Below are positions 1-42,822 of a stretch of 42,822 nucleotides of DNA, in pieces (positions within the stretch are counted from its first letter, which is position 1; every line of letters begins with the position of its first letter). The notes under the pieces were generated by a model. It did no database searches and was not told the origin of the DNA. It saw nothing but the letters and a program-made list of their open reading frames with translations. Location: NCBI GenBank assembly GCA_011322365.1, contig DRNA01000142.1, positions 1 to 42,822 on the forward strand, read 5' to 3'. Source of the DNA: Aeromonadales bacterium (GTDB lineage Bacteria > Pseudomonadota > Gammaproteobacteria > Enterobacterales > GCA-002770795). Made by a program: the position numbers and the translations under genes.

Positions 1-500
1 AATTTCTTGCTGATTCTGGCACCGTGGATGCGTTCGGACACAGTCAACTGGGCGGCGTTGCGCCGGTAATAGCCAATATGGTCAAAGAGAAACTGGGTTA
101 TAAATATCACTGGGCAGTTTCAGATTACCTGCAACGAGCGGCCAGACATATCGCTTCAAAAACAGACGTAGAACAGGCCTATGCTATGGGAAAAGCCGCC
201 ATGGAATTTGCCCTGGCCGGAAAAAATGCCACTCTACCCATTATTAAAAGAGACAGTCAGCAACCCTATAGTTGGTCCATCGGTGAAGCGGCTCTGGGTG
301 ATGTCGCTAACGTAGAAAAAATGCTACCGCAAGATTACATCACCGACGATGGTTTCGGCATCACCGAAAAAGCCCGCGCCTACCTGCAACCCTTAATTTT
401 AGGTGAAGACTATCCACCCTATAAAAATGGCTTACCTGACTATGTGGTATTAAACAATATTCTGGTAGAAAAAAAACTGAAAGAAGGATTTGATATTTAA
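1..500 (+). CDS. pfp: PPi-dependent 6-phosphofructokinase, C-terminal part (cut by window edge)
   Basis: The frame is open from base 3 with no start inside the window, so the gene begins upstream. The visible 165 or so residues include FGHSQLGGVAPVIANMVKEK, YLQRAARHIASKTDVEQAY, GKAAMEFALAGKNA and a C-terminus ending in LKEGFDI. I recognise these as the C-terminal region of the long bacterial pyrophosphate-fructose-6-phosphate 1-phosphotransferases of the kind characterised in methanotrophs. The enzyme reversibly phosphorylates fructose 6-phosphate with PPi in the cytoplasm. The catalytic N-terminal half lies outside the window, so phosphate-donor specificity rests on overall resemblance. In Methylococcus-type genomes pfp is linked to a V-type pyrophosphatase gene. 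Here hppA is 7.5 kb away on the other strand, with unrelated genes between them. Confidence 0.85.
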   Translation, partial: FLADSGTVDAFGHSQLGGVAPVIANMVKEKLGYKYHWAVSDYLQRAARHIASKTDVEQAYAMGKAAMEFALAGKNATLPIIKRDSQQPYSWSIGEAALGDVANVEKMLPQDYITDDGFGITEKARAYLQPLILGEDYPPYKNGLPDYVVLNNILVEKKLKEGFDI

Positions 501-510
501 ATAAATTAAA

Positions 511-903
511 ATGAACCGCATCCCCACAAAAATTATTGTATGGGTATATACCTATTGGATATTATTGATTAATTTACTGGTCGCTTTAACCTCGCCCGTT
601 TTAACCGGCCGTTATGATTATTCCTTCATCATTCCAAATACGGTTTTCGCTGTTATCTGTGCAACAACTCAATTGCATGTTCACCTGGTCAACAATAAAC
701 AACCGGTGACATTTTTTCGCCAGTTATTTTATTTTCACATAGTGACCATTTTCTATGTCTTTATCAGCATGTTCATTTTGGATGATGGCTCTATCACTTT
801 TTTGGGTGTGGTAGTTTTATTGGCTCTCAGTCTATTTATCGCCATTCCATTAGCTTTAATAGCGCTATTCGTCTACAAACGTATTTTAAAATATGATATT
901 TAA
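511..903 (+). CDS. Small four-helix membrane protein, unknown function
   Basis: This 130-residue protein is almost entirely hydrophobic. It has about four predicted membrane segments, near residues 8-30, 40-58, 70-93 and 97-122, and ends in a short basic tail (YKRILKYDI). No signal peptide, catalytic motif or recognisable family signature is visible. It starts 10 bases after the pfp stop without a clear Shine-Dalgarno sequence, so it may be translated from the pfp transcript. I do not recognise the family. The unbroken frame and well-spaced membrane segments favour a real gene over a chance ORF. Confidence 0.6.
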   Translation: MNRIPTKIIVWVYTYWILLINLLVALTSPVLTGRYDYSFIIPNTVFAVICATTQLHVHLVNNKQPVTFFRQLFYFHIVTIFYVFISMFILDDGSITFLGVVVLLALSLFIAIPLALIALFVYKRILKYDI

Positions 904-1242
904 CAAAGTCTACAGCTTGGAGTTTCCTATGGATACTACCAGCTAAACATCAGGCATCAATATGAAAAATCAATTTATATTTTAAATTTAAGCTTAAATT
1001 TGATGTTTCTATATCTACTTTTATCAATTGCTTCATAGTGTTATCTATAAAATATCTAAGTGACCGTTTTGCTAACTATAGCCATATTGATTACCTTTTA
1101 TAAAACAAACTAAAATGCTTCTAATTATTCTATCCCAAATTGATAATTTTGTTTACTTGATTATCTTAATCAATCTAGGGTAAATTACCCAAACTATATA
1201 GGCTAGCAGAAAGAATATGCAACAAAATAAAGGAAGCATAGA
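904..1242. other. AT-rich intergenic region upstream of the helicase-nuclease gene
   Basis: I see no credible gene in these 339 bases. The stretch is very AT-rich. It contains a perfect 18-bp palindrome at 984-1001 (AAATTTAAGCTTAAATTT) and, closer to the downstream gene, two adjacent dyads at 1157-1190 listed separately. A possible promoter is TTGATT at 1157-1162 followed 18 bases later by TAAATT at 1181-1186. Confidence 0.5.
1157..1190. promoter_or_regulatory. Two adjacent operator-like dyads before the DUF4011 gene
   Basis: A perfect inverted repeat TTGATTA-TCT-TAATCAA occupies 1157-1173. A second perfect one, GGGTAA-A-TTACCC, occupies 1178-1190. Their centres are 19 bases apart, roughly two helical turns. 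They overlap a plausible -35/-10 pair (TTGATT at 1157, TAAATT at 1181) and end 52 bases before the start codon at 1243. This is the expected architecture of a repressor operator, but no regulator gene is adjacent and the binding protein is unknown. Confidence 0.45.
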
Positions 1243-2598
1243 ATGAGTTTAAAAAACCATCCACCAATGTCCAGTCAACAGGGTAAGTCCAAATATTTTA
1301 AAAAGAATTCTGGATTTGCATTCGACTCCCTTGAATCCGTTAGAAAGAAATTACTCGATTTAAGTGGTCGTAACACACTATTAAATTACAGGCATCCAAA
1401 GGCAAGTTGTATCCGGTTAATTGATGAGTTACCCGATCAAATATATGAAGTCTTAACTTTAGGAAAAGTTTTTACCTTTATTCCGGTTCCTGAACCAACA
1501 GAACGAGAATTAATAGAGGCCGGATATATTGAAGTCGACCCTGTTTCAAAGCAGAAAACATCGATTGAGTATCCAACTGCGGAGCAATGGGCTAAATATC
1601 TTGGGTTAGATACTCGTTATGATTTACCTGAAGCTGAAATTACAGATGATAGAATAGAGAAACATCAGGATACTAATTTACAAACTTTGTTGTATGCAGC
1701 TGAGTTGGAGGCTCGTCTTAGAAGTATTCGTAGTAAAGCGGAAACAGCCATAGAAGAAAGTGGCAGCAATATTCTTTATTTGGCTTTGGGTTTTTTAGAG
1801 TGGTATGAAAGTCGTGATTCTGATGTTAAACGAATGGCTCCGTTATTTACACTGCCTGTTCAGCTCGAAAGATCTAAGCTGGACAGGTCGCAAGGAGTTT
1901 ACCGGTACACACTAACGCTTAAAGATGACGGTCTATTAACAAATATAACTTTTCTTGAAAAATTGGCACATGATTTCGATCTTATCTTGCCTCTTATTGA
2001 TGAGGATTTATCGCCTGAAGTTTATTATCGGAATATCAAAAATACTATATTAGAACATCAACCGAAATGGAAAATACGCAGGCAAGCAAGCTTGGTCCTT
2101 CTTAATTTTGCTAAACAGGCAATGTATCAGGATTTAAATCCTGATAACTGGCCAGATGATTCTCGTATTGATAATCATGAATTAATTAAAATGTTTTTTG
2201 GCGGGAAAACTGAATCGAGTGGGGGGGATGGTTTGTCTTATGCAACTGAACATCCAATTGATGATATTCAAGATGCTCATGATAAATTCCCATTAATTTA
2301 TGATGCAGATAGTTCTCAGCATAGCGCGCTGATTGATGCTGTGGAAGGTCATAACCTGGTTATAGAAGGGCCACCAGGTTCTGGAAAGTCACAGACAATT
2401 ACAAATTTAATATCAGCTTGTATCGCAAATGGTAAAAAAGTTCTTTTTGTAGCTGAGAAAATGGCTGCATTAAATGTTGTAAAGAATCGATTGGACAAAG
2501 CTGACTTAGGTGATTTTTGTTTAGAGCTGCATAGTCATAAAACTCATAAGCTGAAAATACTTCAGGATTTAACAAAAAGGTTAAATAAACAAAAGTGA
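1243..2598 (+). CDS. DUF4011 / SF1 helicase-nuclease, N-terminal part of a frameshifted gene
   Basis: 451 residues. Near residue 30 the segment VRKKLLDLSGRNTLLNYRHP is the hallmark N-terminal motif of DUF4011 proteins. A Walker A motif GPPGSGKS lies at residues 376-383, followed by the Ia-like segment KKVLFVAEKMAALNVVKNRL. The reading frame stops at 2596-2598, just after the first helicase motifs. The rest of the helicase continues in the next frame from about 2597 (see the 2672-6736 entry). The start is supported by GGAAG about 8 bases upstream. An intact protein would be about 1,830 residues, typical of DUF4011 helicase-nucleases. Such proteins (DUF4011, SF1 helicase, Vsr-like nuclease) have been listed among candidate antiphage systems under the name Hhe; that name is from memory. 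On its own this fragment lacks Walker B and the nuclease. Confidence 0.85.
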   Translation: MSLKNHPPMSSQQGKSKYFKKNSGFAFDSLESVRKKLLDLSGRNTLLNYRHPKASCIRLIDELPDQIYEVLTLGKVFTFIPVPEPTERELIEAGYIEVDPVSKQKTSIEYPTAEQWAKYLGLDTRYDLPEAEITDDRIEKHQDTNLQTLLYAAELEARLRSIRSKAETAIEESGSNILYLALGFLEWYESRDSDVKRMAPLFTLPVQLERSKLDRSQGVYRYTLTLKDDGLLTNITFLEKLAHDFDLILPLIDEDLSPEVYYRNIKNTILEHQPKWKIRRQASLVLLNFAKQAMYQDLNPDNWPDDSRIDNHELIKMFFGGKTESSGGDGLSYATEHPIDDIQDAHDKFPLIYDADSSQHSALIDAVEGHNLVIEGPPGSGKSQTITNLISACIANGKKVLFVAEKMAALNVVKNRLDKADLGDFCLELHSHKTHKLKILQDLTKRLNKQK

Positions 2599-2671
2599 AT
2601 ACAGGTCCCCATCTAGTATAAAAGCTGATATAGAGCGCTATGAAGATTTAAAAGAAAAATTAAGCGAATAT

Positions 2672-5600
2672 ATGCAGGAGATAAATAGTAAATGGGAAAA
2701 TACAGGTCTTACGATTCATGAGATTTTGAATAAAGCTACACGATACCGCGAGCACTACGGTATTAATCCCGACATTTTAAAAATTGAAGGGATTAATGGT
2801 CAGGTATTAACTCAGGTAAAACAGAAGGAATTAATCGATCAGGCTGATATGTTGGCCAATATATATGATCAGATTTCTGAGCAGGCAAAAGATTCTGTAA
2901 TAGCAAATCACTATTGGTATGGTGTGAATAATGCTGAGTTAAAAGGTTATCAATTAGATGAATTAAATTCTCATTTAAATACCTGGTCAGACAGTCTTCA
3001 GAAGATGTACCAATACTGGTCTGGTATCGTATCAGAATATCAATTGAATATTGATGCAAATACATCGCTTAGTGAGATACAGGGGTTTATAGCATCATTA
3101 GGTCAATTGCCAGGCCTGAATGGGGATGAGGTACTGTCTGATATTACATATATCAATACTCATAACGACCAGTTTGCCCATATGATTGAAGAGTATAAGC
3201 GTATACATTGCGTTATTGATAGCTTAAGCGATGCAATAAATTCTGAGTTTGTGAATAAGCCAGAGTCTACCAGTATACTGACTAGTTGCTTAAGTGTATT
3301 TCAGAGGCTTGGGGTCGGTTCTGATATTACATTAGATGAAATATCCGATGATACTAATAAACTGAGTCAGTTAAATGAATTAATTAAAACACTTAAGAAG
3401 CAATTTGATCAGATAAGAGTAAGTGTGCCGGGAGATTTAAAGCTTTGTTTTGAAGTTACACCAAACGGGCTTAAAGAATTCTCAGTTTTAATTACTTTGA
3501 TTAATAAGCTGCCTGCTGAGTTATGGCGGCACAGAGATGAATTGTTTGATAACCCTGATCTTGATGGCTTACTTAGTCAGCTTACCAATAAACTTCGTGA
3601 TCTTACACCTATACATCAAGAATTGCTTGATGAGTTTAGTTTACATCGGTTGCCCAGTAGTGATGAGCTAGTTAAATATAAAGAAATATTAGATAGCGCC
3701 GGATTATTCTGTATATTCTCAAGTGAGTGGCGTAATACTAAAAAATCTGTACTTAATTTATCGGCTAAACCGAAGCCTGATAAAAAGAAATTATTAAGCC
3801 ACCTCTCGGATTTAATCTCTTATGTACAGGGTGTTGAGGAGATGGATAAATTAAATAATCAAGATCCTATACTTAATGAGCTGTATCGTGGAATTGATAC
3901 ACCAATGGATAGAATTATTGCATTAAGAGAGTGGTTTCAGGCTGTTAGAAATGAATATGGAGTCGGGTTTGGAGATCGTGTTTCTATAGCTAATGCGTTG
4001 CTTGTTCTTGATAGAAATCTGGCTATCAGTATTGTCGATGTTGCTAAACATGGTTTATTGGGTGAAGTTGACTCTGTCTCTGCAATTCTACGAAATATGG
4101 TAGGTAAATATACAGAGTTTCAGGGATTTAATAACGATCAGGTTCATTTGGATGGTGAAAATAATCCAGTTAATGAATTGCGAGAGTTTCTTGTATCCAG
4201 TGTAGAAAAGCTGTCACATGTCATAGTGGGTAATAATTTGACAATTTATAAAATGTTATCAATGAATGATCAGCTAAAAACACTTCATAAAGATATAGGT
4301 GCATGGCTTCAAAGTGAAACATCACAGCATTTTGTGCCTGGTATCTTACCTCTTTCAATGAGGTCAGGTGAATTTTCTGATAAGTATTATACAGCTTCAA
4401 ATAATACTTTAAACATATCTAAGATATTAATGGATAGTCCTGCACTTACTAACTCCATAGTCAGTTCCCCGAATTCTGAAAGATATAATGATTTGCGTAA
4501 ATGCTTGCCTGAACTTAAGAATTTTGAATTAGATCTTATTAAGAATAGAGATTTGTTCGTGAAACTGGGCAAAGTGAATTTATCTGAATGGTTTGAACTG
4601 TCTGGTGATGAAATAAATAATATTTTACTCAGAAATAGATTGGCACTGGATAACCCTAATTGGTTAAATACCTGGCTTGATTATGTGAGGTTAAGAGAAA
4701 AATTATATTCAAAAGGCTTAAATAATATTATAGATGGCCTGGAGTCTGAAAAAATACAGACCAAAGATCTAAAGGATATTCTTCAGCTGATTATGTATCA
4801 TCAGTTGGCTGAAGAGATATTTTCTGAACATAGTTATTTGTCTCAGTTTAGTGGTATGGAGCAAATGGCTATTCGTGAAAAATATCAGGAATATGATCGA
4901 AAGTTAATGTCGCTTCAGCGTCAAAAAATTGCATATAAGTCTTCAAGAACCAAGCCACCTGTTGGCAATTCTAGCAGTAAAGTATCAACATTTACTGAAA
5001 CATCGCTAATTAAACACGAAGCAGGTAAAAAGACGCGGCACGTTGCCGTAAGAAGTCTCCTAAAACGGGCAGGGAAGTCAATACAGGCGCTCAAGCCCTG
5101 CTTTATGATGAGTCCAATGTCTGTTGCTCAGTATCTGGTGCCAGGGCAGTTTAAGTTTGACCTAGTAGTTATGGATGAGACATCACAGATTAGGCCAGAG
5201 GATGCATTAGGCTCTATAGCTCGTGGATCTAAATTAGTGGTTGTTGGTGATCCTAAACAGCTACCACCTACGACCTTTTTTAGTAGAACGCTGACGAATG
5301 AAGATAGTGAAGATGCTGTGGCATTAGAAGAGTCTGAAAGTATTCTTGAATCAGTAATTCCTATGTTCAAGACGCGTCGTCTGCGTTGGCATTATCGTTC
5401 AAGGCATGAGTCTTTAATCGCATTTTCAAACCAGAATTTTTATGATTCTAACTTAATACTGTTTCCATCACCTTTTCAGCAATCTGAAGAATTTGGTATT
5501 CGATTTAAACGTGTACCTAGGGGGCGCTTTCATGCTCGTCGCAATGTGGAAGAAGCTCGTAAGGTCGTTAATGCAGTTTCTGAACAGTTAAAGAAAAATC

Positions 5601-6736
5601 CTCATGAATCAGTTGGTGTTGTGGCAATGAACACTGAGCAACAAGCTGAGATTGAGGCCCAACTAGATCAGTTGGCGAAGGATGATCCATTTTTAGCTGA
5701 GGCCAGGGATATGAATCGAACTTCTGATGAGCCCTTGTTTATTAAAAACCTTGAAAATGTACAGGGTGATGAGAGAGATGTCATCATGATCTCCATGACC
5801 TATGGGCCTGAACAGGTAGGAAGTAGCACGATGCATCAGAGATTTGGGCCTATAAATTCAAATGTGGGCTGGCGTCGTCTTAATGTATTGTTTACTCGCT
5901 CTAAGAAAAGGATGCATATATTCTCAACCATGTCATCTGGTCATATACGGGCTAGTAACAGTAGTAGTCGTGGACTGAAGGCTTTAAAAGCGTTTCTTGA
6001 GTATTGTGAAACCGGTCATTTAAATCAGTCCGTTCATACAGGCAAACCGGCAGATAGTGATTTCGAGATAGCAGTAATGCGAGAATTAACTCAACATGGA
6101 TATGAATGTGAACCACAATTAGGTGTGGCAGGTTATTATCTTGATCTAGCCGTACGTGACCCAGGCCAACCAGGACGATTTTTGATGGGGGTTGAATGTG
6201 ATGGTGCAACTTATCACTCAGCAAAATCTACCCGTGACAGAGATAGGCTGCGTCAGGAAATTTTAGAGAATCTCGGCTGGAGAATAAGGCGTATTTGGTC
6301 GACTGACTGGTTTAAGAACCCGAAGGCTCAAATCCAACCAATTCTTCAGGATCTTGATAAATTAAAGACACCAATTGTAGAAGCAGATGACCTAGTTCAC
6401 AAAGGTGAAGTGGTGAGTGAGAAAGTTATATCAGCAACACAGGAGCTGTTAGATTTACCTGTAGATGAATATCAATATGATACCGACAATAATATTGACT
6501 TAAAAGAACGTTTGGTGTCTTTCTCTAAAAACATAATCAATAAAAATCTACCTCATGTGAATGATGATCATCGATTATTACGCCCTGCGATGATAGAAGC
6601 ATTACTAAATCACCTTCCGTGTTCTAAGGCTGAGTTTCTAGAAAAAATGCCCGCTTATCTTCGAATAAGCACGGATGTACAAGAGGCTCAACAATACTTA
6701 GATGATGTATTGGAATTAATAGCAGATTATGGATAA
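2672..6736 (+). CDS. DUF4011 / SF1 helicase-nuclease, C-terminal part of a frameshifted gene
   Basis: 1,354 residues from the first ATG, but the frame is open from 2585. Its pre-ATG codons read SEYRSPSSIKADIERYEDLK, which continues the upstream protein. A long mostly helical insert (about residues 1-800) precedes the second half of an SF1 helicase: Walker B VVMDETSQ (D835, E836), GDPKQLPP, RLRWHYRSRHESLI, NVQGDERDVIMIS and the arginine-finger segment NVLFTRSKKR. A Vsr-like / MTES_1575-type PD-(D/E)xK nuclease follows at about residues 1128-1225, with YYLDLAV (D1158) and VECDG (E1175, D1177). A C-terminal helical segment ends the protein. There is no second-gene start signal at 2672, so this is the separated half of one gene, not an independent one. 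Walker A lies in the other fragment, so neither piece should be an active helicase alone. Confidence 0.85.
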   Translation: MQEINSKWENTGLTIHEILNKATRYREHYGINPDILKIEGINGQVLTQVKQKELIDQADMLANIYDQISEQAKDSVIANHYWYGVNNAELKGYQLDELNSHLNTWSDSLQKMYQYWSGIVSEYQLNIDANTSLSEIQGFIASLGQLPGLNGDEVLSDITYINTHNDQFAHMIEEYKRIHCVIDSLSDAINSEFVNKPESTSILTSCLSVFQRLGVGSDITLDEISDDTNKLSQLNELIKTLKKQFDQIRVSVPGDLKLCFEVTPNGLKEFSVLITLINKLPAELWRHRDELFDNPDLDGLLSQLTNKLRDLTPIHQELLDEFSLHRLPSSDELVKYKEILDSAGLFCIFSSEWRNTKKSVLNLSAKPKPDKKKLLSHLSDLISYVQGVEEMDKLNNQDPILNELYRGIDTPMDRIIALREWFQAVRNEYGVGFGDRVSIANALLVLDRNLAISIVDVAKHGLLGEVDSVSAILRNMVGKYTEFQGFNNDQVHLDGENNPVNELREFLVSSVEKLSHVIVGNNLTIYKMLSMNDQLKTLHKDIGAWLQSETSQHFVPGILPLSMRSGEFSDKYYTASNNTLNISKILMDSPALTNSIVSSPNSERYNDLRKCLPELKNFELDLIKNRDLFVKLGKVNLSEWFELSGDEINNILLRNRLALDNPNWLNTWLDYVRLREKLYSKGLNNIIDGLESEKIQTKDLKDILQLIMYHQLAEEIFSEHSYLSQFSGMEQMAIREKYQEYDRKLMSLQRQKIAYKSSRTKPPVGNSSSKVSTFTETSLIKHEAGKKTRHVAVRSLLKRAGKSIQALKPCFMMSPMSVAQYLVPGQFKFDLVVMDETSQIRPEDALGSIARGSKLVVVGDPKQLPPTTFFSRTLTNEDSEDAVALEESESILESVIPMFKTRRLRWHYRSRHESLIAFSNQNFYDSNLILFPSPFQQSEEFGIRFKRVPRGRFHARRNVEEARKVVNAVSEQLKKNPHESVGVVAMNTEQQAEIEAQLDQLAKDDPFLAEARDMNRTSDEPLFIKNLENVQGDERDVIMISMTYGPEQVGSSTMHQRFGPINSNVGWRRLNVLFTRSKKRMHIFSTMSSGHIRASNSSSRGLKALKAFLEYCETGHLNQSVHTGKPADSDFEIAVMRELTQHGYECEPQLGVAGYYLDLAVRDPGQPGRFLMGVECDGATYHSAKSTRDRDRLRQEILENLGWRIRRIWSTDWFKNPKAQIQPILQDLDKLKTPIVEADDLVHKGEVVSEKVISATQELLDLPVDEYQYDTDNNIDLKERLVSFSKNIINKNLPHVNDDHRLLRPAMIEALLNHLPCSKAEFLEKMPAYLRISTDVQEAQQYLDDVLELIADYG

Positions 6737-6747
6737 AGGATAACAGC

Positions 6748-7911
6748 TTACCACCGAGCCTTACCAATATAAGTACTTTTGATAAGATGATTAAATAGAT
6801 CAACCTGTTCTTCAGAAAACTGTTTATTTTTTTCAGTATTTATTTCTCTTACTGCCGTCATTAAGGTTTTTTTATAGGATCGATCGGCACGATCACTGGT
6901 GATTGCTATAAAAGTATCGGTCATAGCAAGGATAACCGCACCAATGGGGATATCATCACCGTCTAATCTATCAGGATAACCTTTGCCATCATAACGTTCA
7001 TGGTGACATTTTAAAATATTGGCCGCCTCTGAAAATCCGGGGATCTGATTGAGTAACCCTGCCGCAATATGAACATGGTTTTGTACAATTTTAGTTTCCT
7101 TTTCATTCAGAGCCGATGATTTATTTAAAATATGTTCGGGAACCATACGCATACTGAATTCATGCACAAATACTGCAGCTTTTAACTGGATCTCATCCAC
7201 GGCATTTGAAAATTGCTGATTTAAATCTTCACTCAGTTGCAGGGTACGCTGAAGGCGAATAGGACGCCATTCATCCAGCACATAAGCAGTAGTCACCAGA
7301 TCTTCAAAAAATGACAATGAATCTGTCATTTTTTCCGCTTTCATCAGCTCACATTTCGATACATTGTGTTCTTCATGCATTGAAGTTTGTTGCTCTTTTT
7401 CAAGTCGCTGTTGTTGATCGGTTGTGGCTATCTCCAGAGAAAAATGTGCCTGTAAAATAGCATCGGTGCAAAGACCGGCAAGCTTAACACGGTCAGCATC
7501 ATCGGCATGGTGAACAGCTGAGGTTAGTTGTGCCAGCTGATTAAGTAATTGCTGATCACCCAAACCATTATTCATAATGTTTCGAAGCACTTCATCGGTC
7601 TCATGTATAACGGCCTGAAAAAATTCTCCATAACTGGCGTGATAGGGATAAGAGCCATCCCTGACATCGGTGACAATTTCCTCTAATTCGTGCAGGGATT
7701 CGACAATGGGAGCCAGAAAAACCATATTACAATTCCCTTTCACAGAATGAACCGCTCGAAAAAGCTCATTCAAATCATCCATATTATTATTTTCCGCAAG
7801 TCTGTCCACGCAACCATCCATAATTTCAATGGATTCCTGCGTACTGGCATAAAAATCTTCTTTAAGCTCTTGCTCGAGTTGGTCAAACTCCGGGCAGTTA
7901 AAATCCATCAT
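6748..7911 (-). CDS. HPt domain fused to a degenerate HD-GYP domain
   Basis: The N-terminal 120 residues form a histidine phosphotransfer domain with the phospho-acceptor motif HSVKGN near residue 55. A charged helical linker of about 80 residues leads to an HD-GYP domain (about residues 230-385) with HHERYDGKGYP, the hallmark GYP signature. In active c-di-GMP phosphodiesterases the first metal motif reads HDxGK; here the aligned segment is VHEFSMRMVPEHIL, with HE in place of HD and SM in place of GK. Downstream NHVHIAAGLL and AMTD are retained. It may therefore bind rather than cleave c-di-GMP, or be inactive. I chose the ATG at 7911 over an in-frame TTG at 7917; neither has a clear ribosome site. 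It converges on the helicase-nuclease gene with 11 bases between stops. No partner kinase is adjacent. Confidence 0.8.
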   Translation of the reverse strand: MMDFNCPEFDQLEQELKEDFYASTQESIEIMDGCVDRLAENNNMDDLNELFRAVHSVKGNCNMVFLAPIVESLHELEEIVTDVRDGSYPYHASYGEFFQAVIHETDEVLRNIMNNGLGDQQLLNQLAQLTSAVHHADDADRVKLAGLCTDAILQAHFSLEIATTDQQQRLEKEQQTSMHEEHNVSKCELMKAEKMTDSLSFFEDLVTTAYVLDEWRPIRLQRTLQLSEDLNQQFSNAVDEIQLKAAVFVHEFSMRMVPEHILNKSSALNEKETKIVQNHVHIAAGLLNQIPGFSEAANILKCHHERYDGKGYPDRLDGDDIPIGAVILAMTDTFIAITSDRADRSYKKTLMTAVREINTEKNKQFSEEQVDLFNHLIKSTYIGKARW

Positions 7912-8001
7912 AAACAATCGGTTGTTTTAATTATGGCTAACTCCATTATGGCAAAAATCTAACAAATCTCCACTTATCGGTACCTGTTCCGAAAAAATAA
8001 C

Positions 8002-8025
8002 AAAAAAGGACCCGAAGGTCCTTTT
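8002..8025 (-). terminator. Rho-independent terminator of hppA
   Basis: Read on the minus strand, AAAAGGACC-TTCG-GGTCCTTTTTT forms a short GC stem closed by a UUCG-type tetraloop and followed by six T. It begins 41 bases after the hppA stop codon. Flanking A and T tracts make it potentially bidirectional, although the plus-strand T tract has only four T. Confidence 0.9.
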
Positions 8026-8065
8026 GATGATATTAGCCGGTAACTATCAGCTGTGTACTAAAAAA

Positions 8066-10060
8066 TTACAGTTCAAGCAATGGTGCAATCACTAATGAGA
8101 CAATGGCCATTACATTAATAAGGATATTCATTGAAGGGCCAGAAGTATCCTTATAGGGATCACCTACAGTATCACCAACTACTGTTGCGGTATGGGTATC
8201 ACTCCCTTTGCCACCATGATGACCTTTTTCAACATGCTTTTTGGCGTTATCCCAGGCACCACCGGCATTCGCCATTTTCAGGGCTAACAATACTGCAGTT
8301 AACAAAGCACCGGCCAACAGACCACCCAGTGCTTCTGCTCCTAATGTAAAGCCGACCAATGGTGGTGCAGCAACTGCAATCACGCCTGGAAGGATCATTT
8401 TTTTCAGGGCAGCAGTAGTAGCGATATCCACACAACGATCACTATCAGGCTCGGCTTTACCTTCTAGTAAACCGGTAATTTCCTTAAACTGGCGACGAAT
8501 TTCAGTAATCATCTCCATAGCCGCATCACCCACCGCAGTCATGGTCAAAGCCGCAATCAAATAAGGAATAATACCACCAATAAATAACCCCATCAGTACC
8601 ATAGGCTCATTCAATGCCAGAGTAAAATCAGGATTTTTGTGCAACATGGTCTGTTGAAAGGCTGAAATAATGGCCAACGCAGCTAACGCGGCTGCACCAA
8701 TAGCAAAACCTTTGCCAATTGCCGCTGTAGTATTGCCCAGCTCATCCAGCGAGTCGGTAATTTTACGGGTTTCTTCACCCATACCACTCATTTCAGCAAT
8801 ACCACCGGCATTATCAGCCACAGGACCATAAGCATCAATAGCCATAGTGATACCAACCGTTGCCAGCATCCCTACCGCTGAGATACCTACGCCATATAAA
8901 CCAGCGAGATTGGTCGATACACCAATGATAGCCACAATAATTAACACCGGTACCACCACCGACTGTTTACCGACTGACAAACCAGTAATAATTACCGTTG
9001 CGGCACCAGTATTACCCGAGGCGGCAATATCGCGGATAGGTTTTGAGGAAGTATAATATTCCGTTACCAGTCCGATACCAATACCACCGATAGCACCAGC
9101 GAGTACTGCATACCAGACATTAGTAGAGACCTGTTGCTGAACAATGAGAAAATAAGCCGCTATAATAAATAACACTGCCGCAAATATAGTCCCTATTCTC
9201 AATGCCACTTCCGGGCTTTTTGAAGACATCATTTTTACCAGGAAGATCCCCAGCAAAGATGCCACCAGTCCTGTTGAAGCTAAAGCTAAAGGTAAAAACA
9301 TCAATTTGGATTGAGTTCCAAGAACGGAGGCTGTCATAGTCGAAGCAATGGCCATACTGGCAATCATAGAGCCACAATAGGATTCAAATATATCCGAGCC
9401 CATTCCAGCCACATCACCCACATTATCACCCACATTATCAGCAATAACGCCAGGATTTCTTGGATCGTCTTCCGGGATGCCGGCTTCCAGTTTACCTACC
9501 AGATCAGCACCTACGTCAGCACTTTTAGTAAAAATACCACCACCAACTCTGGAAAATAAAGCCACCGTCGAGGCACCCATACCAAAACCTTCAATAGCAT
9601 GAATATCGTGTGCGCCAAAGAAATAAAACAACACTCCCAGACCCAATAAACCAAGTGATGCCACACTTAGGCCCATTATAGAACCCCCAAAAAAGGCCAC
9701 CGTTAAAGCTGAAGATGCACCCTTCTCATGAGCCGCAATGGTTGTGCGAATATTCGCTTTTGTGGCAGCATACATGCCCACATAACCGGCAATGGCTGAT
9801 GACAGGGCCCCGGCTACAAAAGCAATAGCCGTATTTTGACCGAGATAAATATAAAGCAAAATGGTTAACACAATGGCAAATATAGTTAACATTTTAAATT
9901 CTCGTTGCATAAACACCATGGCTCCGGAATGGATCTGGGCGCCAATTTTGGCGACCAGACCATCCCCTGCAGGATACTTATGCACAATTCTGTAAATAAT
10001 AAAAGCCGCAAACAGGCCGATTAAGCCAAGTACTGGAGGCACATATAACGTGTAATCCAT
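8066..10060 (-). CDS. hppA: Membrane-bound ion-translocating pyrophosphatase, K+-dependent type
   Basis: 664 residues, about 15-16 membrane helices. The enzyme hydrolyses cytoplasmic pyrophosphate and pumps H+ (or Na+) across the inner membrane. Residues 182-227 hold the catalytic signature: DVGADLVGK (substrate-binding loop), [25 protein letters not shown] second acidic cluster, [12 protein letters not shown], lies near 409-420. The motif [10 protein letters not shown] at 442-451 has Ala where K+-independent enzymes have Lys, which predicts the K+-dependent subfamily. H+ versus Na+ specificity cannot be decided here. The start is supported by AGGGGA upstream of ATG, and a strong terminator follows. 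It lies divergent from the soluble pyrophosphatase ppa, and together with the PPi-PFK suggests PPi is a working energy currency: it can be conserved at the membrane, used in glycolysis or discarded by Ppa. Confidence 0.96.
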
Positions 10061-10371
10061 GAAAAATCCCCTTAAATTGAACTGATTGTATTTCAGCCCG
10101 TAATGATAAAATCTATTCCGGACGATTATTGTTATTTAAATTTGATATATCAATAACTTGGAAAGCAAAATCACATTCCGACTACCAAGCATCAAAACCT
10201 ACCTGAAAAACCATTAAATGGTTTCAGATAGCGCAGCGAACACCTTAAGGATTCAGCCATTAAATTGCAACTTTTTCTGCCTATTGGCTGATATTAGAGT
10301 ATAATTCTGCCTCAAATTTTTGGTTATGAACTGTAGATACCCATAATTAAGCACCGCTACGAGATAATGAC
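10061..10371. promoter_or_regulatory. Divergent hppA-ppa intergenic region
   Basis: 311 bases without a gene, which must hold the promoters of both pyrophosphatase genes. A perfect -10 hexamer TATAAT lies at 10300-10305, 66 bases before the ppa start, but without a good -35 at the normal distance. A hairpin-forming sequence lies at 10203-10227, with arms CTGAAAAACCAT and ATGGTTTCAG around TAA and a two-base bulge. It has no T tract, so an operator or transcript hairpin is more likely than a terminator. Confidence 0.4.
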
Positions 10372-10920
10372 ATGAGTTTAAATAAGATTGCATCAGGACA
10401 AAATGTCCCAGAAGAAATTAACGTAATTATAGAAATCCCCGCCCACTCTGATCCAGTCAAATATGAAGTGGATAAAGATTCTGGAGCATTGTTTGTGGAT
10501 CGATTTATGTCAACTTGCATGCACTATCCATGTAATTACGGCTATGTTCCTCATTCTCTCTCGAATGATGGTGACCCGGTAGATGTGCTGGTGCCAACAC
10601 CTTATCCATTACAGGCAGGTTCGGTCATCCGTTGTCGACCCGTTGGTGTCTTGAATATGACGGATGAAAGTGGAGAAGATGCCAAGATTATTGCCGTGCC
10701 TGCAGATAGTCTAAGCCGGGTTTACCGGGGTATTAATGAAGCCAGCGAACTTAATCAACTCTTGCTCGATCAAATTGTGCACTTTTTTGAACATTATAAA
10801 GATCTTGAACCCAGTAAATGGGTTAAAATAATCGGCTGGGCAGATGCAGCGGCCGCAAAAAAAGAAATTGTAGATAGTATCCAACGATACGAAAATATCA
10901 CTGAGAAGCCTGCTTTTTAA
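10372..10920 (+). CDS. ppa: Soluble family I inorganic pyrophosphatase
   Basis: 182 residues, close to the E. coli enzyme (176). It hydrolyses pyrophosphate to phosphate in the cytoplasm. The signature D-x-D-x-x-D appears as DGDPVD (D66, D68, D71), preceded by [11 protein letters not shown] and followed by EDAKIIAVP and SKWVKIIGW, all family I markers. It is transcribed away from hppA. Coexistence of a soluble pyrophosphatase with a PPi-conserving membrane pump and a PPi-using PFK implies the cell controls how PPi energy is used or dissipated; shared control through the 311-base intergenic region is possible but not shown. Confidence 0.97.
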
Positions 10921-10953
10921 TCTTCATAAAACTGTCCTGAAGCAATTTCATGG

Positions 10954-10993
10954 AACAGTGTCTGCTGCCAACTAACGTAGCTGGCACTGTTTT
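10954..10993 (+). terminator. Likely rho-independent terminator of ppa
   Basis: AACAGTG at 10954-10960 pairs with CACTGTT at 10985-10991, with further inner GCCA/TGGC pairing possible, and the stem runs into TTTT. It begins 34 bases after the ppa stop and lies just before the end of the convergent DUF4097 gene at 11000. Confidence 0.55.
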
Positions 10994-10999
10994 CAACTT

Positions 11000-11899
11000 T
11001 TATTTCATCAACTTTACTTTGCCACTGACGGTAGTAGCGATTATTTGTGCTAACCCATCACCCACAATGACATTCAGATACTGCCCTTTTTCATCGGTTG
11101 ATTTTTGACCCTTTTCAGATAACTGGTTGATAATTTCTCCATCTTCAAGCACATTGATTATGCTGCGAAAAGAATCACTCTGCCCTAAATTCAGTAGAAT
11201 ATTCCCATCTACACTATCCACATTTAACCATGCACCAGCACTCAGTTGACCTTTTACAGAAATGCTACCCTTGACGTTGCTCAGAAATGCCTGATTTATC
11301 ATTTTTTGTAAAAATTGAATATTTCCTTCAACACTACTAACCTCAACAAGTCCTGCGATTTCAGCGAGCATTATTTTTCCACTAAGGGAATCTATTGTTA
11401 AATTTCCCTGTACATTTTGTATATCAATATCAGCACTCACAGCATCTATGGTGACATCACCCAATACATCAGCAAGCCGAATATCACCCCCGACGGTTTC
11501 TATCTGCACTGCAAAAGTATGCTTAAAGCGCCACTGACTACTGATACCTTTAACCTGAATTGCAATGGAACCAGGTAGAGTTATCTTCAGGTTGGAACCT
11601 TTTTCCGGGGCCAGATGTTCAGGCAGCTGGACATCCAGAACGAGTCTGTTTTGCTGTTGAGATATGTTCAGAGCAATCGCCTGCTCATCCAGAGATCCTG
11701 TAATAGTCAGGCTATCGGTTTCTTTTCCTTCAAATGATATTTTGCCACGATGATTTATTACCTCTATAGATTTAATATCGATTAAAGGAATCGTTTTATC
11801 AATTTTCTCTATTTTTGCTGCCACTACAATATCTGAGAGCATAAACAACAGGATAGCAAGGGCCTGCAACTTAATGCATTGAAGCCTGTTATTCATCAT
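11000..11899 (-). CDS. DUF4097-type exported beta-strand repeat protein
   Basis: 299 residues. An N-terminal signal peptide ends near VVAAKIEK. The rest is a regular succession of short beta strands (for example GDVTIDAVSADIDIQNVQGN, LTIDSLSGKIMLAEIAG, VEVSSVEGNIQFL, GSISVKGQLSAG) typical of DUF4097 / putative-adhesin right-handed beta solenoids. The probable location is periplasm or cell surface. No catalytic motif is visible. It starts 52 bases after the sigma factor gene, so the two likely form one transcript. DUF4097 proteins often sit beside ECF sigma factors, usually with an anti-sigma gene between; none is present here. Function is unknown. Confidence 0.8.
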   Translation of the reverse strand: MMNNRLQCIKLQALAILLFMLSDIVVAAKIEKIDKTIPLIDIKSIEVINHRGKISFEGKETDSLTITGSLDEQAIALNISQQQNRLVLDVQLPEHLAPEKGSNLKITLPGSIAIQVKGISSQWRFKHTFAVQIETVGGDIRLADVLGDVTIDAVSADIDIQNVQGNLTIDSLSGKIMLAEIAGLVEVSSVEGNIQFLQKMINQAFLSNVKGSISVKGQLSAGAWLNVDSVDGNILLNLGQSDSFRSIINVLEDGEIINQLSEKGQKSTDEKGQYLNVIVGDGLAQIIATTVSGKVKLMK

Positions 11900-11951
11900 T
11901 TACTCACCATCTGAAAAGGTTCATGCGCCGAGAAAACTCCTGAAATTTCGC

Positions 11952-12467
11952 TTACGAAAACATTCCTGCCAGTAATTTTCTGGCGCGGAATAACTGTGCC
12001 TTACTGGTACCTTCTGCGGTACCCAGATGCTTAGCTATTTCACGATGTCCGAACCCTAGCACTGAATAGAGCCAGAAAACCTTACGCGCACCCTTTGGTA
12101 GTTTTTTCATGGCATTATCCAGGTCCATTTCAACTTCGGGATATTGATTTTCTGCTTCCAAAAACAATTCCATATCATCTGTGTGGATCCAGTTTGGCAT
12201 TTTTCTGTAAGCAGTACTGATAACATTCGAGGCAATAACACGTAACCAATGTAATAAACTGCTATCACCTCGGAATCGGCTGAGACCTTTCCAGGCTTTA
12301 AGAAATGTTTCCTGAGTACAGTCTTCAGCCATTGAAGCATCACGGCAACTTCTAAGGCAATGACCAAAAATCTTGCCATAATAAGGTTGAATTAACAGAT
12401 CAAATGCGCGCCGATCACCAGCCTGAGCACGTTTTAATAGTGCTTTATCTGTAGGTGTTCTGGCCAT
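11952..12467 (-). CDS. ECF-type RNA polymerase sigma factor
   Basis: 171 residues, the usual ECF size. Region 2 runs from about residue 15 to 90 (FDLLIQPYYGKIFGHCLR, MAEDCTQETFLKAWKGLSRF, LHWLRVIASNVISTAYRK). Region 4 covers about 110-165 (KLPKGARKVFWLYSVLG, HREIAKHLGTAEGTSKAQLF, RARKLL). It directs RNA polymerase to envelope- or stress-type promoters; the target cannot be told from sequence. A ribosome site GGAG stands 9 bases before the ATG. No zinc-finger anti-sigma gene lies next to it: the following gene is the DUF4097 protein, so release control must lie elsewhere or work differently. Confidence 0.92.
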   Translation of the reverse strand: MARTPTDKALLKRAQAGDRRAFDLLIQPYYGKIFGHCLRSCRDASMAEDCTQETFLKAWKGLSRFRGDSSLLHWLRVIASNVISTAYRKMPNWIHTDDMELFLEAENQYPEVEMDLDNAMKKLPKGARKVFWLYSVLGFGHREIAKHLGTAEGTSKAQLFRARKLLAGMFS

Positions 12468-12572
12468 AATAAATTCTCCAGTTTATTCGAGTTTCGAGTA
12501 CATTAACACGACAGCACATTTACAATTGTGTGGGGTTGTAAACAAACATGTCATACACAGATCGTAAAATAC

Positions 12573-12594
12573 CCCAGGGCCTATTAACCCTGGG
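12573..12594 (-). terminator. Terminator hairpin overlapping the DUF2333 stop codon
   Basis: On the minus strand CCCAGGG and CCCTGGG form a 7-bp stem with an 8-base loop that contains the TAA stop of the DUF2333 gene, followed by GTATTTTA. The T tract is interrupted but the position and stem strength fit an intrinsic terminator. Confidence 0.6.
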
Positions 12595-13636
12595 AGAGCA
12601 GATCCCTTAAATCAATAATGGCCGCATTTGCCCGGGCAATATACGAGGCCATCACCAGTGAATGATTAGCTAAGGTACCAAAACCAGAGCCATTAAGTAT
12701 CATTGGACTCCAGACAGTCTGTTGTGTTTCCTCAAGATCACGAATAATCTGCTTCAGGCTTGCCATAGCATTCTTTTTTTCTAACACATCCTTAAAATCC
12801 ACTTCAACAGCCTTCAAAAAGTTGATTAAAGCCCAGGCCGTTCCCCGAGCCTCGTAAAATACATCATCAATTTTCATCCAGGGCGTTTTTACTCGCACCA
12901 ATGAATTGGTCTGCGTAGATTGTCGAGCTGCTGAATCTCCAGAGAGATCAGTATTTTCTCTTTCTTCAATCACACTGGCACTCAGTTTTTGTGACAGCGC
13001 ACCCAGGCGTTTTTCAACACCTTTCAGCCATTCTCTGAGATTATCTGCTCGCGCATAAAACTGTGTATTTGGATCATCAGCATTAACCAACTTACTTTGA
13101 TAAGCTTTCAAATACTGGATACCTTTACGGTATTCACCTTCAGCTGAAGGAAACGCCCAACTTCTTCTATTCATATTGAATCTTGGTTCGGCTTCCTTCA
13201 GATCAACCTGTTCGTTAGATTGAGACTGTGAGCGACTATAATCATTGCGCAATACCCTTGCCATATCTCTGATCTGAACCAGTACACCATATTCCCATGC
13301 CGGCATGTCATCCTGAAAAACGCCAGGAGGCATTATATCATTACTAATAAAACCACCGTTTTTATTCAACAGCGTTTCACTTACTTCTATCATGGCCTCC
13401 AGGGTGGTATAGCCAACAATCAGATGCTTATTATTTCCACCGACTTTTTCACCTGGGTCACCCAGCTTCCAGGCTTTATCTACCTGTAATGTAATCAGAT
13501 CAGGTTCCTGACTCCAGTAAACTGCGATACCGTAAAAAATAACTACTATCAATATGATGGAAAAGGGAATAAGTTTAACCGCCAGGTTACCCCACCAGGA
13601 TTCCTTATCAATATCGTTTAAACCTCTATCTTGCAT
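12584..13636 (-). CDS. DUF2333 family membrane-anchored protein
   Basis: 350 residues. A short cytoplasmic N-terminus precedes one membrane helix (about 20-42, KLIPFSIILIVVIFYGIAVY). A large soluble, mostly helical periplasmic domain follows, with YTTLEAMIEVSETLLNKNGG, GVLVQIRDMARVLRNDYSRS and a C-terminal FGTLANHSLVMASYIARANA. These match the DUF2333 family of gammaproteobacteria, whose function is unknown. AGGA lies 9 bases before the ATG. It follows the PCu(A)C gene by 44 bases on the same strand, so co-transcription is likely, but a functional link to copper delivery is only inference. Confidence 0.85.
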   Translation of the reverse strand: MQDRGLNDIDKESWWGNLAVKLIPFSIILIVVIFYGIAVYWSQEPDLITLQVDKAWKLGDPGEKVGGNNKHLIVGYTTLEAMIEVSETLLNKNGGFISNDIMPPGVFQDDMPAWEYGVLVQIRDMARVLRNDYSRSQSQSNEQVDLKEAEPRFNMNRRSWAFPSAEGEYRKGIQYLKAYQSKLVNADDPNTQFYARADNLREWLKGVEKRLGALSQKLSASVIEERENTDLSGDSAARQSTQTNSLVRVKTPWMKIDDVFYEARGTAWALINFLKAVEVDFKDVLEKKNAMASLKQIIRDLEETQQTVWSPMILNGSGFGTLANHSLVMASYIARANAAIIDLRDLLSQG

Positions 13637-13680
13637 TGTTTCTGTCCTTTTTATTTAACCCTTTGTTACTTGACCCTTTT

Positions 13681-14181
13681 TTATTTAATCAAGGCTTCCA
13701 CCTGTAACAACGAGCCATCGCTATACTTGAATACAATGGGGAACAAAGCACCTTTTTTCAACGGCCGGTTCATACCCATTATCATAATATGCAGACCACC
13801 GGGCGACAAAGTGACACTCTGATGCGCAGGGATCGATAAGTATTTCACTTCCCGCATGCGATTAATACCCTTTTCGATCACTGTTTTGTGTATTGAGCAA
13901 TCATTCGCCTGTGGTGAACTCACCGATATCACCTTTAGCGGTTTATCTGAAGTGTTTTCCAAGGTGAGATAAGCGGCTGTCATAGCACTGCCCGGTGGCA
14001 TAGCTCTTACCCAGGCATGACTGGCTTTAATCGCTGACTTCTCAGCAATAACAATGTTTTTCTCTACCTTAACAGGGCCAGCCCGAAGGGATTCTGAAAA
14101 AACCAGCATGGTTGCCAAAATAACCACACCGATCCTGAATATTAAACGATAACAACCACTGACAATTAATGACCTGTTCAC
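13681..14181 (-). CDS. PCu(A)C-type periplasmic copper chaperone
   Basis: 166 residues. A hydrophobic N-terminal signal or anchor (about 12-32) leads to a PCu(A)C domain beginning at HAWVRAMPPG. The family copper motif H-x10-M-x21-H-x-M is complete: H98, M109, H131 and M133, in CSIHKTV, INRMREV and GGLHIMIMG. Proteins of this family carry Cu(I) in the periplasm and help load the CuA site of cytochrome c oxidase, usually with ScoI, which is not in this window. The neighbours are DUF2333 downstream and the PspC-like gene upstream. Confidence 0.92.
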   Translation of the reverse strand: MNRSLIVSGCYRLIFRIGVVILATMLVFSESLRAGPVKVEKNIVIAEKSAIKASHAWVRAMPPGSAMTAAYLTLENTSDKPLKVISVSSPQANDCSIHKTVIEKGINRMREVKYLSIPAHQSVTLSPGGLHIMIMGMNRPLKKGALFPIVFKYSDGSLLQVEALIK

Positions 14182-14254
14182 AAAATTGATACCTTTAACG
14201 GGTTATAGGGCAGAGTCTTTATAATACCAGTAAAAGCACCCTTGAATCATGTCA

Positions 14255-14455
14255 TTATTTTCTGGAAGGTAGTAATAAGGCCGTGACAAAATAGGAAACC
14301 AGGCTAAAAACCGGGGCAATAAAGAAGCCCAACAACGTCACCAGACGCACAATAGTGACATCCCAATCCATCTTATCAGCCAACCAGGCACAAACTCCCG
14401 ATATTTTGCCTTTGCTACGATGACTTTCAAAACGTCGATATCTTTGATCATACAT
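14255..14455 (-). CDS. PspC-domain small membrane protein
   Basis: 66 residues. The segment SKGKISGVCAWLADKMDWDV, followed by TIVRLVTLLGFFIAPVFSLV and a second hydrophobic stretch, is a minimal PspC domain: a short cytoplasmic motif and one or two membrane helices. PspC proteins sense envelope stress and bind PspA-type proteins at the membrane. It lies 39 bases downstream of the PspA-family gene on the same strand, so the two form a small phage-shock-like operon without pspB or pspF. Confidence 0.88.
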   Translation of the reverse strand: MYDQRYRRFESHRSKGKISGVCAWLADKMDWDVTIVRLVTLLGFFIAPVFSLVSYFVTALLLPSRK

Positions 14456-14494
14456 AATTGAGACTCCTGTAGTGTGTAAAATCAGCTGGGTAAC

Positions 14495-15169
14495 TTAGCT
14501 TGCTTTGGAAACTAATTTTTCTTTCAGGCTCTGGAGCTCCTTATTCAGAGCTTCATCCCCATCCAGTGCATTAATTTCTTCAACCAGGTTTTTGTTTCTA
14601 CCTAAGTCATAACATTCAACTTCAGCTTCAAGACGATCCAGTTTTCTTTCAAAGCGATCCAGTTTCTGTAAAGTGTCACTAATACGATTTCTATATCGTA
14701 ATGGTTGAGACACCGTAGACTTTTCCGGGCGGTTACCTGGATGCTTTTTTTGAAAGAGTTGCTGCTTTTTTTGTGCTTCAGCTAATTTTAACTGCAACCT
14801 TTCTAAATCACCCTCAAGGGAAGACAGAGCATGCTCAAGTTCGTCAAGGGCATTTTCACAGTGTGTAATTTTTTCCTGGCATCTACGTTTTTCAAGCAAA
14901 GCAGATTTTGCCAGACCATCTTTTTCCTTTTCAACCGCTAATAAGGCTTTCTCTTCCCATCTGGCTACCAGTTTATTTAAATGTTTTATTTCTCGTTGAA
15001 AACTCTTTTTATCTGCCAGAATAGCCGCTGCATCTGAACGGGCATCAGCCAGCGTTTCTTCCATTTCTATAATGATATAATTCAATAATTTTTGCGGATT
15101 TTCAGCCTTATCCAGCATAGCATTCAGATTACTGTTGATAATGTCACTAAATCGTTTAAAAACACCCAT
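14495..15169 (-). CDS. pspA: PspA/IM30 family membrane-stress protein
   Basis: 224 residues with the ATG at 15169. This start is preceded by AGAGGA at 7-8 bases and gives MGVFKRFSDIINSNLNAMLD, the standard PspA opening with an amphipathic membrane-binding helix. An in-frame GTG at 15193 lacks such a site. The remainder is one long coiled coil of highly charged helices (for example NYIIIEMEETLADARSDAAA). PspA/Vipp1 proteins are ESCRT-III-like; they assemble on damaged inner membrane and limit proton leakage. Its partner PspC follows. A sigma-54-like -24 element lies upstream (15275-15290). Confidence 0.92.
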   Translation of the reverse strand: MGVFKRFSDIINSNLNAMLDKAENPQKLLNYIIIEMEETLADARSDAAAILADKKSFQREIKHLNKLVARWEEKALLAVEKEKDGLAKSALLEKRRCQEKITHCENALDELEHALSSLEGDLERLQLKLAEAQKKQQLFQKKHPGNRPEKSTVSQPLRYRNRISDTLQKLDRFERKLDRLEAEVECYDLGRNKNLVEEINALDGDEALNKELQSLKEKLVSKAS

Positions 15170-15274
15170 GGTCAAATCCTCTTGGTTATTCACGGTTCAT
15201 GATAAAAACACCAGTCAAAATAGAAAACCAGAAATTTTTCAGGTTTGATAACTCGTGCTATTTACAAGTTATTA

Positions 15275-15290
15275 TTCAGAATTTGTGCCA
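15275..15290 (-). promoter_or_regulatory. Partial sigma-54 promoter match upstream of pspA
   Basis: On the minus strand the sequence is TGGCAC-AAATT-CTGAA: a perfect -24 box at normal spacing from a -12 box that matches TTGC only in part (CTGA, so the key GC is broken). It would give a leader of roughly 90 bases. E. coli pspA uses a sigma-54 promoter, which is the reason to note it, but the broken -12 makes it tentative. Confidence 0.25.
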
Positions 15291-15406
15291 ACTATTCAGA
15301 AATACAACAATAACTTTATTAATCATATAGTTAATGTGACATTTCCAATAAATTAACAAGGAATTGAAAGCGTGTAATTGACCAAAAACTGGTCTAAATG
15401 GTAGTT

Positions 15407-15454
15407 TATACCCATGATACCTGAAGATGCAGGACTTCAGGTAACATGGGTATA
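15407..15454. repeat. 48-bp imperfect palindrome overlapping the dusA stop
   Basis: Outer arms TATACCCATG (15407-15416) and CATGGGTATA (15445-15454) are perfect. After a 2-base mismatch, inner arms ACCTGAAG (15419-15426) and CTTCAGGT (15435-15442) are also perfect, around an 8-base loop. The right half encodes the last residues of DusA (SYTHVT) and its TGA. Neither side is followed by a T tract, so it is not a classical terminator. It could be a dispersed palindromic element. Confidence 0.75.
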
Positions 15455-16444
15455 AGAGCCCCTGACCAAAGTCAGTGCCTGCTGCACGATTTCGATACCC
15501 GCACCTTCCCTGAAAGCCTGTTGGCTTAAATGACGACGCCATAATTTGGCTCCATAGCACCCCTGAAACAAACCGAGCAGGTGACGGGTCATGGTAGATA
15601 ATTTAACGCCTTGCGATAATTGCTGTTCCATATAAGGAAAGAAGCTTTCTATAATCTGCATTCGTGTCAACAAAGGCTTATCAGGATTCAACAAATGGTG
15701 TTCAATTTCAGCCAGCAGATAAGGTTTCTGGTAAGCCGCACGACCAATCATAACCCCATCAACAAATTGCAGGTGTTGCTCAATTTGATCAAGGGTTGTC
15801 ACACCACCATTTATTATAATTTCCAACTGAGGAAAATCACGTTTCAGTCGGTAGACTCTCTCATAATCCAGTTCTGGCACTTCCCGGTTCTGTTTAGGGC
15901 TTAAGCCCTGTAACCAGGCTTTGCGTGCATGGAGAGTAAAACTCCTGCATCCTGCAGCAGATACCTGTGCAATAAAGTCACACAAAAATTCATAACTGTC
16001 CAGATCATCAATACCAATACGCGTTTTGACGGTAACTTCCACTGCACTATTCTGCCGCATCCTGTCAATACATTCGGCAACTAACTGAGGTTTCGCCATC
16101 AAACAGGCACCAAAGGCTCCGGATTGCACTCGATCACTCGGACAACCCACGTTCAGGTTAACCTCGTCATAATGAAATCCATTAGCTACCTCACAGGCAG
16201 CAGCCAACTGCTCTGGATCAGAGCCTCCCAACTGTAAAGCCACAGGCTGTTCAGCCGGCTCATTTTGCAGCAAAATATGCTTATTACCCAGCACGATAGC
16301 GGCTGAAGTCACCATCTCTGTATACAACAAAATGGAATCACTCATCAAACGATGAAAATGCCGACAATGCCGATCTGTCCAGTCCATCATAGGAGCGACA
16401 GAAATGGTACGTTTAGTGGAATTAGGATGTATCATCGTTTTCAT
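15437..16444 (-). CDS. dusA: tRNA-dihydrouridine(20/20a) synthase
   Basis: 335 residues, the normal size of DusA. It reduces U20/U20a of tRNA to dihydrouridine using FMN and NADPH. Visible family segments are [20 protein letters not shown] at the N-terminus, [34 protein letters not shown] with catalytic Cys101, [31 protein letters not shown] and [10 protein letters not shown] for phosphate binding; [17 protein letters not shown] is characteristic of DusA rather than DusB or DusC. The last six codons lie inside the palindrome at 15407-15454, so the extreme C-terminus may have been replaced or extended by that element. Confidence 0.96.
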
Positions 16445-16541
16445 AGCGTAATGAACCTCAGCACAGGATAAAAAGGCTGATGTCTCTTATCCCGTAAAGA
16501 GGTTAATAAATGATAATATGTGAATTTTAACAGGATTATAC

Positions 16542-16566
16542 GTTATGATGTAGCATAACCATGCTA
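16542..16566. promoter_or_regulatory. Overlapping dyads before the MscS-type gene
   Basis: GTTATG (16542-16547) pairs with CATAAC (16554-16559), and TAGCAT (16551-16556) pairs with ATGCTA (16561-16566). The two inverted repeats overlap and lie 32 bases before the start at 16598. They may be an operator or alternative hairpins in the leader. No binding protein can be proposed. Confidence 0.3.
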
Positions 16567-16597
16567 AATACTTTATGGAATATATCAGGTAAGTACA

Positions 16598-18418
16598 ATG
16601 TATAGAGTCATGCTTTTTTTAGTTTTCATATTTACCAGTTTCAGTCTTTCTGCTGCAGAAATTGATACTAAATTGATAAATGGTACGACTGAGCAATATG
16701 AAAAAATACTTAGCCAGGTACTCAAATCTAATATAAAAAGTGATGAAGTTTCCCTACAGAAACTACTTTTATACAAATTAATCAATTTGTCAAAGGTAAA
16801 AGCTACACCAGCTGTTAGTGTATCAATTCCGGACAATGAACAAGCCTATCGAGAGCTTTTCAGTCAATACCTTAAATGGCTAGTTGAACAAAAACAAATT
16901 AAAGATACCATCGCTGATGATATTAATAGCATGGATATTCTTTCTAATCAAATCAAAACCTTAACCCCAAAAGAGCCATCATTACTAACCATTCAGTTAC
17001 AATATGCTTTTTATAAAAAGGGGGAGAAACTTAATAGATTAAAACTAAACTATTTGTCTGAAACTTTAAATTCAACTACAGATCTGCTAATCAAATCATT
17101 ACCAAAAATAAAGATAGACCTAAATAAACTCATTTTATCCCGTAAAAATATTGATGAATCTTTATTAAAAATAAACCATGATCTACAAAAAAACATTATT
17201 GAGAAAAAAAGGCTGGAACTATTAGGTAGAACTAATGAATCACTAAAAATTGAAAATTTTATTTCTCAGCTTCAGAAGAGTAATAATACAATTCTTAAAA
17301 ACAAACTCATCAATAGATTTATTTTATTTTCTTATCATTTACAGAAAAAAAGTAATGAAGTTTTTAAAATTCAGGATGACATGACGACCATCATTAAATC
17401 CATGAACAACTCAAAAACTTTAAATAAAGGTGTTACAACTTTATTGGAGAAAATGGAAAACCAAATACTGGGCAAGGCTGAAACGTTTAAAGGCGCCACC
17501 CTTCAGGAAATTGAATCAACCATCAAACTCTTCTGGGAAAAAATTAACGCGCCATTTTTTACTATTAACGATACAGCAATTAGCCTGTTTAAACTTTTCC
17601 TGGCAATATTCATATTTACAATTGGTTTTTTTGTTAGTTATTTATATAAAAAACACATTGATATTTTAACTCCGAAAAGTGGGCCTCTTAATCCTTCCAC
17701 GAGAACACTATTATCAAATCTTGGCTCTTATGCCATTATCCTTATCGCATTTTTTATTTCACTTAATGTTTTAGGTATGAATCTTTCATCTCTGGCATTA
17801 GTTGCTGGAGCTCTCTCTGTTGGTATAGGTTTTGGGCTACAGAATGTCGTTTCTAATTTTGTCTCCGGTATTATTTTAATGATTGAACGCAGTATTAAAA
17901 TTGGTGATTTTATTGAATTTAACGAAAATCTCAGAGGTCATGTAACAGATATAAGAATGCGCTCTGTCACAATAAAAACAAATTCAAATATCGATGTTAT
18001 CGTCCCAAACCAGGATCTAATACAAAATCGTGTAATTAACTGGACAATGAGCGATAATATCAAACGTTTTGAGATCCCATTTGGTGTTATTTATGGAACT
18101 GATCCTCAACTGGTTATTGATGTTGTTCTCAAAGCGGTTAATGACAGTGGCTTTAATGATATTTATTCAACCAATAAGCGTCAGGCTCGAGTCATTATGA
18201 AAAGTATGGGGGATAGCAGTGTGGATTTTGAACTATTTGTCTGGCTCAAAGGTAAGTGTATACTCAGTCCCAAACGCACTAACTCCAGATTCCTTATATT
18301 AATTTATAATGCGCTAAATGAAAATAACATTGAGATACCTTACCCGCAAAGAGATCTCCATATAAGAAGTATTGATGTTGATTTTCCAGTTAATATCCAC
18401 ACGACAAATAATAATTGA
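16598..18418 (+). CDS. MscS-family mechanosensitive channel with long periplasmic N-terminal domain
   Basis: 606 residues. A signal peptide (MYRVMLFLVFIFTSFSLSAA) is followed by about 300 residues of helical, lysine-rich sequence, probably a periplasmic coiled-coil region. Membrane helices lie near 325-350 and 372-392. The pore-lining helix 394-428 contains LVAGALSVGIGFGLQNVVSN. The MscS beta domain follows (IKIGDFIEFNENLRGHVTDI, IVPNQDLIQNRVINWT), then the C-terminal alpha/beta domain ending in PYPQRDLHIRSI. Such channels release solutes under hypo-osmotic stress. With few membrane helices it is shorter than MscK (about 1,100 residues), so the gene is unnamed here. No operon partner is adjacent. 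Confidence 0.93.
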   Translation: MYRVMLFLVFIFTSFSLSAAEIDTKLINGTTEQYEKILSQVLKSNIKSDEVSLQKLLLYKLINLSKVKATPAVSVSIPDNEQAYRELFSQYLKWLVEQKQIKDTIADDINSMDILSNQIKTLTPKEPSLLTIQLQYAFYKKGEKLNRLKLNYLSETLNSTTDLLIKSLPKIKIDLNKLILSRKNIDESLLKINHDLQKNIIEKKRLELLGRTNESLKIENFISQLQKSNNTILKNKLINRFILFSYHLQKKSNEVFKIQDDMTTIIKSMNNSKTLNKGVTTLLEKMENQILGKAETFKGATLQEIESTIKLFWEKINAPFFTINDTAISLFKLFLAIFIFTIGFFVSYLYKKHIDILTPKSGPLNPSTRTLLSNLGSYAIILIAFFISLNVLGMNLSSLALVAGALSVGIGFGLQNVVSNFVSGIILMIERSIKIGDFIEFNENLRGHVTDIRMRSVTIKTNSNIDVIVPNQDLIQNRVINWTMSDNIKRFEIPFGVIYGTDPQLVIDVVLKAVNDSGFNDIYSTNKRQARVIMKSMGDSSVDFELFVWLKGKCILSPKRTNSRFLILIYNALNENNIEIPYPQRDLHIRSIDVDFPVNIHTTNNN

Positions 18419-18453
18419 GTTCAAACTTCCAAATGAAAATCACCCTATGTTGA

Positions 18454-18732
18454 TTATTTATACTCTTTAATCTGTCTTTCTAAATTTTTGTCATATTCAG
18501 ATTTTGGTACATTATTTTTTAAATGACACCGACTCTCAATTTTTTCAGGTTCCGTTTTTTTACTCTCATCATAAATGGTGATTTCCTGGGTCACCTGTAA
18601 ATCACCATTACAATCCATAGGACTTCCATAAGCACGCTCCATACGCTCAACGTCCTGATTTGACATGCATCCCGATAGCAGCACCCCTACTACCAGCAAT
18701 AGTTGTTTAACCATTATCCTGCTCTTTAACAT
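18454..18732 (-). CDS. Small predicted lipoprotein, unknown function
   Basis: About 92 residues from the ATG at 18732, which has AAGG 6 bases upstream. Other in-frame ATGs lie at 18738 and 18714. The hydrophobic segment VKQLLLVVGVLLSGC is a lipoprotein signal with lipobox LSGC. The mature part is small, charged and has two further cysteines (MDCNGD, SRCHLK) that could form a disulfide. I do not recognise a family. It is the last gene of the Bat operon direction, 37 bases after batD, so it may be co-transcribed. Confidence 0.65.
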   Translation of the reverse strand: MLKSRIMVKQLLLVVGVLLSGCMSNQDVERMERAYGSPMDCNGDLQVTQEITIYDESKKTEPEKIESRCHLKNNVPKSEYDKNLERQIKEYK

Positions 18733-18769
18733 AAACATCCTTTATCCCATGATTCATCCATGAGCAATA

Positions 18770-20587
18770 CTACTTCTGTTTATACAAAGGTTCAAGTTTA
18801 TTCTTACTGTCCTGTTTCCCCTGACTTTTTTTGGTAATGTTGTGAATCAGTTTCGCCAGTTTTTCACCTCGCCAGAAACTATTACCAGTTTTATATAAAA
18901 CCTCATTTAACTCTTTAACCTCCAGGGCTAATTCATTATCAACACGATCTATCAACTTATTCATGGTCATGTTTGATTCCTCAGGCCAATGTACTTTAGC
19001 CCATTCAAGAAGATTATTTCTCGTTGCCTGAGCATCATTATCTCTGCAGGACTGCTCAATTTTCTTAATCAGTTTTTTCTGTAAATCCACTATGGGTGGT
19101 AGATTTTTTCTGCTAACGAAACTTTCAGACTGTTTCACTTCAGAAACGGTGCTCTGCGTTTTCCTCTTTCTGTAAAACATATAACTCAATAACACAATTA
19201 CAAACAGGATAATTAAATACCAATAATACTCTGATTTAATATTATCCATTCTCTCTTTCCAGAACGATTTTTCTGTATTTTTTGCAATTCCACTATCAAC
19301 CAAATTATTTTTATCAACATCATTGACAGTGTTGTTTTCTGTATTACTCGAGGTATCTCCAACAGTGTTGTCTGCATCCTGTTTTTGAGTAACACTACCT
19401 TTTACAGTAATGGTAACTGCCTTAAGCTTAGCTACTTCAGCTCTGTTCTTTTTAGTATTCCACCAGGGGATCTTTATTTCGGGTAAGGTTACTTTTCCTG
19501 AAGTGGTTGGAATAATCGTTACCGTGGTTGTTAATGAAGTTATTTTGACACCGTCGACAATCTCTTCATTTTTCAGGCCGGGTGCCGCGTATTGTTTTAC
19601 ACCTTCTACATCCTCTAACTCAAGTTCTGGTAATTGATTAGAAGCCAGTCCCTCAGCTGTTACAGTAATAGTCCTTGTAATAGGTTCCCCTGCTGGATAG
19701 GGGCTTCTGGATTTATCCCATTCATCGAAAATAGTTAAGGATTGAGCTGGTAGCCAGTCTTTTCCCCGGAAGGAAGAAGGTATTTTTTTCACATTCAGGC
19801 TTATTTTGTTTGAAGCCAGTTCAATGGGCTTCCCCCTGCTGCCAAAAGCAGGGGTATTAAACATATCATCGAAAATACTATCAATACCGGAATTAAAGCC
19901 CCTTTCCTGTTTTACAGCTCGAAATAAAGCTGGCGATATAACGACCGTTCCACTTTTTTGCGGAATAATCGAGTATTGATATTCGTAAACAACATATCGT
20001 TTACCTTTAACAGTTATTTCATAATTTTTTTCTTTTCCAATTTGTTCAAATACCGCATCACCGGATACAACTTTAGGTGGCACCAGAGAAGCACGATCAA
20101 TCTGAGTACCTACATATAATTTCAAAGTATATAATACTTCCTGTTGAACAAATGTGGATTTATGATTGACCTCAGATTTGAGCATAATCTCATTACTGTT
20201 TAAAGACCTGGGCAAATCTGATAAAGGAGAAACTTTAATCTGTACAGGCGACGTTTTATCATTGCCCACTGCTATAGCCGGGATGGTTAATACTCCCTCT
20301 TGCAAGGGCATCAAGGTTAATACGATCTCCCGCTTCTGACTTATTCTACCATTAATTATCGTAGTACTGGATTGTGAACTCCGCCCCAGAACCTGAAACT
20401 CCGGCTGTAAAACAGATAAGTCCATATCCGAATAATCATTTACATGGCTCACATCAATTGTAAGATGGAAAGATTGCTGAACACCCACATTTGTTCTATC
20501 CACAGAAGCTGGCACCTTAGCCATCAGAGGCAATGAACACACGAATATCATCAAAACTAAAAATGATCGTATAGTTTTAGTTACCAT
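18770..20587 (-). CDS. batD: BatD family protein
   Basis: 605 residues. A signal peptide (ending PLMAKVPA) precedes a series of beta-rich Ig-like segments characteristic of BatD: NVGVQQSFHLTIDV, PEFQVLGRSSQSSTTIINGR, LMPLQEGVLTIPAIAV and, further on, YQYSIIPQKSGTVVISPALF. One membrane helix near 455-475 (YWYLIILFVIVLLSYMFYRK) is followed by a cytoplasmic helical tail. BatD proteins act with BatA/B at the inner membrane; the Bat genes were linked to aerotolerance in Bacteroides, but the molecular role is unsettled. Its start overlaps the end of batB/C by 7 bases, a sign of translational coupling. Confidence 0.93.
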   Translation of the reverse strand: MVTKTIRSFLVLMIFVCSLPLMAKVPASVDRTNVGVQQSFHLTIDVSHVNDYSDMDLSVLQPEFQVLGRSSQSSTTIINGRISQKREIVLTLMPLQEGVLTIPAIAVGNDKTSPVQIKVSPLSDLPRSLNSNEIMLKSEVNHKSTFVQQEVLYTLKLYVGTQIDRASLVPPKVVSGDAVFEQIGKEKNYEITVKGKRYVVYEYQYSIIPQKSGTVVISPALFRAVKQERGFNSGIDSIFDDMFNTPAFGSRGKPIELASNKISLNVKKIPSSFRGKDWLPAQSLTIFDEWDKSRSPYPAGEPITRTITVTAEGLASNQLPELELEDVEGVKQYAAPGLKNEEIVDGVKITSLTTTVTIIPTTSGKVTLPEIKIPWWNTKKNRAEVAKLKAVTITVKGSVTQKQDADNTVGDTSSNTENNTVNDVDKNNLVDSGIAKNTEKSFWKERMDNIKSEYYWYLIILFVIVLLSYMFYRKRKTQSTVSEVKQSESFVSRKNLPPIVDLQKKLIKKIEQSCRDNDAQATRNNLLEWAKVHWPEESNMTMNKLIDRVDNELALEVKELNEVLYKTGNSFWRGEKLAKLIHNITKKSQGKQDSKNKLEPLYKQK

Positions 20588-22521
20588 TGTTTTTCTCCTG
20601 TATTTCTGGGTCGTTTACTACTGTTTTTATATTGATATAAAAATTTTCGCTTCCACAATAAAGATGGGTCATCCGGTATTCTTCTAAGCCATTGCTTTTT
20701 CTCTTCATCTTTTTCATTCGGTTTCATTTTTCTGGCTTGAGCAGCCAACTTCTGTTTCTCTTCCTCTGACTTTTGTTGTTTCTGTTTCGACTGCTGTCGA
20801 TTTTTTTGTTTTTTCTGTTCTTTTTTCTGCTGCTCTTTATCTTTATTTTCTAATTCCTTTCGCTTTTTTTCCTGTTGCTGACGCTTTTTTCTTTCTTCAT
20901 CAGACATTTTCTGCTGTTGACTGTCAGCATTCTTTTTATCCTTGTCTTTCTGCTTTTCATTCTGATTGTTTTTAGAAGATTTCTGTTTTTTATCTTTCTT
21001 CTGTTTGTTTTTCTGGTCTTTATTCTTTTTCTTGTCCTTGTTGTCTTTGGAGTTCTCACCCTTTCCATTTTTATCTTTTGACTGTTTTTTATTATCTTTC
21101 TGATTTTTTTTATTATCTTTTTTGTTCTTTTTGTTTTTCTGCTGCTTCTTTTTCTGTTGCTCCAGCAATTTCTTGTTATAAACAGCGTCTTCATTATTAA
21201 CATCAAGTTTAATAGCTTTCTCATAGGAAGCTATAGCTTCATCAATCTTACCCAGGCGTGCCAGTATATTACCTCGATTGTACCAGTCATCCGACGTTTT
21301 CAAATCTTTAGAATCCTGCAACGCCTGCTCATAGTTTCCACTTTTATATTCAGCAGCCTGCTTCCATTTTGGCTCAGTGAATAATTTGGTGGATTCCTCA
21401 TAGTTACCTTTGTCAAATTTTTGCTTGGCAATCTGATTTTTGTTCAAAAACAATTCCTCAAACTCAGATGCTTTTGCATTTTGAGTGTGCAGAAATGGAA
21501 CGACTAATAATAACGCCAGGGCTTTGTAATTCATTTGTTTTTTTCTGAAAATTAATGCTATAAACAACAGAGATGCCAATACAAACCATGGCCCTTCCTG
21601 AACCCGACTATCAACCTTAAGATCGTCAGTAGTTTTTTTAATAGAATTTACCGTTTCATCAAACAATCTGGATAATGCTTCAACATCCGAATTGTCAGAC
21701 TTCATTTCATAAAACAGACCACCACCAGAATGAGCAACAGCCTTCATCTTATCTGGATTTATCTTTGCTATGACCATTTGACCACGCTGATTAGTAATAA
21801 ATGAACCCCTATAAGGAACAGGTGCCCCCTGTTTGGTACCTATAGCTAAAACAGAAACCAGATAACCTTTATTCCGGGCCGTTTGAGCAGCTTTTAAATC
21901 AACATCTCCATTGAGTTCATCTGTAACCAGTAAAATATTACCTTTAGGTTGATTGGCCTGTTTTAACAGATCAATCGCCTTGTCTATGGCTTCTTCTGGA
22001 TGGTTTCCCTGTACAGGCATAATGGAAGGAACCAATATGGGTAACTGTGCCAGAATAGTTTTAGTATCACCTGTTAACGGTGTAACTGTAAACGCTTCAC
22101 CTGCATAGACAATTAATGCTGTCATGCCTTCTTTTCGTTTTTTTAATATATCTTCAATTTTAAATTTAGCACGCTGAAGTCTGGATGGCTTTACATCCGT
22201 GGCCAGCATGGATCGTGACAAATCCAGTGCGATTACTAATGCTGATTCATTCACCAATGCCGGATTTTTATTTTCTTTCCAGCCAGGTCCGGCTAAAGCC
22301 GTGATTAATAACAAACCAGCTATTAATGTCATAATACTTTGCCAGATATTTTGACCCTTTGCTGGTTTTTCCAAAACAAATGGTAACAGTTTTTTATCAC
22401 ATACTTTCTCCCATTGGCTATGTCGAACAGTTTGATAAAAGCTGGTAAAAATAAACCAAACAAGGGCAATGATGGCAAGAAACCACCAGGGTCTTTCAAA
22501 AAAAAGATGAGTTAAGTTCAT
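20581..22521 (-). CDS. BatB/BatC fusion: VWA domain, TPR and lysine-rich tail
   Basis: 646 residues. Two N-terminal membrane helices (about 10-30 and 60-80) precede a von Willebrand A domain with MIDAS motif DLSRS (D100, S102, S104) and VTDELNGDVD. A membrane helix near 310 follows, then a TPR-like region (SDDWYNRGNILARLGKIDEA, IASYEKAIKL). Next comes a tail of about 160 residues (about 450-610) composed almost wholly of K, Q, N, D and E. The protein closes with QWLRRIPDDPSLLWKRKFLY, which is conserved at the C-terminus of this family. VWA-TPR fusions combine the separate BatB and BatC of Bacteroides. It is predicted to be an inner-membrane scaffold with metal-dependent protein binding. It starts 3 bases after batA. 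Confidence 0.93.
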   Translation of the reverse strand: MNLTHLFFERPWWFLAIIALVWFIFTSFYQTVRHSQWEKVCDKKLLPFVLEKPAKGQNIWQSIMTLIAGLLLITALAGPGWKENKNPALVNESALVIALDLSRSMLATDVKPSRLQRAKFKIEDILKKRKEGMTALIVYAGEAFTVTPLTGDTKTILAQLPILVPSIMPVQGNHPEEAIDKAIDLLKQANQPKGNILLVTDELNGDVDLKAAQTARNKGYLVSVLAIGTKQGAPVPYRGSFITNQRGQMVIAKINPDKMKAVAHSGGGLFYEMKSDNSDVEALSRLFDETVNSIKKTTDDLKVDSRVQEGPWFVLASLLFIALIFRKKQMNYKALALLLVVPFLHTQNAKASEFEELFLNKNQIAKQKFDKGNYEESTKLFTEPKWKQAAEYKSGNYEQALQDSKDLKTSDDWYNRGNILARLGKIDEAIASYEKAIKLDVNNEDAVYNKKLLEQQKKKQQKNKKNKKDNKKNQKDNKKQSKDKNGKGENSKDNKDKKKNKDQKNKQKKDKKQKSSKNNQNEKQKDKDKKNADSQQQKMSDEERKKRQQQEKKRKELENKDKEQQKKEQKKQKNRQQSKQKQQKSEEEKQKLAAQARKMKPNEKDEEKKQWLRRIPDDPSLLWKRKFLYQYKNSSKRPRNTGEKQW

Positions 22522-22524
22522 TTT

Positions 22525-23502
22525 CTATCTCCTGCTTTTCAAACTTATCAATCCGGCCAATACCAGAAAAAAGATGCCTGCCAGTAAAGGCCAGTAATAC
22601 ATTGATTGCTTGGGTCTAAAATATTGAGCCTCCTGTGAAATAGGTTCTAATTGATCCAGTAATTGATATATTCTATTTAACTGCTGTAAATTATTTGCGC
22701 GGAAATATTTCCCACCGGTAATATCTGCTATTTTCTTCAAGGTCTTTTCATCAAGATCACTACCCATTCGCATTAATCCAAACTGCGTACTTTGTGTTGC
22801 TGCACCTATTCCGATAGTATAAATTTTCAAACCATCAGATTTCGCTAACTCAGCAGCCTTAATAGGATCAATTTCACCAGCAGTATTCGCACCATCGGTA
22901 AGCAGTATTAATATTTTCTGTTTACTTTTAATCTCACTGAACTTTTTTACAGCTAGTCCAATAGCATTACCTATCGCTGTATTAGTACCTGCCAGCTGAA
23001 TGAAGGATTCATCAAGCAGTCTTTTTACTGTCTTCCGGTCAAAAGTTAATGGACTTTGTACATAAGCCTGATCACCGAATAATATGAGGCCAATTCGATC
23101 ACCTTTCCTTTTTTCTATAAAAGCGCCAGCGACCAGTTTGGTTGCAGTTAAGCGATCAATCCATTGTCCCTTATAGTTAAAATCTTCCTTATCCATACTA
23201 CCGGATAAATCTACTGCCATCATGATATTTCTGCCTTTTGTAGGTAAAGCTACCGGTTCTCCAACCCACATGGGATTAGCTGCCGATATTACCAATGCAA
23301 TCCAGGCAATAAGTGATAACCACCATACCCAGTGACTGGCTTTTTCTTCATCATCATGGCCACCAGTTGCGGCATAAACTTCGTCAAAAAATGGCGCAAT
23401 CAATGCCGCTTTTTTAGCTCTTTTGGCTGCAGGCAGCAGGAAATATACCAGTATGGGTAAGGGCAATAAATACAGTACCCAGAGGTTGACAAATTCAAGC
23501 AT
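22525..23502 (-). CDS. batA: BatA-type VWA membrane protein
   Basis: 325 residues. N-terminal membrane segments near 5-24 and 58-75 and a C-terminal one near 303-320 flank a von Willebrand A domain with a complete MIDAS: DLSGS (D98, S100, S102), a conserved Thr in AGTNTAIGNAIG and LLTDGANTAGE. This placement keeps the VWA domain on one face of the inner membrane, where it likely binds a partner via Mg2+. A strong ribosome site GGAGG lies 6 bases before the ATG. The start overlaps the DUF4381 gene by 8 bases, which points to translational coupling in the operon. Confidence 0.93.
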   Translation of the reverse strand: MLEFVNLWVLYLLPLPILVYFLLPAAKRAKKAALIAPFFDEVYAATGGHDDEEKASHWVWWLSLIAWIALVISAANPMWVGEPVALPTKGRNIMMAVDLSGSMDKEDFNYKGQWIDRLTATKLVAGAFIEKRKGDRIGLILFGDQAYVQSPLTFDRKTVKRLLDESFIQLAGTNTAIGNAIGLAVKKFSEIKSKQKILILLTDGANTAGEIDPIKAAELAKSDGLKIYTIGIGAATQSTQFGLMRMGSDLDEKTLKKIADITGGKYFRANNLQQLNRIYQLLDQLEPISQEAQYFRPKQSMYYWPLLAGIFFLVLAGLISLKSRR

Positions 23503-24010
23503 GTTGACCTCCGGAATGTATCTCTAGCACTTTATGCTGAGGTTTTTGTTTGTAAGCCGTTTTAATCCAGTTAGTAACCAGAGATTCCAGCTCTTCAATC
23601 TTTTCCACAGGCCTGTCTTTATAGGGCGCAGTAATTAACATCCGACCGACTCCCTGAGTAAACTGATCCGTCTGCCCCAATTGATCGAGTAGTTGCAGCC
23701 ACTTTTCACCAGTTACCGATGCCGTTTGCCCTCGGCTCGCCAGTGTCATTACACACTGCCGAAGCAATATAGATAGCTCTTTAATATACCGACTACTATC
23801 CTGATGCTGTTGGTAGTGCTGCTTTATAGAACAAAACTGATTTAATGCAATGGTAATAAATCTGGCCTGTTTCCATTTCCTATATTGTATGATGGCAACA
23901 GGAGTCACAATAACCAAAGCCAACAATACCCACCAGATAGGAGCCAATGGCCACCAGTCTACTGTAGCTGGAAGATGAATATCTCTTAAGGGTAACTGTT
24001 GCGGATTCAT
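23495..24010 (-). CDS. DUF4381 domain protein of the Bat operon
   Basis: 171 residues. The opening NPQQLPLRDIHLPATVDWWP, followed by a membrane helix (about 25-45, APIWWVLLALVIVTPVAIIQ) and a cytoplasmic helical domain with LLRQCVMTLASRG and WLQLLDQL, is the DUF4381 pattern. The family is found almost only between DUF58 and batA genes of proteobacteria, and its biochemical role is unknown. Start and DUF58 stop overlap (ATGA), so it is translationally coupled. Confidence 0.9.
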   Translation of the reverse strand: MNPQQLPLRDIHLPATVDWWPLAPIWWVLLALVIVTPVAIIQYRKWKQARFITIALNQFCSIKQHYQQHQDSSRYIKELSILLRQCVMTLASRGQTASVTGEKWLQLLDQLGQTDQFTQGVGRMLITAPYKDRPVEKIEELESLVTNWIKTAYKQKPQHKVLEIHSGGQHA

Positions 24011-24975
24011 ACAAATTCTCCCACTTTAAATTCATCTCTGTACTCATTTAATGCACGATAGGTCGCAACAATGGGTTCATCCGTTGTTAATACCTGAGTG
24101 CAATTTATACCGGGATACTTTGCCATATCCATAACCGCATTAATCCGATCGCTTACCGCCTTATAATATTTTCCCATTACTTTTTTATTTGCTGTATTAA
24201 TATTAATCTGTTTTTCTCTGTTACTAATGGCGTAGCGTCCATGACTGGGTAAATGGATCTCAACAGGATCCAGTATCAAGGTTAATAAAATATCCTGATG
24301 CCGTGATAGGCGTAACAGAAATTTTTTGCATTCATCATCCCAACCCCGAAAATCACTAAAGATGTAAAGTGCTACTCCCGGATGTTTCATCTGAGACAGG
24401 CTTTGTAATTTTTGTAGAAAGGTCAGAGGTTGCTGTTTTGATTGAGGTTGATTTTTCACCTGACTCAATTGCCCCAATAACTGAATAAAGCCTTTTCGAG
24501 AACGTGCCGCATTAAAATGAGCCACTTTAGTATCGGTAACAGAAAAACCACCAACCCGATTGTGTTTTTGTAACTCATGCCATCCAACCAGCGCTGCCAG
24601 TTTTGAGGCAACAACCGATTTATATAAACCCTGAGTTGCAAATTGCATCGATTGGCTTTGATCGATCCATAAAAATAATGGACGTTCTCTTTCTTCCTGA
24701 TATAAATTGGTATGAACTTCCCCGGTCCGGGCCAGTGCCATCCAGTTTATGTCCCGAACATCATCACCTTCTTCATAGCGACGAATATCGGCAAGTTCCA
24801 TACCTCGCCCTTTAAACGCAGAAAGCATCGAACCCTTATACTGACTTTTAATGGCATTTATTGGCAACTGGAAATGCTGCGCAAAACGGCTTAAGGAAAT
24901 CAGTTCATGCAAATCTACTACAGTAGGATCGCCTGTAAGATTTGAGCTGTGTTTTTGTGCTGTCTGCATTATCAT
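24007..24975 (-). CDS. DUF58 domain protein (VWA-like), Bat operon
   Basis: 322 residues from the ATG at 24975. AAGGAG lies 8 bases before it and overlaps the moxR stop; the in-frame GTG at 24984 is too close to that site. The signature GRGMELADIRRYEEGDDVRD, INWMALARTGEVHTNLYQEE and RERPLFLWIDQSQSM are classic DUF58 segments, the last being a VWA-like metal motif (DQSQS). These proteins partner MoxR ATPases, possibly presenting substrates for remodelling. Location is cytoplasmic or membrane-associated. Confidence 0.93.
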   Translation of the reverse strand: MIMQTAQKHSSNLTGDPTVVDLHELISLSRFAQHFQLPINAIKSQYKGSMLSAFKGRGMELADIRRYEEGDDVRDINWMALARTGEVHTNLYQEERERPLFLWIDQSQSMQFATQGLYKSVVASKLAALVGWHELQKHNRVGGFSVTDTKVAHFNAARSRKGFIQLLGQLSQVKNQPQSKQQPLTFLQKLQSLSQMKHPGVALYIFSDFRGWDDECKKFLLRLSRHQDILLTLILDPVEIHLPSHGRYAISNREKQININTANKKVMGKYYKAVSDRINAVMDMAKYPGINCTQVLTTDEPIVATYRALNEYRDEFKVGEFV

Positions 24976-24987
24976 TCCGCGCACTCC

Positions 24988-25986
24988 TTAAGGTACTGCG
25001 ATCTCTTCCATTAATTCACTGATAAACTGATCTTTACTGATGCCCTGAGCCTCAGCTTCATAAGAAAGGCCTATTCTATGTCGAAGCACATCATGCACAA
25101 TATCCTGAATATCATCAGGTGTGACAAAATCTCTACCTGCCAGCCAGGCCTTTGCTCTTGAACATCGATCCAGCGCAATAGTAGCTCTTGGGCTTGCTCC
25201 AAATTCCAGCAAATTTTCAAACTTATTACCATAGACCTGAGGATTCCGTGTGGCAATTACTATGGCCACCAGATAATCTTCCAGTTGTTCAGACATATGC
25301 ACATTGAGCACTTCTTTTCGTGCTTCAAAAATACTTTTTTGTGAAAGTTGAGTCCTGGCTTTCTGCTCATCATCTTTGGTCAGTGTTTCATTTCTGACAC
25401 AACGTAATATCTCTTTTTCTGTAGTCTGGTTTGGATAATCCACAGGTATATGCAGCAAAAAGCGATCGAGCTGAGCTTCCGGTAGCGGATAGGTGCCTTC
25501 CTGTTCAATGGGATTTTGAGTTGCCATTACCAGAAATAATTCCGGTAGCTGATAAGTTACACCACTGACGGTAACCTGCCTTTCGCCCATCGCTTCCAGT
25601 AAAGCTGATTGTACTTTTGCTGGTGCCCGATTAATTTCATCTGCCAGAATAAGATTATGAAAAAGAGGCCCTTCTCTGAAACTAAATTCACTCAGTTGGG
25701 GTAGGAAAATCTCTGTACCAGTTAAATCAGAGGGTAATAAATCCGGGGTAAACTGTAATCGTCTAAAATCCCCTTCGATATAACTACTAAGCAAATTAAC
25801 CGCCCGGGTTTTTGCCAGGCCAGGCGCACCTTCAACCAGAATATGTCCATCTGCCAGCAACGCTACCAGCAAACTGTCCAGCATATATTCCTGACCAATA
25901 ATGCCTTTGCTCAAGTTATCTTTAAGCATAGCGAATTTAACCTGATTGGCCGATTTAGTATCTTCAGTTTTTTGTATTGAGTCCAT
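24988..25986 (-). CDS. MoxR-family AAA+ ATPase
   Basis: 332 residues from the ATG at 25986 (an AGGT element is upstream; the TTG at 26007 is less likely). Walker A is GAPGLAKT. Walker B is LILADEINRAP. Sensor 1 is LVMATQNPIEQEGTYPLPEA, followed by LDRFLL and the C-terminal lid with FGASPRATIALDRCSRAKAW. MoxR ATPases are chaperone-like remodelling enzymes that work with VWA proteins, here BatA and BatB/C. It is the first gene of a six- to seven-gene operon with spacings from 3 bases to overlaps. A 160-base divergent region separates it from the response regulator at 26148, so one intergenic region may control both. Confidence 0.94.
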   Translation of the reverse strand: MDSIQKTEDTKSANQVKFAMLKDNLSKGIIGQEYMLDSLLVALLADGHILVEGAPGLAKTRAVNLLSSYIEGDFRRLQFTPDLLPSDLTGTEIFLPQLSEFSFREGPLFHNLILADEINRAPAKVQSALLEAMGERQVTVSGVTYQLPELFLVMATQNPIEQEGTYPLPEAQLDRFLLHIPVDYPNQTTEKEILRCVRNETLTKDDEQKARTQLSQKSIFEARKEVLNVHMSEQLEDYLVAIVIATRNPQVYGNKFENLLEFGASPRATIALDRCSRAKAWLAGRDFVTPDDIQDIVHDVLRHRIGLSYEAEAQGISKDQFISELMEEIAVP

Positions 25987-26051
25987 GGTTTTACCTCGTT
26001 TGTTCAATTGTGGTTATAATAACCCGTTGTCTATTACAACAAGGTGGATTT

Positions 26052-26073
26052 AACATTACAGAAAGTTAATGTT
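26052..26073. promoter_or_regulatory. Dyad in the moxR / response regulator divergent region
   Basis: AACATTA at 26052-26058 and TAATGTT at 26067-26073 are perfect inverted arms 8 bases apart. CATTACA within it and GCATTAC at 26089-26095 resemble half sites of CopR/CusR-type regulators. It could be the autoregulatory site of the OmpR-type regulator encoded next to it. Confidence 0.3.
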
Positions 26074-26113
26074 TTAGTGATTAAATTTGCATTACACTTT
26101 CATTGACCCCATA

Positions 26114-26141
26114 TTGACACTTATCTGTTTCCAGGTACTAT
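26114..26141 (+). promoter_or_regulatory. Sigma-70-type promoter giving a leaderless response-regulator transcript
   Basis: TTGACA at 26114-26119 is a perfect -35, followed after 16 bases by TACTAT at 26136-26141. The expected start of transcription is about 26148, which is the A of the ATG itself. The mRNA would then have no 5' leader, which agrees with the lack of a good ribosome site. Confidence 0.45.
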
Positions 26142-26147
26142 CAGACC

Positions 26148-26840
26148 ATGAAAGTTTTATTAATTGAAGACGATAAAAATACCATTGATTTTATTCAGAA
26201 AGGCTTACATGAAGCCGGGCATAGTGTTGTTATCAGTGAAAATGGCAAAGAAGGTTTATTTCAGGCACTGGAACTTGAGTTTGATGTGATGGTTATCGAT
26301 CGTATGTTACCCGGCTTAGATGGATTATCCATTATTAGCACCATTCGCAATGCACATATCAAAACACCCATTATTATTCTCAGCGCGTTGAGTGACGTTA
26401 ATCAACGTGTCGAAGGACTCAAATCAGGTGCCGATGACTACCTCTCCAAACCTTTTGCTTTTTCTGAACTACTGGCTCGACTGGAAGTTTTAACTCGTCG
26501 GATTTTTGTTGAAGAACAACAAACTATCCTGACTATTGACGATCTGGAAATGGACCTGCTATCACATCAGGTAAAAAGGGCCGGAAAGGTCCTGGATCTG
26601 CAATCCAGAGAATATCGATTACTGGAATATTTACTCAAACATCAGGGACAGGTTGTTACCCGTACCATGCTGCTGGAAAATGTCTGGGATTATCATTTTG
26701 ATCCACAAACTAATATTATTGATGTACATATCAGTCGGTTGCGTGCCAAAGTTGATAAAGGCTTTGAAAACCCACTCATCCATACAGTTCGAGGTGCTGG
26801 TTATACCTTGCGTGTCGATGAAAAAAATGATGAGAGCTAA
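26148..26840 (+). CDS. OmpR/PhoB-family response regulator
   Basis: 230 residues. The receiver domain (1-115) has the acidic pocket D8-D9, phospho-acceptor D51 in VIDRMLPG, and K in DYLSKPF. The winged-helix DNA-binding domain (about 130-222) includes LDLQSREYRLLEYLLKHQGQ, TRTMLLENVWDYHFDPQTNI, IDVHISRLRAKVD and a terminal HTVRGAGYTLR. The closest look is to CopR/CusR/QseB-type regulators (MLPGLDGL, and WDYHFDPQTNIIDVHI as in CusR), so metal or envelope sensing is plausible but unproven. The stop lies 3 bases before the cognate kinase start. Confidence 0.95.
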   Translation: MKVLLIEDDKNTIDFIQKGLHEAGHSVVISENGKEGLFQALELEFDVMVIDRMLPGLDGLSIISTIRNAHIKTPIIILSALSDVNQRVEGLKSGADDYLSKPFAFSELLARLEVLTRRIFVEEQQTILTIDDLEMDLLSHQVKRAGKVLDLQSREYRLLEYLLKHQGQVVTRTMLLENVWDYHFDPQTNIIDVHISRLRAKVDKGFENPLIHTVRGAGYTLRVDEKNDES

Positions 26841-26843
26841 CTG

Positions 26844-28232
26844 ATGAAATTATTTTCCAGCAATAGCTTTAAACTGGCACTATTATATCTACTGATATTT
26901 TCTTCATCCGTTTTTTTGCTGATCAGTTATTTTTATCAATCAACTTTAGGATTTCTTGAAGCCGAAACCGATACTACCATTGAAATAGAAATTCAGGGAC
27001 TGGCGGAACAATATCAAAAACGAGGCCTGAATGAACTGATAGATATTATTCAACAACGTTTGAAAAGAGGCCCTGTCACCCAGTCAATTTATTTACTGAC
27101 CGATTCCGAAAAAAAAATTATCGTCGGTAATTTGAGTGCCTGGCCAGAAAATGCCACACTGAAAAATGGTTGGCTTAATTTCAGTTTGCAGACACAGAAT
27201 CCCAACCTGGAGCAACATCAGGTAAGAGCAAAGCAATTCAGACTGCTTGGAAATTACTATTTAATTGTGGGTCGTGACATCCATGAGCTGGCAGAAACCA
27301 AACAACTGATGTTTGATGCTCTCTTATGGGGCCTTTCCCTAACACTGATTTTAGGTTTATTGGGTGGCTATATACTTACTCGGAAAATATTGGGTAAAGT
27401 TGCCCGCCTGGATGATAGCTGCCGTACTATTATTGAAGGTCAGTTAACAAAACGCGTTCCTCGGGATTTTTCAAATGATGAATTTGATTCTCTGGCAGAA
27501 ACCATTAACTTAATGTTGGATAAAATTAATCAGCTAATGATCGGCATCACGCAGGTAACAGATAATATTGCTCATGATCTCCGTACACCTTTATCCAGAC
27601 TGAAGCAATCACTTGATTCGGCGTTGAACGACCAACTGGATAAGGATGCCCGACAGCAACTGATTGCTACCAGTATGGATGAAGCAGATAACCTCATCAC
27701 TACATTTAATGCATTATTAAATATTGCCTATGTTGAAAATACTGATAAGCAAATTGAGTTAACAGAGGTGGATCTGGCTCTCATATTAGGTGATGTGTAT
27801 GAACTTTACTATCCCCTTGCAGAAAATAAAAATCAACAATTTATTCTTCATATACAGGAAAATATTTCTTTCTTAATCTTATCTGAACACAACCTGTTAT
27901 TTCAGGCATTGACTAACTTAATTGACAATGCGATTAAATTCACACCCGACAATGGCATTATCACGATTAAACTAAGCCAACAGAACAATCAGTTCATTTT
28001 AATTCTATCCGATAATGGCTGTGGCATTCCTGAGGAAGATATTGATCGGGTTTTCAATCGATTTTTCCGTTCAGATAATAGCAGAACCTTGCCCGGAACC
28101 GGTCTTGGCCTGAGCCTGGTTGCTGCGGTTTGTAAACGCCTTCATATTCAACTCTCTCTGGAAAATCTTAATCCAGGTCTAAAAGTTAAACTGGTTTTTT
28201 CTGAATTAAAGCCCTTTAATTTGGAAAAATAA
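26844..28232 (+). CDS. Sensor histidine kinase (HAMP), partner of the OmpR-type regulator
   Basis: 462 residues. Membrane helices at about 10-31 and 155-178 enclose a periplasmic sensor region of some 125 residues. HAMP is followed by HisKA with phospho-acceptor H244 in NIAHDLRTPLSRL, then HATPase_c with N box NLIDNAIKFTPDNG, G1 LSDNGCGIPEEDID, F box NRFFRSDNS and G2 GTGLGLSLV. The C-terminal stretch IQLSLENLNPGLKVKLVF is encoded by 28144-28199. A near-identical 56-base copy recurs at 35769-35824, beyond the ABC/sigma-54 cluster (see findings). The gene is otherwise complete. No target operon is adjacent apart from the divergent Bat operon and the downstream ABC genes. Confidence 0.95.
   Translation: MKLFSSNSFKLALLYLLIFSSSVFLLISYFYQSTLGFLEAETDTTIEIEIQGLAEQYQKRGLNELIDIIQQRLKRGPVTQSIYLLTDSEKKIIVGNLSAWPENATLKNGWLNFSLQTQNPNLEQHQVRAKQFRLLGNYYLIVGRDIHELAETKQLMFDALLWGLSLTLILGLLGGYILTRKILGKVARLDDSCRTIIEGQLTKRVPRDFSNDEFDSLAETINLMLDKINQLMIGITQVTDNIAHDLRTPLSRLKQSLDSALNDQLDKDARQQLIATSMDEADNLITTFNALLNIAYVENTDKQIELTEVDLALILGDVYELYYPLAENKNQQFILHIQENISFLILSEHNLLFQALTNLIDNAIKFTPDNGIITIKLSQQNNQFILILSDNGCGIPEEDIDRVFNRFFRSDNSRTLPGTGLGLSLVAAVCKRLHIQLSLENLNPGLKVKLVFSELKPFNLEK
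28144..28199 (+). repeat. Left copy of a 56-bp repeat (3' end of kinase gene)
   Basis: This in-gene segment begins ATATTCAACTCTCTCTGG and ends in GGTTTTT. It matches 35769-35824 at 52 of 56 positions, the first 34 bases being identical. The four mismatches are third-codon changes in the kinase frame. Confidence 0.9.
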
Positions 28233-28248
28233 GCAAAGATTTACTTTT

Positions 28249-28288
28249 CGTACACCGTCCACCGTTGTCCGCTACAAAAACCGTACAC
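28249..28288 (+). promoter_or_regulatory. Candidate upstream activator sites for the sigma-54 promoter
   Basis: Two similar elements, CGTACACCG (28249-28257) and CCGTACAC (28281-28288), flank a TTGTCCGCTACAA element (28265-28277) with inverted TTGT/ACAA ends. They lie about 80-115 bases upstream of the -24 box, the usual distance for an NtrC-type activator. The GC-richness of the patch stands out from its AT-rich surroundings. The obvious candidate binder is the activator encoded at 33042-34388. Confidence 0.5.
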
Positions 28289-28364
28289 TTTTATTGCTAT
28301 ATTCTCATCAAGCATAAGGCGTTATTTTATTATTTATCAATGGGTTAAAATTATCCACGAGTAA

Positions 28365-28380
28365 TGGCATAAAACTTGCT
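28365..28380 (+). promoter_or_regulatory. Sigma-54 (-24/-12) promoter of the ABC efflux operon
   Basis: TGGCAT-AAAAC-TTGCT fits the consensus TGGCAC-N5-TTGCW with one mismatch (T for C at the sixth base). GG and GC are exactly 12 bases apart. Transcription would start near 28391, about 30 bases before the adaptor gene. The downstream operon encodes a GAFTGA-containing sigma-54 activator, which strengthens the call. Confidence 0.85.
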
Positions 28381-28421
28381 CTGTTAGTTACATCAGCTAC
28401 GTTAGTCTTTGGTTAAATATA

Positions 28422-29693
28422 ATGATTCAGGATACATCGTCTCAGGATGTGATTTTAGATAATCATAATTTAAAATTCTCAATTAATAAGATTCTCATCC
28501 TCCTTTCAATATTGAGTCTGGTTATTATATTCCTTTTTAAAGGATTTTCTAACTGGTTAGCTTCAGATCGTACCGTAGCTAAAGCTCGTATTCAGATAGC
28601 CACGGTAAAACGAGGTCAATTTACTCGAGACATCGCTTTACAAGGGATTATTGTGGCGGCCAACAGCCCTAAATTATATGCGCCAGCCATTGGTAATATT
28701 ACACTCCTGGCTAAACCGGGAGAATTTGTTAAAAAAGGCGATCTGGTCGCTGTTTTGAATAGCCCGGAGCTGACAAATCGTCTTCAGCAACAACAGGCAA
28801 AACTTGATAGTCTTGAGATTGAGTTAGAGCGTAAAAAAATAAATACTAAAAAGGAAAAAATAAAGTCCAGGCAGAAAATTCAACTTGAAAAAGTTGTTCT
28901 TGATGCGGCAGAACGCGAAATGAGACGTGCTGAAAAATCAATCAAAATCAAGGCCATCAGTTTACTGGATTATGAAAAAGCGATTGATGATTTAAAGCGC
29001 TCTAAATTAAAACATACCTTTGCCATAGAACAGGCTGCACTGGAAAATGAGAATCTGGCATTTGAAATTAAAACAGCTGAATTTGAAAAAAATCAATATG
29101 CGCTATTGGTTGATAATACCTCAAGGTTGGTGAAAGAATTAAAGATGCTGGCTCCTGTTTCAGGTATTGTGGGTTCCTGGTCTGTTGAACAGAAATCTGC
29201 GGTGAGTATTAACCAACCATTACTCACCATTGTAGACCTGACACAATTTGAAGTAGAAATTGATATTCCTGAAAATTACGCAGATAAAATAGGTCTCGGT
29301 ATGCCGGTTTATGTGCAATATAATCAGCAAAAGTACCCTGCCAAAATTTCAACCATATCTCCCGAAGTGAAACAGAATATTGTAAAAGCAAGAGCTAAAT
29401 TTACCGCCACCCCACCCCCTGGTATTAAACAGAATCAACGTGTTTATAGCCAGGTTATTTTAGAAGAAAAAAATAATGTCTTATTTTTGCCCAGAGGTTC
29501 GTTTGTACAGCATCATAATGGACGTAAAATATTTGTGGTAAAAAACAATATTGCGCTACTCAGAGACATCCAGACTGGTTCCAGTAGCATTGATAAAATT
29601 GAAGTGATATCAGGACTCAATGCAGGAGAGCAGGTCATTATTTCTAATACGGATTTTGTTAAAAATGCTTCCACATTAACCATCAAAGAATAA
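28422..29693 (+). CDS. HlyD/MacA-type periplasmic adaptor of an ABC efflux pump
   Basis: 423 residues. A single membrane anchor lies near 28-45 (ILILLSILSLVIIFLFKGF). A lipoyl-like half (LYAPAIGNITLLAKPGEFVK, then KGDLVAVLNSPEL), a long coiled-coil hairpin (about 125-235, rich in K and E), the second lipoyl half (LAPVSGIVGSWSV) and a beta-barrel domain (FEVEIDIPENYADKIGLGMP, PRGSFVQHHNGRKIFVV) follow. This is the layout of MacA-like membrane fusion proteins that link an inner-membrane transporter to an outer-membrane channel such as TolC. No TolC-type gene is present here, so a channel encoded elsewhere would be needed. It is the first gene after the sigma-54 promoter, and 2 bases separate it from the ATPase frame. 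Confidence 0.93.
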   Translation: MIQDTSSQDVILDNHNLKFSINKILILLSILSLVIIFLFKGFSNWLASDRTVAKARIQIATVKRGQFTRDIALQGIIVAANSPKLYAPAIGNITLLAKPGEFVKKGDLVAVLNSPELTNRLQQQQAKLDSLEIELERKKINTKKEKIKSRQKIQLEKVVLDAAEREMRRAEKSIKIKAISLLDYEKAIDDLKRSKLKHTFAIEQAALENENLAFEIKTAEFEKNQYALLVDNTSRLVKELKMLAPVSGIVGSWSVEQKSAVSINQPLLTIVDLTQFEVEIDIPENYADKIGLGMPVYVQYNQQKYPAKISTISPEVKQNIVKARAKFTATPPPGIKQNQRVYSQVILEEKNNVLFLPRGSFVQHHNGRKIFVVKNNIALLRDIQTGSSSIDKIEVISGLNAGEQVIISNTDFVKNASTLTIKE

Positions 29694-29716
29694 ATATGAT
29701 AACAATAGGTGAACCC

Positions 29717-30418
29717 ATGTTAAAAATGACACATATCAAAAAAGTATTCAGAACGGATCTGGTCGAAACCCACGCACTAAGGGATTTCAGCCTGGAAGTC
29801 AAAGAAGGAGAATTTGTCGCCATTACCGGCCCTTCCGGTTCTGGAAAAACAACCCTTTTAAATATTACCGGAATGCTGGATACTTTTGATGGCGGTTGTT
29901 ATCTTCTGGATGAACAAGATGTCAGCCAGCTTAATGATAAACAACGTTCCAGGCTACGCAATGAAAAAATTGGCTTTATTTTCCAGAGCTTTAATTTAAT
30001 TCCTGATCTGAATGTTTTTGATAATGTGGATGTACCCTTACGTTATCGGGGTTTTAATCATAAGCAGAGAAAACAACGCATTGAAGAAGTTCTGGAAAAA
30101 GTAGGGCTGATTGCAAGGCAAAAACATTTACCCTCACAGCTTTCAGGTGGTCAGCAACAAAGAGTAGCCATTGCCAGAGCATTAGCAGGCTCTCCTCGAT
30201 TTTTACTCGCCGATGAACCCACCGGCAACCTTGATTCTTTAATGGCCCGCCAGGTGATGCAATTATTAGAACAGATAAACCAGCAGGGTACGACCATTAT
30301 AATGGTCACTCACGATGGCGAACTTGCCAGAAGAACGCAACGTAATATCCATATTGTTGATGGCGAAGTCACCGATTATGAAACCCTGCAACCTGTTCTT
30401 GAAACCTCTGAGGCTTAG
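29717..30418 (+). CDS. ABC transporter ATP-binding protein, MacB/LolD type
   Basis: 233 residues from the ATG at 29717, which has AGGTG upstream; an in-frame ATG at 29696 adds seven residues but lacks a ribosome site. Walker A GPSGSGKT is at residues 38-45. Q-loop is FIFQSFNLIPDLNVFDNV, signature LSGGQQQRVAIARAL, Walker B FLLADEPTGNLDS and H-loop VTHDGELA. The type matches MacB/LolD/FtsE-like ATPases, which drive type VII mechanotransmission ABC systems rather than classical import. It pairs with two separate FtsX-like permeases downstream, so ATPase and permease are not fused as in E. coli MacB. Confidence 0.95.
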   Translation: MLKMTHIKKVFRTDLVETHALRDFSLEVKEGEFVAITGPSGSGKTTLLNITGMLDTFDGGCYLLDEQDVSQLNDKQRSRLRNEKIGFIFQSFNLIPDLNVFDNVDVPLRYRGFNHKQRKQRIEEVLEKVGLIARQKHLPSQLSGGQQQRVAIARALAGSPRFLLADEPTGNLDSLMARQVMQLLEQINQQGTTIIMVTHDGELARRTQRNIHIVDGEVTDYETLQPVLETSEA

Positions 30419-30454
30419 GACTTCTACTCTCACACAGCCTCCCAGGAGAAAATT

Positions 30455-31771
30455 ATGTTTCGATATTATCTCAAACTTTCATGGTTAAGTATTAAACGAA
30501 CCCCCTTGCTCACCGCCTTGATGGTACTGGCCATTGGCCTCGGCATCGGCGTCAGTATGACCGTTATCACTGTGAACTTTCTTATGGATAGAGATCCCAT
30601 TCCAGAAAAAAGCCAGCAACTTTTTTCTGTACAGTTAAATAGTTATGGTAATGATAACTCTAATCCATGGACCAGCGATGGATTTCCTCTACAGATTACT
30701 TATCAGGATGCCATCAATATCCATCGATCAGCTATTCCAAGCCGACAAACTGCAAGCGTCAGAACGGGGTTTTCCCTCATCCCAAATAAATCAGGACTTA
30801 CACCCTTTATGACTTCGGCTCGAGCCATCTATAGCGATTTTTTCAGTATGTTTAATATTTCTTTTTTATATGGTAGCCATTGGGATAAAAATATTGATAG
30901 TCATCCACGAGATATGGTGGTACTGAGTAAAAACATAAATGACAAGTTATTTAATGGCAAAAACAGTGTTGGTAAAACCGTTAATCTGGAATCCCATATT
31001 TATACTATCGTAGGTGTGATTGATAGTTGGGAACCTACACCTAAATTTTATGATCTGAATAATGGCAATTTTAATTCCCCTGAAGATATTTTTATTCCGT
31101 TTTCATTGTTACCTGTACATGAATTACTGAGTTGGGGTAATACCAATGGTTGGAAAACCGAAAAAATTGATAGTTATCAGGCTCGACTTGATTCTGAACT
31201 GGCCTGGATCCAGTACTGGGTTGAACTACAAACCCCGCAGCAAAAACAAAACTATAAAAACTGGCTATCGGGTTATATTAGTGAACAAAAAAAACTGGGT
31301 CGATTTGAAAATAAAAAAGCGGGCGCCGCTATCAGAGACGTAAAACAATGGCTTGACTATAATGAAGTGGTATCAAAAGACAACCGTGTGTTAGTGGGCT
31401 TATCGTTTATGTTTCTGGCCGTTTGTATGATTAATACTCTGGGGTTATTGTTAGCTAAATTTTTACGCCGGGCACCCGAAGTCGGGGTAAGACGCGCATT
31501 GGGTGCCAGCCGTCGTACTATTTTTATACAACATCTGGTGGATGTCGGCCTTATTGGCTTTGCCGGTGGATTACTCGGATTAGCCATTGGGCAACTGGGT
31601 TTATTAGGCGTGAAATCACTGTATCAGGGTTATCACAATCTGGTGCAAATGGATTTTAGCCTGATCCTGCTGGCCATTTTTATAGCTCTAATCTCCAGCT
31701 TAATTGCTGGCCTTTATCCCGCCTGGCTGATCTGTAGAACCAATCCCTCGGTTTATTTGAAGTCACAATAA
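30455..31771 (+). CDS. FtsX/MacB-like ABC permease 1
   Basis: 438 residues. One N-terminal membrane helix (TPLLTALMVLAIGLGIGVSM, about 15-40) precedes a large periplasmic MacB_PCD domain of some 260 residues. The C-terminal FtsX domain has three membrane helices: VLVGLSFMFLAVCMINTLGL, then the coupling segment FLRRAPEVGVRRALGASRRT, GLIGFAGGLLGLAIGQLGLL and SLILLAIFIALISSLIAGLY. The motif EVGVRRALGAS is diagnostic for the family. Such half-transporters dimerise and move periplasmic substrates outward by mechanotransmission. Ribosome site GGAG precedes the ATG. Sequence differs from permease 2, so the transporter is probably a heterodimer. Confidence 0.94.
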   Translation: MFRYYLKLSWLSIKRTPLLTALMVLAIGLGIGVSMTVITVNFLMDRDPIPEKSQQLFSVQLNSYGNDNSNPWTSDGFPLQITYQDAINIHRSAIPSRQTASVRTGFSLIPNKSGLTPFMTSARAIYSDFFSMFNISFLYGSHWDKNIDSHPRDMVVLSKNINDKLFNGKNSVGKTVNLESHIYTIVGVIDSWEPTPKFYDLNNGNFNSPEDIFIPFSLLPVHELLSWGNTNGWKTEKIDSYQARLDSELAWIQYWVELQTPQQKQNYKNWLSGYISEQKKLGRFENKKAGAAIRDVKQWLDYNEVVSKDNRVLVGLSFMFLAVCMINTLGLLLAKFLRRAPEVGVRRALGASRRTIFIQHLVDVGLIGFAGGLLGLAIGQLGLLGVKSLYQGYHNLVQMDFSLILLAIFIALISSLIAGLYPAWLICRTNPSVYLKSQ

Positions 31772-31827
31772 TGCTTGAAGCCAAATAATAAAACCTAATG
31801 AAACCCATTTAATTCCAGGAGAAATAC

Positions 31828-33036
31828 ATGCTACATATTAAGCCCATATTCAATACCCTGTTAAGGCATAAAAGTAGTTCTTTACTCACCATCTTACAAA
31901 TTGCACTCACATTTGCAGTCGTGGTAAATGCCATCAGTATTATTCAACAACGCCTCTCAGATATGCATCGACAAACCGGGCTGGCAGAAAACCAGCTACT
32001 GGCAGTAAACATTAACCCCTTTGGTAAGGACTATAATTTAAAGCAAAATTTTATAGAAGACAGAGCATTAGTCCGGGCCATTCCCGGTGTTATTGACGCG
32101 ACATTAATTGATCAGCTCCCTTTGTCAGGTGGCGGTAATTCTTCCTCCATGGCGGCAACACAAGAGAAATTTGATAACAAAGATAATATCAATGCGGGGA
32201 TCTTTTTAGGCGATAATCATCTGGTGCATACTTTGGGAGTAAAAATTATCGCTGGCAGAGATTTTAGCGCTGAAGAAGTCCTTTATAGCACAAAAGCTGA
32301 AAACCCGAGGGTCATATTAATCACCCAGACAGTGGCGGACAAATTATTTCCAAAAGGTAATGCGTTGGGGAAAATGGTCTATTTGTGGGGTTTCAATGTG
32401 AGAGTTATCGGTATTATTGAAAAAATGGCTGGCCCCTGGGTTCATTCTTCAAGGTATGATGACAATGTGTTGATGCCCATCCTTTATCTTGGCAGGAATT
32501 TCAGACGCTTATTGATCCGGGTGAAAACCAGTCAGATGAATGAATTATTAGGTACTATTGAAAAAAAACTGCTTGCCAGAAATCCTAATCGTGTCATTGA
32601 TGGCATCCGTTCCATTAAAGAATATAAAACTGGCAGCTACAGTGGTGATAGGGCGATGTCAAAAATACTCTGGTATGTTGTTGCACTTCTCATCATAATT
32701 ACTGCATTAGGCATTGTCGGCATCAGCAGCTTTAATGTGAGTCAACGTATTAAACAAATTGGCACAAGACGTGCTCTGGGTGCAACAACTACTGACATCT
32801 TAAGCTACTTTATTACTGAAAATATCATTATCAGCGTGATCGGTGTATTGCTGGGGTCTGTTATCGCAGTTGCTTTTAATATTTATATTGTGAATACCTT
32901 TAAACTCTCGGCTATCGAATGGTACTATTTCCCTGTTGGTATTTTTATTATGCTAATTACGGGAATTGTTGCCGTCTGGGCACCTGCGGTAAAAGCATCC
33001 AGAATTTCACCTGCTGTAGCCACACAAAGCGTGTAA
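31828..33036 (+). CDS. FtsX/MacB-like ABC permease 2
   Basis: 402 residues with the same design as permease 1: N-terminal helix (SLLTILQIALTFAVVVNAIS), a periplasmic domain (including DQLPLSGGGNSSSMAA and LGVKIIAGRDFSAEEV) and three C-terminal helices around IKQIGTRRALGATTTDILSY. It is 56 bases after permease 1 and has GGAG before its ATG. The two permeases, ATPase and adaptor together form an efflux machine of unknown substrate; related arrangements export peptides, antibiotics or lipoproteins. It ends 5 bases before the regulator gene. Confidence 0.93.
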   Translation: MLHIKPIFNTLLRHKSSSLLTILQIALTFAVVVNAISIIQQRLSDMHRQTGLAENQLLAVNINPFGKDYNLKQNFIEDRALVRAIPGVIDATLIDQLPLSGGGNSSSMAATQEKFDNKDNINAGIFLGDNHLVHTLGVKIIAGRDFSAEEVLYSTKAENPRVILITQTVADKLFPKGNALGKMVYLWGFNVRVIGIIEKMAGPWVHSSRYDDNVLMPILYLGRNFRRLLIRVKTSQMNELLGTIEKKLLARNPNRVIDGIRSIKEYKTGSYSGDRAMSKILWYVVALLIIITALGIVGISSFNVSQRIKQIGTRRALGATTTDILSYFITENIIISVIGVLLGSVIAVAFNIYIVNTFKLSAIEWYYFPVGIFIMLITGIVAVWAPAVKASRISPAVATQSV

Positions 33037-33041
33037 AAAGT

Positions 33042-34388
33042 ATGAGCCAGATTTTATTAATTGATGATAACCAGGGTATAGCTAAAGCCTTAAAGGTTTT
33101 ATTTTCCCTGTATAATTTATCCATGCAACACGCTGAGACCCCGGAACAGGGGCTTGTTTTGTTAGAGACGACAGAAATTGATCTGGTCATTCAGGATATG
33201 AATTTTTCTGATGACACTACCTCAGGCGAAGAAGGAAAAATACTTTTTAATCAGATCCATAACCAATATCCTGATACCCCCATTATTTTACTCACGGCAT
33301 GGGGAAAAATTGAAATGGCCGTTGAATTAGTCAAACAGGGGGCGGCTGACTATATCACCAAACCCTGGGACGACATCAAACTTGTCAATACACTCACAAA
33401 TTTATTGGAACTTGGCCAGCTCCGTCGGCAAACACATTCCATATTAAAACATAAGTCTGATCAGGCAAAAAAGCTGGCCAAAAATTTTGATCTCTGTGAC
33501 ACTATTTTTGATAGCGAAGCCATGTTACAAAATTTAACCATTGCCACCCAGATAGCCCATGCGGATATTCCAGTATTGATCACCGGCCCCAATGGTAGCG
33601 GTAAAGAAAAAATAGCGGAAGTTATTCAGGTTAATTCTTCCGTATGTAAACAACCCTTTATCAAAGTTAATATTGGCGCCCTGCCCGTTGATTTACTGGA
33701 AGCTGAATTATTTGGTGTAGAAGCCGGAGCCTTTACCGGTGCACAAAAAAAACGCATTGGCCGATTTGAAGCCGCTGATGGTGGCACCTTGTTTTTAGAT
33801 GAAATAGGTAACCTGCCTTTAAATGGTCAGATAAAATTATTAAGAGTGATTCAAACGGGTGAATTCGAACGCCTGGGAAGTTCAAAAACCCGCAAAGTCA
33901 CGGTCAGAATTATCAGTGCGACCAATGCTGATTTAAAGGAAGAAATCGAAAAGGGAAATTTTCGTGAAGATTTATATTATCGACTCAATGTCATAGAAAT
34001 CAATATTGTACCTTTATGTGATCGTAAGGATGATATCTTGCCACTGGCCTTACATTTTATGCCAGATGATTTTGTGTTAACCCGAGATGCTGAAAGAGAT
34101 CTTATGAATCATTCGTGGCCAGGAAATGTCAGAGAATTACAAAATGTGATCCAGCGAGCCAGTCTGCTATCGAATGACAAAAAATTATCAGCTGATAAAT
34201 TGGGATTACTTCCTGTAAAAATAGCATCTAATAACAGTTCCAGAATAGAACCGGATAAACAAATGCTGATTGAAACACTTGCAAAAAATAAGCATAATAT
34301 TTCTCAAACAGCCAAACAACTTGGATTAAGCAGGCAATCTCTATATCGTAGATTAGACAAATATGACATAGCTAAAGGACACCTCTGA
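33042..34388 (+). CDS. NtrC-type sigma-54 activator / response regulator
   Basis: 448 residues from the ATG at 33042 (the open frame extends upstream into permease 2, but the receiver domain begins here, [18 protein letters not shown]). Receiver: D52 in [17 protein letters not shown] and [19 protein letters not shown]+ domain: Walker A GPNGSGKE (about 182-189), sigma-54 contact loop GAFTGA at 229-234, Walker [14 protein letters not shown], and arginine-finger segment [13 protein letters not shown] Fis-type helix-turn-helix closes the protein ([20 protein letters not shown]). It should activate sigma-54 promoters after phosphorylation by the kinase that follows. The promoter at 28365 heads its own operon, which suggests positive autoregulation. 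Confidence 0.95.
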
Positions 34389-34413
34389 AGAAAAGATTGA
34401 AAAAAGGTATCAC

Positions 34414-35769
34414 TTGGAAAAACCAATAGTCAAAAAAATTACACTTGAAGCACAACTAAACATGCTGTTAGTTCTCGCTATTCTTGGCACTTTGCTCACT
34501 GTTTGCATCCTATATTACTTTGTTAATGACATGCTGCTGAGTATACTTTTTACTGTGGCTTTAGTACTCCCTGCAAATGTTATTATACTTCATTATTATA
34601 TGTCGCCCATCAATCGTATGCTTGCAGCACTATACTCGGGAATGAGCAATTTTCTGGATAATGATTTTAGTATTTCTTTGGCAAAAAAACGACAGGATGA
34701 ATTGGGCGATCTGATTGAAATATATAATCGTGTTGGTACTACTTTAAGGAATGAGCGTGTACACCTCTATCAGCGCGAATTACTGTTAGATACCGTTATG
34801 CAATCAACCCCTCTGAGCCTGGTACTCACCGATGATTCTGGAAAAATTATCTACAATAATAGTTCAGCAAGACAATTATTTAATCATGGGAGAAGTTTGA
34901 ATGGCTTTAACTTTACATCATTGCTGGATACTTTACCAAAGCCTTTTAAACAATCTTTAAAATCTGGTCTCAGTGGTCTTTTTACGGTTATCGAAAACAA
35001 TGAAAATGAAACCTATTATCTAACACAAAATAAATTCCTGTTAAATGGTAAACAACACCTACTTTATTTATTTAAACGCCTTACTAAAGAAATAAATCGA
35101 CAGGAGGTCAATACCTGGAAAAAAGTCATCCGGCTAATCAGTCACGAATTAAATAACTCGTTAGCTCCTATTTCTTCTTTGTCCCATTCCGGTAAATTAT
35201 TATCGACTCGTCTCCAGGTACTACAATTACAGGATATTTTTGAAACTATAGAAGAACGATCGAATTATCTAAAAAGATTTATTGAAGGTTACGCTGAATA
35301 CGCTCGACTACCGAAACCTGTTATAGAAAAAATCAATGCTTATTCATTTTTCTCTAGCCTGCAAAACCTGCATAGTTTCACTTTACAATGCCAGCATGAC
35401 AATGCATCTATTCATTGCGATCCAGCTCAATTGCAACAGGTTATGATCAATTTACTTAAAAATTCTCATGAATCTGGCTCTGATACTCAGGCTATTCTAG
35501 TCGAAGTGAGAAACCATGCTGATAGCACAGAAATTAAAATAAAAGATCGTGGCTGTGGCATGCCAGAGAACACGATTAGAAATGCTTTATTACCCTTTTA
35601 TTCAACTAAGGCCCGAGGCAGCGGGCTTGGCTTGCCCCTTTGTAGAGAAATCATTGAGGCCCATGGGGGGAAAATATTAATTCAAAACCGGAAAAACAAA
35701 GGGCTTGGTATTACGCTGTTTTTACCTAATATAAAATCTGATTTTACAACTGCATCTGATCCGATCTAA
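34414..35769 (+). CDS. NtrY-like sensor histidine kinase of the ABC cluster
   Basis: 451 residues, starting at TTG with AAGG 6-7 bases upstream. Two membrane helices near 14-34 and 40-62 are separated by only a few residues, so the sensor input is probably in the membrane or from the periplasmic pump. A HAMP-like linker, a PAS domain (LLDTVMQSTPLSLVLTDDSG, KIIYNNSSARQLF) and HisKA with H244 in SHELNNSLAPISSLS follow. The HATPase_c domain has MINLLKNSHESGS, DRGCGMPENTIRN and GSGLGLPLCREIIEAHGG. HELNNSLAPI is typical of kinases that partner NtrC-type regulators. The stop codon overlaps the first base of the right copy of the 56-bp repeat, so the end of this gene marks the right border of the possible cassette. 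Confidence 0.94.
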   Translation: MEKPIVKKITLEAQLNMLLVLAILGTLLTVCILYYFVNDMLLSILFTVALVLPANVIILHYYMSPINRMLAALYSGMSNFLDNDFSISLAKKRQDELGDLIEIYNRVGTTLRNERVHLYQRELLLDTVMQSTPLSLVLTDDSGKIIYNNSSARQLFNHGRSLNGFNFTSLLDTLPKPFKQSLKSGLSGLFTVIENNENETYYLTQNKFLLNGKQHLLYLFKRLTKEINRQEVNTWKKVIRLISHELNNSLAPISSLSHSGKLLSTRLQVLQLQDIFETIEERSNYLKRFIEGYAEYARLPKPVIEKINAYSFFSSLQNLHSFTLQCQHDNASIHCDPAQLQQVMINLLKNSHESGSDTQAILVEVRNHADSTEIKIKDRGCGMPENTIRNALLPFYSTKARGSGLGLPLCREIIEAHGGKILIQNRKNKGLGITLFLPNIKSDFTTASDPI

Positions 35770-35824
35770 TATTCAACTCTCTCTGGAAAATCTTAATCCA
35801 GGCCTGAAGGTGAAACTGGTTTTT
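35769..35824 (+). repeat. Right copy of the 56-bp repeat: remnant of a kinase gene 3' end
   Basis: 52 of 56 bases match 28144-28199. Translated in the corresponding frame it reads IQLSLENLNPGLKVKLVF, identical in protein to the end of the OmpR-type kinase. The four changes (GGT/GGC, CTA/CTG, AAA/AAG, GTT/GTG) are all synonymous. No start or catalytic domain precedes it, so it is a relic. After GTTTTT the two sequences diverge completely. Confidence 0.9.
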
Positions 35825-35950
35825 CGGGCAGCCTCTCATATTTATTTAATCTATATCACCGCCTTCCTAATAGTTCTATTATCTGCAAAAATCACCTTTT
35901 CAGGTAATTGATAAACACTATCGTTATCTTTACTATTATTGGCAATAACT

Positions 35951-35964
35951 TCACTATATAGTGA
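35951..35964. promoter_or_regulatory. Perfect palindrome upstream of the secreted protein gene
   Basis: TCACTATATAGTGA is a perfect 14-base palindrome 40 bases before the start at 36005. It includes TATAGT, a possible -10 element, and so may be an operator over the promoter. No good -35 is visible. Confidence 0.35.
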
Positions 35965-36004
35965 CGAGTTTAAATTTTAAATACAAACTTTTCAGGAGGT
36001 TACA

Positions 36005-37075
36005 ATGCGATCTATCTGTTTAAATTTTATACTGATTTTTATTTTGATTTTTTCTGCTGATGTATCGGCCAAAAAGAAAGGTTCGGGCGCCTATATTGAA
36101 GTTAAGTCTCCCAGGGTTCATAACTTTGCCATTCGAGTTCTTAATGATGGAAAGAAATATGTCGCGGTAAAAAATTCTTATTTACCGGTGAAGTTTGACG
36201 TACTATTAAAGGCTCGTTGTGGTAATAGATACCACCAGGACAGTGCCTATTTTTCTGTTGCAGGTACTTCCACTAATATTCCTGTGAACAAAAAAAATAA
36301 AACCTTTAGTAAAAATTTCAGAAAATACAGTTTTTCTGTTCCATATGCTGATCCAAAATATTCCATACCTCCCATTAAAGCCTGTAATACTGCTTTAACC
36401 CAGGCAGCTTTGTCAAAGGGAAAGACAAAATCGGCGTTATTACAATCTGGCTGGTCAAAAAATATTTATGAAACGTATTTTTATAGAGGCACATTTAAAT
36501 TAACCTGCAAAGAAAACAGGAAAGGGCTTTTTGATGAACCTAAATACTATAGCGCTTCAGCAAATCTTGGTGTTGCTTATGAATGTTTGAAAAGTGCCAG
36601 TGCCAATAAACCTAAACCCCATCCAAAGCCCAAAAGAGCAAAAACACCTTTTAAGGTATCCAAAGCTACCCTTGCTGTCGATAAACCTTCCTATCATGGT
36701 AAATGTCCAGTCAATTTAAAATTTACCGCCACTTTTACTTCTACTAAAAAGGGGAAAGCTAAATACCGTATTCTCGGTTCAGGGGGTAGTCTTTCTCCAG
36801 TGAAAACGGTAACTTTCAAAAAAGCTGGCAAAGTGCAGATCCCTTTCGTTATTAAAAAAGGGAAAAGCCAAAAATCCTCGGCTATTACGGGTATGAATAT
36901 TACAACGAGCAAAAAGAAATCCACTCTGAATAATCTGACATCACAACCGAGCAATGTATTCGCTGGCTGGTTTCAGATACAGATGCTTTCACCTAATAAA
37001 ATGAAATCAAACAAACAGACCTTTAAGGTATTCTGTCAGGATCATCCCAAACGTTATAAAAAAATATCGGGCTAA
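36005..37075 (+). CDS. Secreted lysine-rich protein with two domains, unknown function
   Basis: 356 residues. A clear signal peptide (CLNFILIFILIFSADVSAKK) is followed by an N-terminal domain (about 25-200), a proline- and lysine-rich linker (KPKPHPKPKRAKTP) and a C-terminal domain (about 215-350). Six cysteines remain in the mature protein (ARCGN, KACNT, LTCKE, YECLK, GKCPV, FCQDH), enough for three disulfides. The C-terminal domain, with SYHGKCPVNLKFTATFTSTK and GKAKYRILGSGGSLSP, resembles an Ig-like or carbohydrate-binding fold in its strand pattern, though I cannot name a family. The mature protein is strongly basic. A strong AGGAGG precedes the ATG. It stands alone after the relic repeat; whether it belongs to the two-component pair or the ABC cluster is unknown. 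Confidence 0.8.
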   Translation: MRSICLNFILIFILIFSADVSAKKKGSGAYIEVKSPRVHNFAIRVLNDGKKYVAVKNSYLPVKFDVLLKARCGNRYHQDSAYFSVAGTSTNIPVNKKNKTFSKNFRKYSFSVPYADPKYSIPPIKACNTALTQAALSKGKTKSALLQSGWSKNIYETYFYRGTFKLTCKENRKGLFDEPKYYSASANLGVAYECLKSASANKPKPHPKPKRAKTPFKVSKATLAVDKPSYHGKCPVNLKFTATFTSTKKGKAKYRILGSGGSLSPVKTVTFKKAGKVQIPFVIKKGKSQKSSAITGMNITTSKKKSTLNNLTSQPSNVFAGWFQIQMLSPNKMKSNKQTFKVFCQDHPKRYKKISG

Positions 37076-37106
37076 GCATAAACGAAACACTGGCAATCAT
37101 ACCGGC

Positions 37107-37146
37107 AAACGCGATATACTACTTGCATAAGTAGTATATCGCGTTT
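37107..37146. promoter_or_regulatory. 40-bp palindrome, candidate SOS-type operator of umuDC
   Basis: Arms of 18 bases, perfectly complementary, lie at 37107-37124 and 37129-37146 around GCAT. The left arm reads AAACGCGATATACTACTT. A near-perfect -10 hexamer TATACT lies in the left arm at 37115-37120, so a protein bound to the dyad would block the promoter. It does not match the E. coli LexA box (CTGT-N8-ACAG); TACTACTT/AAGTAGTA is closer to the TAGTA-type boxes known from some other gammaproteobacteria. It could alternatively act as a hairpin terminator for the upstream gene, but the following T tract is weak. Confidence 0.6.
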
Positions 37147-37234
37147 AAATATGTCAATGTCAAAAAAATCTGAATTTACTAAAACTCCCTGTTTATCATC
37201 AGGTTATATCAACTTCAGTCAGGAAACTATCCGT

Positions 37235-37681
37235 ATGTTTCCCTGTTTACCCGTTATTGATACTATGCCTTTGCCACTTCCCTTTTTCCAAAGCACAGTT
37301 TCTGCCGGTTTTCCCAGTCCGGCGGATGATTATATTGAGCGTTATCTGGATCTGAATGAATTACTTATCAATAACCCCTCAAGTACTTTTCTGGCTCGAG
37401 CCAGGGGGGATTCCATGTTGGAAATTGGTATCCATAACGGTGATATTCTTATCGTTGATCGTGCTGTGGAAGTCCGTCATAAGGATATTGTAGTCGCCGC
37501 ACTCGATGGAGAACTTGTGTGTAAAATACTCGATAAATATCAGCAATGCTTACTGCCAGCAAACCCAAACTATGATGCTATCCCCATCAGCAACCTCAGT
37601 GATTTTATGGTGGAAGGTGTGGTGATCGCTTCTATTCGCTGCCACCGTCTGGTGCATGAATTAGCTCGAAATCCTTCTTAG
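37235..37681 (+). CDS. umuD: UmuD, autoproteolytic subunit of DNA polymerase V
   Basis: 148 residues with the ATG at 37235, which has AGGAA 9 bases upstream. The frame is open back to an ATG at 37151 (176 residues), but that start has no ribosome site and abuts the palindrome. From 37235 the cleavage site Ala-Gly in VSAGFPSPADDYIE falls at residues 24-25, exactly where E. coli UmuD is cut (Cys24-Gly25). Catalytic Ser is in ARGDSMLE and Lys in ELVCKIL, the Ser-Lys dyad of the LexA/UmuD peptidase family. After RecA-stimulated self-cleavage UmuD'2 binds UmuC to form the error-prone polymerase. umuC follows 3 bases later. Confidence 0.93.
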   Translation: MFPCLPVIDTMPLPLPFFQSTVSAGFPSPADDYIERYLDLNELLINNPSSTFLARARGDSMLEIGIHNGDILIVDRAVEVRHKDIVVAALDGELVCKILDKYQQCLLPANPNYDAIPISNLSDFMVEGVVIASIRCHRLVHELARNPS

Positions 37682-37684
37682 ATC

Positions 37685-38971
37685 ATGTTTGCACTGGTCG
37701 ATTGCGATAGTTTTTTTGCCAGCTGTGAACAAATTTTCCGTCCGGATCTGCGCGGCAAACCCATTGTTGTGCTTTCGAATAATGATGGCTGCATTGTAGC
37801 CAGAAATCGCCAGGCTAAAGCATTACAGGTGCCAGATCTGGTGGCCTATTTTAAAGTGAAACAATTATTGGAAAAACAACAGATAGAGGTGTTTTCCAGT
37901 AATTATGAACTCTATGGTGATATCTCAGCTCGGGTTATGGACCGGCTACAGGATTTTGCTACTGATATGGAAATCTATTCCATAGATGAAGCCTTTTTAT
38001 TATTACCCGATCTAAATATCGATGATACTAATGCTTCACAAAATAGCAATGCCTACTGGCAATATGGCCGTACCATAAAGAAAACCATCTGGAAAGACAT
38101 TCGTGTACCTGTTTCTGTAGGTATTGGAGCCACTAAAACCCTGGCAAAACTGGCCTCTCACATTGCCAAACAATCGCTACGTTGTCAGGGGGTTTGCGCT
38201 ATCGTAAACCTTCCACGCTGGCAAAAAGTATTCAGCAGAATTCCGGTAAAAAAAATCTGGGGTATCGGCAGAAAATATGCCAGCCGACTACAGGCTGATC
38301 ACATTTATTCAGTATGGCAGTTACTCAATTGTAATCCTAAAACCATACAACGACGATACAGCGTGAACCTGGAAAGAACAGTAGAAGAACTTAACGGCAT
38401 TCCCTGCTATGGTCTGGAAAAAGAAATACCTGATAAGCAACAGATTATTTCATCTCGCTCCTTTGGCAAAAAAATCACTGAATTAGAGCCATTACAGCAA
38501 GCCATCAGCCAGTATGCCAGCCGGGCCTGTCAAAAATTACGCACGCAAAACGCCCTTGCCACTACAATTAATGTTTTCATCCAGACCAGTCGTTTTGAAG
38601 AAGACTATTATGCTCCCGCTCTGTCAATAAAATTACCCTGCCCAACCAATGACACCCGTACCATTATCCACTTCGCCAGGCAGGCAGTCTGGCAACTGTA
38701 TAAACCCCATCGACGTTATGCAAAAGCCGGAGTCGCTATCACAGAAATCATATCTCGCACACCACAACAACTGGATTTTCTTGCGCCGGTACAAAGCTCT
38801 CATTCTGAAAATTTAATGCAGGTCTTGGATACTATCAACCAACGCTCCGGAAGTGGTACTGCTTTTTTTTTAGCACAGGGTATACAACAAAAATGGAAAA
38901 TGAATCGCTTTATGAAATCACCCTCCTATACTACCCGCTGGCTGGATTTACCCTGTATTATGATTAGATAA
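37685..38971 (+). CDS. umuC: UmuC, Y-family DNA polymerase V catalytic subunit
   Basis: 428 residues, close to E. coli UmuC (422). The palm opens with FALVDCDSFFASCEQIFRPD, including the first catalytic Asp pair. LSNNDGCIVARNRQAKAL is the fingers signature. The second acidic motif is IYSIDEAFLL. The helix-hairpin-helix thumb KIWGIGRKYASRL and little-finger segment SSRSFGKKI follow. The enzyme copies past DNA lesions with low fidelity. It is translationally close to umuD and should share the palindrome-controlled promoter. The gene ends 11 bases from the convergent PepSY gene with no terminator visible. Confidence 0.95.
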   Translation: MFALVDCDSFFASCEQIFRPDLRGKPIVVLSNNDGCIVARNRQAKALQVPDLVAYFKVKQLLEKQQIEVFSSNYELYGDISARVMDRLQDFATDMEIYSIDEAFLLLPDLNIDDTNASQNSNAYWQYGRTIKKTIWKDIRVPVSVGIGATKTLAKLASHIAKQSLRCQGVCAIVNLPRWQKVFSRIPVKKIWGIGRKYASRLQADHIYSVWQLLNCNPKTIQRRYSVNLERTVEELNGIPCYGLEKEIPDKQQIISSRSFGKKITELEPLQQAISQYASRACQKLRTQNALATTINVFIQTSRFEEDYYAPALSIKLPCPTNDTRTIIHFARQAVWQLYKPHRRYAKAGVAITEIISRTPQQLDFLAPVQSSHSENLMQVLDTINQRSGSGTAFFLAQGIQQKWKMNRFMKSPSYTTRWLDLPCIMIR

Positions 38972-38982
38972 TAAAAGAGTTT

Positions 38983-39759
38983 CTATTTTTTCTTCCTCTT
39001 CAACCACATATAAATTCCACTTAAAGATAGCAGGATCAGCAAAGCGGCAACAACATCTGCAAGATACTTACCGGATTTTTGTAAAATTCTGACACTGTGG
39101 ATATCTTGAATAACCCGTTCCCAGTTGAGAATATGACTTTGGTATTGGTGTGAAATCTGTTGCATAGTTTCAGCTGTAGGTTTCACTGGTTTTGACCAGG
39201 TGATCACCTTATTTTCCATTAGCGGGTGCCAATGCGTCAAGGTTGGATCCGCTTGCAGAATATCCGTACGAGTTTTAAGAAAAATATCATTACCAATCTG
39301 GCCCAAAGCTTCAATGTCAACATGACGACCATTAAATTCACTAATGGTATCAATTAGCTCACCGGATTCTGTAAACAATAAAACTTCATCTGAAGTTACA
39401 GCAATAATGCTCTCTGCGGTCGATATAGCCCCTCTTAATACTGCACTGTCTTTTTTTAGCAGGCTGTTATCAATATATAACTGATCATCAGCACTGACCA
39501 GTGTAATATCATTAACCATAAATAGCTGAATATTAGTTGGGGGGAGGACCCCGTAAACTGAAATTATCCAGGGTACACCCACCGGTTTTTTAGCCAGTTC
39601 CAGATCGTCAGCATGATTTAATAAAATGCCTGTAACTGCCAGAATAATAATAAAAATGGTGGCGGTAATCCCCAGATAACTATGCCACTTTCTGAACAGT
39701 TTAAATCGTCCATTTTTATTTTTTCCAGAGCGTTGGCGAGTTGTATGATGAGTATTCAT
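38983..39759 (-). CDS. PepSY-associated membrane protein
   Basis: 258 residues. A basic N-terminus leads to FRKWHSYLGITATIFIIILA, the entry helix of PepSY-TM proteins with the conserved histidine, followed by VTGILLNHADDL. A periplasmic beta-rich domain of about 170 residues and a C-terminal helix (VVAALLILLSLSGIYMWLKR) complete it. PepSY-TM proteins are often found with flavinylated FMN-binding proteins, and some act as ferric-siderophore reductases or heme-linked electron carriers. Its ATG shares a base with the stop of the FMN-binding gene (TAATG), so coupling is tight. The protein is smaller than multi-helix PepSY reductases (4 or more helices), so it may be an accessory subunit. Confidence 0.85.
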   Translation of the reverse strand: MNTHHTTRQRSGKNKNGRFKLFRKWHSYLGITATIFIIILAVTGILLNHADDLELAKKPVGVPWIISVYGVLPPTNIQLFMVNDITLVSADDQLYIDNSLLKKDSAVLRGAISTAESIIAVTSDEVLLFTESGELIDTISEFNGRHVDIEALGQIGNDIFLKTRTDILQADPTLTHWHPLMENKVITWSKPVKPTAETMQQISHQYQSHILNWERVIQDIHSVRILQKSGKYLADVVAALLILLSLSGIYMWLKRKKK

Positions 39760-40334
39760 TAAAAAGCGCCCTGAATTTTAACAGAAAGTGGTAGGGTGGG
39801 TACTGAGCTTTCAGCTGGTCTTTTAGACAATACTGCCTCAGACAGCCAGAGTGCCAGACGAGATAAACGCTTCAGAGCTCGTACGGATAAAGTGGCACCT
39901 GTGATGCCATCAATAGATTGACTGAGCCTTTTATTTTTATCCAACGTGATACCTTTAAATTGTGAGGTGAAAAATGTATGCCTGACTTCTTCCCCTCGAG
40001 ATTCACGATAGATCAGCACTTTAAGCTGTTCAATATGATCCCTTTTAACAACAATACCCAGAGTAATAGGTTCCTCTTTACCTATTTCATCAAGGATCCA
40101 GACAATACGATCTTTTTTTATCCAGTATTTTAATCGGAGTTTACTATATGCGTGTCCCAGAATATTCTTCACGGCATTTTTCTTATCACCGGTTAGCCAG
40201 AAATAGTTCACTTCGGGCACTTCCTTTTGAAATACGTCTGATAAAAACTCGGCTGGCTGCTGATACACTCCACGTGCAACAGCAACCTGATTACCAAGAA
40301 AAATAATTATACTAATAACAATAAACGTTTTCAT
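39759..40334 (-). CDS. FMN-binding domain protein, likely covalently flavinylated
   Basis: 191 residues. A signal peptide or anchor (IVISIIIFLGNQVAVARG) precedes an FMN_bind domain. DGITGAT at 142-148 fits the ApbE flavin transferase target Dxx(s/t)gAT, with Thr148 as the expected FMN attachment point, as in NqrC and RnfG. The central strand region (ITLGIVVKRDHIEQLKVLIY and GEEVRHTFFTSQFKG) agrees with the family. It should carry electrons in the periplasm, with the adjacent PepSY-TM protein as a probable membrane partner. It lies 3 bases after the porin gene, so the Fur box upstream of the porin likely governs it too. ApbE is not in the window. Confidence 0.88.
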   Translation of the reverse strand: MKTFIVISIIIFLGNQVAVARGVYQQPAEFLSDVFQKEVPEVNYFWLTGDKKNAVKNILGHAYSKLRLKYWIKKDRIVWILDEIGKEEPITLGIVVKRDHIEQLKVLIYRESRGEEVRHTFFTSQFKGITLDKNKRLSQSIDGITGATLSVRALKRLSRLALWLSEAVLSKRPAESSVPTLPLSVKIQGAF

Positions 40335-40337
40335 CGA

Positions 40338-41519
40338 TTAAAACTGATATCCCATACCCAAATTAAAGCCATTTCCATCCAATGCTCCCGAGAAAGTATC
40401 ATAATCAACCTTTACTACTACATTCGGATGTAACCAATAATTCATTCCTAAAGTGGTCTGCCTTTTATTACTCACCAATGAATTGCCTGCCTCATTATTC
40501 CACTCATTGTAACGAGCAAAAACACCTATTTTATCATTCAGTTTATAGGAAGGTTCAATATAAAAGCCTTGCTGTTTATCTCGCCCTAGCAAAACTGCCG
40601 AGTTGCTGTTGATATCCCAGTTAGCAAACAACGCTCTTAACATAAAATTATTATGTTGATAAATGACATGTGCTGAAAATAAATTAGCTGAAACTCCTTC
40701 AACTCCCTGAGTGATATCATCCTGCCGCTGATAACTTGCCGCAAGTTCCAGACCTGCAATTCCTGTATATTTTACTCTTGCGGTAAATGCAAAATTTTCA
40801 GCAGGGGCTTCCGCTACTTTAGTTCGACCTTTTCTGATCAGATAGGCGTTACTCCCGGATACGGGTACATTCAAGCCACTAGTAACCGCTGTGTCAATAG
40901 ACCAACCTTTAGCGAGGCGAAAATTTATACTGGCACCACCTTCCCACCAGGTTGTTGGGATAATATTTTTTTCTATTGGGTTCCTCTCAACACCATAAAA
41001 AGTGGTCGGTTCGTGAGTTTCATTAATAATACCCACAGGTATCAAAAAGGCACCGAAACGGCTGGTGGTATTCTGGCTTAGGTCATATTCGATATAAGCT
41101 TGTTCAAGTTCTACTTCACCGGGCTTTCCATCAGCATTGAAGGCATGTTCCAGTTCTAATTCCGAGAAAAAACGCAAATTGTCATCAAATTTGTGGTTAA
41201 AAAATAATACAAAACGATGAAAATCCAGTTCATCACCGTCATTGCTATTTTTGTAGTGCAACTCACCATAACCGCCCACTCTCGTGTCGGTCTTTGCTGA
41301 ATCAGTTTCAGAAGTTTGCTCAACCACTTCGGCCGTGGCCTCAATTTTCTGTTCATTTTCATCAAGGCGTTTTTTTAGTGCATCAAGTTGTATCTGCTGG
41401 ATCTTAATCAAATGCCTGAGTTCATCCGTTTCTGTAGCCGCTTGTGCCTTCTCTGGCACCACCATCGTGCCGATCACCAATCCAATACAAAGTGATTTTA
41501 ATATACCTGTTTTTAACAT
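40338..41519 (-). CDS. Outer-membrane porin with coiled-coil N-terminus, iron-linked
   Basis: 393 residues from the ATG at 41519 (GGAG 7 bases upstream; a TTG at 41531 is less likely). A signal peptide (ending EKAQAATE) is followed by a short coiled coil (LRHLIKIQQIQLDALKKRLD), typical of trimeric porins that touch peptidoglycan. The rest is a beta barrel: VGGYGELHYKN, NLRFFSELELEHAFNADGKP, VELEQAYIEYDLSQNTTSRF, RFGAFLIPVGIINETHEPTT and a C-terminal aromatic strand (GFNLGMGYQF) recognised by the BAM complex. It resembles phosphate-selective porin O/P-type proteins, but the substrate cannot be read from the sequence. A Fur box precedes it, and FMN-binding and PepSY genes follow. Confidence 0.88.
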   Translation of the reverse strand: MLKTGILKSLCIGLVIGTMVVPEKAQAATETDELRHLIKIQQIQLDALKKRLDENEQKIEATAEVVEQTSETDSAKTDTRVGGYGELHYKNSNDGDELDFHRFVLFFNHKFDDNLRFFSELELEHAFNADGKPGEVELEQAYIEYDLSQNTTSRFGAFLIPVGIINETHEPTTFYGVERNPIEKNIIPTTWWEGGASINFRLAKGWSIDTAVTSGLNVPVSGSNAYLIRKGRTKVAEAPAENFAFTARVKYTGIAGLELAASYQRQDDITQGVEGVSANLFSAHVIYQHNNFMLRALFANWDINSNSAVLLGRDKQQGFYIEPSYKLNDKIGVFARYNEWNNEAGNSLVSNKRQTTLGMNYWLHPNVVVKVDYDTFSGALDGNGFNLGMGYQF

Positions 41520-41607
41520 TTTATTCTCCAACCTGTTAGATCGAAAGCTTTACACAAAACTCTCTATGGATTAAATAACAGAGGAGAGTATAGATAAATA
41601 TTAATCT

Positions 41608-41627
41608 AAATGCAAATCATTCTCATT
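41608..41627 (-). promoter_or_regulatory. Fur box upstream of the porin-FMN-PepSY operon
   Basis: AAATGCAAATCATTCTCATT closely resembles the Fur consensus (GATAATGATAATCATTATC and the GCAAATGATTATCATTTGC form). It lies about 90 bases upstream of the porin start, in its promoter region. Iron-replete Fur would repress the operon. The next gene upstream is on the same strand and separated by a terminator, so the site serves the porin operon. Confidence 0.75.
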
Positions 41628-41680
41628 AAGATTAAATGAATTTTTCATTCTAATTTTTACATCAGTTACTATTTTTGATC

Positions 41681-41708
41681 AAAAAGGCCCCGAAAATCGA
41701 GGCCTTTT
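41681..41708 (-). terminator. Rho-independent terminator, bidirectional form
   Basis: AAAAGGCC and GGCCTTTT form an 8-bp stem with an inner CG/CG pair and a short loop. The stem begins 17 bases after the stop of the gene at 41725. T tracts flank both sides, and it separates that gene from the Fur-regulated operon. Confidence 0.85.
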
Positions 41709-41724
41709 GCACTATTGATACTTT

Positions 41725-42333
41725 TTAGAAGCTAAACCGAATGCCGGTGTTATATGAACTGTCACTAAAGTCCGTATCTATATCAAAATACCACCCTACG
41801 GATTTGTTGAACTTATAGAGTCCCCCTAGTTGAAATAGAGTATCATCACGATAAATAAAATCTACATGATCCAGATTTAGATAATTTACGTCCATTTTAA
41901 CTTCTAATTTACTGTTGATATTACTACGTAATCCAACAACTACCTGATATCCATTTTCTTTTGATGAAAAAAAATCACCCACGCCAACTTTAGCTTTAAC
42001 GCCATCCAACTCGGTAAAAAACGTACTATCCGCAGTGATATCCTTCTTATAGCCAATACCAAAAGCTATAACCGTATCTCTGGTTCCAAACCGATTATAA
42101 TCACCATTAGCATTAAAACCAAATGCCTTTGAGTCCACCGATTGATACTCAGCATTAATAAAGAAGCTCTCATTAAGTTCAAAATTTCCCTTGATTCCAA
42201 AGCCATCAAATTTATTTATGCCACCGATATTACTCACGTAACCTATATTTACATAATCAAACGAAGGTGTTTCTGCAAACATGTTGAATGATAACGCCGA
42301 AAGTATCGCGCCAACAATAAGTGTCTTTTTCAT
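41725..42333 (-). CDS. Small outer-membrane beta-barrel protein
   Basis: 202 residues. Signal peptide MKKTLIVGAILSALSFNMFA is followed by eight or so alternating amphipathic strands, for example VNIGYVSNIGGINKFDGFGI, FINAEYQSVDSKAFG, TVIAFGIGYKKDITADSTFF and a C-terminal strand ending in aromatic Phe (GIRFSF). The size and pattern fit an OmpA-like / opacity-type 8-stranded barrel. No family-specific motif is visible and the role is unknown. It is a single-gene unit: terminator downstream and a 207-base region upstream. Confidence 0.82.
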   Translation of the reverse strand: MKKTLIVGAILSALSFNMFAETPSFDYVNIGYVSNIGGINKFDGFGIKGNFELNESFFINAEYQSVDSKAFGFNANGDYNRFGTRDTVIAFGIGYKKDITADSTFFTELDGVKAKVGVGDFFSSKENGYQVVVGLRSNINSKLEVKMDVNYLNLDHVDFIYRDDTLFQLGGLYKFNKSVGWYFDIDTDFSDSSYNTGIRFSF

Positions 42334-42540
42334 GATTTATTATTCCTTTTCAAAAAGTTAACTAATGGATTGTTATTAAGGCTAGCTCTATTCATTGCTT
42401 GTATCCTCTGGCTCAATACCCTGTCCGGAATCAATTAATAGAGATACCGTAAATAACCCCATAAGTATATAAAGCGTTCTCTGAATATTACCTGAATAGC
42501 TTCAAAGAAATGGGTATCTATCCATGAAGAAAAATGGAGA

Positions 42541-42822
42541 CTATTTTTCTTCGAGAGCTGAGCCAAAATCGCCCTCATATTGTGCACTCAGGTAGACAAC
42601 CACTGCAAAGGCAGCCACATTCTGGGCCATTTCATCGGGAACAATCTTATCCAGCGTATCGTTTGAAGTATGGTGCCAGTCGAAATAGTGGGTGCCATCC
42701 TGCTTCAGATCAAAAACCGCCAGACCCTGTGCATGAAAAGGAGAAAAGTCCGGGCCGCCTTCTGCCTTTTTTTCGCCCAGGGTTATTCCCAGGGGTTGTA
42801 ATATTTTAGCCATAGACACTAT
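42541..42822 (-). CDS. M28-family metallopeptidase, C-terminal part (cut by window edge)
   Basis: The frame runs off the right edge, so the gene begins outside. The visible 93 residues contain GGPDFSPFHAQGLAVFDLKQ, GTHYFDWHHTSNDTLDKIVP and AAFAVVVYLSAQYEG. HHTSNDTLDKI is the metal-ligand histidine region of M28 (aminopeptidase Y / glutaminyl cyclase-like) peptidases, and D/S-DFSPF is the preceding conserved loop. These enzymes are usually exported zinc aminopeptidases. The N-terminal domain and signal peptide cannot be assessed. Between this gene and the barrel protein lie 207 bases with no gene seen. Confidence 0.88.
   Translation of the reverse strand: MVSMAKILQPLGITLGEKKAEGGPDFSPFHAQGLAVFDLKQDGTHYFDWHHTSNDTLDKIVPDEMAQNVAAFAVVVYLSAQYEGDFGSALEEK

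Follow-up and report, generated by a model that had tools for sequence, protein, structure and literature searches.

The window analysed here is a stretch of 42,822 nt, taken from the forward strand of contig DRNA01000142.1 in the Aeromonadales bacterium assembly GCA_011322365.1. The source bin is metagenome-like and comprises 497 contigs. Close to the left end of the window lies a copy of hhe that is divided between two reading frames, in a segment inserted between pfp and a gene for an Hpt-HD domain protein. The features of the locus are:

24..500, + strand: C-terminal part of pfp (PPi-dependent phosphofructokinase), the left flank, cut by the contig start
501..6747, no strand assigned: inserted segment between pfp and the Hpt-HD gene
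511..903, + strand: 130-aa hydrophobic (membrane) ORF in the inserted segment, without a family match
1243..2598, + strand: N-terminal part of hhe, with DUF4011 (9.4e-41) and the Walker A half of the SF1 helicase; positions 1-423 of 1797 in the Hhe profile
2585..2599, + strand: frameshift interval, with one net extra base relative to homologues
2600..6736, + strand: C-terminal part of hhe, with the middle region, helicase motifs II-VI and the MTES_1575/Vsr-like nuclease (MTES_1575 2.4e-36); positions 425-1797 in the Hhe profile
6748..7917, - strand: Hpt-HD domain protein, the right flank, convergent with hhe

The ORF of the N part (1243-2598, + strand) encodes 451 aa and terminates at the TGA at 2596-2598. 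The frame of the C part is offset one base further on and is free of stops from 2585 to 6736; counted from its first ATG at 2672 it gives an ORF of 1354 aa (2672-6736, + strand). Upstream, the C frame has its last stop at 2582, which, together with the TGA of the N frame, confines the change of frame to 2585-2598. Alignment of homologues at the site reveals a conserved pattern R-x-N-x-Q-x-x-Y/F-R, in which the Gln is separated from the Tyr or Phe by exactly two codons (6 nt) in most homologues, compared with 7 nt in the window (2593-2599). Thus there is one net extra base. Intact homologues, with about 43-68% identity over the N part, cross the site in a single frame. An earlier note on this DNA had proposed that one A be removed from the AAAA run at 2591-2594, and that relatives be compared at the site. 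The net extra base is upheld by that comparison, most relatives having one base fewer, but its assignment to the AAAA run is not. Judged from the alignment, the identity of the extra base is not given by such distant relatives, and several positions, the AAAA run among them, would fit.

For comparison with known families we used a read-through translation in which the four-letter word TGAA, occurring once in frame, was taken as one residue. The resulting 1,830-residue protein scores 2467.7 bits against the NCBIfam Hhe profile NF042953 (cut-off 2000) and covers the whole profile, positions 1-1797. Separately the halves score 707.1 and 1741.4 bits, both under the cut-off, and match positions 1-423 and 425-1797. 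Since these are consecutive parts of one profile, a chance pairing of the two ORFs is excluded, and the proposal that the two frames represent one protein of about 1,830 residues is borne out. PADLOC and NCBIfam agree on the name Hhe (PDLC02194; NF042953; HheA, 'Gao-Hhe'). The N part contains the DUF4011 domain PF13195 (9.4e-41, 139.9 bits against a threshold of 22.2) and the Walker A sequence GPPGSGKS at residue 376. The C part matches AAA_11/AAA_12, and contains the Walker B sequence DETSQ at about 5171 along with helicase motifs III-VI. It also carries the MTES_1575 nuclease PF18741 (Vsr-like; residues about 1605-1705, 2.4e-36), of which the motifs D, ECDG and RIWSTDWF are conserved relative to homologues. 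All the SF1 helicase motifs (Walker A, Walker B and III-VI) are therefore present and conserved, divided between the two frames with Walker A on one side and Walker B and the nuclease on the other, as the earlier note had described.

The domain order and the full coverage of the profile are those of Hhe (NF042953; PDLC02194). Hhe is a single gene and a single intact ORF is expected of it, whereas the frame of the window copy is broken within 2585-2598. On its profile and domain matches the locus is a member of Hhe by descent; a working anti-phage protein is not implied. ProA (NF058533; PADLOC PDC-S37) has DUF4011, the helicase and the MTES_1575 nuclease in common with it and is homologous over most of the length, but the read-through protein scores 1134.3 bits against the ProA cut-off of 1500, so that ProA is a related family and not the identity of this gene. 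In a full-text search of the literature DUF4011 turns up in just three papers. HheA has been named among defence helicases (PMC12278908). 'Hhe' has also been expanded as haloacid dehalogenase-like hydrolases (PMC12189261), a reading at odds with the domains of this gene.

How did the gene come to be at this location? In both same-family genomes compared (L266 and L267) the site is empty, with pfp followed by the Hpt-HD gene within about 20-50 nt, whereas in the window the two are separated by 6.2 kb comprising the 130-aa membrane ORF and hhe. No homologue of the 130-aa ORF was found beside other hhe genes or in the same-family genomes. The closest homologues of hhe are scattered among deltaproteobacterial, planctomycete, fusobacterial and gammaproteobacterial genomes. 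Plasmid records carrying a homologue of the N part number 342, and 215 of these are predicted to be conjugative; on viral contigs there are just three distant homologues. The insertion at an otherwise empty site, the scatter of the homologues and their occurrence on plasmids together argue that hhe was acquired horizontally. Contamination of the bin was ruled out, as the flanks are syntenic with the same-family genomes. A 13-nt direct repeat (12/13) lies at the 3′ ends of pfp (488-500) and of the 130-aa ORF (891-903); it is possibly insertion microhomology, or possibly due to chance. Elsewhere in this genome, short repeats of 60-190 nt that resemble one another at about 90-98% are interspersed over many contigs (including L117, L135, L175, L134, L140, L196, L191, L137 and L182).

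Taken as a whole, the locus is probably a chromosomal copy of Hhe, a known single-gene anti-phage system, that was acquired horizontally and whose inactivation, by one +1-nt indel, is recent. The gene, encoding DUF4011, an SF1 helicase and a Vsr-like nuclease, would have been gained between pfp and the Hpt-HD gene. The indel about 450 codons into hhe would then cause translation to halt at 2596-2598, giving at most a 451-residue fragment containing DUF4011 and the Walker A half, and lacking Walker B, motif VI and the nuclease. Probably very little of the C part is made, its start codons being available only from 2672, with no visible Shine-Dalgarno-like sequence. The function of hhe has thus presumably been lost. 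This looks like ordinary biology, a known defence gene that has been broken, and no new mechanism is implied.

Several features bear on the age of the lesion. A search for a second lesion across the 5.5-kb gene revealed no further stop or shift, in agreement with the earlier note. The protein departs from otherwise invariant positions at six sites, all of them conservative, where intact homologues do so at 0-30, and its helicase motifs and nuclease residues agree with those of the homologues. Given the lack of a second lesion, the retention of the motifs and the few conservative deviations, the gene seems to have been under constraint until recently. The inactivation therefore appears to be recent, though even the nearest homologues have diverged too far for it to be dated; no sister strain carrying the hhe locus was found. 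The intact motifs and the six conservative private deviations rule out a decayed pseudogene with many lesions. An intact paralogue elsewhere is ruled out by the presence of a single DUF4011 gene in the genome, and phase variation at a long homopolymer by a run of only four A. Recent inactivation is the best supported of the three options offered earlier, the others being a sequencing error and +1 recoding.

An error of assembly or consensus would mean that the organism itself carries an unbroken gene, the extra base having arisen in assembling a strain-mixed metagenome. We consider this unlikely, though several observations are in its favour. The bin has strain-variant contig ends. Positions 1-333 of the window overlap contig C365 (L277 1-333) over 333 nt with four SNPs and no indel, the contig break falling inside pfp, and another pair of contigs (L124 and L195) overlap over 802 nt at 96.5%. 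The bin is strain-mixed, and the hhe allele could therefore represent a less abundant variant or a consensus of mixed strains. Disrupted homologues are seemingly commoner in MAGs (6/36) than in isolates (2/44), although the numbers are small. The absence of a second lesion in hhe is likewise what would be expected of an error. Against this, exact 145-nt terminal overlaps exist between sampled contigs of this genome, including the right end of the window, and point to de Bruijn assembly (k~145) from accurate short reads. Such assembly seldom generates indels in a four-base run.

Moreover, when 128 kb of this genome other than hhe were scanned by homology, no further frameshift came to light. 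Proteins for the scan were taken from the loci of the homologues, from a same-order genome of 1.7 Mb and from E. coli K-12, the reference sequence being 40 regions of G023 and stretches of E. coli K-12; 102 of 147 planted indels were recovered in calibration. The 95% upper bound on the frameshift rate is about 1 per 30 kb, i.e. <0.2 per hhe-sized gene, and so leaves room for an error in a gene of 5.5 kb. Genome-wide prediction of frameshifts by dynamic programming on coding potential was abandoned, its 141 candidates being noisy. A stricter scan of ORF pairs left nine, at just 5% sensitivity, and on inspection of the translations most were different adjacent genes; only hhe and a subtilase gene look truly frameshifted. 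The latter, a probable further frameshift that speaks for error, is a subtilase S8 gene at 4961-9252 of L203 (contig C89 of this genome), with the apparent shift at about 5443-5461 inside the Inhibitor_I9 propeptide, beside an A6 run. With accurate short reads, a four-base run and a clean 128-kb scan on the other side, a sequencing error, as one of the options offered earlier, is possible but disfavoured. We infer that the indel is real, whether fixed or a strain variant.

Could the shift be programmed? A ribosome shifting frame at CAA AAG TGA would yield the complete protein at a low or regulated level, and the TGA does sit right at the shift point, a feature common to the programmed +1 frameshift of the prfB type. 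We regard this as very improbable. Homologues keep to a single frame through this point, none having a stop or shift there. In a +1 slip from AAG to AGT the P-site Lys tRNA cannot re-pair, and there is no SD-like element at prfB-like spacing; thus the window lacks the conserved site, the slippery P-site codon and the properly spaced stimulator of the prfB type. The RNA downstream (2599-2690) has a folding energy of -10.4 kcal/mol compared with -10.23 for shuffled sequences (z = -0.06), so that no stimulatory structure, of the sort usual for -1 and -2 shifts, is evident. The +1 recoding suggested in the earlier note is not sustained. A -2 slip would allow tRNA-Lys to re-pair on AAA and enter the C frame, as deduced from the sequence, but such a slip on AAAAG is a rare kind of shift. 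That the TGA might be a regulated recoding point, most plausibly through this -2 slip, silencing a costly helicase-nuclease until stress, is more doubtful still. Least credible of all, to the point of being negligible, is a functional split in which the halves are translated separately and reassembled as an active helicase-nuclease: both are otherwise perfectly conserved, but the first start codon of the C frame (2672) lies 74 nt past the stop without a visible Shine-Dalgarno sequence, the split falls between helicase motifs I and II, and no homologue is split there.

The preferred reading, a recently inactivated hhe, had been linked in the earlier note to autoimmunity or lack of phage pressure. 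Cas1 matches are present on three contigs of this genome (G000 C443, C30 and C175; one in two pieces), from which it is taken to keep CRISPR-type or casposon-like loci, and there is an N6 methylase gene. With these other defence genes present, a lack of phage pressure is unsupported. The locus illustrates cleanly how one base can cost a genome a large single-gene defence system while its other defence genes are kept. Standard annotation would overlook such broken genes, since neither half reaches the family cut-off.

How general is such loss? Among 80 DUF4011 homologues sampled from genome_contigs, eight (about 10%) are disrupted, six in MAGs and two in isolates; this is a lower bound in that contig ends truncate some of the loci, and assembly error may account for a share of the eight. 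Each of the eight (L035, L046, L048, L052, L055, L057, L059 and L081) is broken at a place other than that in the window. Thus loss of the hhe-type gene recurs, as read from these sequences, and disruption of about one in ten in differing places is in keeping with defence genes being often gained and lost. In the hhe of Edwardsiella anguillarum (L046) the frameshift lies at about 10645-10655, where the interval of the shift includes eight consecutive G, plausibly a phase-variation site for a defence gene.

Follow-up and report, generated by a model that had tools for sequence, protein, structure and literature searches.

In a 42,822-nucleotide stretch of DNA from an Aeromonadales bacterium (contig DRNA01000142.1 of the draft assembly GCA_011322365.1; hereafter the window), the conserved end of a sensor kinase gene occurs twice, once inside the gene itself and once behind a set of efflux and regulatory genes. 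This arrangement raises the question of how the second copy came to lie there, and whether the genes between the copies were brought in from outside and joined to the end of a kinase gene that remained intact.

A repeated sensor kinase 3' end

The first kinase gene, HK1 (26844..28232, plus strand), encodes an intact HAMP/HisKA/HATPase sensor kinase. It follows the gene for its partner, an OmpR-family response regulator (RR; 26148..26840, plus strand) with Pfam Response_reg and Trans_reg_C domains, whose best NCBIfam model is that of heavy-metal response regulators, at a score below the model's cut-off. Direct sequence reading and a repeat search confirmed the direct repeat described in the original prediction: positions 28144–28199 (left copy, plus strand) and 35769–35824 (right copy, plus strand) are identical at 52 of 56 nucleotides, the first 34 of them without a mismatch. 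The remaining differences fall at repeat positions 35, 38, 41 and 44 (T/C, A/G, A/G and T/G). Each is the third base of one of four successive codons and is silent (GGT/GGC, CTA/CTG, AAA/AAG and GTT/GTG), and both copies translate to HIQLSLENLNPGLKVKLVF once the C that comes before the repeat in the HK1 frame is added. Beyond the shared core, the left copy ends in GTCTAAAAGTT.

The left copy lies in frame within HK1 and encodes its conserved C-terminal end. It had been described as the last part of the gene; more exactly, IQLSLENLNPGLKVKLVF is the last conserved stretch, and ten further codons (SELKPFNLEK) precede the stop at 28232. HK1 orthologs have a C-terminus of the form ...PGLxVxxxF, followed by a short variable tail. 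The right copy, a relic of the 3' end of an HK1-type gene, has no such gene in front of it and starts on the last base of the stop codon (TAA, 35767–35769) of a second kinase gene, HK2. Outside the 56 bases, homology between the copies is gone on both sides; it ends sharply, on the left with the stop codon of HK2 and on the right past the last conserved residue, a phenylalanine. Because this phenylalanine precedes short unrelated tails in orthologs, the sharp right end is what the ends of two orthologous genes would show. The kinase frame of the relic stays open for 28 codons beyond the repeat (RAASHIYLIYITAFLIVLLSAKITFSGN; window 35771–35914), which could be an old native tail or chance. We also considered a role for the relic as a terminator and rejected it: the right copy reached −10.5 kcal/mol against −3.8 for the left, but its z-score against its own shuffles was −1.2, and a terminator scan was empty there.

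The pair is the only direct repeat of at least 40 bases in the window. An ordinary dispersed repeat, which the original prediction had named as a finding that would speak against it, is ruled out, as a 151-base probe across the HK1 end had just two matches in the 3.65-Mb genome bin, namely the two copies. For a 24-base core of the repeat, 0 occurrences are expected in shuffled sequence; its origin cannot be chance.

From the silent differences it had been concluded that each copy diverged while in a working gene. Our simulations introduced four differences into the left copy. All four were silent in 0.3–1% of runs if a free relic alone mutates, and in 2–5% if the relic mutates freely while the working copy changes silently only; in the neutral relic simulations, silence together with clustering in ten bases was found in 0.02–0.04%. 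Divergence of both copies within working genes is favoured ~20–40-fold over the more realistic of the two neutral models, although a neutral relic next to a gene under constraint does yield this pattern in the 2–5% of runs just mentioned. The argument is of moderate strength, since four differences carry all of it. Uniform divergence of two working copies would also rarely (~0.5%) place four differences within ten bases, and this points to a junction inside the identical part of the repeat. Codon usage was checked for an indication of the native copy: third-position GC is equal across gene groups (0.33–0.35), and four codons are too few for such a comparison.

These simulations bear most directly on a local event, in which 56 bases were duplicated as the module inserted, by a long target duplication or a template switch, and later changed silently by chance. 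It would be the simplest event, and a constrained HK1 copy can indeed change silently only, but the all-silent outcome is infrequent in the simulations and the clustered one far more so, and we consider this origin improbable. A misassembly in a mixed-strain metagenome bin seems a very poor explanation. The genome is a draft of 497 contigs, and a 34-base identical core may mislead short k-mer assemblers, but the junction between HK2 and the relic overlaps no other place, which means that misjoining through overlaps cannot have produced it, and the bin contains no second allele. Moreover, even if the four arms were joined the other way round at the core, the outcome would be a module circle with an HK1 end plus an empty site, itself evidence of integration.

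The module between the copies

The 7.6-kb insert is fully occupied by six genes and their promoter, and the module they form is complete, in the order activator-site-like sequence, sigma-54 promoter, HlyD, ABC, permease, permease, sigma-54 response regulator and HK2, all on the plus strand. By-eye comparison with the upstream regions of relatives pointed to probable upstream activator sites at 28250..28295 (GTCCACCGTTGTCCGC...CCGTACAC), a degenerate relative of the TGTCCG/CGGACA sites found at other modules. A predicted sigma-54 (−24/−12) promoter, TGGCATAAAACTTGCT (28365..28380), fully matches the pattern TGGCAYRNNNNTTGCW. The transporter genes encode a HlyD/MacA-type periplasmic adaptor (28422..29693; Pfam HlyD families), a MacB/LolD-like ABC transporter ATPase (29696..30418; Pfam) and two MacB/FtsX-type permeases (30455..31771 and 31828..33036; Pfam). 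They are followed by an NtrC-type sigma-54-dependent response regulator (33039..34388; Response_reg, Sigma54_activat and Fis-type HTH domains) and by HK2, an AtoS/NtrB-like sensor kinase (34414..35769; Pfam/NCBIfam).

This gene order, with a −24/−12 promoter upstream, is that of sigma-54-controlled HlyD/ABC/MacB modules. The exporter resembles MacAB and darobactin-type (DarBCD) systems in combining an adaptor and an ATPase with MacB-type permeases, and the best NCBIfam model of the ATPase is DarD. All three Dar equivalogs scored below their cut-offs (DarD, 283.6 against 375 bits; DarC, 82.5 against 450; DarB, 37.6 against 700). It is unlike DarBCD in having two separate permeases and its own sigma-54 two-component pair, and we saw no peptide or maturation gene nearby.

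HK2 ends in SDFTTASDPI (window 35737–35769), a C-terminal tail reaching ~10 residues past the ends of its relatives near LPNKI or LPLLKN. To judge from this comparison, these extra residues may stem from the junction, and the HK2 end may have been affected where the insert was joined on the right.

The kinase pair and the module in other genomes

The original prediction called for relatives that carry the regulator and kinase without the ABC cluster. We found such RR–HK1 pairs at all 36 loci of relatives (12, 4 and 20), some of which lie on contigs that end nearby. The full arrangement looked for, in which the kinase is followed at once by the gene at 36005–37075, did not turn up in a sample whose nearest HK1 is 46% identical. 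Conversely, the module occurs without an adjoining RR–HK1 pair at 32 of 32 loci in the order's other genomes. Most of these have the full six-gene order, three having the four transporter genes only, and a sigma-54 promoter with activator-like elements lies upstream of HlyD at most modules inspected in the order. In one genome (G007), module and RR–HK1 pair share a contig, at ~0.1 and 3.47 Mb, more than 1 Mb apart. The kinase pair without the module in relatives, and a module that is self-contained elsewhere, make insertion at the end of HK1 the best reading of the locus, and we conclude that the module was very probably inserted there.

Every testable module locus elsewhere lacked flanking repeats, and the repeat is thus, judged from these loci, not a general property of this type of module.

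Kinase pair and module also differ in where their nearest relatives are found. Those of HK1 are 43–46% identical and belong to other orders of the class (the best match among 369 genomes of the class was 46%), whereas the nearest modules, 62–67% identical in permease 1, come from another family within the order, which gives the two parts separate histories. Neither the module nor a good HK1 ortholog was present in two other genomes of the window's family. A close relative with an empty site was found neither in the genus, nor in GTDB 220 when searched by kinase, nor among 395 genomes of the order. On plasmids, our search returned only distant relatives of HK1, and matches to the permease of 46–53% in three Pseudoalteromonas replicons.

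The surroundings of the pair point the same way. At four loci in other gammaproteobacterial orders (L142, L146, L147 and L148), a MoxR/DUF58/BatA/BatB operon lies just downstream of RR–HK1 in the same orientation, with one further gene in between at L142 and L146; in the window (20581–28232), RR–HK1 and the MoxR/Bat operon are divergent. Association of the two-component pair with the operon is conserved; their relative orientation is not. From these four loci, the association of RR–HK1 with the Bat operon would be old and the module a newcomer. On the other side, the right-flank gene g36005 (36005..37075, plus strand) belongs to no Pfam or NCBIfam family, and the two other genomes of the window's family contain no match to it; its 356-residue product looks secreted. 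As a further check on the conservation of this flank, umuDC was located in G001, where it sits in a different context.

A remnant of a paralog would account for the silent divergence with no foreign donor. In this case, two diverged RR–HK1 copies would once have flanked the module, and a deletion would have left no more than the final 56 bases of the second. Some relatives do have two RR–HK1 pairs (G579, G587 and G449), but the genome itself holds no HK1 paralog closer than ~31%, and two rearrangements would be required while the arrival of the module would still need explaining. We regard this course of events as unlikely.

Proposed joining of the module to the kinase gene, and known systems

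We favour, as the probable explanation, acquisition of the module from outside and its joining at the 3' end of HK1, the incoming DNA bringing its own kinase 3' end; horizontal acquisition, its direction and the relatedness of the donor are what we infer from the loci compared above. A self-contained efflux module, made up of promoter, adaptor, ATPase, two permeases, sigma-54 regulator and kinase, would have arrived on DNA that also bore the end of an HK1-like gene. Recombination at the HK1 3' end would then have let HK1 run on into one version of this end and stay intact (left copy), while the other version would have been displaced 7,625 bases downstream, to persist as the 56-base relic (right copy). 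The right junction, between HK2 and the relic, has no homology within the window, and the left crossover could be placed only with the sequence of the donor; among the loci compared, no sequence that joins an HK1-like end to the module turned up.

Two routes fit, and the homologous recombination with a diverged ortholog proposed in the original prediction is only one of them. By this route, a possibility only narrowly ahead of the other, a related donor would already have had RR, HK1 and module side by side, and RecA-dependent one-sided (homology-facilitated illegitimate) recombination would have anchored the incoming DNA in HK1 and joined it illegitimately on the other side. The mechanism is known experimentally from transformable bacteria and Escherichia coli (PMC3240628). 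It makes mobility genes unnecessary, and dprA is present in the genome, as it is in most bacteria. It does require a donor with the module already beside HK1, an arrangement seen at 0 of the 36 RR–HK1 loci and 0 of the 32 module loci, in a sample where the nearest HK1 is the 46% match given above.

The other route, nearly as possible, is integration of a circle by a Campbell-type crossover, whether homologous or site-specific, at the core of 34 identical bases. In its site-specific form, the attachment site of the circle would carry the core and a replacement HK1 3' end, and the integrase would have acted in trans or been lost, leaving a cis-mobilizable remnant. The junction has the identical core and then a diverged end that restores the gene, which is consistent with this, the right copy then being the displaced native end, and at other sites the genome encodes four or more strong tyrosine recombinases. 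Against it, the 7.6-kb insert holds no integrase, all of it being taken up by the six efflux and regulatory genes and the promoter; the module elsewhere has no flanking repeats, and the core was absent from the viral contigs searched. A more general version, in which integrase-less cargo circles move between bacteria and use the conserved 3' ends of sensor kinase genes as attachment sites with a recombinase supplied in trans, we think highly improbable.

If confirmed, acquisition from outside would provide a readable junction: an export module that brings its own sigma-54 control came to stand behind a two-component system to which it is unrelated, and left that system undamaged. It would also mean that a silently diverged 3'-end relic can serve as a marker of acquired cargo beyond prophages and toxin clusters. 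Our understanding of such insertion events is unchanged by the finding. The footprint had been called rare, which is too strong a word: relics of gene 3' ends left by inserted cargo have been described for e14 in icd, for type VI secretion system (T6SS) effectors and for Rhs loci, and the scar is a further instance of a type of recombination scar already known.

The textbook precedent for the circle is e14 in icd of E. coli K-12, where the icdC relic corresponds to 165 duplicated bp with 12 changes and two conservative replacements at the protein level (PMC11148124). In both cases an element has, on one side, an intact gene whose 3' end was replaced and, on the other, a displaced partial copy, with mostly silent differences; e14 is a prophage, whereas the insert described here lacks integrase and phage genes, and its repeat measures 56 bp. 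Elements that have lost their integrase and kept attL and attR have been described as cis-mobilizable elements (CIMEs; PMC5704250). Like them, the locus has cargo between attL/attR-like repeats in a gene 3' end, one direct repeat restoring the target gene HK1 and the other being a displaced remnant, and no recombinase of its own, which CIMEs lack by definition. Unlike in CIMEs as described, the att role of its repeats is putative, no related complete element was seen, and the testable module loci elsewhere do not share these ends. The one-sided route has its counterpart in the displaced effector 3' ends of the Vibrio cholerae T6SS, for which homology-facilitated illegitimate recombination has been proposed (PMC5361080). 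There, as with orphan immunity genes and orphan Rhs tips, an incoming module anchors in the conserved part of a gene and the old 3' end is pushed downstream; those are toxin–immunity modules, whereas here an efflux and regulatory module stands behind a two-component system.
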